Source of the DNA: Branchiostoma floridae
Taxonomy: Eukaryota; Chordata; Leptocardii; Amphioxiformes; Branchiostomatidae
Reading direction: 5' to 3'
Length of the DNA: 64,000 bases
Assembly (NCBI RefSeq): GCF_000003815.2
Contig: NC_049991.1
Coordinates: 3,592,518 to 3,656,517 of the forward strand
Shown here: positions 1 through 64,000 of the stretch, one piece after another
How the letters are laid out: every line of letters starts with the position of its first letter
Numbering within the stretch: the stretch's first letter is position 1
Translations under genes and position numbers: made by a program
Notes under the pieces: model-generated
The model's input: only the letters and a program-made list of their open reading frames with translations
Database searches by the model: none
What the model was told of the DNA's origin: nothing

Positions 1-235
1 ACTGATCAAAAACTCCAGGAAACTCACATAGTGATGCAGTGAAAACTCCTTCCTTGCTTCAGGAAGTTCCGAGTCCGGAAAGTCTTGGTTTTTGGAAGTT
101 TTGTCATGAGGAAGAAGCACTGAGAGTCTTAGAAGACCTTGTGAGACTTCTGAGGGGTTCTTAGATGTAGAGAGAGTGTTCTGGACTTCCCAGACTAGCT
201 GTCTAACCTGAAGTTTTGTGTCTCCAGACATTTGG
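1..235 (-). CDS. Possible 5' coding exon of an unidentified gene (partial, apparent frameshift)
   Basis: On the minus strand an ATG at about 233 opens a short frame beginning MSGDTKLQVRQLVWEV, which stops after 22 codons. A second frame, offset by one base, is open from about 177 to the window edge and reads like real protein, for example DFPDSELPEARKEF and HHYVSFLEFL. The simplest reading is one exon with a one-base indel (sequencing error or decay) near 175-185. I do not recognise the family. Upstream on the minus strand, an ETS-like ACTTCCGG at about 768-775 would fit a promoter. Chance open frames of this length are not rare, so confidence is low. Confidence 0.3.
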
Positions 236-239
236 ATGT

Positions 240-2680
240 TGTTCTTACTTTCTTAGTTGGTTAGGTTGCAGTCACATGCGACGGAACCTGAAATAGATGA
301 TGTATTTAGTAGAATGATAGAAATCTGATTTTAAATGATATACAATAGATAGGGCTCAAAGTAATGGGTGCATGTGCACCAGGTTGTTAAGCAATTTAGA
401 TGAATAAAGGCAGTGTTTTAGTTCGTAGCCATGAACAGGGTACATTGTCATCACTACTGTAGCTTGTATCATTATATCAGGGAGTTTATATGAAATATAA
501 CGTGTTATCACCTCATAAAACCTCCTTGTAGCTATATGGTATAGCAGGGATCTGCCCCCCTCCCCACTCGACTGTCATCACCGCTCGCAAATCATCAAAC
601 GTAACCGTGAATTCAAACAATAAAACAGCATAAAAGTGCTTCAGACAGACTTAACACTCTTTACTATGAATATAAACGTGTAATTACGTCTATAATCTAT
701 GTTCAGTCCTGTTCTTACCATCCAATTTTGGCGCCTCTCTGGCAAAGCATCGGCTTGCAGTCCACTTCACTTCCGGGTTAGGCGAAACCATTACAAGCCA
801 AGGGTAACCTCAGAATGATTTGCTCTCAATTCAATAATGTTACTGTACTCAAATTTTAAGAACAATACTACATAAAATACGTATCTGTTATAACTTATTT
901 AATTGCAGGAATATATTTTGCTGTAATAGAATTTATAGATTTTAATTTCTTTAGTTATATACCTTTTTACTGTAATAGTGCCACCCAGTTTGATGACAAA
1001 CCTGATACACCAAATATTGTCTATGTCATTCAGTCATATCTGTTGTACCATGCAGCCAAAGCTTACAAATTTCAGGACGACAGTGAATACAGACATACTA
1101 AGAGGATTACCGGGAAGTAATGCATTGTGTAACTGTGACATGATGAAGAAAAGAAATCTCATGCCATAGATAAAATTTGCATACAGTTCTAGTCTAGTAT
1201 ATAACAGTTACAATATTCTAAGTGGTCAGGAAGGTTGCGTTGATCAAATGACTGAACACACAGAATATAGTATACCAAACAATAAGATTACGTTTATACT
1301 TTTTGCAAAATTTAATTTTGCCATCCGCAGCATATTTTTGCTTATTTTGAAGCTGCTTTCTACAAATTAGAGTATGGTTTAAATTTTTTTTAAAAACTTT
1401 TATTCATTTTGGAAACAGCCAAAAATTGATGCACACATGCATGTCATCCATATAATCAAATCAACATGGCCCAACTTGGATACCCCAGTTCAAATACCAG
1501 GAAGGGCAATACCTTCATTTTGGTTGGAGTGGCATTCCTTTTTCGCACTGATCCAGTAAAGATATCAGGGTCCCTAGGATGACAGAGCCATATGTAAATA
1601 CATGTACTAGTAATGATATGCTTTGCTTTACTAACAGGATATGTTACAGTAAAATTGAACTAAGGACGGGTATATTTTTGTTGTAATTTCTCGCAGGCAA
1701 GCTTTCCTGACCTAGCAAGTTTTACCTAAGTTTTACCTGTCCTGGGTATATACTCAGTGTCTGTACCGTGGTAGCGTAGCTTAATCAACACTTTTCTTGC
1801 CATGAAATAAATGAATCTTGCAACAACAACCGTAATAGTAGAACTTTATTCATATCAAGTCTATACATACATGTTGTGATGATGTGTGATGGGGTCACAG
1901 GCATATACTGGCCCACAAATGACCTACATTGACCAAGGAATGTAGAGGGGGGAGTCACTCAGAGATAGCTAGGGACAGAGAGAGGTCCGGCCCTGTGTCA
2001 GATGTAGTATTTGTATATAACGTAAACGTAATACATATGTATGGAACATGCGTCAGACAACTCATTGCTTAAACTTATTACGACTAAAATTTTGAAATGG
2101 TCTTAAGCCAGGCTAATCTTAAGTCAAAGAGTGTTTTTCTCAACATACAATACTTTTCAAACCATATTTTACCATGTAGGCACTAATATTAATACACACT
2201 ATAAACTAAAGACAGCTTTATATTCAATCAATGAAGGTAAGGAATGTACTAAGATTTCCAATTCATGTTAGACAGTTAATAACTAAGATTTCCAAAGTAC
2301 AAAATGTAATGGCAACAACAGTGAACTTTACTAACAAGATTTCCAAAATCATGCTTTTTGGTGACTACTATACATAGTATTGATGACTACTATATACACA
2401 CTATAACAGTATATGCATGGATATAGTTACTTCATACATGTACATGTACTATGATGATGTATATCTGCTCAAAACATCCCAAGGGGAAAGGGCTGTCTGG
2501 TCCAACTGGATGCAGATCCCTCAACACACCGCACTACTTGCAGCTCTATCACTTTCTGCCAGGGGGCACAACTACATTGTCAATGTCAGACATCTTTTTC
2601 CAGCCCCCTGGTCAGACTGAACAACTTTTTCCACTTTCTGGACTGGCCAGCTCTTTCAGCCAACCCCAAACAGAGAACAG
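240..2680. other. Intergenic stretch, no gene recognised
   Basis: No convincing coding region is seen on either strand. It is AT-rich. A short segment at about 1425-1480 (core ATGTCATCCATA followed by AATCAAATCAACATGGCC) recurs at 21,225-21,270 and, in the opposite orientation, near 55,430-55,490, so it is a fragment of a dispersed repeat. Confidence 0.5.
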
Positions 2681-2688
2681 GAAGGAAA

Positions 2689-3751
2689 CTAATCCAACGA
2701 TAGAATTGGAGGGCAGATATTGACGAGCGTGGCGCATACTCGGGTGATTCGTTCAATCAACGGTTCTTCAGACTCGTCAGAATCTAAGTATTCAATGGGA
2801 ACAGTTCCTTCTAAGAAAGTGTACTTGCTCTGCAAGTGGCCAGTAAGTTGTTCAACGTGCGCGAGCAGTCTCACTCTGGCAATGCTGCTTAACCCTTCCA
2901 GATCAACAGTGTCTAGCTGCAGCTGTGCCTCCCCCTTTGAGAAAGCATGTACAAACTTTCCTTGTTGCTGCCCATCACCACATGCAGGGTCACATGTGGC
3001 CAGAACTACATCCCCTGGTAGCAGCTTGTCCAACAAACTTCTCTAACAGGAACCTGTTTGACGCACATCCACCCCAAGGCTTTGACACGAAACTGATGAA
3101 ACCTCGCGGCGTGATACCAATGAGAACTTTCAGGGTGTAACGATTCTTCGCGGACGAGAATGTCTGTTCACGGGCCTCGAGAGTTTCAGGTTCGTCGATG
3201 AAGATCTCGAAACAGTCTACAATCGTGACTGTCTTATTCTGACCAAATGTGTCTTGGAAGAACGTCGGCATTGTCGACAACAATACTTCTCTCTTAGGCC
3301 AAAAAACAAGACAAGATAGCTGATCATCCAATACTACCATCCAATTGTAGAATATCTGTTTAACCTTGTCAATGGGGACTCGAAACCACAAAGCCAGATC
3401 TTGGAATTCCAAGTTACGCTTCAGTTTCATGAGAACTATCATGAATTGTTGAAAATCATCCAGACTCTGAGTGATTCTTGGCGTCGCAAAGGGCGCAACT
3501 TGATCTAACAAAACCTTTACTACAGCGTATTTAGGCAGACCGGTGTAGAAGCTGATTTTGTCGTCTGTGTTGAAGAAGTCTTTGTTCGGAGCACCATTTT
3601 GCTGGGACTCCGGATTCTCTGTCTGTGTTTCGGCAGTCTTTGGCTCTTGGTTAGTAGATGGTACACTGCTGAACTCATACTGTGACTCCCCTGTCTGTGT
3701 TTCTGCATTCTGTGGCTCTGCCTCGTCTCTTTCTCTCGAACAGTCAGCCAT
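2689..3751 (-). pseudogene. Harbinger/ISL2EU-type DDE transposase, frameshifted
   Basis: The upstream frame starts at 3751. It has a low-complexity N-terminus with two TQT motifs, then a helix-turn-helix region (FYTGLPKYAVVKVL, residues 68-81), then the start of the DDE catalytic core with VDCFEIFIDEP (first Asp about residue 179) and LIGITPRGFISFVSKPWGG. Near 3035-3050 the frame breaks by one base. The core continues in the next frame as LLDKLLPGDVVLA, ending with RITRVCATLVNICPPI at 2689. Related transposases have an ADRGF-like motif after VVLA; here the text is ATCDPACG, so the second catalytic Asp is displaced or lost. No THAP domain or YqaJ partner frame is seen. The copy is probably dead. 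Family assignment is from remembered motif order, not a search. Confidence 0.75.
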
Positions 3752-4330
3752 TTTCTGCCTTGACCTTTCGCACGCGGTGTTCAGTAGGAAGTTTTTGTGG
3801 CGTCCGTAACTTCGCTTGACAAGCCTCTTTTCGTCCCCTTTAAGGCGATTTCCGTCTCTTCTTGCGTTTCAGTCCTCGCTTCTGCGTTCTTTTGTAGCTT
3901 TCCCTTCGCCTCTTCTTCTTTGTAGTCCAAGGTTCAGACTGGAAACGCTTGTAAACAGTGTTTTTATCCCACACACTACAAGCACACACTTTGCAGCCGT
4001 CCCACGAAGAAACAAAATGGCGTCCCACTTGGCTTTTTGGCAACGCCTATGGAGCCGGCCAAATGGTGTGAGTATCACTAATAAAAATTATGAAAAGCTC
4101 TACTGTAGTTATACCAGAATCAGAAATACACGATTGGTTTGATATCTCTCTTTCGCAGTCTACAGTTGAGGAATTTACGGGCATTCATTCAACAATTGCA
4201 ATGCACATGTTAGTAAAACCGTTGCCAAGGCCGGGCCACGTGACTGAAAGCCGAGAATATTGTTAATTTCAAAGTTAACATTATCTATTTTCGTCACGTT
4301 TTTATTCCCCCCCCCCCCTTCATACATTTC

Positions 4331-4451
4331 AATTCATTCATTCATTGTTTCTTTCATTCATTCATTCGTTAATAAATTAACTCATCCATTCATTCATTCT
4401 TTCATTCATTCATGTGTTCGTTCATTCATTCATTCATTCATTCACTCATTC
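4331..4451. repeat. (ATTC)n microsatellite, interrupted
   Basis: About 120 bp of ATTC tetranucleotide units with small interruptions, preceded by a run of C at about 4310-4318. Open frames across it are artefacts of the repeat. Confidence 0.9.
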
Positions 4452-5390
4452 CCTATGGTGCTCAGCCCCGCAGCGCATGGTACCCTGGGACCTGTTAGGA
4501 GACTGGACACTCTCCATGTGTAATTCCGAACGATTCCGCCAGTGGCGCAATCTCGTCCAGAACATGACCTCAATGTCCCCAGAAACAAAGGCAGATATAG
4601 CTTCATTTTTCTCAGTTTTTCCCAGCCCCTGTGACATTTGATTACAACATTTTTCATTATCTTCCTTCCTCGCTTAGATAACCTTCTTGATTGCCGGATT
4701 TGCATTCCTATCATAAGATATATATACATGTAATTCAAAAACTCAGCGAAAGACGAAGACAATTTGCGTGGCCATTCTCAACTTTAATGCAGAAATGGCA
4801 GATAGAGACACAGACGGTACACCTCTCCTGACAGTCCTAACCGTCACACCCACTTCTCTGGGTACTCTAGCATCCTCCATGGGTGACGTCATTGGCCGAA
4901 CTGTCCGCCATATAGTGTCATATCCGTCCTTGTCTTATAACCATACAAAGCATTACAGTTCTTGTTCATGGCAAAACAATGTGAAAACGCAATGAAACGT
5001 AAATATATTATTGTTCACATTTTGTTTGTCTCGTTATCATGTCTTGACCTTATTCGATTCAGTCTTTACCAATCTTAATTGTCTTAAATTTCAATAAGTC
5101 TAGAATCTAGATATAACTTTGGTTGATCACTAATATCGGACCAATATCATTTCATGTTTCGTTAGAAATAAATGCAAACATGTCATTCGGTAACTGTTAT
5201 TCTGTAAGGACATGGTTTTATTTTTATTTTTTTGGAGTTTACTATAATGATTGAACATTCACATCCAGATTGCGATGTCAACATCTCGCAAGAAGTAACC
5301 GAACTTCAAAACATAAAACAACAACAGCAGCAACTGCTGAAGAGCAGACACACTTGACTCGAAAGACAAAGAAAGTGCTCTAGTCTAGAT

Positions 5391-8154
5391 CTAGAGCACC
5401 AACAGGCAAATGGCGCCGAACAAAGTGGCGGCCATTCCTGCGGTCAGCTTTCCAGCTGTGCTCTTAAGGTCGGTGTATGTGATGGCGTTGCAATCAACAG
5501 CATCGGCACAACACTCTTCGTAATGTATCCCCCCGGAAGTGATAGCTTCAGAGAACACACTGTTTTCGTTGTCGCTGTTGCAGGCCTGATCATGGCACTT
5601 CCTTTCAAAGGTCACGACGTTGCCATCAGCATCTTCCTCCAGCTCAACCTTAGTGTATGACAAGAATTACTCATCAAAATTGACAGTTACCATGATGAAA
5701 ACTGCATGATAGAATACGCTCATAGTGAATTACAATTGTGCTTTACGACCTAATTGTATCTAAAGAAGTAGCGTGATGTTTTCTTTAAAATTGTGATGAG
5801 CCTAACTAACTTCTGATTATGAAATTGATACACATGGTGACCAGCCCTCCAGCGCTGTCCTGCTACTTGCTACATAATGTAATTAAACACCACGTGTACG
5901 GGGTGTCTGCGGGATGTTGAAGGTGCCTCGTCCTGGCCATTCACCTTATTTGTTTGGAGATAAAGCAGGAAAGCAATAGAAAGAGAAGAAAAATAGTATA
6001 TTTCCCTTCTGTGAAGATAAGTATAAAAAAAGGGTAATTACGATGCAAACTCCAAAGGCACATCCAGAGCCAGACCCAGTCGTTCCGGTAGCGCACGCAT
6101 CTGTGGAGTCGTTCGTACTGCATGCAAAACAGGTTGTTGCCTGTGTAAAATACGAAGAATGGACTTTAAGTATGGATTGAGTCCAACATTTCCAATATCA
6201 ATTTGAAATCGAATCTGCATTGGGTCATATCATGAAAAAATTGTGATATAACAGGAGAAATGTATCGCATGCCGAGTATAACAAGTGGTAACACATCTAT
6301 ACTTGAATAAAATTGAAATTGTTGCTTGCATGATTTTGGTTGCCATTGCTAAAAACTATTGAATCCTACAATCCGACGTCAATCGTTTCGCTTGCATACT
6401 AGTACTCTTGGGCAAATGTTATCACTATGTTTAACAAGACCACACTGATTTCATTATATGGATGACATTCACATGTGCAGCAATTTTCGGCCGTTTCAAA
6501 GAAACAACATTGATTTCTAGCCATACTGTAGCTCATACATTAAAGCTGCATAAGGAGCAAATACATGCCGTAAATTCCAAACAAAATATCGGAAACACAC
6601 AGACAATAATGTCATAGAATGCATATTTTCCTATCGTAGTATTTTGCCATATGTATAAGTTGAAAGTGTATTTCGAGCCCACGCAAAGTTTTCCAAATTC
6701 AAATAATTAGATTAAAAAGACAAAATATATAGCATTTACTGTTTTCCATACCCATACCCAGTGTGCTCAGTCATTTGTTCAAACATTCTTAATTCTTATA
6801 TTCTAAAATGTTTTATAATGGTTGTTTTACCTTTTGTCCCTAACGCTAAAATCAATTTTGGGGCACTCAGAGTAAGTCATCCACTCATGAGTAGTCAACT
6901 CAGTATGGCCTTAGACGTATCAAGATAAAATTGTACAAAAATCTAAATCTGTAGCTAGAGTAATCGCAAAGTAACCCACGGATCCCGCTGGAGTACCGCT
7001 GACCGCCGCAGTAGTAGGGGCAGGAGTAGTAGCGCCTGTGTGAAATGGAAGGATCTTGTAAATCATCACAGTGATTGTTAGGAGCAAATTGATTGCACTC
7101 TAAAGAGCCGATCGACTGTCAGTTGATAGCCAAGTCACTGTACATGCCCCACTTTCGATCTATCATTGTCAAAAGCTGATGTTACTAAGTAATGTTAATG
7201 TCACATTTTCAGTGACTTTGTGAGAAAATGAAAACATTTATCATTGAATTTACAATTTATGCCCGCGACTAGTGGTGCGTACCTAAAGCCCGGACTTGGA
7301 ATTGGACCTAAAAATGTTTAGGTCCAAGTCCCAAAAAAATACTCTAAATGTCCGGAGCCAAGTCCGGACCTGCAAAAAGCAATCTGTCACTTATATTCCC
7401 TTTTCTTGTTCTAAACCATCTTAAACCTTCCATAGACAGTGAAATTTGCACTGGAAAAAGACAAAAAACATTTTGTGTTTACACTGGCTGTCTTTTATTT
7501 TCATGTATTTTTCAAATTGCATTTCAATTCATGCTAACATGCAACTTTAAGTCCGAACCTGAACCTGAACTGCTGGACCTGAATCCGGACCTGAACCTGA
7601 AATTGAGTTTAGGTACGCACCACTACCCACGACTAATATCTTTTATGTTGTATATGAGTATTTTTTCTATAAATCTTGTATATCATAATCTTTGTTCCCA
7701 CAAACCTAGTCTGGTATCCAAACCTATTGAAGCTGTAGGATTCTTTCGAGGGGACGAAATTCTCTGATAGATTCAGACTCCAGGCTATAGTGACGGTTGG
7801 GCACCGGTTTGGAAATGAGGTCCTGGAATAAGTGCTATTGTCGAAATCAATCGAAATAGGTTTAGAAAAAGAAAAAATGAAAAGCTCCTTTTTTTCAGTT
7901 TCAAGCCCGCCAAAGTCTAGCCATAAAGGAGCAACTTGAAAACCGCACCAAACTGCCAAAATTCCATACACGAAAGTATTGAACTAATGCGAGGAAACAG
8001 TAATGCTTATACGTACTAGTATCTGATCTTCGAACATTAAAATCATGTCCCTATGAAGAAGTTAATGTTGAAAGGCTAGATGATTTTTCTCACCTTCGAC
8101 CAGATAGCCGTGCAGAAGCAGGCTGACAACCGCCAACACCACAAAGTGCCTCAT
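5391..8154 (-). CDS. Ly6/uPAR three-finger domain protein, probably GPI-anchored, 157 aa
   Basis: Four exons join in frame on the minus strand: 8154-8094, 7035-6980, 6140-6042 and 5648-5391. Exon 1 is a signal peptide (MRHFVVLAVVSLLLHGYLVEG). Exon 2 is a Thr/Pro/Ala linker of about 19 residues, probably O-glycosylated. Exons 3 and 4 hold one LU domain: CFAC, DAC, a GCAFGVC block, KCHDQAC, then the ending ECCADAVDCN, which matches the CCxxDxCN signature. The C-terminus (AGMAATLFGAICLLVL, then stop) is a hydrophobic tail typical of GPI-anchor signals. Such proteins sit on the outer cell surface; the partner is unknown. The exon 4 acceptor has a weak pyrimidine tract and is the least certain junction. 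AATAAA on the minus strand (plus TTTATT near 5217) could end the message. Confidence 0.82.
5835..6035. repeat. Dispersed repeat, copy 1 of 2
   Basis: This intronic segment (core ATGGTGACCAGCCC, then CCAGCGCTGTCCTG, ending near TATATTTCCCTTC) aligns with 18,955-19,150 over about 195 bp with modest divergence. Both lie in introns of minus-strand genes. It is SINE-like in length, but no tRNA-type A/B boxes were identified. Confidence 0.6.
7270..7625. mobile_element. Non-autonomous hAT-like element, 356 bp
   Basis: The terminal inverted repeats are TAGTGGTGCGTACCTAAA at the left and its complement at the right. They are flanked by an 8-bp near-duplication (CCCGCGAC / CCCACGAC). An 8-bp target duplication and a TAG-type terminus fit the hAT superfamily. 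The inside repeats ACCTGAACCTGAA-like words. A related, more decayed segment lies at about 26,860-27,190 in RPS15A intron 1 of the coding region. It sits in the first intron of the Ly6-type gene. Confidence 0.75.
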
Positions 8155-8339
8155 TTTCTGTAAAAAAAAAGTCACGAAATAAATGTCAGTGACACAGTTT
8201 ACAAAAGCCATGTAACCATGTAAATCAGTCAACACTGTAACCTTAACATAGATTCCATAGTGTAAGTCACACATGGTAATACCTACCGTGGAAACCAGAT
8301 TTTTATAGTGGGCCGGCAGAGAATCTGAAGGCACGTCTT

Positions 8340-11300
8340 CCCGAGGACCTCAGGTAGCACTCATGGATTTTTCAGATAGGGAGAGTTTAACCATGGCTTA
8401 TAGGTCCCATTTACAAACTGAGGCCCGACCGGGATGTTTGCGGAAACGAGAAATAAAAGTGTTTACCAAGGAATATACACAAACTATTCTCATCTTGTTT
8501 ACTTTCTGTGTGTTTTGTTGCCTTTTGTGTCATATTTTTCGTTTCCGAAAGCTACCCGGCCGGGCCCAGGGTTGGGAATTGGAACCTAAGCCTTTGTCGG
8601 CAAACTCTCCTTGCATGGCTCCTCACCGAAGTGCTTGTCTAAGGTCTATCATCATCAAAATCATCATCATCATTATCATCATGACTTACGTGTAGTCGAG
8701 CTCAATGCATTGAAGCAACAGTGGGTATAGCTTTTTCACCATGTTTTCAGCACGCATTTGCGGTACATTACAATTATATTCCACGGTAACTGTGAAATTA
8801 ATCCAGAAAAAACGTTACCAACTTTTGACTTGGAGGATCAGATATGAAGTCAATCACAGTCCTGGTGTTGGCACTAGTGGAACGGTTCTTGCGCGTGAGA
8901 TACGATGCTTTTAAATATAGTACAGTGGCTACACCTTTATCACCCCTAAGACGCGACCATTTAAACACCGCCCGCCACGCTATTATCAACTGTTTACTTC
9001 CAATGGATATAGATGGGATTATCATTGTCGAACCGTTTCAATAGCCCTGAATAGAGTTAGAAGTAGTTGTTGGTTTTGGGCTCCGTGGATACGGCCAACC
9101 GTTAGGTAACGTAGTAATGATTGGAGACCACAATGTGTTGGAACAGTTCAGAACTGAATGGTAAGAGAATGTGTTTTAGTCGTTGCTATTGGAAACACCG
9201 ATACAGTTGGGTCTTTGGGTTAATGAAAATAGGTAACGGCGTCGGGTTGCTATGTCTTTGCTAAAGGCTACCTTGCTGTACGTGGGGGCTTGGTACAGGT
9301 GTGGTCGTATAACCGGTAACGTTTTAAAAGCGTAACACACCAGTTTGCAAGCTGTGTAAGAACACAGACTGTAAAGTTTGATTCACTCACACCGAGAAAG
9401 AACACCAACTCTTTTCGATAAGTGTGGTGGGGTCTAAAACGTGTTCGAATATGGCTCTCCCAAAACGCGATCTTCGACTTTGTGTCCAATCCAAATGGAC
9501 GCCGCTAAGCAAAGTTGGGTACCAAGATCTACTAATTTTACCCAAAGTTGAGGAGAAAGTATGTCACGGTGAAGTTCCTTTCCCAAGGGCACAAGATTTT
9601 GGGTCCTCTAGAGAATCGAGCCCAGAGCTTTTTGAGTAAACAGCCCTAACAAAAAGACCATCTTGCCATGCCACTTTTGACGGTCTGTAGAACACGCTGT
9701 TAAAAGACACACATGGTGCATAGTACGAACCATGAATATTTCAATGCACATTCTTAGAGAACTTCGCATTTTTGCTACCTGTTTTTTCGGAATATTTGTC
9801 CATATAAAACCCGTTAATACAATGACAAACTTGTCCAAAAAGTGCGATTTAGTTCTTGGTTTAAGCTAGATATGATAGCTATAGATATGATAGTAATAAA
9901 TATTGAGAAACTAGATTACATATCTTGCTGTTGTTCGGTCCACAAGAATTTGGAAACACCCGGACCCGGGTACTACTTTTGGCATTGCCGTTTCTTTTTA
10001 AAAGCCAGCGTCAGTACGGGACTGTAGACGGTACAAGTATCTTTGTCTTTAAACATATAGCAGAACAAATTCTACCGTCAGCGAAAATACAATGTAGTGG
10101 ATAGATATACAGAGTCATATTAAAGTGTTCTGAGACGTACATTAGAATACCTAGCGGCAAGGGAATCGAAAAATACGTACACCCAAGTACATTGAACGGA
10201 TTCTTTTCAGAGTCTGCGAACCATCAACCTGCAGTTATTCAGCTTTCATGTTTCACCTTAGGCAACATTAAAAGCAAAGTATATGAATACATGTTTTGAG
10301 AGCTTGAGTTTGTTTTCTAAAATAGGCTTTAGGCAGTTGTGATAATTAGTGCCAATGCATTTTTATGACTTTTTGAAACACAAGCTAGCCATCACACTTA
10401 AAGCTTTTCACTTTTTACAATTTCTATTGAATTTAAAGTTTAAAAAAGTTTTTAACGTTAATCCGCCTTTTTAACTTAAAACACATTAAAAATACCCCTT
10501 TTCTATTTTGCGAAGATACGCATAATGCATTATCACGAGCAAATGGATTATGAATGTTACACGTACCTGTTTCTTGTGTGTGTTCCCTGTACTTGGACTC
10601 GAAACGTTGCCCAGAAGCAACGGCCTTGTATCGACTGTGACTTTATGCTGGCAACAGTTCCCTAAATTCAAGAGTTTACGGGTCATGCCATTATATTGAG
10701 AGGGGTTAATTTTGTAGAAGCTCAGTTCAGACAACAATACACATTGTTTTTGCAAATGTTATTAGATCAGCTCTGCTCAAAATAGCGTTTGTGTATTAGT
10801 CCTATTAGCTATTAGTGTAGATGTTATTTAGTCGGGCACACAGATTTTATAGATATGGTACTTTCATAAATTGAATGCACCCCGAAAACCAGAATGAAAC
10901 TTTCCATGCTTTGTCATAGAAGATAAGACTTTAAATGGAATAATTGTGTAATTGGGCTGTTAAAGGGTTTTAGGGGTTCCCAGATGAAGATGTTATTCAT
11001 CATTTTAAAGCATGATCGCTTTTATTACAAACGTGTATGCATCCGTTTGGCCGCGGATTGTAACTATGTCATAACTTGCTAAACTGTATTTTCGTTTGCT
11101 CCCAACAGTCAACAGAATTTCATCTCAACTTCCAGTGTTTGATAAAACCACTAGTGACCCACAAACAGCCAGTGCGTGGCGTAATTTAAGTGCGTGGCAG
11201 ATAAATGAGACCATAATGACTGTGTCGTTATAAACAGTCGCACAAACAACGCAAAACACGCACAAACACGCGACCGTTGCTACATGTATAAGGCGTTGAA

Positions 11301-12290
11301 AAAAATGTTATCACTTATATTTTCTATTACCAGGTCAACCCTATCTAAAACCAAGGAGGTTGAAAAATAATTTTTGTTCAACCTCCTTGCTAAAACCTGA
11401 CGACCATAGCGTGTTTGCGTTCGACTGCTGACAAAGGAGTTTTGGATCTGGTTAGTAAAATTCAAAACAGGCTTCTGGTATATCATACTCAAGATATTCT
11501 TAGCAAAGTTAGGCGTTAAACAGTTAATGTAAGAATGTGTATAATCATTGTACTTCTTAGTTTAGTTTATTGATGTGCTTGTACAATGCAAACTTGTCGT
11601 ATGATTAAAATATGATGCTGAAATATCAAAATCCTGATACATTTCAGTTTTACATTGTTAATAACTATTTGTTCACTTCAGCCGAAACCTACAGGAAAGA
11701 AAATACTTTCCTACCAAAACTATTCTTTTCCAGAAAGTAAAAGATGTTGCCATGTAACTAGAAATACAATATTCTTATTAAAAAAATTTACAGTGAAGCA
11801 AACGGAGATCCAACATTAATATTGGAAGCATTTTTTCAAGCTTATAAAAATGTACACTAAATGCTTAGGCCTAGGAATGAGATCTTTTCGGAACGTTGTA
11901 AGACATTTATAGAATGTCGAGAGGGGGAGATTAGCATATTTTTGAATGAAAGCCGTCAAGATTTTTGTGTTGACTGAGCAAATATTGATTGAGGCTCTTG
12001 TTACCAGAGATACTTAAAGAAATATTATAACAAGGCTTAGTGTATAAGAATAAGTACACAGCATAGCACGGAACTTACAGAGTGTTGTTGAACAAAATAC
12101 GTCCGGAAAGTACGATTATTGCACCTACGTCCAGAGTGAAATCAACAACTTTAAGAGTGTTTGGTTAGGAGGATTAATTTATTTTCTAAGATTCACAAGA
12201 AAGTGTCTGACTTCCATAGTACTTGCGTAATTATATTTGAACCGGTTTTCCATTGTGTTTAAAAGAGTGCAAGTTACATGCTAGCAAGTC
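8340..12290. other. Long stretch without a recognised gene
   Basis: Six-frame reading gives only short, non-protein-like frames. A small hairpin at 11,351-11,389 has 13-bp perfect arms (CAAGGAGGTTGAA). No transposon termini were recognised here. Confidence 0.5.
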
Positions 12291-12295
12291 AGATG

Positions 12296-12725
12296 TAGAG
12301 AGAGATTTTAAAAAGAGAGATACAGGGAATGTGGGAAAGGGAGAGAGAGGATGAGAAAGAAGGAGAGAGAGGGAAAGAGAGAAAGGAGAGACGGGAAGAG
12401 AGAGTGAGAGGGAGAGAGAGAAAAAAGGGGAGAGAGGGAGAGAAAAAGAGGGAGAGAAAGAGGGGAGAGAGGGAGAGAATGCGTGTGTGTGTGTGTGTGA
12501 GAGAGATAGAGAGAGGAGAGAGAAAGGGAGAGTGAAAGAAAGGAAGAGAGAAAGAAAAAGAGAAAGAAAGAGAAAGAAAGAAAGAGAGAGAGAGAGAAAG
12601 AAAGAAAGAGAGGGCGAGAGAAAGAGAGTGAGAAAGAAAGAAAGACAGAGAGAGAAAGAGAGAGAGAGAAAGAGATAGACAGAGAGAGAGAGAGACAGAG
12701 AGAGAGACAGACAGACACTTAGAGA
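12296..12725. repeat. GA-rich polypurine tract, about 430 bp
   Basis: Near-pure purine on the plus strand (GAGA, GAAA and GGGA words), broken only by a short GT run at about 12,482-12,498 and a few single pyrimidines. The Ser/Leu/Phe-rich and Glu/Arg/Lys-rich open frames across it are repeat artefacts. Such tracts can form triplex (H-DNA) structures and often cause assembly errors. Confidence 0.95.
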
Positions 12726-12734
12726 GATTTCCAA

Positions 12735-13610
12735 CAGCCTTGCGTTGCGGGAGGTAATGTTAAACTACAGTATCACGCCAGTGTCGCTCTGGATACGGCC
12801 TCTGTTTGCGTTGGTACGATTCTGCGACCAACACGTGCACCAGCGCTGGAGGAATGTCAACTAATTTCTGACCTATTCCTCGACATGTTGTGCTTTTACA
12901 GATATCACTGTTACGTGTATACATACATAATGAGCCTTAATGAGCTTTAACGTCATACGAGCTTTACTGGTCTCTATATCATTAGTTCACTTAGATACTT
13001 GGTTCACCACAGTGCGTTTCGATCTCCATGTACATGGACAGTGGTTTCGCCACATGGCACAAGTCGTTTTCTTACATCGCACGATTTGTTCTGTGCTAAA
13101 GGCACAACCCGCCGTACGTGCAAGTACGTGATGTCTACGTGCCAAAAACGGATTTTGGAGCACGCAGACACGCTGTAGAACTTTAAGTGCAGGCCATAAC
13201 TATGTGTGCCGTTGTGTATGGATGCGCCCCCTGCACGCATGCACGTGCCAGGACGGGCGACGCGCCTGCCCTGTACAGCTTGAAAATCCCTGAACGTTTT
13301 CAGAAATACGTGGCGGACGTGGTCTTCCAAAAAACGTACGGACAAATTGCACGTTCGTCGGGTTGTGCCCTTAGCTTAACATACAATACGCATAACTAAT
13401 AAACTATGTCATGGTTTCAAGTGGTAGTAGGAATAAGATTTCTAATGCTACTAGCTATTTAGAGAAATAACATTCAGATGTTGAGAAACGATTTTATGTC
13501 ACATGGAGAAACGACGTGTGTTACGCTTCGAAACAACTTCTACCATGTAGCTAAACTGTATTGTATTGTATCTTATAATTATGTAATACTGAACTGCGTC
13601 TTTTATTAAT
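12735..13610. other. No recognised gene; small GC-richer patch
   Basis: Around 13,000-13,350 the sequence is richer in CpG and ACGTG words than its neighbours and has overlapping open frames on both strands, none with a motif I recognise. Confidence 0.4.
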
Positions 13611-14085
13611 CATCGAAACATTATTTACACCATATATTACTACATCGTTGAAAACTAGACACAGCGCCTACGAATATTAAACAATTTGAGCATATAGTTT
13701 TACTAAGAATCACCTTTTATAGTATTGTACTATACTGTATAGAGTTTTATTGTACTCTACGTAAGAGTGAACGTATATTAACTATAAACGATATTTACAT
13801 CATCACTAGATCGTTGAAAACTTGTCTACAAATATTGAACAATTTCAGAAAATATTTTTCACTAAGAATCCCATTTTTTCTGTTATAGTTTTGTACTATA
13901 CTATATAGAGTTGTATTGTACTCTACGTAATATTCGGTGTACATAATAAAATGCATGAATCAAACAATATTTACATCATTAAAAGATTATTGACAAATTG
14001 AGACAGTGTCTACAAATATCAAACACTTCGAGTTTTCACTAATGAAATTCACATATTTCCTTTTATATAACTTAAAGCTAAATCA
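13610..14085. repeat. Diverged tandem repeat, about 165-176 bp period, reaching the channel stop codon
   Basis: Three copies can be aligned by their starts (GTTGAAAACT at about 13,648 and 13,813; a diverged start near 13,989). Each also carries TTTCACTAA- or TTTACTAAGAATC-like words. The third copy runs into the 3' end of the DEG/ENaC coding sequence at 14,049. Copies 1 and 2 contain TTTATT words (AATAAA on the minus strand, for example 13,746-13,751) that could serve as polyadenylation signals for that gene. Confidence 0.65.
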
Positions 14086-17000
14086 TTAGCATCTTTCTTC
14101 TCGCGAGGAGCAACGTCAATCTTCTTGGAGATTTTCATCTCCTTGGAAGAAAACTTCTTAAAGATGATGGCGAAAAGATCCGCGAAGATTTCCACGACTT
14201 CCATGGCCGAGAGAAGGGACATACCGACCCACAAACCCAGCTGGCCACCCAGGTCACCCAGCAAACTCTCCTCCTGTGGTATTAGAAAGACGTGGTTAAT
14301 GTTATGTTTGTATCCATAAAACCCAGCGTGTCACCCAGGCCATCAAGCAAACTCTCTACTTGGGGAAGTGAAAAGACTGGGTCCGACCCATGGACCCAGT
14401 TGGTCACCGGCCAGGTCACCCATGTATAAAAACTCTCCTCTTGTGGAATTGAAAAGACAACTGTTCCTGTTCATTTGCGGGTCAGTGCAATCCACAAACC
14501 CAGCCGACAACCAAGGTCACCCAGTAAATTCTCCAAATGAAAAAGTAAAGAGAAAACCGGGTGTTCTTAACTGTTCTATGGAGAATATAGTCTGACCCAC
14601 AAACCAAGGTACGTAGCCACTCAGGTTACCCAGAAACTCTCAACCTGATCTAAGAGATAGACGCCGTGACCTACCCGTGGGGATCAGCAATTGCAAGTGG
14701 TACCCCCCGGTATCCGTCAGTCCACCGGGAAAAAATTACACCCCTGACCAATGCCTTACCCAGTGTAGACTTTGTGTAATAACATCTTACCTCATACCCG
14801 GGAGATTCGCTTATCTGTTCATAGTTCAGGGCTTCGTAGTAGATGTTCAGTTTCAACAGATTTCTCCTGTAAGAGAAATGATAAATTGATGTTTGTTTTT
14901 CGCCCAGCTTTTCCCCTATTTTTTTGGTAACGCCTCAGGGGCGGAGGCATGTACTACTGTATTACGATCGATTTGAAAATATTTCAAAAATTAATTGCAT
15001 GAATGCATTAATATTCCTTAGGATATTAGTTTATTCTACTTCTTTCGTCTATGCACAGCAAAATGAATATATGTAGCATTCTCAATTTAATTAGCTTTAA
15101 ATAATGTAGCGTAATAACGTACACCTACCACTGTTTGACCTACGTATATGAATGAATGAATGAATTTTATTAACGTGTCATGCGTTAAACGCCCAGCCCA
15201 CGTGGGCTTATAAGACACACACAATACAAATCATAATTGAACAAAGGATATTATAACATGAAAGAACGTATAATTTGGCTACTTTGCTATTTACGATGTA
15301 TTTTTCCAATGAGAACTCACAAGTGCCCTTGCTGAATATGGTACCCATTGCCAAATATTTTAGTCGTACAGATAACTGGTATACGTAGATATACATTTTT
15401 ACGATATACTTACTTGAAGCGATCGGTATTCCCCAGAATACCTGCACCGGGACGACGTCCTCTTTTTGTCTGAAGCTTCTTCAGTACGTGGGACTGAAAA
15501 GATAATCATGAATGTTAGATTCAAATCATAAACCATCTGCACAATAAATGAGAGCTTCATTTTGTACTGTCATTACATATACTAATAATATTAGTACTGA
15601 CAGCACAAAATGAATCTAATAGTTATTAGTAAAAACGTTGGTGTAAACTTAAGCTATTATAAGTTCTAAGTCGAGTTCCTATCTAAAAATGGGATTCGAG
15701 ATATGCAATGGTATTTGGCTAATTCCTTTCATGACCTAATTTGCATAAATAATGCAGAAACTTCAAGTTTTCTTTTCGTGGTAAATGGTAGGAACTTCAT
15801 AAAGCTGATGCAATTAAGTAGCTTGGCCAAAGAAATATGCGTTGTGCTACTTAGCAACTAATTTGCACACTTATTGAAGCCGTTACTTATATCCTTCATA
15901 TCCTGGGAGACAAATATCCTGCGTTTTCTCGAAAATGTTGCCTTTCCAGTTGTACCTCAAATCAAGATGATTCATACGTGGATTTATACTTACTAGATAC
16001 GAATCGGCAGGCCACTCAGCCAGTCCTATCGCCTTTCCATACACTTTGTCCCTAGTATGGAAACAACATTACAGATTTGGCAAAGTGGTTTATATTCTAT
16101 TCCTACAAACTGTTTTTTTTTACTATGCATAGGTATCCTACAGAGATTAATTTTCACATTTCATATGATACTTTCACCATTTGGAATTCATGAAAAAAAT
16201 GAATGTCAATTTCCAGATGCTTTAACATAATTTGATAATTCAATCACTTACGAGCAGCTCGCTGGACAGGTACAAGGCAGCACACCTGTTGCGATTTCCC
16301 TCTTTACTCTGTTCGTACATTCCACTGGATTAAAAAAACATTGAATTTCATTCATGTTAGTGGACCTAATCATTTCTGAAAATTTGTGAATGGGTGATAC
16401 TTCAAACAATTGTCCACTTTTCTACTAAGGAATCTATTTTCTGGAGTAATCAACTCCCATTGGTGTTTTAAAATCTTGTCTTCATGTGGCAGAAATGACT
16501 ATAAACTCTACTCTCTGTCTCTCTTGTTGCTTTATTAAACTAATAAGCTGCATAACGTATAAATTCCTCAACATATAATCTGGTCATTCGGTCCGAAATC
16601 CGGTGTACTGAATTTTGTCAGGTCCGCATTTTAAGGATCGGTCCAATAAGAAAACGGTTTTGTACCGGTACATCGTACATAGTCATATATTGTATTGATT
16701 ATATTTACACACTATACACATTTTTTTTATGTATTTTAAGACATGATTAAAATCATTATAGATGTATGATAACAAATCGTGTACATATGAAAGGAGTTAT
16801 GACTGACCAGTGGTGGTAACACTGTCGCAAAAGGCTGTGTTGACCGGTGCCTTGAAACTAGGGTCAGCACATCCGCACACACTGACCATGTGCTGCTGGT
16901 GACAGGTGACAAGGCAGTTCTGCAAGCAAACATATTCAGAAACAAACCATGAAGTGTCAATTTTAGAATTAGTGTTGAAGTTGAACTAATGTTATGCTAT

Positions 17001-20000
17001 GGTAACAATTGGGAAAATGATCCCCCACCCCCTCCCCTGGATAGTTTGCGAGCTTTCTTTTTACAATTTCGGGCATGGCCTGCGGCTACCAGGCTATTTT
17101 TTGGGCACGGCAGGGCTCCCTGTTTTTTTAAAACTTGCAATTAAAATCAACCCGGGACCAGGCGACAAATGGACGCCGTAACCTAACCTAACAGAGAGGT
17201 ACCCCCATCCGTATTCCACAGTTCACCGGGACAAACTTTATACTTCAGAGACCGACCGGAGGTACATCTTCTACGGGCATGGGTTCAAATGCGACCATAG
17301 CATAACTGCCACTAGGAATGTTATTTCTGTGTTCTTTAATTGAAGATACTTACTGCCTGGGTGTAAGTCCCCCCGTACAGGAGCTCGTATCCCCCTCCGT
17401 TTGTACAGTCACCATAGCGTCCACCAAGGCGAGTGATGGAGGTCTGGAAAGTATTAAAGATACCGAAAATAATTTCATCAAGCTGGTAGATCATAGGACA
17501 CAGAGTTTCCTTTTACACAACCAGTTTTCCTCACCTGCTTATGTTTCGATGTCTGTCAGACATCGAAACGTAAGCAGGTGAGGAAAACTGGTTGTGTAAA
17601 AGAAAACTCTTATGTCCCAGTATTAAGAATAGTTCACAACTGACTCGAGGAAAGGAGGACGGGGGGCGATACAGGCTTCCTGAAGTCACGTGACTTCCTA
17701 CTGCGCAAGGTGAGGTATCACTATATCATGTGTGAAATTTATAAAGTCAAGTTAAAGTTAAAGTCCTACCCGCACCAGATGGTGCATTAGGCGGTGCCCA
17801 TTTCCGTTTCAGTAGCCCTGGGCCACACCACTTTGTGCAATCACTACAGAAGGGGGCTAGTCCACTGGTAGTGGTGTGTATTCATCTAATATACTCTTTC
17901 CCGAATGCTGAGTGCTAAACAGAGAAAGCAGCATGTTCCATTTTTTTTTAATCTTTGGTATGACTTGGCCTACCAAATCCCAAGTGAGTGCACTGGCTTG
18001 CAAAATGTTCTATATAGTATTACGAGGGATCCAAAATTATCGGATAAAGGTCATCTATCCTCAATATCCAACTTAACTGTAGGTTTAAAGAATTAGAAAA
18101 AATACCAATCTGAGTCCAGCGGAAGTCAGAAAACCAGGGGAAGCGTCAAACCCTTCGAACTCCGGGAAGGGCCACCTATCGGGAGAGTGTACAACTACAC
18201 GTGCGCCTGCCTTCTCCGTCAGAGACGGGATGTACTCCTCCTGCTGTATGTACAGGATCAGGGAAAGGCCTGAAACGACGTAAAATAAGTTTACGTAACT
18301 ACAAAGAATCAAACGCACTGTACGCCTTCAATCAGTGTCAAGTTTAATGTTCTTAGTACTTATTCAAAAAAAGAGTTTCGTCCCGTCTTGAAACGGAGCG
18401 AAACTACATTCGAATTCACGGCAAACTCCCTTTCCCGGCAAAAGAGAACCTAGCCAACGTTGAAAATCGAGTATCATCGCCCCCCTCCAAATAAAAACCA
18501 GCCCACTTCGAAGACTACAACAGAGGCTAGATATAGTGTTCGTTTTGTCTTGAAATTCACAGCGTGTATTTGCAGCATATCATATATTTGCAATACGTTA
18601 AGTTAAGAGTGTACGTGTCCCTAATATACATACCGTTTAATGGCCCGGCGCTTGTGGACCTTTGCGGTGCAGTGTTACCGTTGGCCTTGTTGAATGTGAA
18701 GCAATTTCCGTACGTGCTGTCCGTAAACACTGAGAAATTCCTGAAATATATATAATCCATAAATACATTATTTCATGATCATGGTATATCATCATCAAAA
18801 ATTATGTTCTAGACAGACTGGAAAAGAAAAAAAAACTAGAAAGAACTAAATCTAGAACGGTAACATTTGCCAGCAAATGCATGGTGTTTGCCTTCACATG
18901 GTCTTGCCTAACAAACTATTGCTCTATTTAATCTGACTAAAATGTAGTCATATATATGGTGACCAGCCCCTCCAGCTCTGTCCTGCCTCTTGCTACATCA
19001 TGCAATCGAACACCACAAGGTGTCTGCTACGGATACTTTACGAGTAGCCACCTGTGACAACTATCTGATCCAGGTCATTGACCTTGTTCGTTTTGGGAAG
19101 AAGAAGCCGAGAAAAACAATATATTTCCCTTCAGTGAGATTAAATATAAATATCAAACATTTGTAGATTCCGATGAAACAAACTTCTTTAAAAAAATTGT
19201 CAAAATGGTGACAAAATGAAAATTCTGACTTTACAAGATGTGGCATTACAAGACAAGATAACAAATAAACGTCTTTCACAAACTTATGATTACTTTGGTG
19301 AGCAGGCCCTCCCATCGAACTGGCATTCTTGAATAAAGTCACGTGCTTGGTGACCAATGGCCTGCCGAGTTGTGCTGTTCATGTTGGCGATGAGTCCCAT
19401 GAAGGTGTTGGCTGTTTTGAAGTCTTCATGGTGATCGTCATAGTCATAGTCGTAGTCCTCGTAGTCCTCGTAATCTCCCTGCAAAGGGGATACATTTACA
19501 TATTATCTTCAGATGGACCAATGAAAATCGGGTGGTTGAAGTTTGTATCGGCCGCCATCCCTGCATTGGTTGTTTCGAATATCTTGTCTTTTTTAGATAC
19601 CAGGCTTCTCTGAACGTTTTAAGCCTGCGTAATAATGCTTTTACCCGTAGAGATGTAGCCTGGTGCTTTAAAGCCTTGTAGATTTTGTTGGAAATGGGCT
19701 TGATGCACAGTTGAAAGAACATGTTAGTAATCAGCATTCGATGCATGGTTAGTTTATACCTTTTATACATCCACTTTCCTACAAGTTTATACATGCATTA
19801 CTGGAATATACTGTAACTATGTGTGTCTATCCCCATCCCCCACTCCCCGTATCTGACCCCGGCCTTTTCGCCTGTTGGATATTCGGCGGGCCACTACTGA
19901 CTGTACTGTGATTTCAAATAATCAAGCTACCCCAAACCACTGCACGTATACGTACATACACAAAACATAGGCTACACGCGAAGCGTACAAGCCACAAAAT

Positions 20001-23000
20001 GTAATCTTATTGGCTTTGGTTTAAAGCAGTCGATGGTGTTACCGCGAAATTAAATCCACCGCGAAAAGTCATTTTCCCCGCTACCGCGAAATTAAATCCC
20101 CGCGAAATTAAATGCATTTACAGTATGCAAACAAGATTGGGAGTGCCGCAAGTAAGAAAAAAAGGTTGAAATTCTATCTTAGTGATGACGCGCATTGATA
20201 ATGTATTGACGCAATACGAGTACTTATTCCCAAACACATGGCATGTTGCCTCCGGCCGCTAAGGAAAATTAGGTTTTGCCTGGACTAATCGGATGTAAAA
20301 AGACGACATTAGAGGTTTTCTCACGGTTATTAGAGCGTAAGGCAAGAATGCTGAGGGCCGTGCACGTGCTTAATAAGTCATGGAAACAACATCCTACCAA
20401 AGAACAGTTGTATCATTTTGTATGGCAAAGTCCCGCCATATCAACCATCATCAGGGAGCGTAGGACCAGATTTGCCGGCCATTGTTTTAGGAACAAAGCA
20501 GAGCTTGCTAGTGAACTCATACTGTGGAAGCCAGCACACGGGTATACACATGCAGGGCGACCTCGACTAACCTACATAGACCAACTTGCTCGTGATGTGG
20601 GGTTGCGGGTTGAGGACTTAGAGAACGCTATGGGGGGACAGAGACGTTTGGAAGGAGAGAGTGGACCTGGTCCGGGCAAGTACATCCTGCGACGATGATG
20701 ATGATGGCAAGAAGTAAAAAAAAATAGTCTGTATTTACTATCAAATGCAAAACTCAGTACTATCTGCCCTTCAATGCTTAAAAAGAAACATATTTTGAAA
20801 ACACTGGGTTGTTGGTGAAAATACTGGATCATTGAGTTAATCACAACGAAGCGTTTAAGGAACCTAATTATAACTTCCTTTGCAGACATCTTCTGCATGA
20901 CTGTTTTTTGTGACATAGGACAATATTAATGACATCCTTTGGGAACCCCAAAACTGATGTGTGCAAATGCAGAAAAAGAAAAAGAGTAAAAAGGTTGTCT
21001 TTATTATGAGTGGCTAAGAAGGTTGAATTGACTAAAGAAAATTATTGCATACCGAACAATATTTATATCATTTGTCTTTGTTCTTTCACATCTTCTTTTT
21101 TAGGGCTGACTTTGGCATATCCGTTTTCCGATATTTTTTTTGCAATTGATAATTTCAGCTGCTTGGTACGATGTACAGTATGGTCGATTTTTTGTGTGTG
21201 TGGGGGGGTGAAAGTTGATGTGCGCCCGCGGATGTCATCCATAAAATCAAATCAAATCAACATGGCCTAAGTACTACTAGGTGTTTCAGTCGAAAGCTTA
21301 CAGTTGTCTGCGTGACAGTCAACCGATGATGATGTTTAATTTGTTAAAGAAGAGACACAATACAGTAGTTAAGTAGGAAAAACTTGTCATACAGTCAATT
21401 CTTAAGTTGGATACCGGAAAAGATTTCATTAAGCTTATTCTAACTGAATGACTAAACCACAACCCATCATAGCTATATATTCAACATTATTCCAACTTAG
21501 AAGTATCATAAGTAACGACTCATACGTGCTACAAAATATAATCTTTAAGAATGCCCTTAAGCATATGTAAAGATTTGAACATAAAGATAGTTACGAGGGG
21601 CGTGCAATTAGTAATGGTCCTGACCCATTTCCCATAGCAGGAGATTAATGAAACTTGGCACAGTTATTAGTCTTTCTCTTCATAGGAATCACCCAGAGTT
21701 ATGCATTTCTCCCATCGTTTGATGCAGCTCTGGACACCGATTTTGTAGGACACCCCAGGTTGGTCCTCCAACTGATGCCTCATCAATGGCACAAGAGGGA
21801 CAACCAGGTCTGGGAGCTGTTTCCACAGACTTCCGGCCTTGTTTGAATTCAGGATGCCAGCGTTTTACAAGGTCATATGATGGGGCATCATCACCATAAG
21901 TTTCATTTATTTCATCAAAAGTCTTCTTTGGTGTGCGTCCTTTCAAATACAAAAACCGGATCACTGCGCGACACTCAACTGGTTCCATTTCACACCTGGT
22001 CCATTTCGCACCTGACTAAGTTCAAACACCAGTAAATCAGAAACCACAATTAGTTCAGAGCTGTCTTTTGCAACATAACCCATAGAGATATGAATTATTA
22101 CACATACAAAATTTCATTTAGATCAGACAACTGGAAGTGGGTCAGGACCATTACTTATTGCACGCCCCTCGTATACAACAAAGAGTAATTACAGTGACTT
22201 TCGTATGGTCGACTGTAGGTATAAGCTACAAAACAGAGATTCGAAATAAATAACTGAAGAATATAGGATAACAAACTTGAATCTTGCTGAAATGAGGTGG
22301 GGCTNNNNNNNNNNNNNNNNNNNNNNNNNNNNNNNNNNNNNNNNNNNNNNNNNNNNNNNNNNNNNNNNNNNNNNNNNNNNNNNNNNNNNNNNNNNNNNNN
22401 NNNNTGGGGGCATTGGCACTTATTTTTAGGTCGATTTTCAACTGAGAGAGTACAAGCTTCCCGGCATACATTCCTTTCCCGGCATTTTTCCTTTCGCGCC
22501 ATATTTCCTTCACGGCGTATTCACTCAGTTGAAAATCGACCTACAAATAAGTGCCAATGCCCCCAGAATGGCCGATGAAGGAGGCCAAGAAATACAGANN
22601 NNNNNNNNNNNNNNNNNNNNNNNNNNNNNNNNNNNNNNNNNNNNNNNNNNNNNNNNNNNNNNNNNNNNNNNNNNNNNNNNNNNNNNNNNNNNNNNNNNNN
22701 NNNNNNNNNNNNNNNNNNNNNNNNNNNNNNNNNNNNNNNNNNNNNNNNNNNNNNNNNNNNNNNNNNNNNNNNNNNNNNNNNNNNNNNNNNNNNNNNNNNN
22801 NNNNNNNNNNNNNNNNNNNNNNNNNNNNNNNNNNNNNNNNNNNNNNNNNNNNNNNNNNNNNNNNNNNNNNNNNNNNNNNNNNNNNNNNNNNNNNNNNNNN
22901 NNNNNNNATTTATAGCGTTGCCTTGATTGTTTTGTGGAGTTCTGTCCGGTTTGGGTATAAACCCGGCATTCTGAAACCCTTCGTGTCCTAACTTTCGAAG

Positions 23001-23282
23001 CTCCGAGAACCTTAGAGGGTTGGCGTTACAAATAGTAACAGCGGGGAACTCGAGTTCAGACCACTCTATCTTGATGTCTGTAGTCACCGGGTAGTCTAGA
23101 TACTTGTTCACCAGGTCGTAGGCTTGCGAGCAGAAGTAACTGAAGGAAGCCAGGAACAGACACGTCCAGAACAATCGCCGGGGGAGCGACTTGGTGGTGA
23201 CGGCGCGAGGGATGCCATGCGCCGAGGTGTTTTCTCCGTACTCTCGGAGAGTCCCAAGAATACTCCCGGTCTTCTCTTCCAT
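14049..23282 (-). CDS. DEG/ENaC (acid-sensing / epithelial sodium channel family) subunit
   Basis: A two-transmembrane, trimer-forming cation channel of the plasma membrane. Exon 1 (23,282 down to a gap at 22,907) has the HG gating motif in SAHGIPRA (residues 21-22), TM1 (FWTCLFLASFSYFCSQAY) and FPAVTICNANPLRFSEL. Later exons are 19478-19294, 18740-18634, 18269-18106, 17443-17354, 16919-16808, 16324-16252, 16051-15994, 15493-15414, 14866-14791 and 14273-14049. All junctions keep frame. They give the family order FDGRACSPKNFSVF, YGNCFTFN, the Cys-rich block (CLVTCHQQHMVSVCGCADP, then LPCTCPASC), WPADSY, then pre-TM2 and TM2 with the Gly-x-Ser filter in GLWVGMSLLSAMEV. Exon 2 starts with an unusually acidic Asp/Tyr/Glu run. 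One or more exons may be hidden in the gaps. The ligand or gating stimulus cannot be told from sequence. Confidence 0.92.
14283..14665. repeat. Degenerate tandem copies of the last channel exon's 5' edge
   Basis: The segment at about 14,226-14,300 (start of the last exon, its acceptor and some intron) recurs about four times upstream of the exon in transcript terms: near 14,320-14,380, 14,390-14,455, 14,490-14,560 and 14,597-14,665. Shared words are CCCACAAACCCAG, GGTCACCCAG and AACTCTCCTC. The copies are clearly decayed and interrupted by indels. Confidence 0.7.
17502..17610. repeat. Near-perfect 54-bp inverted repeat, 1-bp centre
   Basis: Arms at 17,502-17,555 and 17,557-17,610 pair at about 52 of 54 positions around a single T (17,556). 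The arm contains CACAACCAGTTTTCCTCACC. The right arm resembles a tail also seen at about 35,030-35,075 (ACACCTGGTTGTGTAC), so the palindrome may be a head-to-head pair of repeat 3' ends. It lies in a DEG/ENaC intron. Confidence 0.85.
18955..19150. repeat. Dispersed repeat, copy 2 of 2
   Basis: Aligns with 5,835-6,035: the same order of GGTGACCAGCCC, GCTGTCCTG, TTGCTACAT, CACCAC and AGGTGTCTGC, ending at TATTTCCCTTC. Confidence 0.6.
20038..20127. repeat. Fragment of the TACTGTAAATGCA-ended element
   Basis: Contains CCGCGAAATTAAATCC words and ends in AATGCATTTACAGTA. It matches, in part, the complete copy at 32,101-32,312 and the copy at 38,745-38,936. Confidence 0.65.
20276..20698 (+). pseudogene. 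3' end of a non-LTR retrotransposon ORF (truncated)
   Basis: An open frame of about 140 residues carries RRTRFAGHCFR, then ELILWKPAHG, AGRPRLTYIDQLARDVGL and a final acidic/Arg stretch. This is the usual region after the reverse transcriptase domain in LINE-like ORF2 proteins of marine invertebrates. It is followed at 20,692-20,706 by a short GATGAT repeat, as expected of a LINE 3' tail. The endonuclease and RT core are missing, so this is a 5'-truncated copy. It sits antisense in a DEG/ENaC intron. Confidence 0.7.
21225..21270. repeat. Dispersed repeat fragment
   Basis: GATGTCATCCATA plus AATCAAATCAACATGGCC, shared with 1,440-1,480 and, inverted, with the region near 55,430-55,490. Confidence 0.5.
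21594..22171. mobile_element. Internally deleted mariner-like element with intact ends
   Basis: The termini are CGAGGGGCGTGCAAT at the left and the complement at the right. The inverted repeat runs about 36 bp with two or so mismatches. TA lies immediately outside both ends (21,592-21,593 and 22,172-22,173), as for Tc1/mariner insertion. A minus-strand frame at 21,988-21,689 encodes a mariner-type N-terminus: MEPVECRAVIRFLYLKG, then TFDEINETYGDDAPS and VKRWHPEFKQGR (paired HTH region). The frame then turns into unrelated text, and the catalytic domain is missing. At 578 bp it is less than half the usual length of about 1.3 kb. Confidence 0.88.
22305..22404. other. Assembly gap (100 N)
   Basis: Exactly 100 Ns, the usual placeholder for a gap of unknown size. 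Confidence 0.99.
22405..22565. repeat. 42-bp inverted repeat between two assembly gaps
   Basis: Arms at 22,405-22,446 and 22,524-22,565 (outer end TGGGGGCATTGGCAC) pair with one mismatch around a 77-bp loop of TTTCC/GGCA words. The left gap begins where the left arm ends, so the structure may have stopped the assembly. It could be a MITE or one hairpin of a larger element. Confidence 0.8.
22599..22907. other. Assembly gap (309 N) cutting DEG/ENaC exon 1
   Basis: The run of N follows directly after NNQGNAIN of the channel's first exon, so the exon's 3' end and its donor are not visible. Confidence 0.99.
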
Positions 23283-25590
23283 CTTAAAACTTCTAGACGT
23301 TCTTACAACACGACTTGAAACGTTCTAGCAACCTTTCTAACGAAGAGCAACCACCAACCGACACTTAAAGCCCTTGGTAACAGTTTTAAGTGACCCACAT
23401 AACCGAACAAAGCAGATTTCGAGTGGAAAGCTGTTACAACATTACGCGGCAACTAGAAACCCCGAGAGACGTCGGGCTTAGTCTGACGTATAATTGCTTT
23501 AAGTTTGCCTCTTAGCAACGTAGTAGTTGTTGACATCTGACCTATAAGAAGTCACATCCCCGTATTGTTGAGGCTTTTAAGTATCTCAAATTGTTTAATC
23601 TCTAGAACTTTGCAAACTAATGGACTGGGGAGAACAGAGCTAATTCTATTGACATAATTTCTAATTGTTGAGTTCATTCTAGTGTGTGGGTACTGCAAGG
23701 TGCCACTTGTTTTGAAACAAAATCCACTCAGAAGCAGTTTATGTTTGGTTACTTCCGTGGCTAGCTTGCTAAAGTTTGGGTCCCAATTGCACAGGTGTCC
23801 GTCAGGGATGTAGCCCCGGCCGGGCCCGGAAGCCACGAATTTGCCCCAGTAGACTGCCGGGTACAGGGGGTACCCTTCGGTGTTCCCCATGGGTAGGTCA
23901 CGGCGTCTAGCTGTTACCGGGTCCCGGGTTCATTTTAAGTCCGACATAAATCCAACCCAGTGCCCAGCCGGGCGCAAAAGTAACCCCGGAGCCGCAAGGT
24001 CACGGTACTGCGGGCCACGTAGAGGTCATGCCCGAAAGTGAAGAAAAGGAGGGAAAAAAACAGCCCATGAACTGCCCGGCAGAGCCCGTTATTCCGATTA
24101 GGACCTAGTGCCTAAACCTAAGTTATCAGACGTACAAGAGGGTCGAACACCAGGAAGCTCCAAAACGAACTTGACCATTGGGTCAGAATCATCGCAATCA
24201 GAGGCTCTTTAGATATTCCGGCGGACACTCGCGCACACACGTTAGCATACAGAGTGAAAACTCCGTCTTTCATATGGGGTAATGGCATAATACGTAGGCC
24301 GTCGCATGGGATATTTTTATTAATCGCTACTTTAGAACCTTTCTATACTTTACCTATACATTATCTATTATCTACATCACACTAGTCTCTCTCAGGTCTC
24401 TACAACAGACGCTACAAAGAATGAAAAACTGAACAAGACGTTTCATAGTTTCAACTGCGCATTTGCAGTGTGATGCATGTACTCTTGGTAATATGTCAAA
24501 GTTGAAGGCTCCTGATACATCACAGATATTTAATAGATTTTATAAGGCGTGAGATCTTCACATGAAAACCTGTCTACAGCAAATGAGTGAAGGGGTCGCC
24601 AAGTGTCATGATGCCAGGGCGTCTAACTCTAAGATACTCGGAAGAAAAGGTCAATCGCTTGAGCGTAGACTGATAAGAAATAGGCGAATAAGTCTTGGAG
24701 ACAATGAAAAGTTACAAACTACTGCACAGCTTGCTGTTTGATTGTGAGAAACAGTCCGCGGAGCCTGCCCCGTTGCCATAGCAACTTGAGACGCTTCGAA
24801 GAGTATCGTTTGAACTGCATAGCAACTTAAGACGCTCCGTATTAAAGACAAAGGCGTGCCATAAAGTAGAATAAAAGTCATAGTTAAAGCGCTTTATCTA
24901 ATTCTCTTGACATTGTAACTGAGCGATACTTTATACAAGAAAGTCTGGGTAGCCACGGTATCGTAGAAATCAAGATGGCGCCTGCATGACATTAAATCCA
25001 ATATGGCGGCGCCCATGGACGTGGTGCTGAAGAAAACAAAACAACTTTTTCAAACCCGTAACAAATCGCATCGCTTTAACTACAACCTATTGATTTAATG
25101 GGATAAAGCGCCTGAAGTGTCTCAAGTTAATGTAGCAACGAGTCAGGCGCGGTGCACTGTTTCTTATTATTTACCTACACCCATCTTACCAAAGAAGATG
25201 TGCAGAGCTTTATTGAAATTTTCATCGTCTTTAAGATTGCAATGACCCATTTCTTACCTGTCCAGACAAGCCAAGTAACTTTTTCTTCCAAATTTCTTGG
25301 TACCCCGGAATCATGACCTCTGATGACCCTACTCTTCGCACAAACGCAAACTAACTTATTTACGGTACACTGGCTTAAATGTACATATCTCGCAATGTAT
25401 TTCAATACAAAGAAAGAGACAAAATTATATGGCTTACATTTCTTCTGCTTTTGTTAAGCAATGCTTGCTAAATTGGCCTATTACCTCTAGGGCTATTATG
25501 TTTGTCTATCGTACTGCTGCGCTCAGTCTCGTAGAATCTCGCCAATTAGATGTTCTCGCGATTTGCGAGACCCACAACCCCTCGCGCCGA
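23283..25590. other. Divergent intergenic region between the DEG/ENaC gene (-) and RPS15A (+)
   Basis: No gene was recognised. A GC-rich patch at 23,800-24,050 has an open minus-strand frame (23,890-23,552) without a known motif. At 24,972-25,010 two AAGATGGCG / ATATGGCGGCG words resemble YY1 sites and precede an ATG that opens only 27 codons. Repeated AACTTGAGACGC / AACTTAAGACGC words occur at about 24,782-24,836. Confidence 0.45.
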
Positions 25591-25640
25591 CCGAAATCTG
25601 CCTCTTTTCGCCGACATCTTGGATCGGTAACAGTAGGTAA
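25590..25640 (+). promoter_or_regulatory. RPS15A: RPS15A core promoter and 5'-TOP leader exon
   Basis: CCTCTTTTCGCCGACATCTT at 25,601-25,620 has the C-plus-pyrimidine start expected of a 5' terminal oligopyrimidine mRNA, with a CATCTTGG word (YY1-like in reverse) right after it. A good donor (TAG|GTAAGG) at 25,636/25,637 ends a noncoding leader of about 35 bases. The leader would splice to the acceptor at 26,587/26,588, five bases before the start codon. TOP motifs place ribosomal-protein translation under mTOR/LARP1 control in animals. The exact start site is inferred. Confidence 0.6.
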
Positions 25641-26592
25641 GGATACGTGATGAAAATCGGACTGAATCTAGCTATTTAGAGGAATGATAAACACCATCTA
25701 GGTGACATCATGCTGAAATAAACTTTAGAGAATATGTTGGGTCGAAAATTTTGGTTCTTTATATGTGGAGTAAGTCGAAATCCTGGTTATAAAACAACCC
25801 ATCCCTTCCCAAATCCTCAGTACACGGCATGTCACTTTTACTAAGTTTTAGCGTTAACTTCTTCGCCAAAATATATAGTAGGTGACTGGTAAGAATGACT
25901 TTCGGAACTGTAAATGTCATACTATGTAATTTATTGATTGGTAGATAATTCCTCCCGTATATTTGTAGCATGCATACTGTTTTACATGTACTGTCAGCCT
26001 GTGAAGATATACATGCAAAATTGCAAGTTTTGGTATCGTGTGTTGACTTGTCCCGATACGGAAAACAGTATCTTCTTGTGTCTTTCAATTATAAAGTAGA
26101 AGGTACCTTTGATTTAAAATCGAAAATGTGTTAGTTGATAGTAAACAAACACCCAGGCAGTGCAGTATGTACGTGTATGTGTTTTGAAGTGTGTGTGTGT
26201 GTGTTTATCATAATTTCATGTGTGTGATTCTGACAGACATGAAAGCATGAAACTTTAAGGGTTAATTTAGCCTCAGTGGCTTTTGCAGGGCTCTCTCTTG
26301 CTCCCCTATGGCATGGAATCATGTTACAAAAAGTATCCCTACTTGTAATTCATTCCCTTACATGAGCTGATACACTACTGTATGCAATCTGTCCCCATAT
26401 ATAACACCCAAAACCAGCTAAAATCCACACACATTAAAAGTACCGGTATGAGAAACACACACCACCACAAACACATATACATCACACACTCGAAACAGAC
26501 AGAGTACAGCTAGGATGAAGTCTGCAATCTCCGATCACCTTGTTGTTGTTGTTGATTAAAATGTTGTATTCTGTTGTTGTGTTGCAGCCACC

Positions 26593-29500
26593 ATGGTGCG
26601 TATGAACGTGCTGGCTGATGCGCTCAACGCCATCAACAATGCGGAGAAGCGTGGCAAGCGTCAGGTGATGCTGAGGCCCAACTCAAAGGTCATTGTCAAG
26701 TTCCTGACTGTCATGATGAAGCATGGTGAGTGACCACATTATATCATTATATGCCAAATATTGTAAATCCTAGTATTTGATTTGCAAAACATCCTCTGCA
26801 AAAAACAATCACGGCACACATACATAGTGCTACCTACACTGGACTTGAACTGGATTTTTGGTAAAAACATTTAGGCTCAGGTAAAAGAAAAATCTTAAAA
26901 CGTCGGGAACCAGTTTTGAACTTGAAAAAAAACTACAATCTCCCCCTTATTCTCTCCTTTACAATCTTATCCATCTAAATCATTTGATAGATTGTGAAAT
27001 TTGCACGGGAAAAAGACAAGCACAGCTGTTTTTGTATTCTTTGTTGAGTTTTTGTGCCTATTACTGACACAATTTTGCCGATTTTGCATGTTCATTTTTC
27101 AAACTGCATTTAAAATCTATTCCAACATGTAATTCTACATTTAAAGGTATTTGGAACCTGAATATGTCATGGGTTCAGGTCTGGACTTAGATGAATATGG
27201 TATCATGAATGACATCCGCCAAATGTACATTAAATCCCCTCACCAAAGTGTTGAGTACACTGCAGAGTTGCTTATGTCTGCAGTGATAATTAGACTTTGG
27301 TAAAGAAATGATACCTCCCTCACCTGGTAGTGTTGTCATCATTGCCAGGTAGATTTATATGTATCAACATCACATTTATTTGGCTTCAAATATGTGTATT
27401 GGATGTAGATTATTGCCTTGTTTTAGATGTCATAAAGGAGGATCTATATATATAAAATGTAATCATGCCAAAGATATGTTTTGCCAAATCTATGCCAAAG
27501 AATAGAAGTAACTGGACATGATTTTGAAAATAGTCAGGAATATTCCAGACAGTATATCACCTTCTTCTGCAAGTGACAACTCAGTAAGATCTAAAAAAAA
27601 ACTATGAATTAATATGTAAATAAATGAATGTAAGGTCATCTGTGACTGTAGTTGACATAATGATAGAATTTTTTATTTAGTGTACGGATACAAAGTCTTA
27701 AAAATTGTATTAATATGTAAATAATTTGACTTATTTTGTTTCCAACATTGGACTAACTAAAATTTGTCTCAAATATTGTTTATAAACATGGTGATCAACA
27801 GATATTACAGTGTCACAATTGAAAGACCCTGGATGCTGTCTGAAAGTTTAATACCTCTGACCATTTTCAAAATCATATCCAGTTGCTTTAGTAACTATCA
27901 TTTGGCTATCTTATTACCTGATTGTCTAACCATCATCAATGTAATATTGAATCTGTTCTTACTGTGATCTTACATCACTTTACCCAGCCTACATCGGTGA
28001 GTTTGAGATCGTGGACGACCACCGAGCCGGCAAAATCGTGGTGAACCTGAACGGCCGGATGAACAAGTGCGGCGTGATCAGCCCCCGCTACGACGTGGCC
28101 GTGCGAGATCTGGAGCGGTGGCAGACCAGACTCCTGCCCTCCAGACAGTTTGGGTGAGTCTCCGCAGGTTGTTTGGGGTGTCCAGGGCTCGAAATACTGG
28201 GTGCATGTGCACCCAGGTGCACCCAAAATTCACCCAATTCACCCTGTGCACCCAATTATTTTCTGTGGGTGCACAGGGTGCACCCAAATATTTTCTTAGG
28301 TTTATGTATGTAAAGATATCAAAGTATACTATTATACATCATATTCTTGACATCTAAGTGTTAGAAACATAATAAAAATGTCTGTCATGTTACTTGTTTA
28401 AGAATTTGATAGCTTGTAACTAAATTTTGTTATTATTTTTTTCACATTCTACTTAAATTTAAGTGGTGCGCCCAAAATATTTTTGGTGCACCCAAAAATG
28501 AATTTCGAGCCCTGTGTGTCCCTGTAGCTCAACTGGTAGCAGCCTCACAGTTCAGCTCCTGGTTCCAATTGATTATTGGCTGGACTGACTACTCTCTTGG
28601 CAGCAGGGGCTGAATAGAGGAGTTAGAAATAGGGGGTGCTAAATCACAAGGGTCTATCATTCGGTAATAACTCGGTGACCTCAATATGACAGCAGTTACC
28701 CCATGTGCAGCCAATGTACTTAAGGTTGGTAACTGGGAGACCCGGGTTCAATTCTGGGAAAGATATCTTGGTTTGGATGTGAACTGGAGGTTCCTTGTTC
28801 AAAGAGTTGCCGTAAAAGTTGAATGGATGAATGCTATTCGTACAGTCCACTACAAAGAAACATGAAAATTTTCCGAAATCCATGAGTTTTATGGAATAAA
28901 TACAGGGTTCTAGCTAGTGCATTTTAGCGTAGTGGGCCACTACGCTAAAATTTGTGACCACTACGCTAAAATAAGTGCCACTATGCTAATTTTTAACTAG
29001 TGTAGTGGTGCTTAGCTATCATTTGCTTGTTCAACAATGTCTAATCAATGTCTGAACAATGAAAAATGATGATATGCCACTCAAAATTGACCCCAAAATC
29101 CTTCAAATCACATGTGATGTTAACAGAGTGACAACTTTTAACTCTGCATTTTCAAAATGACCCCCTTCCACACCAATCTCCTGATTGGTCGCTTCGCTAC
29201 CATGCCATGCCCACTACGCTAAAATAAAATCCTGACTAGAACCCTGAAATACAATCCTTCTATCAATTTTACGAAATACAGATGTAAGTTTTATGGTACA
29301 TCTACAATCTTTACTGTATTCCGTACATTTTGTATGTTTCTTAGTAGTGGATTGTATGAATACCTTAGTTACAATTTGTATGTTTCTGTCAGTGGATCAT
29401 ATCAATCAGTCCCATAGCTATGTATTTTGTTAATCTTGCATGAAATCCATTAAATTTGTGTGAATACTTTTAATGAAAAATAATACCCTTAATCAAAACA

Positions 29501-29639
29501 AGGATGGTGTGTTAAATTTAACATTGTTCCCTTGTGTTTTCCCAGTTACATTGTGCTGACCACGTCTTCAGGTATCATGGACCACGAGGAGGCCAGGAGA
29601 AAGCACACGGGAGGGAAAATCTTAGGCTACTTCTTCTGA
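26593..29639 (+). CDS. RPS15A: 40S ribosomal protein S15A (uS8), 130 aa
   Basis: Three coding exons (26593-26725, 27988-28153, 29546-29639) splice in frame to 130 residues, the usual length in animals. The start is ATGGTGCGTATG in a CCACC context. Recognisable blocks are [75 protein letters not shown] and, at the end, [20 protein letters not shown]. The protein binds 18S rRNA in the small-subunit body. One residue next to MMKH is Ala where Gly is usual. Introns 2 and 3 carry several mobile-element remnants. Transcription probably starts near 25,602 and ends just after the AATAAA at 29,701. Confidence 0.98.
28183..28514. mobile_element. Non-autonomous element, CAGGGCTCGAAAT ends (copy A)
   Basis: The ends are CAGGGCTCGAAAT and ATTTCGAGCCCTG. 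The interior is full of GTGCACCCA words on both strands. It is 332 bp long, in the last RPS15A intron. GTGTC flanks it on the left and, offset by one base, on the right. It is the same family as 47,466-47,837, which has a clean 5-bp duplication. Confidence 0.8.
28903..29246. mobile_element. Non-autonomous element, CAGGGTTCTAG ends
   Basis: The ends are CAGGGTTCTAGCTAGT and, at the right, ACTAGAACCCTG. AAATA lies directly outside both ends as a 5-bp target duplication. The inside repeats CACTACGCTAAAAT words. It is 344 bp long, in the RPS15A intron. Confidence 0.8.
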
Positions 29640-29700
29640 TCCAGTCTGAACAAGGAACACCTGCTCTGCTGAGGTCCTCACAGACACTCAGAACAAAAAT

Positions 29701-29706
29701 AATAAA
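29701..29706 (+). terminator. RPS15A: RPS15A polyadenylation signal
   Basis: AATAAA lies 62 bases after the stop codon, a normal place for the short 3' UTR of a ribosomal-protein gene. Confidence 0.65.
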
Positions 29707-30402
29707 AATCTCACATGTAGACCATCGCATTGTCTGTTTTCTTTATTTAGGTAGCCTGGGTTCAATCCTCTGATAAAATATTTGATTTCTTAACTCAGGT
29801 TAGAAACTAGTATTAGTAGTACTGGTTGCAGTTTACCAAAAGCTACTACTTTTCTCTTTTCACATTGAAAATTTAACTGGTAAGAAATACCAATACCAAT
29901 TATTCTTCATTGCACATTACCTTGATTCAGTTGCTATCTAGTACCAGACAGCAAAGATAAAAATCTTTATACCTAGTGTATATATCTACTGGTAGCTTTG
30001 ATTGTTTAACCATTAGCACTTTGAAGTAGCAGTTTGGCACACAAATATGTATTGGTTATGGAGTAAGGTAGCAGGAGAAAGGTTAAAATTACAGAACTGT
30101 ATGGTGTTACACTTATATGTTTAAGTAATTCTACATCTTGAATACTAGTAGTATGTCCATAAGACATGAAATTAAAGTCACGAGAATTTTCTGCACTAAA
30201 ATCACATCAAATTATCTGGGATTGCCAACGAAACACTACAAGAAAATGAATCAGTCATAACTACCCATGATAAAATCTGACCGATATGGGCAGGTAGAAA
30301 CTTTGGATTCTTACAGCTTGTCTAAATGGTTAAAAATCACAAAACGTCATCACATTGACCACGTGGTCCTTGTGTAAAGGAGGTCACTTCTACAGGTTAG
30401 AC

Positions 30403-30726
30403 AAGGGTTGTAGCCAGCCTGAAATCATTTTCCGTCCCCTCAATTTTGAATCCTATCATTCCTAGTGGGGTTCCGGGGGCATACACTTCCAGATAATTCT
30501 GAAATCTAGACCCTCGGAAATGCTATTTCCTGCATTTTGGTGTGTAAATTTTGCTGGTAGAATAAGCTGTTCAACAGCATTCTGTTTTGGTGAAAAATTA
30601 CACAAGGGAGACAGTTTTATCATATCTTTACATATCGATTTTTGTCAGTCAAAGAGAACGGAATGGCTCAGCTGGAAAATTTTGTCAAACGACGGGATGG
30701 CAAGGACAAGTGCTGGCTACAACCCT
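30403..30726. mobile_element. Non-autonomous element, AGGGTTGTAGCCAGC ends
   Basis: The ends AGGGTTGTAGCCAGC and GCTGGCTACAACCCT are inverted repeats. The interior has CCGTCCC and GAATAAGC words, and the ends resemble those of 33,161-33,497. No clear target duplication was seen. Its right end lies only about 31 bp from the DECR2 stop codon, so it would form most of the near 3' UTR of DECR2. Confidence 0.65.
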
Positions 30727-30757
30727 GACTTCTTTCCTATGACCCAGTGCATTTGTT

Positions 30758-33700
30758 TTACAGCCTGGCTTGCATAGCGGAGCTACTCTGCGTGAGCCAG
30801 TGTCCGCCATCCACGATCAGGTTGGTTCCGGTAACAAACGATCCGGCCGGGCTGACGAGGTATACGGCACCGTTCGCGATGTCTTCCTTGGTTCCCATGC
30901 GCCCCGCAGGGATGTCCCTTATCAAGCGGTCATAACTGCCTGTCGTCTTCTTGAGCTGTGATCCACCTAAACAAATGAGAAGAAAAATGGAAGCATACAC
31001 ACCAAGAAAACAAAATATAATTGATTAAGAAACTAGAGGGCCCAAACTTACAGCAGTTACTCTCTGCCCCAAGAGCTATCTAGATAAACAAAAAAATATG
31101 ATTGATAAACTTTAAGAAACTGGGGGCCAAAACTTCCAGCATTTACTCTGCCACAAGAGTTATCTACCACTCATGACCACAGTAAGTCCAGAACACAAGA
31201 TAAAAAAAGTTTGGCTGCAGTACCTTACAAAGCTGCTAGGAGGCCCATTTTCAAAATTGACCTTTGCTATCCTGATTTCTACCCATCTAACAAATACCGA
31301 CAAAACCATCCATGGACTTCACCCGTTAAGCACATGCACACCACACAAACACACACATATATGCAATAACTTATGTTAGTTTACAGTTGCTTCAAAGAAG
31401 CATCAGTTACTACTAATATATACCATGACTATGAGATGAAAGAAAAAAAATCCACTTGCTTGAGGAACCGCTATTTAGAAAATGGTCATGAATTCACTTG
31501 CTTATGAACCTATACATGTTGGTGTTGTTCTAATCTAAGTCTAATGAATCATCGATATCTATAATCAGAAAGGATATATTTTATATTATATTATATTGAA
31601 TTATATACCCAGTCGCCTCATGCCCTCAGTCTCTCCAATAGGTCCTGGAGCCACACAGTTGATCCTGATGCCGTACTGTCCCCACTCCACTGCAAGATGG
31701 CGGGTCATCGCATCTGTACAGGGAAACAGCAACAATATAAAACTATACCGTACAGCATTTCTGTGCTGTTGAATGGGATGCAGGGTTTAACAAGTTTTCT
31801 GAAATGCAAGTCTTGCCCTATTAGGCAAGTACATCAAAATTTACTTGCCTGAAATTTCCTACATTTTGCTACGTATTTTCACTTCCAGCAATGAAAGTCT
31901 TTTATCATTGGCTCTATCTCTCTGTGTTGACCAATACTTGATGCCAAATTTTAAAGCAGCCAGTATTTTAAAATCTCGCTCATGGAAGAATTCTACTTGC
32001 CCATTGGAGTTGTGCTAACCCGATGAGCACTTTCATTTGCCTGGTACAATTAATTTTGTCACAAATTAATTTCCATTATATACTAAAATACATTATCAAA
32101 TACTGTAAATGCATTTAAGTTCGCGGGGATTTAATTTCGCGGTAGAGGGAAAATGGACTTTTCGCGGTGGTTTTAATTTCGCGGTTGCACCATGCACTGT
32201 AGTCTCTTACTGTTATGGAAAAATGTTCGCGGTGGTTTTAAATTCGCGGTGAAGCGGCCGCCGCGAAAACCGCGAACATTAATCCACCGCAAATATTTCT
32301 GCATTTACAGTATTTACTACTAGTAATAGTACTACCACTACTAAAACCAGCACTACTACTACTAGATAGGCTATGCATAAAATATCAAACTCTGTAACTG
32401 CCTTACCAATGGCAGCCTTAGCTGAACCAGCATGAGTCTGCAGTGGAACTCCCCTGTGGTGTAGGGTAGCAGTGATGTTCACTATGCTGCCTCCATGGTC
32501 CTGGTAACAGAGGCAAGTGTTACTTGTTAAGACACTTTTAAACATACAGTCAAACCTGTATTAGGGGCCACCTCTACAGAGGGGCCACCTGTCCATAGTG
32601 GCCACTTTTTGTCGGTCCCTTGGGTATTTTATCTACAAGTTGCCACCTCTATACAGAGGCCACCTGTCTATAGTGGCCAAATTTGTCCGGTCCCTTGAGT
32701 GGCCGCTATAGACAGGTTTGACTGTACTTCCTTAACCCCCTGGCAAAAGACTTTCCCTGTAGTCGATACAGAAGGTGGTACAGACATTAAAAGAATTACA
32801 CTGATCAAGATTTTTAAGTCTCATAATTACATTTGAAATCTATTTGCACATTGAAATTTTATTCCATTCCCTTGGATTTTTCATGGAAGTCCTGTGGAGC
32901 GTAGAAGGTGCAACTCTGAAACACTGTTTCCTATATTTTGAGGGGCAAGTTCTGCTGGTAGAGTAGACTCAACTTGGTTAATGCCATCTGTGCTAAAATT
33001 CTGGAGGTCTTTGCAAAATTTCATTTTTTAACATCATTACACCGCAATTTTTGTCTGCCACGGAGGACAGAATGGGCAAAATTTTGTCCGTCCCAGCTGC
33101 AAAATGGCAGGACGGATGCTGTCTAGAACCCTGCACTGGACTATATATATGCACGTTTCTCAGGGCTTTAGCCAGCTCGAAATTTTTTTCCGTCAGCCAA
33201 TTACAATCGTCGCGAAAACTGCGAAAATTAATTAGGACTGAACTGAGACCTTGAAAAACGGGTTTTAATGAGATTATCGTATGCGAAAGAGCGCCGACAC
33301 ACATTGTCAACAATCATAACAATAGCAAAACAAACAGTGTGTGGCTCTTACAGCCGTGGACGGCGTCCCCAAGCCGCCTGTAGCTTCCACCAAGGATTTT
33401 TGTCCGTCAAGGTTGACGGATTGGTTTTAAAATTTTTCCGTCAGACGCAGCAAATTTCCGTCAATTGACGGAAAAACGGACGCTGGCTAGACCCCTGACG
33501 TTTCTACATTGAAGGGGTTCCACACATCTTACCTTCATGTACTTTTCAAAGACAGCCTTGCTGCAGTTGAAGGTTCCGTGGGCGTCGATCTCCATGACAG
33601 TCTTGAAGGCGTTGAAGGACAACTTACTGGCAGGGCACAAGAAGTTACCAGCAGCGTCTGAAGTGTAAGACACAAAATATTCATGTCTGGAGAAATTCAA

Positions 33701-36700
33701 AGACTACCAAGTCTAACATTTGAGGTATTGATTGTAACAGTTACATTGCAATGAGATCCTGCAACAAGTACAGATAAACCCGTAGAAGTGACCACCTGGC
33801 CATTATTGACTTTTTGGTGGTTATTATCTTACTAATAAATAATATTTCCCGACACAAGCATTAATGATGAATCCTGAGTATTGCAACCACCGTTCCACAT
33901 ATTGGTCCCAAGTGGTCCTTTTGGTAGTTTTGATTGTTTTGCGAGTAGGTCTATTGTAACAGTTACCAGAAGGACTCGTCTTAAGCAAGCAACAGTTACT
34001 ACAAAAGATTGTGACTAGATTTGTGCCTTGTATGCTATGATACTAGAGAAATTATTTTTTACAAGCAGGTCATATACTATATGTCCCTACTAGTACACAT
34101 TGAGCTCCTGGTTCCAGTTAATTAGTTGTTACTAGGAGACCATTTTGGTCAAAGGTATAATATGGTAGGGGCTGTTTGAGGAGGTGTATTTCAAGTATGT
34201 TACAAAATGTAACAGCCTCATTACTCAGATGGCTGTAATCATCAATACTACAACTTTGGTAATACCTCGTATTGCATAATATCTTCTGACCGGTATAATA
34301 TAATTAACTTGCAAGACACACTGCACAAAGCATTTACATACTGTTTCTGTACTATTGTCGTTAATGATAGTTGTGTAAACTCACTGTTGACAAGAATGTC
34401 AATCCGGTTAAAGTGAGACAAGGCATCATCCACCGCTTTAAGGATCTGGTCTGCCTAAAAAGTTAAAGGAACAACATGTAAAGACATAAAGGTAAAGATA
34501 AACCTCATGTTCTGCAATTATTCCAAATACATGTAGCATTGGTTACAAGATTTTGCATTTGTTTCTTTGTTTGTATTGCATTATCATGTAAACCACATTT
34601 AGTGCATAACACACCAGGTTTGTAATGAAGAGTACAAGTTGCATATCTGGACAGATTTTGTTTGCTTGAAAGCTTCCAAAGTAATGAGCTTTATGTGTGT
34701 GTAGGTGTGGATGTAATTCAAAACCCCAAATTTGTACACATTGTGAAAATTCTTTACTGTAGTCTCCAAGCAGACCCAACGGTGCCTTAGAGATAGTATC
34801 AAAGCTGGCCAGGGACTTAGTATAGGTGCCCGTTTGACTCCCTTAGCCGGCTATCTCCCTTTGGCCTGCTATACTCCTTTGTCAGCTTTGATACTATCTC
34901 TAAGGCACCGTTGGGTCTGCTTGGAGACTAAAAATTCTTTATATTTGGAGAAGCTGCTGTAAGCAGCGCCACCTATGCTGCAGTACAATGTGAACCAGTC
35001 AGAATTGCCCTGAGGAAGGTGACAGACTGTCACCGAAACATTCGAAGAATAAAACACCTGGTTGTGTACAAAGAATCTTATCATTCAGAAGTATAAGTAT
35101 ACATTTACATTGTATCTTCCCTCACCTTCCTGACATCCATGGGTAAAGCCAGGCATTTTCCTCCAGTGGCTCTCTCCAACTTTGCAGCAGCCTGTATAAC
35201 AAATAACAAAGTCAATTGAAGTTCCAAGTAGGCAATTAAATATTCGAGTACAAAAATATCACTATGAAGTCCATATATACTCACCGCTTTGACTTTTTCT
35301 AGGTTACGGCTGGCTATGACTACAGTGCACTGGTGCCTGTAAAAGAAAACAAAATAAATCTGTAAAAAAAAAGGTACATGTACTTTTCAGTAATTAAGTA
35401 CAGCTCTCCTTTACATCACTCAGCATTATAGTGTATAGATAATGCTACTTGCAGCTAGTGTATGTTCTTAATAATGCATATACTAGTAATGGCTCAATAA
35501 TGAGGGCCAAGAGGGTCAAATAAAGAACAGTGAGCCTTCCAAAATTATATAATGTTATCAGTATCACACATCACAGCCTTTTATTTCTATGTGAAAGAGG
35601 CATCTGGCTTGATTATGCTCAACAATGTATAGTACTAGTAGTTGTATTTTATAACAAAACACTGAATGAACAAACAAAGTATGTATACGCACCTCATGAA
35701 GACCTCGGCTATTCTGAAGCCGATCCCAGAACCACCACCTGTGATGAAGGCCACTTTGCCCCTGTGGAAGAGGAAACAAAAAATTCTTAGTTCTCAACTC
35801 TAATAACATGTAATTTAGTCAGGCCTAACCCCTGGCTGGTTAATTAACTGGACCAAAAGCTATGGTAATGTTAGACTACATGGTGCTGACCAGGCAAGGT
35901 TAATGTACAAAGTTTTACGCTTTGATTTAAGCTGAAGTTACTGTCCGTCACGTCATGCACACTACAAAACAGCCAGAATATTTTCATTAAACTGATTAAG
36001 AATGTGGGCTTTTTCCAGAGGAAGGAGACTTAAGTTAGATGCGGACAGATTAAGAAATTGTACAATGGAAGGTGGGAGAGCTGTATAATTTCTTTGATGA
36101 TATTTGATGAAGTTACTTGTAAGTTACTCATAAGTATTTGCTTGCAAATATTGCCTTTTCAGTTGAATAAATAGCAAGGCAATATTCATAAGCAATATGG
36201 AATATTTCCATGCACTGCATTGTGGAGTGAAATATCACATTTTTTCACCCCCATACCTGTCCTATAATAGGATAGGTTTTTGAGTGAAATATTTTGCAGC
36301 AATGACTGACAAATGGACTCTGACCAGGTGACCTAATTACAAGTTAACTGTTAACTGGTTACTTTTTCCACAGTTTTTGAGTAAGAAAAAGATGAAAGAG
36401 TTTTAAGAACAGAATAAAATCTACTCATTAATGAAATTCTTTCTTCAGCCAAGTTCAGCAAGTTGGAAAAGTTTGATGGACGAAAGGTCGTTGACCTATC
36501 GGTCATCAATATGGCACATTTTCATGCACTGCATTGTGGAGTGAAATATCACATTTTTTTCACCCCCATACCTGTCCTATAAGAGGATAGGTTTTTGAGT
36601 GAAATATTTTGCAGCAATGACTGACAAATGGACTCTGACCAGGTGACCCAAGGACCTTTCCTGATAAAAGCTCCTTGGGTGACCTATTAGAATTACAAGT

Positions 36701-37527
36701 AAATTGTTAACTGGTTACTTTTTCCACAGTTTCTGAGTAAGAAAAACATGAAAGAGTTTTAAGAACAGAATAAAATCTACTCATTAAAGAAATTATTTCT
36801 TCAGCCAAGGCTTCAGCAAGTTGGAAATGTTTGATGGACGAAAGGTCGTTGACCTATCGGTCACAGCGCAGCTACATACATTGCAGGTCCAATATTCCTT
36901 CCAGTTAAAATTACAGCCACCCTATACCTTAAAACAAAGGGGAAAAATAGCAGCATTCGTTCGCACGCGCTGTCACTGCGAGGCAATATTCATAAGCAAT
37001 ATGGAATATTTCCATGCACTGCATTGTGGAGTGAAATATCACATTTTTCACCCCCATACCTGTCCTATAATAGGACAGACACAGGTTTTTGAGTGAAATA
37101 CATTTGCAACAATGTACTCTGACCAGGTGACCTATAAAAGTTAAAGTTGTTAACTAGTTACTTTTTCCACAGTTTCATGAAAAACATGGAAAAGTTGGAA
37201 GAACAGAATAAAATATAATCAATGTTAAACATTCAAATCCAATCATTAATGAAATTATTACTTCAGCCAAGGCTTCAGCAACTTCGAAAAGTGTGATGGA
37301 CGAAAGGTCGTTGACCTATCGGTCACAGCGCAGCTACATACATTGCAGGTCCAATATTCCTTCCAGTTAAAAATTACAGCCGCCCTATACCTTAAAACAA
37401 AGGGAAAAATTAGCAGCATTCGTTCGCACGCGCTTTCACTTCGTAAAAATACTCACTTGAGCAAGTCTGGCCGGTAAACATACTTGTAACTCTGCAAGCA
37501 GACGTCAAAATCACCGCCTTCCGCCAT
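30758..37527 (-). CDS. DECR2: Peroxisomal 2,4-dienoyl-CoA reductase, 286 aa
   Basis: A short-chain dehydrogenase that uses NADPH to reduce 2,4-dienoyl-CoA during beta-oxidation of polyunsaturated fatty acids in peroxisomes. Nine exons join in frame: 37527-37457, 35761-35693, 35336-35285, 35191-35126, 34454-34385, 33657-33533, 32500-32407, 31713-31609 and 30966-30758. The Rossmann motif TGGGSGIG is at residues 31-38, and [12 protein letters not shown] is around 107-118. HAGSAKAAI follows at about 174-182; the Lys of the SDR YxxxK is kept but the Tyr position is Ala, as in human DECR2. [15 protein letters not shown] is the substrate-loop region. The C-terminus ARL is a PTS1 peroxisome signal. 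The start ATG lies inside AAGATGGCGGA, a YY1-like word. It is head to head with IFT140 and convergent with RPS15A. Confidence 0.96.
31780..32025. repeat. Remnant of the GACAAGT-ended element family
   Basis: AACAAGTTTTCTGAAAT followed by CTTGCCCTATTAGGCAAG and CTTGCCCATTGG words resembles the interiors of 41,288-41,617 and 43,463-43,754. The ends are not clean. It lies in a DECR2 intron. Confidence 0.5.
32101..32312. mobile_element. MITE with TACTGTAAATGCA ends, 212 bp
   Basis: The left end TACTGTAAATGCATTTAAG and right end TGCATTTACAGTA are inverted. The interior alternates TTCGCGGTGG and AATTTCGCGG words in both orientations, giving a strong fold. Related copies are at 38,745-38,936 and 20,038-20,127. 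Confidence 0.8.
32547..32724. mobile_element. MITE with CAGTCAAACCTGT ends, 178 bp, TA target
   Basis: The inverted ends are CAGTCAAACCTGT and ACAGGTTTGACTG, with TA directly outside both. The interior has direct repeats of GGCCACCT and TAGTGGCCA. TA duplication fits a Tc1/mariner-type mobiliser. It lies in a DECR2 intron. Confidence 0.85.
33161..33497. mobile_element. Non-autonomous hAT-like element, 337 bp, 8-bp duplication
   Basis: The ends are CAGGGCTTTAGCCAGC and GCTGGCTAGACCCCTG. A perfect 8-bp duplication, ACGTTTCT, lies outside both ends (33,153-33,160 and 33,498-33,505). The interior has CCGTC and GACGG words. It lies in a DECR2 intron 28 bp from exon 6. Confidence 0.88.
34575..34660. 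repeat. Dispersed repeat fragment (family also at 45,340 and 47,850)
   Basis: GTAAACCACATTTAGTGCATAACACACCAGG, read in parts, aligns with 45,350-45,425 (TAAACCACCTCAGAGCATAA and CAGGTTTGTACTGAA), ending in CTGGA(C/T). Confidence 0.6.
34760..34930. repeat. Perfect 48-bp inverted repeat with 75-bp loop
   Basis: Arms at 34,760-34,807 and 34,883-34,930 (outer end TAGTCTCCAAGCAGACCC, inner end GATAGTATCAAAGCTG) pair with no mismatch. TA is the outer dinucleotide on both sides, which may reflect a TA-target insertion. It lies in a DECR2 intron. A perfect long arm suggests a recent insertion or gene conversion. Confidence 0.92.
36170..37445. repeat. Diverged large tandem repeat, about 310-490 bp units, three copies
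   Basis: TGCACTGCATTGTGGAGTG begins copies at 36,211, about 36,524 and about 37,015. Copies share CACCCCCATACCTGTCCTAT, CTCTGACCAGGTGACC, GATGGACGAAAGGTCGTTGA and, in the last two, a module with CACAGCGCAGCTACATACAT and CGTTCGCACGCGCT. The array fills DECR2 intron 1 and stops about 15 bp from the exon 1 donor. Confidence 0.85.
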
Positions 37528-37930
37528 CTTGAATCTTTGCTACAAAATTTGCATCTCATTTGCATATTTGTGACTGAGTTTTGCTGAAATATTACATCAT
37601 TACCTTTACAGTTGTGGGGCAAAAATACATGTTTTTAATTCCCCTCGACATAATAAAATCACAGAAATCATTAATATTGCCAAAATATAGCTTTTGTGAT
37701 ATGTTTTCGGCACTTTGCCGAAGATTACCGAAGTTGGCCGAGAGTTAATTTATGCCAACATCCGGGAGCTTTCACATATTTCGGGCAGTTTCAAAATGGT
37801 GGAGTTTCACTTGTTGTGTACAGGTGGTTGCTTTGGCAGCGATGTGAACCACCCTTAACCCTCTTAATCTAGCTCACCTTTCTTACAAGACGGATGCAGC
37901 ACGCTTTAAGTAACTGCACGTACAGCGTAC
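37528..37930. promoter_or_regulatory. Bidirectional DECR2 / IFT140 promoter region
   Basis: Only about 400 bp separate the DECR2 start codon from the likely IFT140 leader exon on the opposite strand. It contains GGCACTTTGCCGAAG, CATCCGGGAG and AAAATGGTGGA words but no obvious TATA box. Shared regulation is inferred from spacing only. Confidence 0.5.
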
Positions 37931-38129
37931 TTTCTTGAAGATTCGTTCTTGAGGAGTTGAACCAAGATATTCGGCGATTTAGAGGGAGAGTTGAAGTTGT
38001 CGTTTGGCAACAGGACTTGTCATCAAACAAGAATCTTGTCTTGAAGGTCTTGGGACTTTCTTATTGTTTCCGTCCTACAAGACATAAGGAGAAAGTCAGT
38101 ACAGTTTCTTGGAGGAATACAGACCAAGG
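37930..38129 (+). other. IFT140: Likely noncoding first exon of IFT140
   Basis: A good donor (GACCAAG|GTGAGC) at 38,129/38,130 would end a leader exon. It would join the acceptor at 39,600/39,601 ten bases before the IFT140 ATG. The exon start is not defined by sequence. Confidence 0.45.
37996..38011. promoter_or_regulatory. X-box-like RFX site near the IFT140 start
   Basis: GTTGTCGTTTGGCAAC has a perfect right half (GGCAAC) and a weaker left half. RFX factors drive ciliary genes, including intraflagellar transport genes, through X-boxes near transcription starts, so the place fits. A single imperfect site is weak evidence. Confidence 0.35.
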
Positions 38130-38744
38130 TGAGCTCCCTAAGATCTTTTATGAACGTATGGAAAAAGAAAAATTATATCATATATAATATATGGACTTGA
38201 TGGGGGAGGGCATACTACATGTAACGTTACGATTAATATTTGCTTGATTGCTTGCTTTATCATAAGAAATTACACGTATGAGTAACTCGAATTTATGACA
38301 ACTACTGGTATCCATAGAAGATAATGCAAAAATTTTGTTGAAGTTAGTGAGTTGACATTATATTTTCTTTTGAAATAAAATTTGAATGTTCAGGTATATT
38401 CAGATCATCAATATAAAATTATGATATCTTGTAGAATGTGCTACGAACTAACAAGTGACATGAAATTATTGATAACAGTAGTTGTCCTTCTGTCTAGTGT
38501 TATGCCATAAGGCAATCTATAACAGATGTGCAAATAAACAAAATAACAAAACAATTAGCTAGTAAATGCCTCAGACTCAGAGACCGTATACAGAAGGTTG
38601 GGGGTTTCAAATACTGGCGTTTTTTTGTTGTTGTTGTTGGTTGTGGTGTTGAACTTGAATGGCCAAGTGACAAGGCTAGTGGACATGCGAGCAAAAGTTC
38701 ACAGGTTTGATTCCTAGCATTCCTTGCATGCGAGATGTTGACCA

Positions 38745-38936
38745 TGGTATTTGCGGGGATTTAGTTTCGCGGAAGTGGAAAAAAGGACTATTTTCTGTGG
38801 TTTTGAGTTCGCGGTAGTACCATGCACTGTAGTCTCTTACAACTATGGGAAAATGGTCGCAGTGGTTTTAAGTTCAAATTGGCAATGTGAAAACCGCGAA
38901 CATAAAACCACCTTGAAAATTTCTGCATTTACAGTA
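38745..38936. mobile_element. Decayed copy of the TACTGTAAATGCA-ended MITE
   Basis: Starts in TTTGCGGGGATTTAG, carries CATGCACTGTAGTCTCTTAC as in 32,101-32,312, and ends TTCTGCATTTACAGTA. The left terminus is damaged. Confidence 0.7.
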
Positions 38937-38955
38937 ATGGATAACAACCCACTGC

Positions 38956-39352
38956 CTTAGGCCTAGGAAAAAAAATGTTGTGTTTCCTGTTTCAGTCCTG
39001 AAAAAATTAGGGTCGGTAGGTAGGGATTATCTTCTTTTTTTTCTTGTAATTTGTTTTTGGCTGGCCAAAACTCTAGTGATACATATTACAATACAGTCGA
39101 ACAAAGTAAACTGAAGTGCATGAGGACACTTCTCTTTTAATGTCAAACTTTAATTTTGTGCACAATAGATACATTTATCCTTCATTAGATAGGACAAGCA
39201 GTGTTTTTGCTTCAATAGGAAGTAGGCTGAATAAAAATTCTAACTGGAAACTGTGACTCCTCTGCCCACCCCCAAAAAAAGTCTAGGGTCGGCAGGTTTT
39301 TCTAGGGTAGGTAGGGAAACAGGAAACAACATTTTTTTTCTTAAAGGCCTTA
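38956..39352. mobile_element. MITE with long A/T-rich inverted ends
   Basis: AAAAAAAATGTTGTGTTTCC at the left pairs with GGAAACAACATTTTTTTT at the right, within GGCCT-containing flanks. The arms are about 35 bp. Interior repeats of GGGTCGG(T/C)AGG are seen. It lies in the first IFT140 intron. Confidence 0.7.
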
Positions 39353-39610
39353 TTAGCCTATGGCCTCAAAGAGGCTGTGCAACCATTGCCTAAGCCTTAA
39401 GTTGAAGGCTTAACTGATTAATAATGTTTTGTTGTAATGTTGTACAGTTTAAGCTTTGTTCCAACTCAAGAAAGTCACCATGAATTTTTGCTCAATTTTT
39501 AGATTTCTTGTTGTAAATGTACAACTATGGATTCTACAAATACAGATGAGCTTTCCTTCCAATAACGTTAAACATGTTTTTGCTGTTATTCTTTCCACAG
39601 AGCAGTGAGG

Positions 39611-42600
39611 ATGGCGCTGTACTTTGACAGTAAGATCCAGAGCCCAGATGGCATGGGACCATGTTCTAACCTAGCCTGGCACAGAACACACACTGTACTG
39701 GCTGTGGCTGCTACTACAAGTGTGGGGGGAGGTGCTGTCAACCTCTTCATGGACGATGTATGTAATGAATTTATTGTAAATTTGAAAATGCTTGTGGTGC
39801 ATGGTTTTATATAGATCAACTAGCAAAAGTAGCATGGGACATTTACTTTGCTTTTTAAAGGTAGGAATTAGGAATTTTCGAAACGTTACTATTCGGTGGG
39901 TATTAAAGGATCTTTTGCCTGCCATTGATAGTATATGAAATAGCTTAAATGCCCAGTTATCTACCAACCTAATGAAAGTTTGCAAGGTTAAAGGTTTTTT
40001 TAAAGTCACCACTTTTATCGGCACCAATTCCAAAGATATTACAATGATCTCGCTATGAATTTGTGCCACCACAACTAGATTGTGTTTTTCAATGTATTAC
40101 TACCCACTATTACTGATGTAACGTTACTTGTGTGATGTGAACATGGTTTCACTGAGCTACATGACGAAGAAATTGGTCTGGGCAAACCCTATTAGTATTA
40201 ATATTAAATTGATAATTACAAACAGGCATGGTTGAAATATTAGACAAGGAGTCTAGTGTTTTAAAATTTGCTGTTCTAGAGGCTAAATTTATGGTCAGAA
40301 ATACAACACTATGTGTTGTAAAATTCCCATTTGTATGCAAATGCATTTACTTTGAATATTGTATTGTAGGATTACAAATGATGTGTTTTGTTATTTTGTT
40401 TGATTAGGGAGAGCCAGTTCCGGACGGTTGTATCCAGCGATCATCACAAGTCACGTGCATGAGCTGGCACCCGAACTACCGCGTACTGGCCATGGGCTGG
40501 GAACGGAGTATTTTAAGATTAACAAATTAATGATGTTTTGTTATTTTGTTCTTAGGGAGAGCCAGTTCCGGACGGTTGTATCCAGCGATCATCACAAGTC
40601 ACATGCATGAGCTGGCACCCGAACTACCGCGTACTGGCCATGGGCTGGGAGAATGGGGACGTCCTGATGTGGAACGATCAGGACAAGGAGCTGCACGAGG
40701 CCAAGTCCATTCACGACGCGGGGGTGGCCATCCTGGAGTGGAGCACCAACGGGACTCGTCTACTGTCTGGGGACAAGGTGGGGGAATCCTGGATTTGGTG
40801 GCATCATGAAAATCAATCTTTCCTTGATGTTTCTGTATAAGGCCACACCGATTTAATTTCTTGGTTCACGGATTCGCTCGCTCCTATTTTTTGGGAAAAA
40901 AAATAAAAATTACCACTCAGCAAATTTTCACCATTAATGAAACCATTCACCAACTTTCTGGTGTAGCAAATTGGCCTTTATATTATAAGCTCTTTAAAGT
41001 GTGGGTACAGGTGCTGTTACTGTACAAAAATAGTGTTTTTGTACTTTTTTCAAGCTGAAAACTTTTTTTCTTTATGTTTTGGATTAGCCGTTACCTTTAC
41101 CCCAACCATTTTACAATTTTTATTTTTATTTCGCCCTCTCGCTCCATATTTTTTATGAAAAAATCCGTGAACCAAGAAATTAAATTGGTGTGGCCTAAGG
41201 GTATAGTTTTAAAGGTAGAGGTTGCTAGCCCTTCTTTAACGTGCACGTGGCACCTCCTCGAACACGAGACTCCATTTTCATCTCTTCCAGGGTTAGACAA
41301 GTTTTCTAAAATTCACTTGTCCTATCGAGCAAGCACATATTAAAGAATTTACTTGCCAGAACCAATTTTTTACTTGCCCAAAAATCAAATGTCACTTTTA
41401 TATGCATTTCACTTCCAAAAAAGGAATTCATATTATTGCCCTTTTTTCTATGTTGACCATTGCTTGATGTCATGACTGTAAATAGTAGTAAGGTTATCAA
41501 AATGTCACTCAATGGAAGAATATTACTTGCCCAATCGGACAAGGGGGGTAGCACATGCACCCGATCAGCAATTTCACTTGCCCTGGACAATAGGGCTAGT
41601 GGACTTTTCCAACCCTGCCATCTGAAAGACGTTTGCAGCCCCAAACGAGATGCCCAATCCAGGATTTGAACCAGGGTCTGCCAGTTACCAACTAATTTGA
41701 CCCATTTGAGCAATAGGAACAAATTTAAAATTTGCAGTATAATGTAAATATTACAGGTCTGTTTTTCGTCCATTCACTTGAGTTACCACATACTTACTAG
41801 GTGAGCTTATTGATTCAGATATTGACCCTTGTTCTGTAATTCAAGATTGATAACAATTGTTTCTGCTCTTTTCAGAATGGACTGATCACCGTGTGGAAGA
41901 TGGATGGTAAAGGCAGAGCCCAGGCCACCCCCTTCTGTAAACACCAGATGGAACAGTCCGTCTCGGTGTGCCTTGTGAGACCAGGGGCAGCCGTGGACCC
42001 AGAAAAGTATGTCTGTTTATGACATTCGCTTTAAATGTAGAACATATTCATGTACATTGTAATCGTCTATTTTAACATTAAAATTTAGCAATAATTATTC
42101 TATATCTCCATAAATACTTGATGTTATTGAAGAAAACTTGAGGAAATGTTGGGGTTTTCTGAAAACCGAAATGGTGAAATCTTATTAAATATTACACATC
42201 TTTTGTGTATGAAAGTTATTCCTTTCCCTTTGGTTTGCTTTTGTCTATCTCTTGTTTAGGTTTGACTGCAGTCGATGGTAGTAATACATGGTTTTCTTAT
42301 CCATTCGTATTAATTTATAAAACCTTATAGTATTACTACTAGTTGTTCCTGCCTCAAAGGAATTGTTTCAGGTTTGGGAATAAAAAAACCCTGTAAGACT
42401 TAGTTATGTTTTCATTGGCATATATTCATAAAATTGATAAGTTAATACTATGAAATTCAGCTTCTCAAATTGATGTAAATTGTAATACTATCTTTTACCC
42501 TTTTGTTTTTGCAGTGACATCAGCGGCCTAGCGCGGGCTGCCGTTAGTGGCGACGAGAAGGCCCTGGATATGTTCTCCTGGAAGAAATCCCTCGGCTCCA

Positions 42601-45600
42601 AAATCACCCTCGGTCCTTCCGAGGGTCTAGCCTTCTTCCTCGGAGGAATAGATGGTAAGGAGTTATCTAGTATTATGACTCTAATCTCAATCACATTTAA
42701 CAGATGCAATTATCTTTTATGCAAAAATCAGACTTCAAGTTGCTATCATTTTAGTGCACAAATAGAACAGAAACTTTTCTCTCTATTTTCATGTATTTCC
42801 ATTGTTGCCATTGATAGACATGTGAATGGATACTACTGATTAAAGCTCCATATACAGTAAGTATTGTATACATTGCAGGGATCGAAATACTTTTTTTTTG
42901 CTACATGCAAAATTGCACGTTGGCAAAAATTTTACGTGCAATTTTAAAAATTTACATGCAAAATGTAACTAGTCTATACTGCAACGTTCTAGCCAGCATC
43001 CATCAATCCTTCCTTTGGCAGAATTTTGCTGCTCAGGACGGATAAGAGTTTTGCCCATTGATGGTCAGAAATCGGCGCATAAAAATATAGAAAGAATTTT
43101 GGAAAGGTGTCCACATAATCAGCATGTTAGTTTGCAGCAAAGCAAAGTTTTGATTATTTATAACACCTACTGACCACCGGTTACGATCCCAAGAGAAAGT
43201 TACCAGCAAAAACAAGGAAGGAAAAAGAAAGACGTCCATATGTCATTCTGTCTAGGAGTTGGGAGTCTAATTCCTCAGTATTCTTATTATAGGCTAGGTA
43301 TTTTCAACATGGAAGATTGCAAGTTCAGAATAATTTTACATGCAAATCTCAAAAATTATTTGCAAATTACAAGTTAAGTATGTGTATTTCGACCCCTGCA
43401 TTGTAACCAGCTGCTGCCACGCCATGTGCCAGCAAAGCTGGTGTATAGCACCAAAGGGTGATCAGGGTTGGACAAGTCTAGTCCTATTGTCCATGGCAAT
43501 TCAAAGTGCTGATCAGGCAAGTGCATGACCTACCCCACTTGCCCGATCTCGCGAGTAAGATTTTTCATCTTAGTGAGGCAATATTAAGAATTCCATTGCT
43601 GAAAGTGAAAATGCATAATTTTATAAAAGTGATGACATTTGAATATTGATTTTGGGCACTTAGTGAAAAATTGGTTCTGTCAAGTAATTTTTTTATATTT
43701 TCTAAGTGCTTGCCCGATAGGACAAGTGAATTTTTAAAAACTTGTCCAACCCTGGTGATTTTTCTGGCTATATACTGATATAGACAGATGCTTGGCCCCA
43801 TTTGATTTGATTTTCAACAAGTTTACCATGATCATTTTCATCTGTTTGAATCTAGGAGATGTCTACTACCTTGATGACAAGGGCAAGAGTTCGAAGGTCT
43901 TCACAGCGGATGGACCAATAGAGAAGCTGCTTTACTATGAAGAGAAGAACATTCTCGTGACCGTGACCTCTGGTCTCGTTCTGACCCAGCACAGCGTATC
44001 GTCCGAGGGCGCCTTTCAGGAAGTAACCAAGGTAACATAACAAACAAACAAACGAGAAATCGATCCATCGCATACATCATTCTCATCACTCTCACATGCC
44101 ATCCATGGGCTTCTGACTTCTTCAACTGAAACATTTTGTTTTCTGGAACAAATTTGGAACCAGGGCCAACTCAGCTTGTGGGAACAAATTTGGACCCCAG
44201 CCAACTATAAGCACACACCAGTAAAAAACAAACAAAATTATACACAAACCAAAAGCAATACCTCCTTTTTTACGAGGTATTAACAGTTACACAGCTTTTG
44301 ATCTGTTATGATCGTAAGACATTTCAAGTTGAAATGTAAACTTTCCTACAGGTTGCTTTGAAACTTTGAAAGTCACTCTAAATTTAACGACTAGTATTTT
44401 GTCATGCATGCGGATGTGTATGTTAATTGTTACTGATTTAACTTTGTAATGATCTGTTCTCACAGTCCTGACCACAACAGTTAGAACACAGAAATACAAA
44501 ACAAAATATAAATGTAGATACTTGACAAAAAGCCCCTCTCTAATTGGTCAAACTCATAATTGCCATGCTCTCATTGGTTGAACTGCTAATTGTGATGGAC
44601 AGTTAGGATTGACAGCTGATGTAATGATGTCTATGACTGACAGGTGAAACTGAGTGGGAAGATGGGACAGTTGAACATCATCTGGGCAGGACGAGGCCTG
44701 ATGGCCACAGCTACAGGGGAGCCACTCATCAGGTTCGAATAAACATTTTAAACTTAATTTGAAACAATCATTCAAATGTTGCTACATGTATAAACCAAGT
44801 TTTGCATGAGGCAACATTAGCTGCAATAGTTTTGATGTAGTCAAATCTTGATTTTGTAGAAGATAGGTAATCATAGATACAAAGTTACTCAAACAACTTG
44901 ATATGATTTTAAATTTTGTAAGATGTTTAGACAGGTTTGCCAGTCTTGTCAGTGACAGTTGCGAATAAGTAACTTGTATTTTGAATCTTATGACCTGGAT
45001 GTTCAACCTATATCAACAGAGGATAGATGATACAAAAAATATATTTCACAACAGTTATAAAGCAGGATATCATAGTTTGATGACATGATATGCTGAGATT
45101 TAAAAAATTAAATACTTATTACGTAATGTTGTATAGTGCAAAGATGCATTCTTGCATTTAGAATACTGATATAGCACAATTGTTGTGTTACAATTGTACT
45201 AAATTGCTATTTTTTTTTACAGAATGTGGGATTTGGAGAAGGATGACAACTATGCCCTGCCCCTGCCTATAGACAGCACTGTCTCTTTTACATCTGGGGA
45301 GTCGGTCAACTGTCTGTCATTCTGTTCCAAAAAAGGTTGGTTTGCATTGCATTATACGGTAAACCACCTCAGAGCATAACACATCAGGTTTGTACTGAAC
45401 AGTACAAGCTGCATTTCTGGATGGATTTATTTGATCCACTCACACTGGGAAGGACCCCTATTCTTTGTGTTCAAGGGTTCTTTAACGTGCTTGAAGTATG
45501 GCTATCCTTAAAGGACAGCATCAGAAAATTTTCAATTCTTTATTTTCCAGTAGTTTACTCATTAAAAAGTTGATGTACGTCAATTTTTACATTGATCCGC

Positions 45601-48600
45601 CTATTATGACCCTGTAGACACGTTTGAACTTCGCGCTCTCCTCCTCTCCCCGCCGCGCTGGCCGATGACGTAATGGCCTCGTTCTGATCGTCTGAGATTG
45701 TATGACGTCACGGATCCGGATCAGAAACTTCTAGCCAGCCATTTTATTTTGCTCGGTGAACCTCTCAGCGGTGAATAATCACCCCGCCATTCTGGAATTC
45801 AGTTTGTTGTTGAAAATTACTTTCGTGGACCTGTAAGTCGCATTGTGAGCTGTCTACGAAGCCATAGTCCCCGGGAGACTGGACATGAATAAGCTTGCCT
45901 GCGAGTAAGCCACGCGGCGACGGGACGAAATCAAAACAATGGCGGTGGGGGAGGTTCACGCACCGTGCCTTTCTGGACTTTTACAAGAGCGAGTTCGGGT
46001 CAGTTCTTACCTTCTCCTTTCCGGACAGCACAGCGATAATTACACGTAAACTTCCACGAATTTTGGTTGAATTCACAATTGTCCAACTGGCAGGGACATT
46101 AAAAAAAAACATTTTTCCTCTGACAACATACCCTTGATCGCTACATATCGAACGATCCCCCTTCCGCGCCGAAACATACATACAGCATTGTTGTTTTTAC
46201 ATACAACACAGGCCGGGATTGTGAATGGAGCGAAATGTCGGCTTCGATTCAGAGTCCGTGATTTGCTTTGAATGAACCCCCAGCAATCTCCGCCAAAGCT
46301 TCATTGATTGAAAAACCGACCAGTCCAGATGATTTACCCGAGAAACAGTTAATTAAGTGAGAGTCGAGGCGTAACTCGCACGATCTGTACAATTTGCCGT
46401 GCTATCTGTTTCGGCGCAAAAGGGGGTCGTTCGATATGTAGCGATCAAGGGTATGTTGTCAGAGGAAAAATGTTTTTTTTTTAATGTCCCTGCCAGTTGG
46501 ACAATTGTGAATTCAACCAAAATTCGTGGAAGCTTACGTGTAATTATCGCTGTGCTGTCCGGAAAGGAGAAGGTAAGAACTGACCCGAACTCACTCTTGT
46601 AAAAGTCCAGAAAGGCATGCACGGTGCGTGAACCTCCCCCACCGCCATTGTTTTGATTTCATCCCGTCGCCGCGCGGTTTACTCGCAGGCAAGCTTATTC
46701 ATGTTCAGTCTCCCGGGGACTATGGCTTCGTAGACAGCTCACAATGCGACTTACAGGTCCACGGAAGTAATTTTCAACAACAACAAACTGAACTCCAGAA
46801 TGGCGGGGTGATTATTCGCCGCTGAGAGGTTCACCGAGCAAAATGGCTGGCTAGAAGTTTCTGATCCGGATCCGTGACGTCATACAATCTCAGACGATCA
46901 GAACGAGGCCATTACGTCATCGGCCAGCGCGGCTGGGAGAGGAGGAGAGCGCGAAGTTCAAACGTGTCTACAGGGTCATAATAGGCGGATCAATGTAAAA
47001 ATTGACGTACATCAACTTTTTAATGAGTAAACTACTGGAAAATAAAGAATTGAAAATTTTCTGATGCTGTCCTTTAAACACATTACCTTCATTTAACAGC
47101 CTATCTGAGGAACATCCCTAACTGAAGTGAGGTAATACTCACTTTCACCTGAGTGAAGTGAGAAAACTTGCTAATTTTCAAGGGCAGTGTCAGAGCATAC
47201 CAGGGGACTCAAACCTTGGGCCTCTGGGCTCTGAACCAAACACCCTATCATAAAGCCCATACATGTTGCAGTCTCAAAGTGTACATATCAATTCAGTCCT
47301 GAATAAGTGGTAAGTATTCTCTAAGTTATAGGCTACACATTTATTGTAGTTACGTAAGGACTTAATTGACACAACAAAACTACCAGGACTTAGTAAGGTC
47401 TTCAGTCTACAATTTGAATCAGATATTATTGTATTATGCGCATTGTATAAATAATACATGACATTCAGGGCTCGAAATACTAGGTGTATGTGCACCCAGG
47501 TGCACCCAAAATTGAAGCTGTGCACCCAATTATTTTCTGTGGGTGCACAGGGTGTACCCAAATATTTTCATAGGCTTATGTATGTAAAGATATCAAAATT
47601 TACTAGACTAGTTTTTATACATGTACATTATATTCTTTACATCTAAGTGTTAGAAAGATAATAAAAATGTCTGTCATGTTACTTGCTTAAGAATTTGATA
47701 GCTAAGTGTAACTAAGTTTTATTATTAGGTTTTTCTACTTAAATCTAAGTGGTGCACCCCAAAATTTTTTGGTCCACCTAATTTATTAAGCTGGGTGCAC
47801 CAGTGCACCTAATCCCAAAAATGAATTTCGAGCCCTGACATTACAAGCTGTTTATCTGGATGGATTTGTTTGAACCACTCACACTGTTGTAGGTTCTTTA
47901 ACATGCTCAATGTGTTAACGTCCTATCCGAGGGATGTTCCTAACTGAAACTAGGACTCATTTTTACCTGAGTGAAGTGAGGAATTTTGTGCTAAGTGCCT
48001 TTTCAAGGGCAGTGTCAGAGTATATCAGGGCACTCCAACCCAGGACCTCTGGGCTTTGTTTGAGTCAAACACCCTATCGTGAAGCCCATATAGGTTACAG
48101 TCTCAAGAGTATGTATAATTCAGTCCTATGTGGATAAGTGATATTATTCCTATAACTTAACCCTCAAGCACCTGACCTTTTTTTGCGACTAAAATGACCG
48201 AGTGGGGTCCAAACGGACCCCAAAATGTTTTGTTCATAAAATCTCAGTACCATTTCTTATCGGCGATCATTGTATATACATTGCTTCGTCATTGTAAGAG
48301 GAAGATTTTGAGATGTTATTGTGTTGCTAATTCCAACTCATTATCATAATTTATGCAAAAGTTCAGAGGGACCACGTTTTGCACTAAACCTATTCCGACC
48401 AGATAGGGGAATTTTGAGGCCCTCAGCAACATTTATGTCGCATAACTCATGAACGGCTAGAGCTAAAGCTACGAAACTTGGTAATTTATCAAAAAAATAT
48501 TGTTTGCAAAAGTTTTTGGTCAATATAGTAAGTTTATTATTTTTGGGGGTTGCCATGGCAACCATATTCTAACAGGCATTTTTTTGCCAAAATTTGACAA

Positions 48601-51600
48601 TTTCAATTTAAACAAGGTTTTCTTGGTAAACTACACCTGTTTTCTGACAACAATTAAATTCTATGAAATTCAAAGCAATTTTCATGACTTTAAATTTTTA
48701 ATTTATGCTAATTTCATGACGCCATTGGTCAAAATCCAAGATGGCCGCCCTGATTAGGTAAATGACGTCATAATGTCGTCACATTACGTGTTGATGACAC
48801 AGAAATTTTTGTGAGGATTAAGGGTTACATTATTATTATTGTCTGAAAGTTTAGTAGTCATACCATAAGTGGTTAAGGAGTTAGCCTCCAAAGTTTGTTT
48901 TAAAAACTGCAAATTTTTGCTGGGGTCCATTTGGACCCCAGAGGGACTGATTACAAACCTTCTTTATAATTTCCACATTACTGTACCAATCTTTGCGAAA
49001 ACTAAGGAAAAGGTATAACACATATTGACTGACAAAGTCACGGAAGGATTTTTTTCTTCAGATCAAAAATGTTCAAATGGCACTTCAAAATGTACGCATG
49101 GGGTCCAAACGGACCCCACTCGGGTGTTTGAGGTTAAAGCCTCACATTTATTGTAGTTGACAAGAATTCAGTTTCACTTCCATCAAAAGTACCAGGACTT
49201 TCATAAGGTCTTCAGTCTACAACTGTATATTGATATTACAGTATACTAAATGCATTGTATAATGTGAACTTTAACCGTGTATTTCAAAGCTGCCTTTCTG
49301 TGCATTTCCACTAGGTGTCCTCGCTGGTGGGACCACTGAGGGTAAGGTGGTGATGTGGAAGTACGCTCCGGCACCGGGGCTCGCGGGAAAGAAGCAGGAC
49401 GGAGACGCCAAGTGGAAATTTCTAACACCGACTGTGTTAGATGGAAACATAACCCAAATACAGGTACAGATTACAGTTAGAAAGACTAGCTTACTGTAGA
49501 TTCATATATTTTTGCAGGGACTTAACTTTTTGGAATTTGGAGGGAAATGAGATTTCTGCAGTTCTTTGTTGAAACAGTTCTGAAGTCCAGTAAAATATTC
49601 AAAACATATTTGTTGTGTTATGATTACGAGGTTAAAGGACTTTGCGAATTTCAAAATAAAACCATGATGAGCATTTTCATATATATATATTTTACAGTAC
49701 TTACCAGTAGTCCCTTTGATGTGTAAAATATAAATATCAAGTACTGTTCACTGTTGCATTGGCCGAGTGGGTAGAGTGTTATTACCTTATTATTGTTATG
49801 ACCTTACATTCCATAGGTCATGAGTTCGATCCCAGTCCGAGTCATCCCCGACTTTAAAAGTGGTACATCCCAGACTTTAAAAGTGGTACATCCCAGACTT
49901 TAAAAGTGGTACATCCCAGACTTTAAAAGTGGTACATCCCCACTTTAAAAGTGGTACATCCCAGACTTTAAAAGTGGTACATCCCAGACTTTAAAAGCTG
50001 GTAGTACTCAGCACTAATGAGGAATAGTATGGAAGTTAAACACACATCGATACCAGCGGACTAACCACTGCTGTAGTGGCTTGCACAAATGTGTGGCCAA
50101 AGGGCTACAGAAATGGAGATGGGCCCCATCCCTAAGCATCTGTTACAGATGTACAGGCAACTTAAAACTGTTGAAATATCGTCCAGAAAGCTAGGTAGGA
50201 TTTTTGAAAAAGTTGAATTCAGTTCAAAATATTTTCTATATTCTTTTTTATACTTTACAGTGGGGCTCATCTTTAAACTTGCTCGCTGCGAATATTGTGG
50301 CGACCGTTATCATTCTGAGCGAGCAGTCTATGAGCGCCCACTTCCGAGATGGCGTGACAGCAGTGCAGGTGTCATCGACCCAGCTCTCTATCGACAGTTT
50401 CACCACCAAGGCTCACTACGACCTGAAGACAGAGATTCAAGTCAAAGGAGTGTATGTCACGCAGGTATGAGACCATTGATTGATGGTAGGAGACCTAGGT
50501 ACTTTATAGTAGCTTGTATTAATGTTGAAAAGAGTTGTACATAAATTGTAGTGATTTCAAGATAATAACTCAGCTCAGTATTCCTGTACGCTTGGGAGTC
50601 CTAGACTCAGATAACAAAACTGGAGAGAAAAAAATAGCTAAGTTTTAGTAAATTTGATGTTTTAAAGAGTTGTACATAAACAGTATTGATTTAAAGATGA
50701 TAGAATCTTGGTCACCTCAGGATTCTTGTACTAGTACGCTTGTGAGTCCTGGACAACAAAACTTGAGAAATGAATTTTAAATATGGACTATGTACAGAGA
50801 TGAAATACTTTCCAGAAACATTCTTAGGTATTGCATATCAAAACTGCATTTCAAATATACGATAGAGTCAAGCAAACATTTTAATGAAGACCTTGTAACC
50901 ACAGTAAAGATAAGAATTGATATAGGCATGTTGCATGTGCATGAGGGCTATCCCAAGCTTAGGCACCAAAGAAGACAAAGGGGTAGGCAACGGAAAAGAT
51001 GGGAGGACAGTATCAGAGAATTATCGGGACAGGCAGTAACTAAAACATGAACGAGAACAGAAAACTGAGAATGACGGAAAAAAATTGGTTGTCAGATCTT
51101 CTGTGGTGCCAAATAATTAGACTCGTGGATAGATGAGGTAATATGATGTGCCTTTTGAAAATGGTCTGTATTTAACTTACTGGGAATGGGAGAACCCCTA
51201 GCAGTTAATGATCAAACTGCAGATTAGAACCTGGGGAAAATTTGTAGATGGGGTTTGAATGCTTTGCTAAACTATTGTTGAGAATGATGTCAAGTTTAAT
51301 TTTTTTGCCATCAGGATCACTTAGCGGTGTGGAACGGAAAGAAGCTCGTAGTTTACGACATCCCGTCCGACAAGAGCGGAGTGATACGAATGACGGGCAC
51401 GTTCCAGACGGACTCGGCGCTGGTGTGCATGCACGAGCAGAACGTGTACACGGTAGAACCCGGGAAGATCCAGGTGCGAAACTTCCAGGGCACGGTCAAG
51501 CAGCTCCTGACGTTCTCGGAGACGGAGGGGGAACCCATCGCCATGGACGTGTGCGGTCAGTACCTGGTCGCGGGAACGAGCACCAACTTCCTCAGGATGT

Positions 51601-54600
51601 GGGACCTCTCAAGAAGGTAGGTTGTGACATACTTAAGAAAGACTTGTGTTTTGTGTTCTTTAAAAAGTTGACAAAAAAGAAAAGGATTTTTAACTTTTCA
51701 AACTTTCATCGCCCTCTTAGTGGAACCTTGAATAGGAAATTCAATGTATACCCGTCCGGTACCCAGTACCACAAGTGCAGTGCTGCAATAAGTGCACTTG
51801 TATTGTTTCTGAAAAGACTTATACTCAAGTGTACAACTTTTTGCCCAGTAGTTTTCAAATTGTTACTAAATAAAAGTTACAAATATTCCTACCACAAAGA
51901 TGAAAATTTTGCACCCGAAATAGATTGGAAGAAACATTTTTATGGTCATTAAGATTAGCACTGTTTTTTATTCGAGATGCTCTCAAAAGTATGCACATGT
52001 TCTCTGAGAAAAATGCCTGAACTCTCGTTAGACATTCTATTAATTGTTAATTCATATTTCTGTCATCATTGAAGACCAAGGGTTACTTTATGCTTATCAA
52101 ATAGTCCAGGTATGGGTATAGGTTCGAACCAGTTCCTAAACCTTAAAATGTACCAGTACCAGTACCAGTACCTGATGATGCTTGTAGGGACACATCCCCA
52201 ACCTCAAAAATGCATACGTCATTGAAAAGCCTGTAGTCATAATAAGTATTCAATTCTTTATTTTTAGGGAAGCAAAGCAACACTGCAACCCAAAGAACCT
52301 AGGAGAGGTTATACCAGAACTGGGTGCGATTGTCTCAGTCAAGAGCAATTGCAATGGCAGCAAAGTAGCTGTCCTCATAAAAAAGGTAATTATACTAAAT
52401 ATACAATCCACGATTGTACCGCAAGGCTGTGTATTTGGACCCCTTTTACAGTTATACATATTGGTTGTGTAGTGTGCACAGTAATATCTAGTATGTCCTG
52501 TTTTGTCACTCTCTGTTGTATGCGTAGGTTTAACAAATGTGCATTTTATTGAAATTTAGATGTTTGTTACTAATCCTTGCTCTTTGTTGAATAAAGCCGC
52601 TAAAACTGATGTTTGTGAATAAGATGGTAAGTATTTTGCGAAACATTCTTGGAACTCAATGATACTATCAACTGGAAATGGTGGTGCATGGTGCATGATA
52701 GAGAATCATTCATTCATGCATTTTTCATAGAGTTTCATACAAATTTCATAAAATTATCAATGAGTGGTTTTCATGTTGTTTTTCTGTGGTCTTTGTAGAC
52801 ACAGGGACAGCTGGACTCCAGACTATGGATCTATGATGTGGAACTGGACAGTGTCCAGTATTTTGACCTGGCCACAGGAATGGGAGAGTTAGACGAGCTG
52901 ACCTCGGCACAGGAGGCCACGGGGGAGGAAGTGTCCGAAGAGCAGAGGTTGGTTGCTAACATTAGAGAAAATCTTTACTCATTTCCTCGATACTTTATGG
53001 ACAGTAAAAATCACTTTATTCTCCATTAAATGATAATGATCTTTTGCCCTGGCTGTGAGGTAATCTTGTGAATGACAGTCATAGCAGTATAACAGCCAGT
53101 TGTTAGATGGTGTCCACAAGGCTTGATTTTTTGGACCCCTCCTACAGTTGTATGTACTAATTGTACCTCAAGGCTTAATATTTGGACCCCTCTTACAGCT
53201 CTACCTATTGATGTACCTCAAGGCTCAGTATTTGGACCCCTGTACCTTGTTAACTCAACAGTCCATCTATGTATATTGTTGTAATATTTTGTTTATGTCA
53301 GGGCATCCTCCATATTTTGTTCAACATGTATTTCTTTATCACGACCAGGGGTAGATCAGAGGCAGCTAAAGATGTGGCGGGCAGGTTCCCCAGGGTTCAG
53401 TACTGGGACCCACAGGAACCCAAGCTTCTGACATGCGAGGCCATTCTACCTCCTCCTTCTGATGACAAGAAAGGTTCCAAGACGTCTTCACTCAGTGTTG
53501 TTGACGTTCAGGTATGCAATAGGCTGTTACATTTATGAAAAGAGTTTGAAGATCCTATGACTTGTAAAATACTGAATTGTTAGTGAATATGGCATGAAGG
53601 TTTTAATCGACTTATGGGTCCATTGGTGACTTCCTGTCACTCTGCAGCAAACATGACTATATAATGTAATGTAACTGCAAAAACAGACAAAATGACAGAC
53701 CATAACAATAATGGTAACCTCCCCCTAAATAAATAGCCTCTTCCATTGACCTTATGACCTGGAATGTCTGATTACTAGCTAGTTTTACCACCTCTGAACT
53801 CATCTTCCTGCCACTTCCACCAAATCTGGCCTGTGTTGTGATACCATATTTTCACCAGCTTGGTTACTATCTTCATTGAAAAAGCCCGAGTCCCTATACT
53901 CAAAGACTATAGTCAATTTTTGGATTTCTTAGTATGAATCGTGATTTAATAATCTTGTACTTGTGTTTTTTTTTCAGCCGGATGTTATGGTGGTGTCGTT
54001 GTTCAGTACGCCAGAACACGGTATACTCCTGCAGGACGCGTATGCCACAGACCCGGCACACGACACTCTCATCGGACTGAAAGTCCCTCACTTCTACTTC
54101 ACCAAGAAGGTAACGGCTCCAAAACTTCTGACAGTTTTTCTGTCATGTAGTTTAGCAAATGTATTTCCTATAAGGATGGCTGTACGCAATATAGATCTCA
54201 GAATGTCCATCTTGAATATGTACTGCAGTACAAAACAAAGCAGCTAGATGGCATTGCTTCTTCTAAAAGTTCCTCACTTCTACTTCGCCAAGATGGTAAT
54301 GGCTCCAAAACTTCTGACAGTTTTTCTGTCATGTAGTTTAGCATACCTTTCCTAGAAGGATGACTGTACACAATGTAGATCTCAGAAAGCCCATCTCAAA
54401 TATGTACTGCAGTACCAAACAAAACAGCTAGATGGCATTGCTTCTAAAAGTCCCCCACTTCTACTTCACCAAGAAGGTAATGGCTCCAAAACTTCTGACA
54501 GTTTTTCTGTCATGTAGTTTAGCATGTCAAGGATGACTGAGTGTACACAGTTTAGATCTCAAAATGCCCATCTCAAATATTTACTGCAGTACAAAACAAA

Positions 54601-56688
54601 ACAGCTAGATGGCATTGCTTCTTCTTAAAGTCTCTCACTTCTACTTCACCAAGAAGGTAATGGCTCCAAATGTAGTTTAGCATATCAAGGATGACTGAGT
54701 GTACATAATGTAGATCTCAAAATGCCCATCTCAAATATGTACTGCAGTACAAAACAAAACAGCTAGATGGCATTGCTTCTTCTTGTTGCTTACTATAACA
54801 GCTTTTGCACACATACGGACTTGAAGAAGGATGTCTGTACACAATTTAGATCTCAAAATGCCCATCTCAAATATGTACTGCAGTACAAAACAAAACAGCT
54901 AGATGGCATTGCTTCTTCTTGTTGCTTACTATAACAGCTTTTGCACACATACGGACTTGAAGAAGGATGTCTGTACACAATTTAGATCACAGAATGCCCA
55001 TCTCAAAAATGTACTGCAGTACAAAACATAAGAGCTTTTGCACAAAATGTGACTTAGAAGGTTTGAATTTTGAAGTGTATATGGTAATGCACAATATAGT
55101 CTTCAATGTTTCACAGTAGATTCTTTCTTGTATTTTCTCTGCGCCAATGGATCACATGCACAGACTGCTAAAAAGGTACACTTTCCTAAGAGATGTCACT
55201 TGTATTGTTGCTATACATGTATTAGTAGTTATATTCGTCTTTAGATTGAGATATAGCATTCTGCACAGTACACACCACTGCTAAAAGACATTCACGCTTC
55301 TTAATGGCTATCAATCAGAATCGCTGAGCATAAAGTTTAAGAATCACAATTATATCTCTGTACAAACTGCATGTATGACATCAGTGTCCATTATAACTGC
55401 CATATAAGGTTTTTACTGTCATCTAAGCCATGTTGATTTGAGTACACGGTTGATTTGAGTATATGGATGACATCCTCTGGGAACCTTAATACTTATGCAA
55501 GCGTGCAAGTAAAAAAAGTTTGGCAAAAAAACTTGCCTTCATTACAAAATTAAGTGGTATACTGAATAATAGATTCTTTGGTTTATCTCTTTGTTGTCTT
55601 CTTCTTTGACATTGAAATTGGCTTTTGCTTTGTACAACTTTGGCATTTTATGACCAAGAACTTTTTAATTGGAAACGAAAGAAAGAAAATTGATGCATAA
55701 CCTTATGTTGTCATAGAGTCAATTCCAAGTCACCGAGATGGTTTTGAAATAATATTTGTAATAAGTTTGAACTATTTTGAGTAAAAGAACATTTCAGTCA
55801 CTTAAGTTCGAAATTGTTCAAACATTTCAAAATGAAACTTTAAACATGTTTGAACCTTTTTATATTTGTTGGAACATTTGGGAAAGTAATGATATAATTA
55901 TCTCTTTATTTAGAACAATTTTCAATCATCTATGTGTTTTTGTTATTGTTCCAACATGTTCCAACATTTTGTGTCATTTTTTCCCTCCATAAAAACTTTT
56001 ATTGCCCCCATAAACAAAGCTGCTAAGCTTGGTCCTTTGTTTGGCTCTTGTATTTTTAGATTTTCACTGGTGAGTCTTTTGTGAGAAGGTGGCAGACAGA
56101 CATAATTTCCTGCAGTTGGCAGGGATGTGTGAATTGCCCTCTTCCCAGCCCACTGACCCAGTTTCATCATATTGTTTCTATGTTCGAACATGTGATCACA
56201 AATGATGCATCTATGTTGGAACAGTTTAGAAACTAACGGAAATAATGTATTTGATGTTAGAATTCTTTCTAACATGTTTGAATACTATAGAAATATTTAG
56301 AATGTCACATAGATGTTATAAATAGTTCTAAACAGTTACTTATCACAGTTAGATTGTTACAAAGATTTCCAAATTGTTAGAACAAAAGGCAAGAAACACC
56401 CTCTCGGTAATATGGAATTGACTCTATAACCAAATCAACATAGCCTTACCTGTACATTGAACAAATCTTTGTGCCCACATATTTCTAGGCTGGAGAGTCT
56501 GCAAAAACAGACGCCCAGTCCAGTACGACGTCCTTGGTGCCCGAAAATGTGGCTCAGCGTACGATGCGTGACTTCATCGGACTAGAGGAGAGCGATAAGA
56601 ACTCGCGGGATGCCATGATGAACTTCAGTTACTTCTTGACGATAGGGAACTTGGACGAAGCCTTCAAGGCAATAAAACTCATCAAAAG
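39611..56688 (+). CDS. IFT140: Intraflagellar transport protein 140 (IFT-A core), N-terminal 811 residues
   Basis: An IFT-A core subunit for retrograde transport and membrane-protein entry in cilia. Fifteen coding exons join in frame: 39611-39757, 40556-40777, 41876-42006, 42515-42654, 43856-44031, 44644-44732, 45223-45335, 49315-49463, 50261-50464, 51315-51616, 52268-52385, 52799-52947, 53349-53511, 53978-54109 and 56489-56688. The protein starts [14 protein letters not shown]. It has two WD40 propellers (about 1-390 and 390-740) with [89 protein letters not shown] and DLSRREAKQHC. It ends in RDFIGLEES and [14 protein letters not shown], the entry to the TPR half. The TPR exons lie beyond 64,000. 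The ATG matches the vertebrate start. Confidence 0.97.
40379..40530 (+). repeat. Partial tandem duplicate of the IFT140 exon 3 acceptor and exon start
   Basis: The segment beginning GTTTTGTTATTTTGTT, through the acceptor at 40,407/40,408 and about 95 bp of exon ([15 protein letters not shown] to AMGWE), is repeated about 150 bp later before the complete exon 3. In the first copy the frame runs into intron-like sequence and a stop after [11 protein letters not shown]. One synonymous-type change (ACGTGC / ACATGC) separates the copies, so they are nearly identical. It is either a recent tandem duplication or an assembly join of two haplotypes. Confidence 0.85.
40841..41195. mobile_element. Harbinger-type MITE, 355 bp, TAA target
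   Basis: The ends GGCCACACCGATTTAATTT and AAATTAAATTGGTGTGGCC are inverted. The arms continue with TTCTTGGTTCACGGATT. TAA lies directly outside both ends, fitting a 3-bp TWA duplication. It lies in IFT140 intron 3 of this window. Confidence 0.88.
41288..41617. mobile_element. CAGGGTTAGACAAG-ended non-autonomous element
   Basis: The left end is CAGGGTTAGACAAGTTTTCT and the right end is GGACTTTTCCAACCCTG. The interior repeats ACTTGCC and GGACAAG words. No target duplication is evident. It is related to 43,463-43,754. Confidence 0.65.
42876..43398. mobile_element. CAGGGATCGAAATAC-ended element, 523 bp, 5-bp duplication
   Basis: The ends are CAGGGATCGAAATAC and GTATTTCGACCCCTG, with CATTG outside both. 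The centre (about 42,985-43,255) looks like a second insertion related to the CCAGC/CCGTC elements at 30.4 and 33.2 kb. It lies in an IFT140 intron. Confidence 0.82.
43463..43754. mobile_element. CAGGGTTGGACAAG-ended element, 292 bp, 5-bp duplication
   Basis: The ends are CAGGGTTGGACAAGT and ACTTGTCCAACCCTG, with GTGAT outside both. The interior has TTGCCCGAT and GACAAGTG words. It lies about 100 bp before the IFT140 exon that starts at 43,856. Confidence 0.85.
45340..45511. repeat. Dispersed repeat, left part, split by the foldback element
   Basis: GCATAACACATCAGGTTTG, CTGGATGGATTTATTTGATC, CACTCACACTGG and GGTTCTTTAACGTGCT continue after the insertion at about 47,078-47,280 (CTGAGTGAAGTGAG, AAGGGCAGTGTCAGAGCAT, GACTCAAACC and ACACCCTATCA). 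The uninterrupted copy at 47,850-48,110 has the same order. Confidence 0.75.
45512..47073. mobile_element. 1,562-bp foldback transposon with about 665-bp arms, TTAA target
   Basis: Arms at 45,512-46,174 and 46,408-47,073 are near-identical inverted copies around a 233-bp unique centre. The outermost bases are AGGACAGCATC with TTAA directly outside both ends (45,508-45,511 and 47,074-47,077), which fits Kolobok or another TTAA-targeting mobiliser. Each arm carries GTAGACACGTTTGAACTTCG, TGACGT-type CRE-like words and GC-rich CTCCTCCTCT blocks. Mirrored open frames in the arms are not genes. It lies in IFT140 intron 8 and interrupts an older dispersed repeat. Confidence 0.93.
47466..47837. mobile_element. 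CAGGGCTCGAAAT-ended element, copy B, 372 bp
   Basis: The ends CAGGGCTCGAAATAC and GAATTTCGAGCCCTG are flanked by a 5-bp duplication, ACATT. The interior GTGCACCCA words match 28,183-28,514 closely. Confidence 0.87.
47850..48110. repeat. Dispersed repeat, uninterrupted copy
   Basis: CTGGATGGATTTGTTTGAAC, CACTCACACTG, GGTTCTTTAACATGCTC, CTGAGTGAAGTGAGG, CAAGGGCAGTGTCAGAG and AAACACCCTATCGTGAAGCC match the two halves that flank the foldback element. Confidence 0.75.
48161..49133. mobile_element. Non-autonomous piggyBac-like element, 973 bp, TTAA target
   Basis: The left terminus is CCCTCAAGCACC and the right is GGTGTTTGAGG, with TTAA on both sides (48,157-48,160 and 49,134-49,137). CCCT-type ends with TTAA duplication are typical of piggyBac. 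Subterminal GTGGGGTCCAAACGGACCCC occurs at both ends and GGGGTCCATTTGGACCCC near 48,920. There is no transposase frame. Confidence 0.82.
49849..49996. repeat. 23-bp tandem repeat, about 6 copies
   Basis: Units of GACTTTAAAAGTGGTACATC plus CCA repeat head to tail with one shortened unit near 49,936. There are no spacers, so it is a minisatellite and not an array of spaced repeats. Confidence 0.95.
50785..51050 (+). pseudogene. Fragment of a non-LTR retrotransposon ORF 3' end
   Basis: A short frame has ILSRNILRY, then [19 protein letters not shown] and [16 protein letters not shown]. The last block is the GRPxKRWxDxI-type tail found downstream of RT domains in many LINEs. The rest is degraded. 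It lies in the IFT140 intron before the exon at 51,315. Confidence 0.5.
52415..52460 (+). repeat. RT-motif minirepeat (single unit)
   Basis: GTACCGCAAGGCTGTGTATT then TGGACCCCTTTTACAG would read [14 protein letters not shown], close to the VPQGSxLGPLL block of reverse transcriptases. Related units are at 53,127-53,255. Confidence 0.5.
53125..53255 (+). repeat. Three near-tandem RT-motif minirepeats
   Basis: Units at about 53,127, 53,163 and 53,210 share TGTACCTCAAGGCT (first unit TGTCCACAAGGCT) followed by TTTGGACCCCT and CTACAG or CTGTAC. Each could read VPQG(L/S)-FGPL. Confidence 0.6.
54075..55040 (+). repeat. Tandem array (about 180 bp unit) seeded by the 3' edge of IFT140 exon 15
   Basis: The last bases of the exon plus its donor (CTTCTACTTCACCAAGAAGG then TAA) recur at about 54,265, 54,448 and 54,628. 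Each is followed by the same intron words: GGCTCCAAAACTTCTGACAG, TTTTTCTGTCATGTAGTTTA, GTACTGCAGTAC and CAGCTAGATGGCATTGCTTC. Two further partial units (about 54,745 and 54,860) lack the exon part and add GTTGCTTACTATAACAGC. Intact GT donors are present in three extra copies. Confidence 0.9.
55716..56424. mobile_element. Non-autonomous element, GAGTCAATTCC ends, TA target
   Basis: The left end GAGTCAATTCCAAGTCACCG and right end CTCGGTAATATGGAATTGAC-TC are imperfect inverted repeats of about 28 bp. TA lies outside each (55,714-55,715 and 56,425-56,426). The interior repeats GTT(C/T)GAACAT and TGTTCCAACAT words. It is about 709 bp long, in the IFT140 intron before the exon at 56,489. Confidence 0.7.
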
Positions 56689-57011
56689 GTAATAGAAGTG
56701 TCTTTGATGATCTATTTAGATATATGGGGTTGGTGTGTATAAGTCGCTGTCAAAAATTTCTGAAAAGTCACAAAAATTTTCCCTTGCCTTCTTGTTAAAG
56801 GAGTCCCAAACTAGGGCCGGGAGTGTTATTTTCCAATAGATTATACTTCAATGAATACATAAACAGGCTTTTTTAAACAAAAATCTCCCTTGCGCGATTT
56901 TCGCGACGTCTGTTTGTAAAGCGCTGTGAATATCATTTCCCCCTTGCTGACCCTCAATTGGTACATCCGGGAACTTTGAGTTACGCAATGCTCGATATTC
57001 TCGAAACTGTC

Positions 57012-58964
57012 ATGGCGGACGCGTACATGTCAGACTCGTCAGACGACGGCGTGAATAGCCAAAATAGCACTTTGTATGACTCTAGCGACAGCGATGTTTC
57101 ACTGGATCTCGACAACATCCAGCCTTACATGCACGAGCCGCAGCAAGAGCGGGAAGAACCTCAGAATGAAGGAGAAGCGGCCGTGCCCGGTGCTGTTGGA
57201 CCGGGGAATCTTCAAGCAGTCCCGATAGCCGCTTGGGACGGCATCGATGTTGAAACAGAAGCCTGGAGAATGGAGGAGGGCCAACTCCAAATTTGGTGTA
57301 GATGCGGCAACTGTAACTATATGGATACTGTCAGAGAATGCGTATGCTGCCACGATCTCGTCGAACTTACCGACCCTCCGCCTGTTGTCGTGGAAGACTT
57401 TGATAATGGCGGTAGAGGGGTGGGCGTCGGTCCCGATCAACTCAAGTGTATAACTCTGGACAGTGAGTTTCATCCCATCTGCATCCTGAGAGCAGCACTG
57501 AAGACTGCGTTGTTACAGCGGCAGAATCTCGGACTTGAGAACGTCCGAGAACCGCTAAGTTACAGGTAATTGTCACCTACCTTTCTTCCTTGATATTTCA
57601 CTAATTTCTTATCTTGTTTCTTTGATGATAAAACTCGTTATGCATCGTAGAAATTTCCCGACTATAACGTAAGACTATAACGTAAAACTCGCACATGAGC
57701 ACACCAACTAGACTGCTTTTTGAATGCATACTAGGGAACTCACTTCAACCGTACGATTTCGAGTTACAAAGATTACGCCGTGTTATGTGGCCGCGCGCCG
57801 CGATCAGAACAATGGTGCGATCAAAACAACAAACCAAACAAACATGGACGCCACGGCCATAATCCTTTCTTACAAAAACTACATTTCATCGTGAATATTT
57901 TTGGTATAAGTGAGGGCAGATAAGGCCACAAATATGGCCAATTAATGAAAAATTACAAACTCACTACAAGGACGAATTCTCGAAAGTAACAGAAATTATC
58001 CCGTTTTATGTGGCGGTTTCGGCATGCGGTAAGAGGCGATCAAAACAAAAACAACAAAAATGGCGGGAGCCCCTTTCACGGGGTATTTTCTTACGTCAGC
58101 CACTTCACTTCATCGTGAAAATTTTCGGTATAAATGACACACGATGTTCATAACAAAAAGTTGAATTGTTGGTAGGATATCAAAGAATACAAAACGGGAT
58201 GATTTTTTAGCATCACCTTTGGAATTATTTCTGTAACGTAGATTTTGTCGATCAAAACATTGGCACGCACATGGCATGAATAAACATGCCCGACCTCTCA
58301 AAAGTTTCCGTGAATTATTTGGCGACATAAATGAGGATCGAAAAGCACACCAACATGTCCAATTATCTAAGAATTATACCAGGTAACTCACTACAGGGAC
58401 GATTTCCCGAAAGTTACAAGGATTATCCCGTTTTATGTGGCCGCTTCGGCATGCAGTAACAGGCGATCAAAACAACAAGACAAACACGGCGGCCACGGCC
58501 CACGGCCGTTTTTTCGTCCAGACACTTTGATTCATGGTGATTATTCTCGGTATAAATGAGGGGCAATGTGCCCAACAAGGAAGGAAGTTCTTGATGAGAT
58601 ATCAAAGAACACAAAACACGGCGGTTTTTCTTTTTGCTCCAAAAAGCTTTTGTTTGACAAAATCCTACAATATAAATAACAACTAAACACCATAAACAGA
58701 TATGCTCGTCCTGTGATTTGCAGTTTCTTTTCGTTACTGTTATGCATCGAATTTGTGCAATGGATGCGATTTGCAATATCTTTTACTCCCTTTTCCAGAA
58801 TCCTGAGGCTGTCTGCATACAGACAGTTTACCTGCTGGGTACACAAACGGCGGCTGGGGAAAGGTGTCCGGCGGGTTGCTCCATCATGTGCTGTTCTCAG
58901 GATCCGGCAGGAATACCCTAGTCCAGATGGGAACTACGTCGGTTTCCTGGAGGCTGACGACTAG
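57012..58964 (+). CDS. Stand-alone P2X7-type C-terminal cysteine (zinc-binding) domain protein, 239 aa
   Basis: Two exons (57012-57565 and 58799-58964) join in frame. The chosen start is the ATG in GTCATGGCGGAC; an in-frame ATG lies 54 bases upstream. Residues 7-35 are Ser/Asp-rich. A Cys block follows ([11 protein letters not shown] at 94-104, RECVCCHDL at 109-117, Cys146 and Cys157). Exon 2 gives [39 protein letters not shown] and YVGFLEADD. This is the layout of the cytoplasmic ballast of vertebrate P2X7 receptors, without any channel part or membrane segment. The function of the free domain is not established. It lies in an IFT140 intron, convergent with a transposase, and may be transposon cargo. 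Confidence 0.85.
57715..58520. repeat. Diverged tandem modules in the intron of the P2X7-domain gene
   Basis: Modules near 57,735, 57,957 and 58,384 share GAACTCACT or AACTCACTAC, GACGATTTC, TTATCCCGTTTTATGTGG, GGCATGCGGTAA and GCGATCAAAACAACA. Two also have TTCATCGTGAAAATTTTCGG. There are three copies or parts of copies over about 800 bp. Frames across them are not conserved. Confidence 0.75.
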
Positions 58965-59385
58965 GATAGAAGGACTTCTGACGTTTTTGTTTTACCTCTG
59001 TTACCCGTACTCTAAAAAATGCCTTTGTTTTTATTTTTCTCTGTGCACGCATTATAACGGTACATTACTACTAGTATACGAACAATGTACGACCGGCTGT
59101 TGTTCTAGACATATATAATACACTTACTTGTAACTGTTCTCGTTAGTCTTTTAGTTCAGTTGTCGAAATGTTGCAGTGCATGTACCACAATTGCTGACTT
59201 TTCGTGCAAACTTGGTGCAACAACAATAGAGACAATACAATAGGTCTGTACAACTAAGTTATCAGTAAATACATCTTGGTAAAGGATATTTTGAGTGCAA
59301 TTTGATTTGTACAGTCATCTACAACTTTATGTATGATGCCAATGATAAGCACAATCACTGTCCTTACATGTACTGTAAGGGGTTT
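58965..59385. other. 3' flank of the P2X7-domain gene, nothing recognised
   Basis: AT-rich sequence with no coding signal. Confidence 0.4.
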
Positions 59386-59389
59386 GCCA

Positions 59390-59830
59390 TTTCTTTGAAA
59401 TAAAAGAAACATGGTTTTCAACATCAATAAGAATGTGAATTCGTAGATAGATTATACAACTATGTAGTAAGAAACCAACTATGAATATTGTAGAAAAAAC
59501 AATAAGTGAATATGCTCCAACTTTTCCTCATGTCATATTAGAGGTACTGTGAACAACATTTCATACTGCGATACAGACCACCAGAATTGTTCACTAATAG
59601 ATGTTTACATTCTCCATGTCATAGAAATATGTTTTACAGTGTTAGAAACTTAATTTTCTACATCGATACGAATGTGACTTCATATATAAATCATACACAC
59701 ATGTAGTAAGAACCAACTATGACTTATAAAAACAGTATGTAATAAAAGAAAATATGCTCCTTTGTTAACTTTTCCTCATCTACTATCGGAGATACTGTGA
59801 ACAACAATCTCACAGAGGAAATACAACATG
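59390..59830. repeat. Two-copy diverged tandem repeat, about 240 bp
   Basis: ATGTAGTAAGAA(A)CCAACTATGA, AATATGCTCC, CAACTTTTCCTCAT and AGATACTGTGAACAAC-like words occur in the same order near 59,460-59,560 and 59,700-59,805. Confidence 0.65.
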
Positions 59831-60598
59831 ATAATGAAATCAAGGACTGGCTCATCAAGCAAACCTTTGTCAGAATAACACAGCATAACATGTAGCTGAG
59901 TACAATGTGTATACATTTCCAACTTTTCTCATGAGGAAATACAACATGGTACAGAAGTCAAGGACTGGCTCAACAAGCATACCTTTGTCAGAATATCACA
60001 GCATAACATGTAGCTGAGTACAATGTGTATATATTTCCAACTTTTCTCATGAGGAAATACAACATGGTACAGAAGTCAAGGACTGGCTCAACAAGCATAC
60101 CTTTGTCAGAATAACACAGCATAACATGTAGCTGAGTACAATGTGTATATATTTCCAACTTTTCTCATGAGGAAATACAACATGGTACAGAAGTCAAGGA
60201 CTGGCTCAACAAGCATACCTTTCCCAGAAAAACACAGCATAACATGTAGCTGAGTACAATGTGTATATATTTCCAACTTTTCTCATGATGAAATACAACA
60301 TGGTACAGAAGTCAAGGACTGGCTCAACAAGCATACCTTTGTCAGAATAACACAGCATAACATGTAGCTGAGTACAATGTGTATACATTTCCAACTTTTC
60401 TCATGAGGAAATACAACATGGTACAGAAGTCAAGGACTGGCTCAACAGGCATACCTTTGTCAGAATATCACAGCATAACATGTAGCTGAGTACAATGTGT
60501 ATACCTTTCCAACTTTTCTCATGATGAAATACAACATGGTACAGAAGTCAAGGACTGGCTCAACAAGCATACCTTTCCCAGAAAAACACAGCAGCTCT
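59806..60598. repeat. 118-bp minisatellite, six to seven units
   Basis: GCATAACATGTAGCTGAGTA recurs with a spacing of about 118 bp from 59,883 to about 60,472. Units differ by a few bases (GAGGAAATAC / GATGAAATAC; GTCAGAATAACAC / CCCAGAAAAACAC). Read on the minus strand, each unit has AAAG|GTATGCTTG, a donor-like junction. The last unit runs into the region just after the Kolobok transposase stop codon. Confidence 0.93.
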
Positions 60599-60814
60599 CC
60601 AGGTCCTGTGTGAGTCTGCTAAGTACGTCCTCCCCTATATAACGAAATGAGTGTTTCATTACTATAATAAACAAATTCATTCAGGAATTTGTATCTCATT
60701 CATTGTTATCAATAATTGAAGCATGTGTAATGTGTAGAAGCATGAAGACAGTGTAAAAAGGGGAATTATGATAATCATACAGCAGCTAATATCACATGTT
60801 ACAGAAACAAATAC

Positions 60815-63800
60815 TCACCTGTCAGGAAACCTCGACCTGTGAGCTGCCAGGGCTTGAGCCTTGTCTGGTCGTGGTTCAGGAGCAATGTTTTTTGGCAGAT
60901 CCGGCCTCCGAGGGATTGGAGTCTTCTTTCCATTCTGTGCCCTTTCCAAGACGTCTGCCATCAGCTTTTGCCGGAAGCTGTAGTCCTTCTGTTCGTACAC
61001 ATTCTTTACAGCATAGCGCTTCTGCTTTTTGCTCCAGTCCAGTCGTGTCATTGTGTCTCCTATGAAACAAATCAGTTTTATTCAAATTATGTACATGTAT
61101 ACACTTACTTACAAACATAATATACACATGTATAGTAATTACCTTTTCACTAAATCTAAAAGTAAAGTACACTGACCTTTCAGGGTCTTTGCCTGTTTCC
61201 TTCCGATGTTCTCATTGTGGTCAATGATGGAGAGCTGTACACGGGCCTTCATACCGTTGTATGAGTAGTGGATCCTCTTTGGTGCGTACTTGGTGACCAC
61301 ATTGTGGTATACCTCCACTTCACCTGCAGAAAGACAAAGTAATACAAAACAATGTCAAAACCCATTATGAGAAGTGTTAATTGTATAACATTTATAAGCA
61401 TTTGCATAATTAACTATATATTAAGAATAGTAATAATATACCAATATGGATACAGATATCACACAAAACAAAACAGGATATGCCCACCGGTGTGCTTGTA
61501 CTTTGTCATCTGCGCCATGTCTTTCAGCAATTGTCGTTCGTAGACAACCTTTCCCAGTGCCTTGTGAGCAGGTGATCCCATCTCCAGCCACTTTGTTGTT
61601 GTCGTCTTCTCCTCCTCGCTGCCCAAGTCCTCATGCTCGCAGGAGTGGAAGAGCTGTTTTCCTGACCAGTGGTGAACATTGGCCGTGTGGTTCATGATCG
61701 AGGTCCACTTTTCCCTCAGTAGCTAAAACACAAAAACTCTGGTTGGAACATGCTTATGTCTGTTTATGACACATATTGCAGAGAGTGGATTTCAAAAAAA
61801 ATTCACTGACCACATCCATGTAGTTCAAAATCAATAAGGTTTGATCCTGAAGAAAGTGACAGTATTTGTGGAAAATTTTATCAGTAAGTACCTTTGTGTT
61901 GCGAGAAAGTTTAGCATTGTACTAAGATGACTACAAACACAGAATGAGATGACCTTCCATGCTAAGTACATGTACATGTGCCTCTCCGCCTACAGTGCAC
62001 ATATCAAGAGTCATTTTGACTACCCCATGAATCTGGCAATCTGAAAAGCAGCCCATGTGAGATACAATGAAGAAATACAAGTTTGTGCACAATCTGATAA
62101 GCTAAAACTCAGGAAATATAAACAAACCTCTGCATTCCCCTCACAGGTCTGTACTGCCCACCAAAGATGGTTGCAGATTGATTTGAGCCACTGTAGCAGT
62201 TCTGCGCAGTTTCTTCCTTTGGCCTTATCGAAAATCTTCTTTTTCACATTTTTACAGACGTGGAAGATGTCAAATTGATGTTCGATCTCTTTGTACACCT
62301 TCCTCATAAGGGCACCAGCTCCCCTGTGCCTGTCTGTTGTGAGACACTGAACCTCCATATCCTCTCCATCCGGGTCTGTCAAGAACGCGAGACATCGATC
62401 CAGGCCTTCCTTCTCCATGGCCTGGGAGGTTCCCGTTTCAGTCACCTGGATGAGTTCCATGGCTAAGATGAGACCGGTGGTTTCCTCCATAAGAGTGTAA
62501 GACATATACTTGGCGTTGTGGCCCGGGCTATCGCATCTTCCATCCCCGATTATATCTATAGGCGCACCCCTGCACAAGTCGAGTGCCATGTTTTGCTGGC
62601 TAAGGTAATGTTCATTCACTACTGGAATGGCGAATGTTCGCTGGATGCTGTGGAAGTGTTGTTCGCTGAAAAACTGGAGCTGTAGACAGTCCGCAAAGTC
62701 AATGAATTTCGATACGGACCCGCCAGTGAAGAGGATGGCAGATGGAATGAGCAGGTTCCCACGAGCTCTTCCCTTATCATAGGGTTGTGACTGCCATGTC
62801 CCAGTGTGGTTGTTTTCGCACGTGTACGTGATAGAAACGGCACAACCTCTGGTTTTTGTATCCAGTAGTGTTTGACCACCGCATGAAGGACATTTCTGGA
62901 AAAGTTCTTTCAGCTGCTCACCAAAAACGATAAACCTTCTTCCTTCTAGGAGGCATTCTTCATCTACAAGCTCACATTCAGATTCAGATTCAGATTCCGA
63001 TTCAGAGCCGGGACGGTAGGACAGGTCTCTTTTCTTTACTGGGGTTGAGCACGTGGAAGATGGTGTGAATGACATGTCCAGGTCCATGAGATGGCTTGCT
63101 TTTACTGGGGTTGAGTGGAGAAGTGGTTGATTCGGGTTTGACTGTTGAACTGTCTGGGATTTGTGTGCCTTGACTGGGTTTGACTGTCCACCTATGCCGT
63201 TGTCTTCGCCTGTCTGTGTCGCCACATCCTTTTTTCCTGGCACAGGATCGGAAATATCCATCCACAGATCAGGGTTGATAGAAGAACTGCTTGGTGGAAT
63301 GCCGCTGTCGTTGCTGATTGGACTGGCGAATAGAAGGTTGTCTGAAAGCTGGCTGTATGGTGTAGATGGGCTTGTTGATGGATTAGGGCTGAAAAGAGCA
63401 GTGCGTGGCAGAGTTCTACTACTCCTACTGGGGCTGGTTGACAGAGCAGGGTCAGGGTCTGGGCTGGGCACAGCACTGCAGCTAGGCACGGGGTCACAAA
63501 ATTCCTGAAAACAATAAGACGGATATATGTAAATTACAAATAGAAGTAGAGTATTCAATTATTTGACAGTATTTTATATGAAAAATCACTTTCAGGAACA
63601 GGGACATGATTTCCAATCTCGTGAATTTACTTATGATTATACCATGATGATAAGGATATGGAATGCAACACAACCACAACATGACCAATTTGTAGCCATA
63701 ATAACAACAATGACATAACGTAACAATAGTACATTATCAGTACATACTTTCTCTGCTGCCAATCTTCCCCCAGGGAACCTTTTGCGCAGGTGCTTGCCGA

Positions 63801-63821
63801 CATGACTTCGGACGGCTGCTT
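60815..63821 (-). CDS. Kolobok-type DDE transposase, 5' end outside the window
   Basis: Exons 63821-63748, 63504-62128, 61722-61488, 61323-61177 and 61059-60815 join in frame to about 690 residues. A Ser/Pro-rich N-terminal part with an ATQTGE motif and a Ser-Glu run is followed by a zinc-finger-like block (CPSCGG, then TYTCENNHTGTW). The DDE core follows: DIIGDGRCDSPGHNAKYMSY (Asp codon at about 62,542-62,544), LTTDRHRG (Asp at about 62,332-62,334), HQFDIFHVCKNVKKK, NHLWWAVQTCEGNAE, EKWTSIMNHTANVHHW, then KYKHTGEVEVYHN with the likely catalytic Glu. The stop comes from a TGA at 60,815-60,817. An alternative donor at 60,819 would join 60,634 and add only a few residues. A THAP or other N-terminal exon may lie beyond 64,000. 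The core has no stops, so the copy may be recent. Confidence 0.88.
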
Positions 63822-64000
63822 CTGAAAGTGACCAAAGTAAAATATGGAATGTTAGTGTGAGTGGAATGCTGTAATAAACAGTCTCTGAACTGCAATCTAA
63901 GTTAATACATGGAGAGAAAACTGGCAAAACTTGCTCAAGTAAATGCAATAGAGTGTAGTCAATGAAATTACAGTAGGGAAATAACAGATATTTTGCAACC

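Follow-up and report, generated by a model that had tools for sequence, protein, structure and literature searches.

Near one end of a 64,000-nucleotide stretch of the amphioxus Branchiostoma floridae genome (hereafter, the window), a gene for a P2X7 C-terminal-like domain and a gene for a Kolobok-type DDE transposase face each other within the IFT140 gene. The arrangement raises the question of whether the two genes belong to one mobile unit and, if so, whether a domain known from vertebrate P2X7 receptors travels on a transposon. With a probability of about 95%, the locus is read here as a complete, two-gene Kolobok element of the Kol0 kind, inserted at TTAA in an IFT140 intron, with the P2X7-type gene (KolX) as an accessory gene and the P2X7 receptor tail as a descendant of such a gene. 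Throughout, positions above 64000 continue the window numbering into the adjoining 10 kb.

The IFT140 exon that precedes the insertion is located at 56489-56688 on the plus strand and the next IFT140 exon at 66970-67147. When joined, the two exons are in frame and provide 111 residues that align without gaps to residues 748-858 of the IFT140 chain in PDB 8bbf (E 2.1e-51), which we take to be the human protein. The element therefore resides inside a single IFT140 intron, where the original prediction had placed both genes. It spans 56799-66438 for a total of 9,640 bp, the part within the window being 56799-64000, and is bounded on each side by TTAA (56795-56798 on the left). The left terminus, AGGAGTCCCAAACTAGG, begins at 56799 directly after TTAA. 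It matches the TTAA plus AGGA terminus reported earlier at about 210 bp before the first gene, whose exon 1 starts at 57012. On their own, the left TTAA and terminus are weak, as the window has 383 occurrences of TTAA. No right terminus was found inside the 64,000 nucleotides; it lies at 66430-66438, which is 2,438 bases beyond the window end, and is followed by TTAA at 66439-66442. Since the window stops at 64000, the original prediction could describe a terminus at one side only, and its proposal to look further along for an inverted terminus followed by TTAA was borne out. The 21-base pattern comprising the inverted terminus and TTAA has one match with three mismatches in the next 10 kb, where 0.00 are expected from 200 shuffles; the 13-base terminus pattern alone is non-significant over the same 10 kb, with one match versus 2.57 expected. 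The terminal inverted repeats are 43 bp in length (56799-56841 on the plus strand and 66396-66438) and are equal at 34 of 43 positions. The termini follow the 5'-RR ... YY-3' form of the Kolobok superfamily (AGGAGTCC ... GGACTCCT), and the TTAA target-site duplication typical of Kolobok is present in two copies of the element, each flanked by TTAA at either end. Rfam returned no matches at gathering scores within the window.

Models of both genes were derived from splice signals and open frames alone. The P2X7-type gene lies on the plus strand and consists of exon 1 (57012-57565), a GT..AG intron (57566-58798) and exon 2, which includes the stop codon (58799-58964). Its spliced product of 239 amino acids matches the Pfam family P2RX7_C with an E value of 7.5e-19, in agreement with the earlier description of a complete spliced gene for a P2X7 C-terminal-like domain. 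Seven PDB sequences were matched, the best four of which are all P2X7 (E 9.8e-6 to 0.0015), and the remaining three carry other names (E 0.7 to 0.93). According to Kojima and Bao (2022; PMC9587614), Kol0 elements code for a DDE transposase together with KolX, a protein similar to residues 476-595 of human P2X7, the P2X7 ballast. Judged by its matches to P2RX7_C and to P2X7 PDB chains, the protein encoded here would be such a KolX. Relative to the P2X7 ballast (PDB 6u9v and 9e3q), KolX is colinear over chain residues 505-591 with a WCxCGNC stretch ahead; unlike the P2X7 receptor, it has no receptor part. Of the five P2X7 nucleotide-contact residues given in PMC7016195, by eye KolX keeps R546 and R578 but not H547, R574 or K583. 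Eight cysteines (96, 98, 101, 110, 112, 113, 146 and 215) are invariant in all four KolX proteins of the genome that were aligned, namely those of the window, L036, L037 and L038, the last two being near-identical. Seven Zn-binding cysteines of the ballast are described as conserved in PMC9587614.

Convergent with KolX, the transposase gene lies on the minus strand, where it starts with an ATG at 64709, beyond the window, and ends at 60619; it encodes a protein of 781 amino acids that is open across eight modelled coding exons. The ATG exon (64665-64709) and the following coding exon (64138-64348) are past the window. After a third exon (63748-63821), the main exon (62128-63504) supplies the first D (GDGRCD), the second D (LTTDRHRG) and a DxxH motif (DIFH). 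The next exon (61488-61722) carries a stretch rich in H and C, by eye, between the second D and the E. The likely catalytic E is encoded at 61177-61323 (TGEVEVYH, the first T of which comes from the preceding exon), and is followed by an exon at 60819-61059 and a modelled last exon with the stop (60619-60634). There may be an extra 5' exon at approximately 66170-66260, where, by eye, a plausible donor follows an open frame lacking an ATG, so that the exon would be untranslated. With positions assigned by eye, the motifs occur in the order GDGRCD, LTTDRHRG, DIFH and TGEVE, which agrees with the rule in PMC9587614 that a C/DxxH motif lies between the second D and the E of the Kolobok DDE transposase. 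The 781-residue open model, its convergent orientation and its ordered motifs thus uphold the earlier view of an intact-looking Kolobok DDE transposase facing the P2X7-type gene. Profile searches were less informative: Pfam matched DDE families at sub-threshold scores only and found no THAP or SANT domain at the N-terminus of the 781 residues, a search with the first 114 residues gave only a sub-threshold DUF7576, and, of two transposase frames run against NCBIfam, one had a weak IS256 match that fell far short of the cut-off. The main transposase exon had no match in the PDB. The lack of a Pfam THAP match sets the window transposase apart from those in PMC6004289, where THAP is named as one of the domains conserved across the aligned Xenopus and outgroup transposases. 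One outgroup transposase in that paper is Kolobok-2_BF of Branchiostoma floridae, likewise an amphioxus Kolobok, which is set beside the window element by name and host and not by sequence. The closest likeness is to Kol0 (type Kolobok-1_XT), which shares the TTAA target, the 5'-RR termini and the pairing of a DDE transposase with KolX (PMC9587614); the element is probably best placed there, judging from KolX and the motifs and not from a tree.

A second full-length copy of the element is present on contig C6, at positions 346-13641 (13,296 bp) of the reverse complement of 25999501-26013500. Its termini match those of the window element, TTAA is present on either side, and its own repeats are equal at 34 of 43 positions. 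The flanks are unrelated to those of the IFT140 locus. Across the four main aligned blocks, the two copies are 95.0, 96.0, 96.4 and 97.5% alike. The greater length of the C6 copy is due to a 3.7-kb insert in a 118-bp tandem array, which contains a frame of 968 amino acids that resembles, by eye, a LINE-type reverse transcriptase. Since the C6 copy contains both genes between its own TTAA sites and unrelated flanks, the pair moved together as a single unit. The earlier suggestion that both genes are part of one mobile unit is therefore confirmed by a single pair of TTAA-flanked inverted termini and by their joint recurrence at C6. With two full-length copies at hand, the whole genome establishes that a P2X7-type domain moves on a transposon with its transposase. 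In the C6 copy, exon 1 of KolX has a gap of 7 bases and most of one transposase exon is missing, so both genes there look broken now. Between the window and C6 copies, KolX has six silent and four replacement differences (pN/pS 0.20; Fisher p 0.012) and the transposase has six silent and five (pN/pS 0.24; Fisher p 0.019, taking no codons from the mostly missing exon or the short last exon). Pooled over both genes, the Fisher p value is 0.0005 from small counts. Per site, silent differences outnumber replacement ones in both genes, which suggests, within the limits of such small counts, that selection acted on each of them in the ancestry of the window and C6 copies.

Several repeats are found within the element. 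Direct-repeat units about 427-440 bp apart occur in the same orientation in the KolX intron (57740-58640, two units about 427 bp apart) and in the 5' intron of the transposase gene (approximately 64840-66000); by probe search, these number 2 + 3 in the window copy and 2 + 4 in the C6 copy. The 118-bp tandem array lies between the two genes at 59815-60593 and has 6.6 copies. Because direct repeats are near both element ends, KolobokP was considered as an identity. KolobokP belongs to the same superfamily and has been reported from Branchiostoma (PMC9587614). Its long terminal direct repeats measure about 450 or 660 bp and it has a His-Me nuclease, whereas the termini of the window element are short and inverted. 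In the two assembled proteins, Pfam matched no His-Me finger nuclease. The KolobokP identity was rejected, as the element ends are inverted and its direct repeats are internal and intronic.

The genome searched comprises 513 Mb in 431 contigs, with the window on contig C13. By tblastn, at least 76 KolX matches in 51 clusters and at least 64 transposase matches in 30 clusters were obtained. The transposase counts are lower bounds that reflect the scoring of 58 of 117 candidates, and the pairing counts are therefore not clean. A transposase match lies within 10 kb of 11 of the 51 KolX clusters, and 10 of these 11 pairs are convergent, the single exception being a 34-codon fragment on the same strand. 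Uniform scatter would yield approximately 0.06 close pairs versus the 11 found, by an arithmetic that ignores the clustering of transposons and the fact that some of the 11 are one family; the C15 and C16 pairs, for instance, are 99.2% alike and are copies of one family. The same convergent pair is also found in diverged families on C10, C15 and C16, where KolX is 47-48% identical to that of the window, and on C278 (52-67%). The original prediction asked whether the P2X7-domain gene is always beside the transposase. This holds for the 11 clusters above but not for the other 40 of 51 KolX clusters, for which the nearest 10 kb hold no transposase match, nor for the 19 of 30 transposase clusters that lack a KolX match. 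One transposase match at C6:27588072-27589187 is 88% identical to that of the window and has no KolX match within 10 kb; it is perhaps a partial copy.

Seventeen of the 40 lone KolX clusters were examined, consisting of L039 and 16 places that represent 19 loci (L014-L032) among the best-scoring. L039 is a window-family fragment that is 86% alike over 310 bp. Thirteen of the 16 places begin with one common terminus, AGGGGGATTCC, preceded by TTAA (GTAA in L017). L020 and L025 match the interior of this AGGGGG-terminus element, with the match stopping short of the terminus, and L031 has no match. One copy of the AGGGGG-terminus element (L014-L030), assembled end to end from L050, L029 and L019, measures 5,053 bp with TTAA on both sides. 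Its KolX frames are broken and its transposase is reduced to a 3' remnant. A second copy shares this right end, and over the aligned parts the copies of the family are 92-99% similar to the one on C1. In all, the family occupies 13 examined places, which amount to at least 12 separate insertions as judged by their flanks. The 5,053-bp element is a non-autonomous, Kolobok-type element, and most of the examined lone KolX genes therefore sit in mobile DNA. L016 and L017 (C345 and C5) represent one element copy with a shared flank, bearing TTAA in L016 and GTAA in L017, and are probably uncollapsed alleles or a duplication.

Three other accounts of the locus deserve attention. In the original prediction, the P2X7-type gene was termed cargo, and a host P2X7-domain gene captured once by the window Kolobok, with no role in its movement, would be in keeping with the 40 of 51 KolX clusters that have no nearby transposase match. 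That prediction also stated what would count against a shared mobile unit, namely Kolobok copies ending without the P2X7-domain gene and that gene occurring alone at non-mobile sites. Transposase clusters without a KolX match do exist, but among the 17 examined lone KolX places, 13 begin at the terminus of another element, two fall inside it, one is a window-family fragment and only one has no match. Capture is further opposed by the convergent pair recurring in the diverged families on C10, C15, C16 and C278, and by the presence of KolX on Kol0 elements of other animals (PMC9587614). Altogether, a single capture is extremely unlikely, and cargo is the wrong word because Kol0 elements regularly include KolX as their accessory gene (PMC9587614).

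Chance could also bring two unrelated genes side by side, with the termini bounding no more than the transposase or some small element. The sole point for such neighbours is that the window interior has no right terminus, and they are ruled out, with a probability close to nil, by the second copy at C6, where both genes and both ends recur between different flanks with TTAA and are 95-97% alike in the main blocks. Lastly, KolX could be dispensable and in the course of being retired, persisting through the recent common descent of the copies. The AGGGGG family would be an example, having amplified to 13 places by at least 12 insertions despite a broken KolX in the one copy read end to end. That copy, however, is defective in both genes and therefore has no special bearing on KolX, and the pN/pS of 0.20 for KolX in the window family runs counter to retirement, making this account very unlikely.

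Under the preferred reading of a complete, two-gene Kol0-kind element, the transposase would act on the terminal inverted repeats of the element and insert it at TTAA. The P2X7-ballast-type protein KolX, which is rich in cysteines, may serve as an accessory factor needed by the element, given that diverged families retain it next to their transposase; the most likely partner for it would be the transposase or the DNA ends. A bolder and rather unlikely proposal is that KolX is an obligatory second subunit and that the intronic direct repeats are binding sites for KolX or the transposase. If true, the P2X7 tail would be a transposition factor put to new use, with a biochemistry open to study in the transposon. 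No test of a role for KolX in transposition was found in the available portions of the literature on Kolobok and P2X7.

The pairing of KolX and transposase is real but already known: in 2022 it was presented as standard equipment of Kol0 (PMC9587614). The same paper reports that Kol0 elements in other animals also carry KolX and proposes that P2X7 originated when a P2X4-like gene fused with a KolX, by which the receptor tail would descend from such a KolX. The claim that a domain known from P2X7 travels on a transposon is correct, and a direction has already been argued for in the literature, namely that P2X7 took the domain from the transposon. The published account of Kol0 and KolX therefore explains what had seemed surprising about the locus. 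P2X7-type domains were found across animals by Rump and others (2020; PMC7016195), and the stem 'transpos' is absent from the available text of that paper. An element that carries KolX with a transposase is the kind of genomic context in which the receptor tail of P2X7 presumably originated, and the window element, with both of its frames open, is a usable start for asking what KolX does.

A third family with both KolX and a transposase is represented by L037 and L038 (L038:3786), which are 99.2% alike over 5.2 kb and have the left end AGCAAAACAC after TTAA. Outside the element, the preceding IFT140 intron holds tandem arrays at 54080-55036, with units of 184 bp and 136 bp. By eye, the 184-bp unit seems to contain the end of the preceding exon together with its splice donor.
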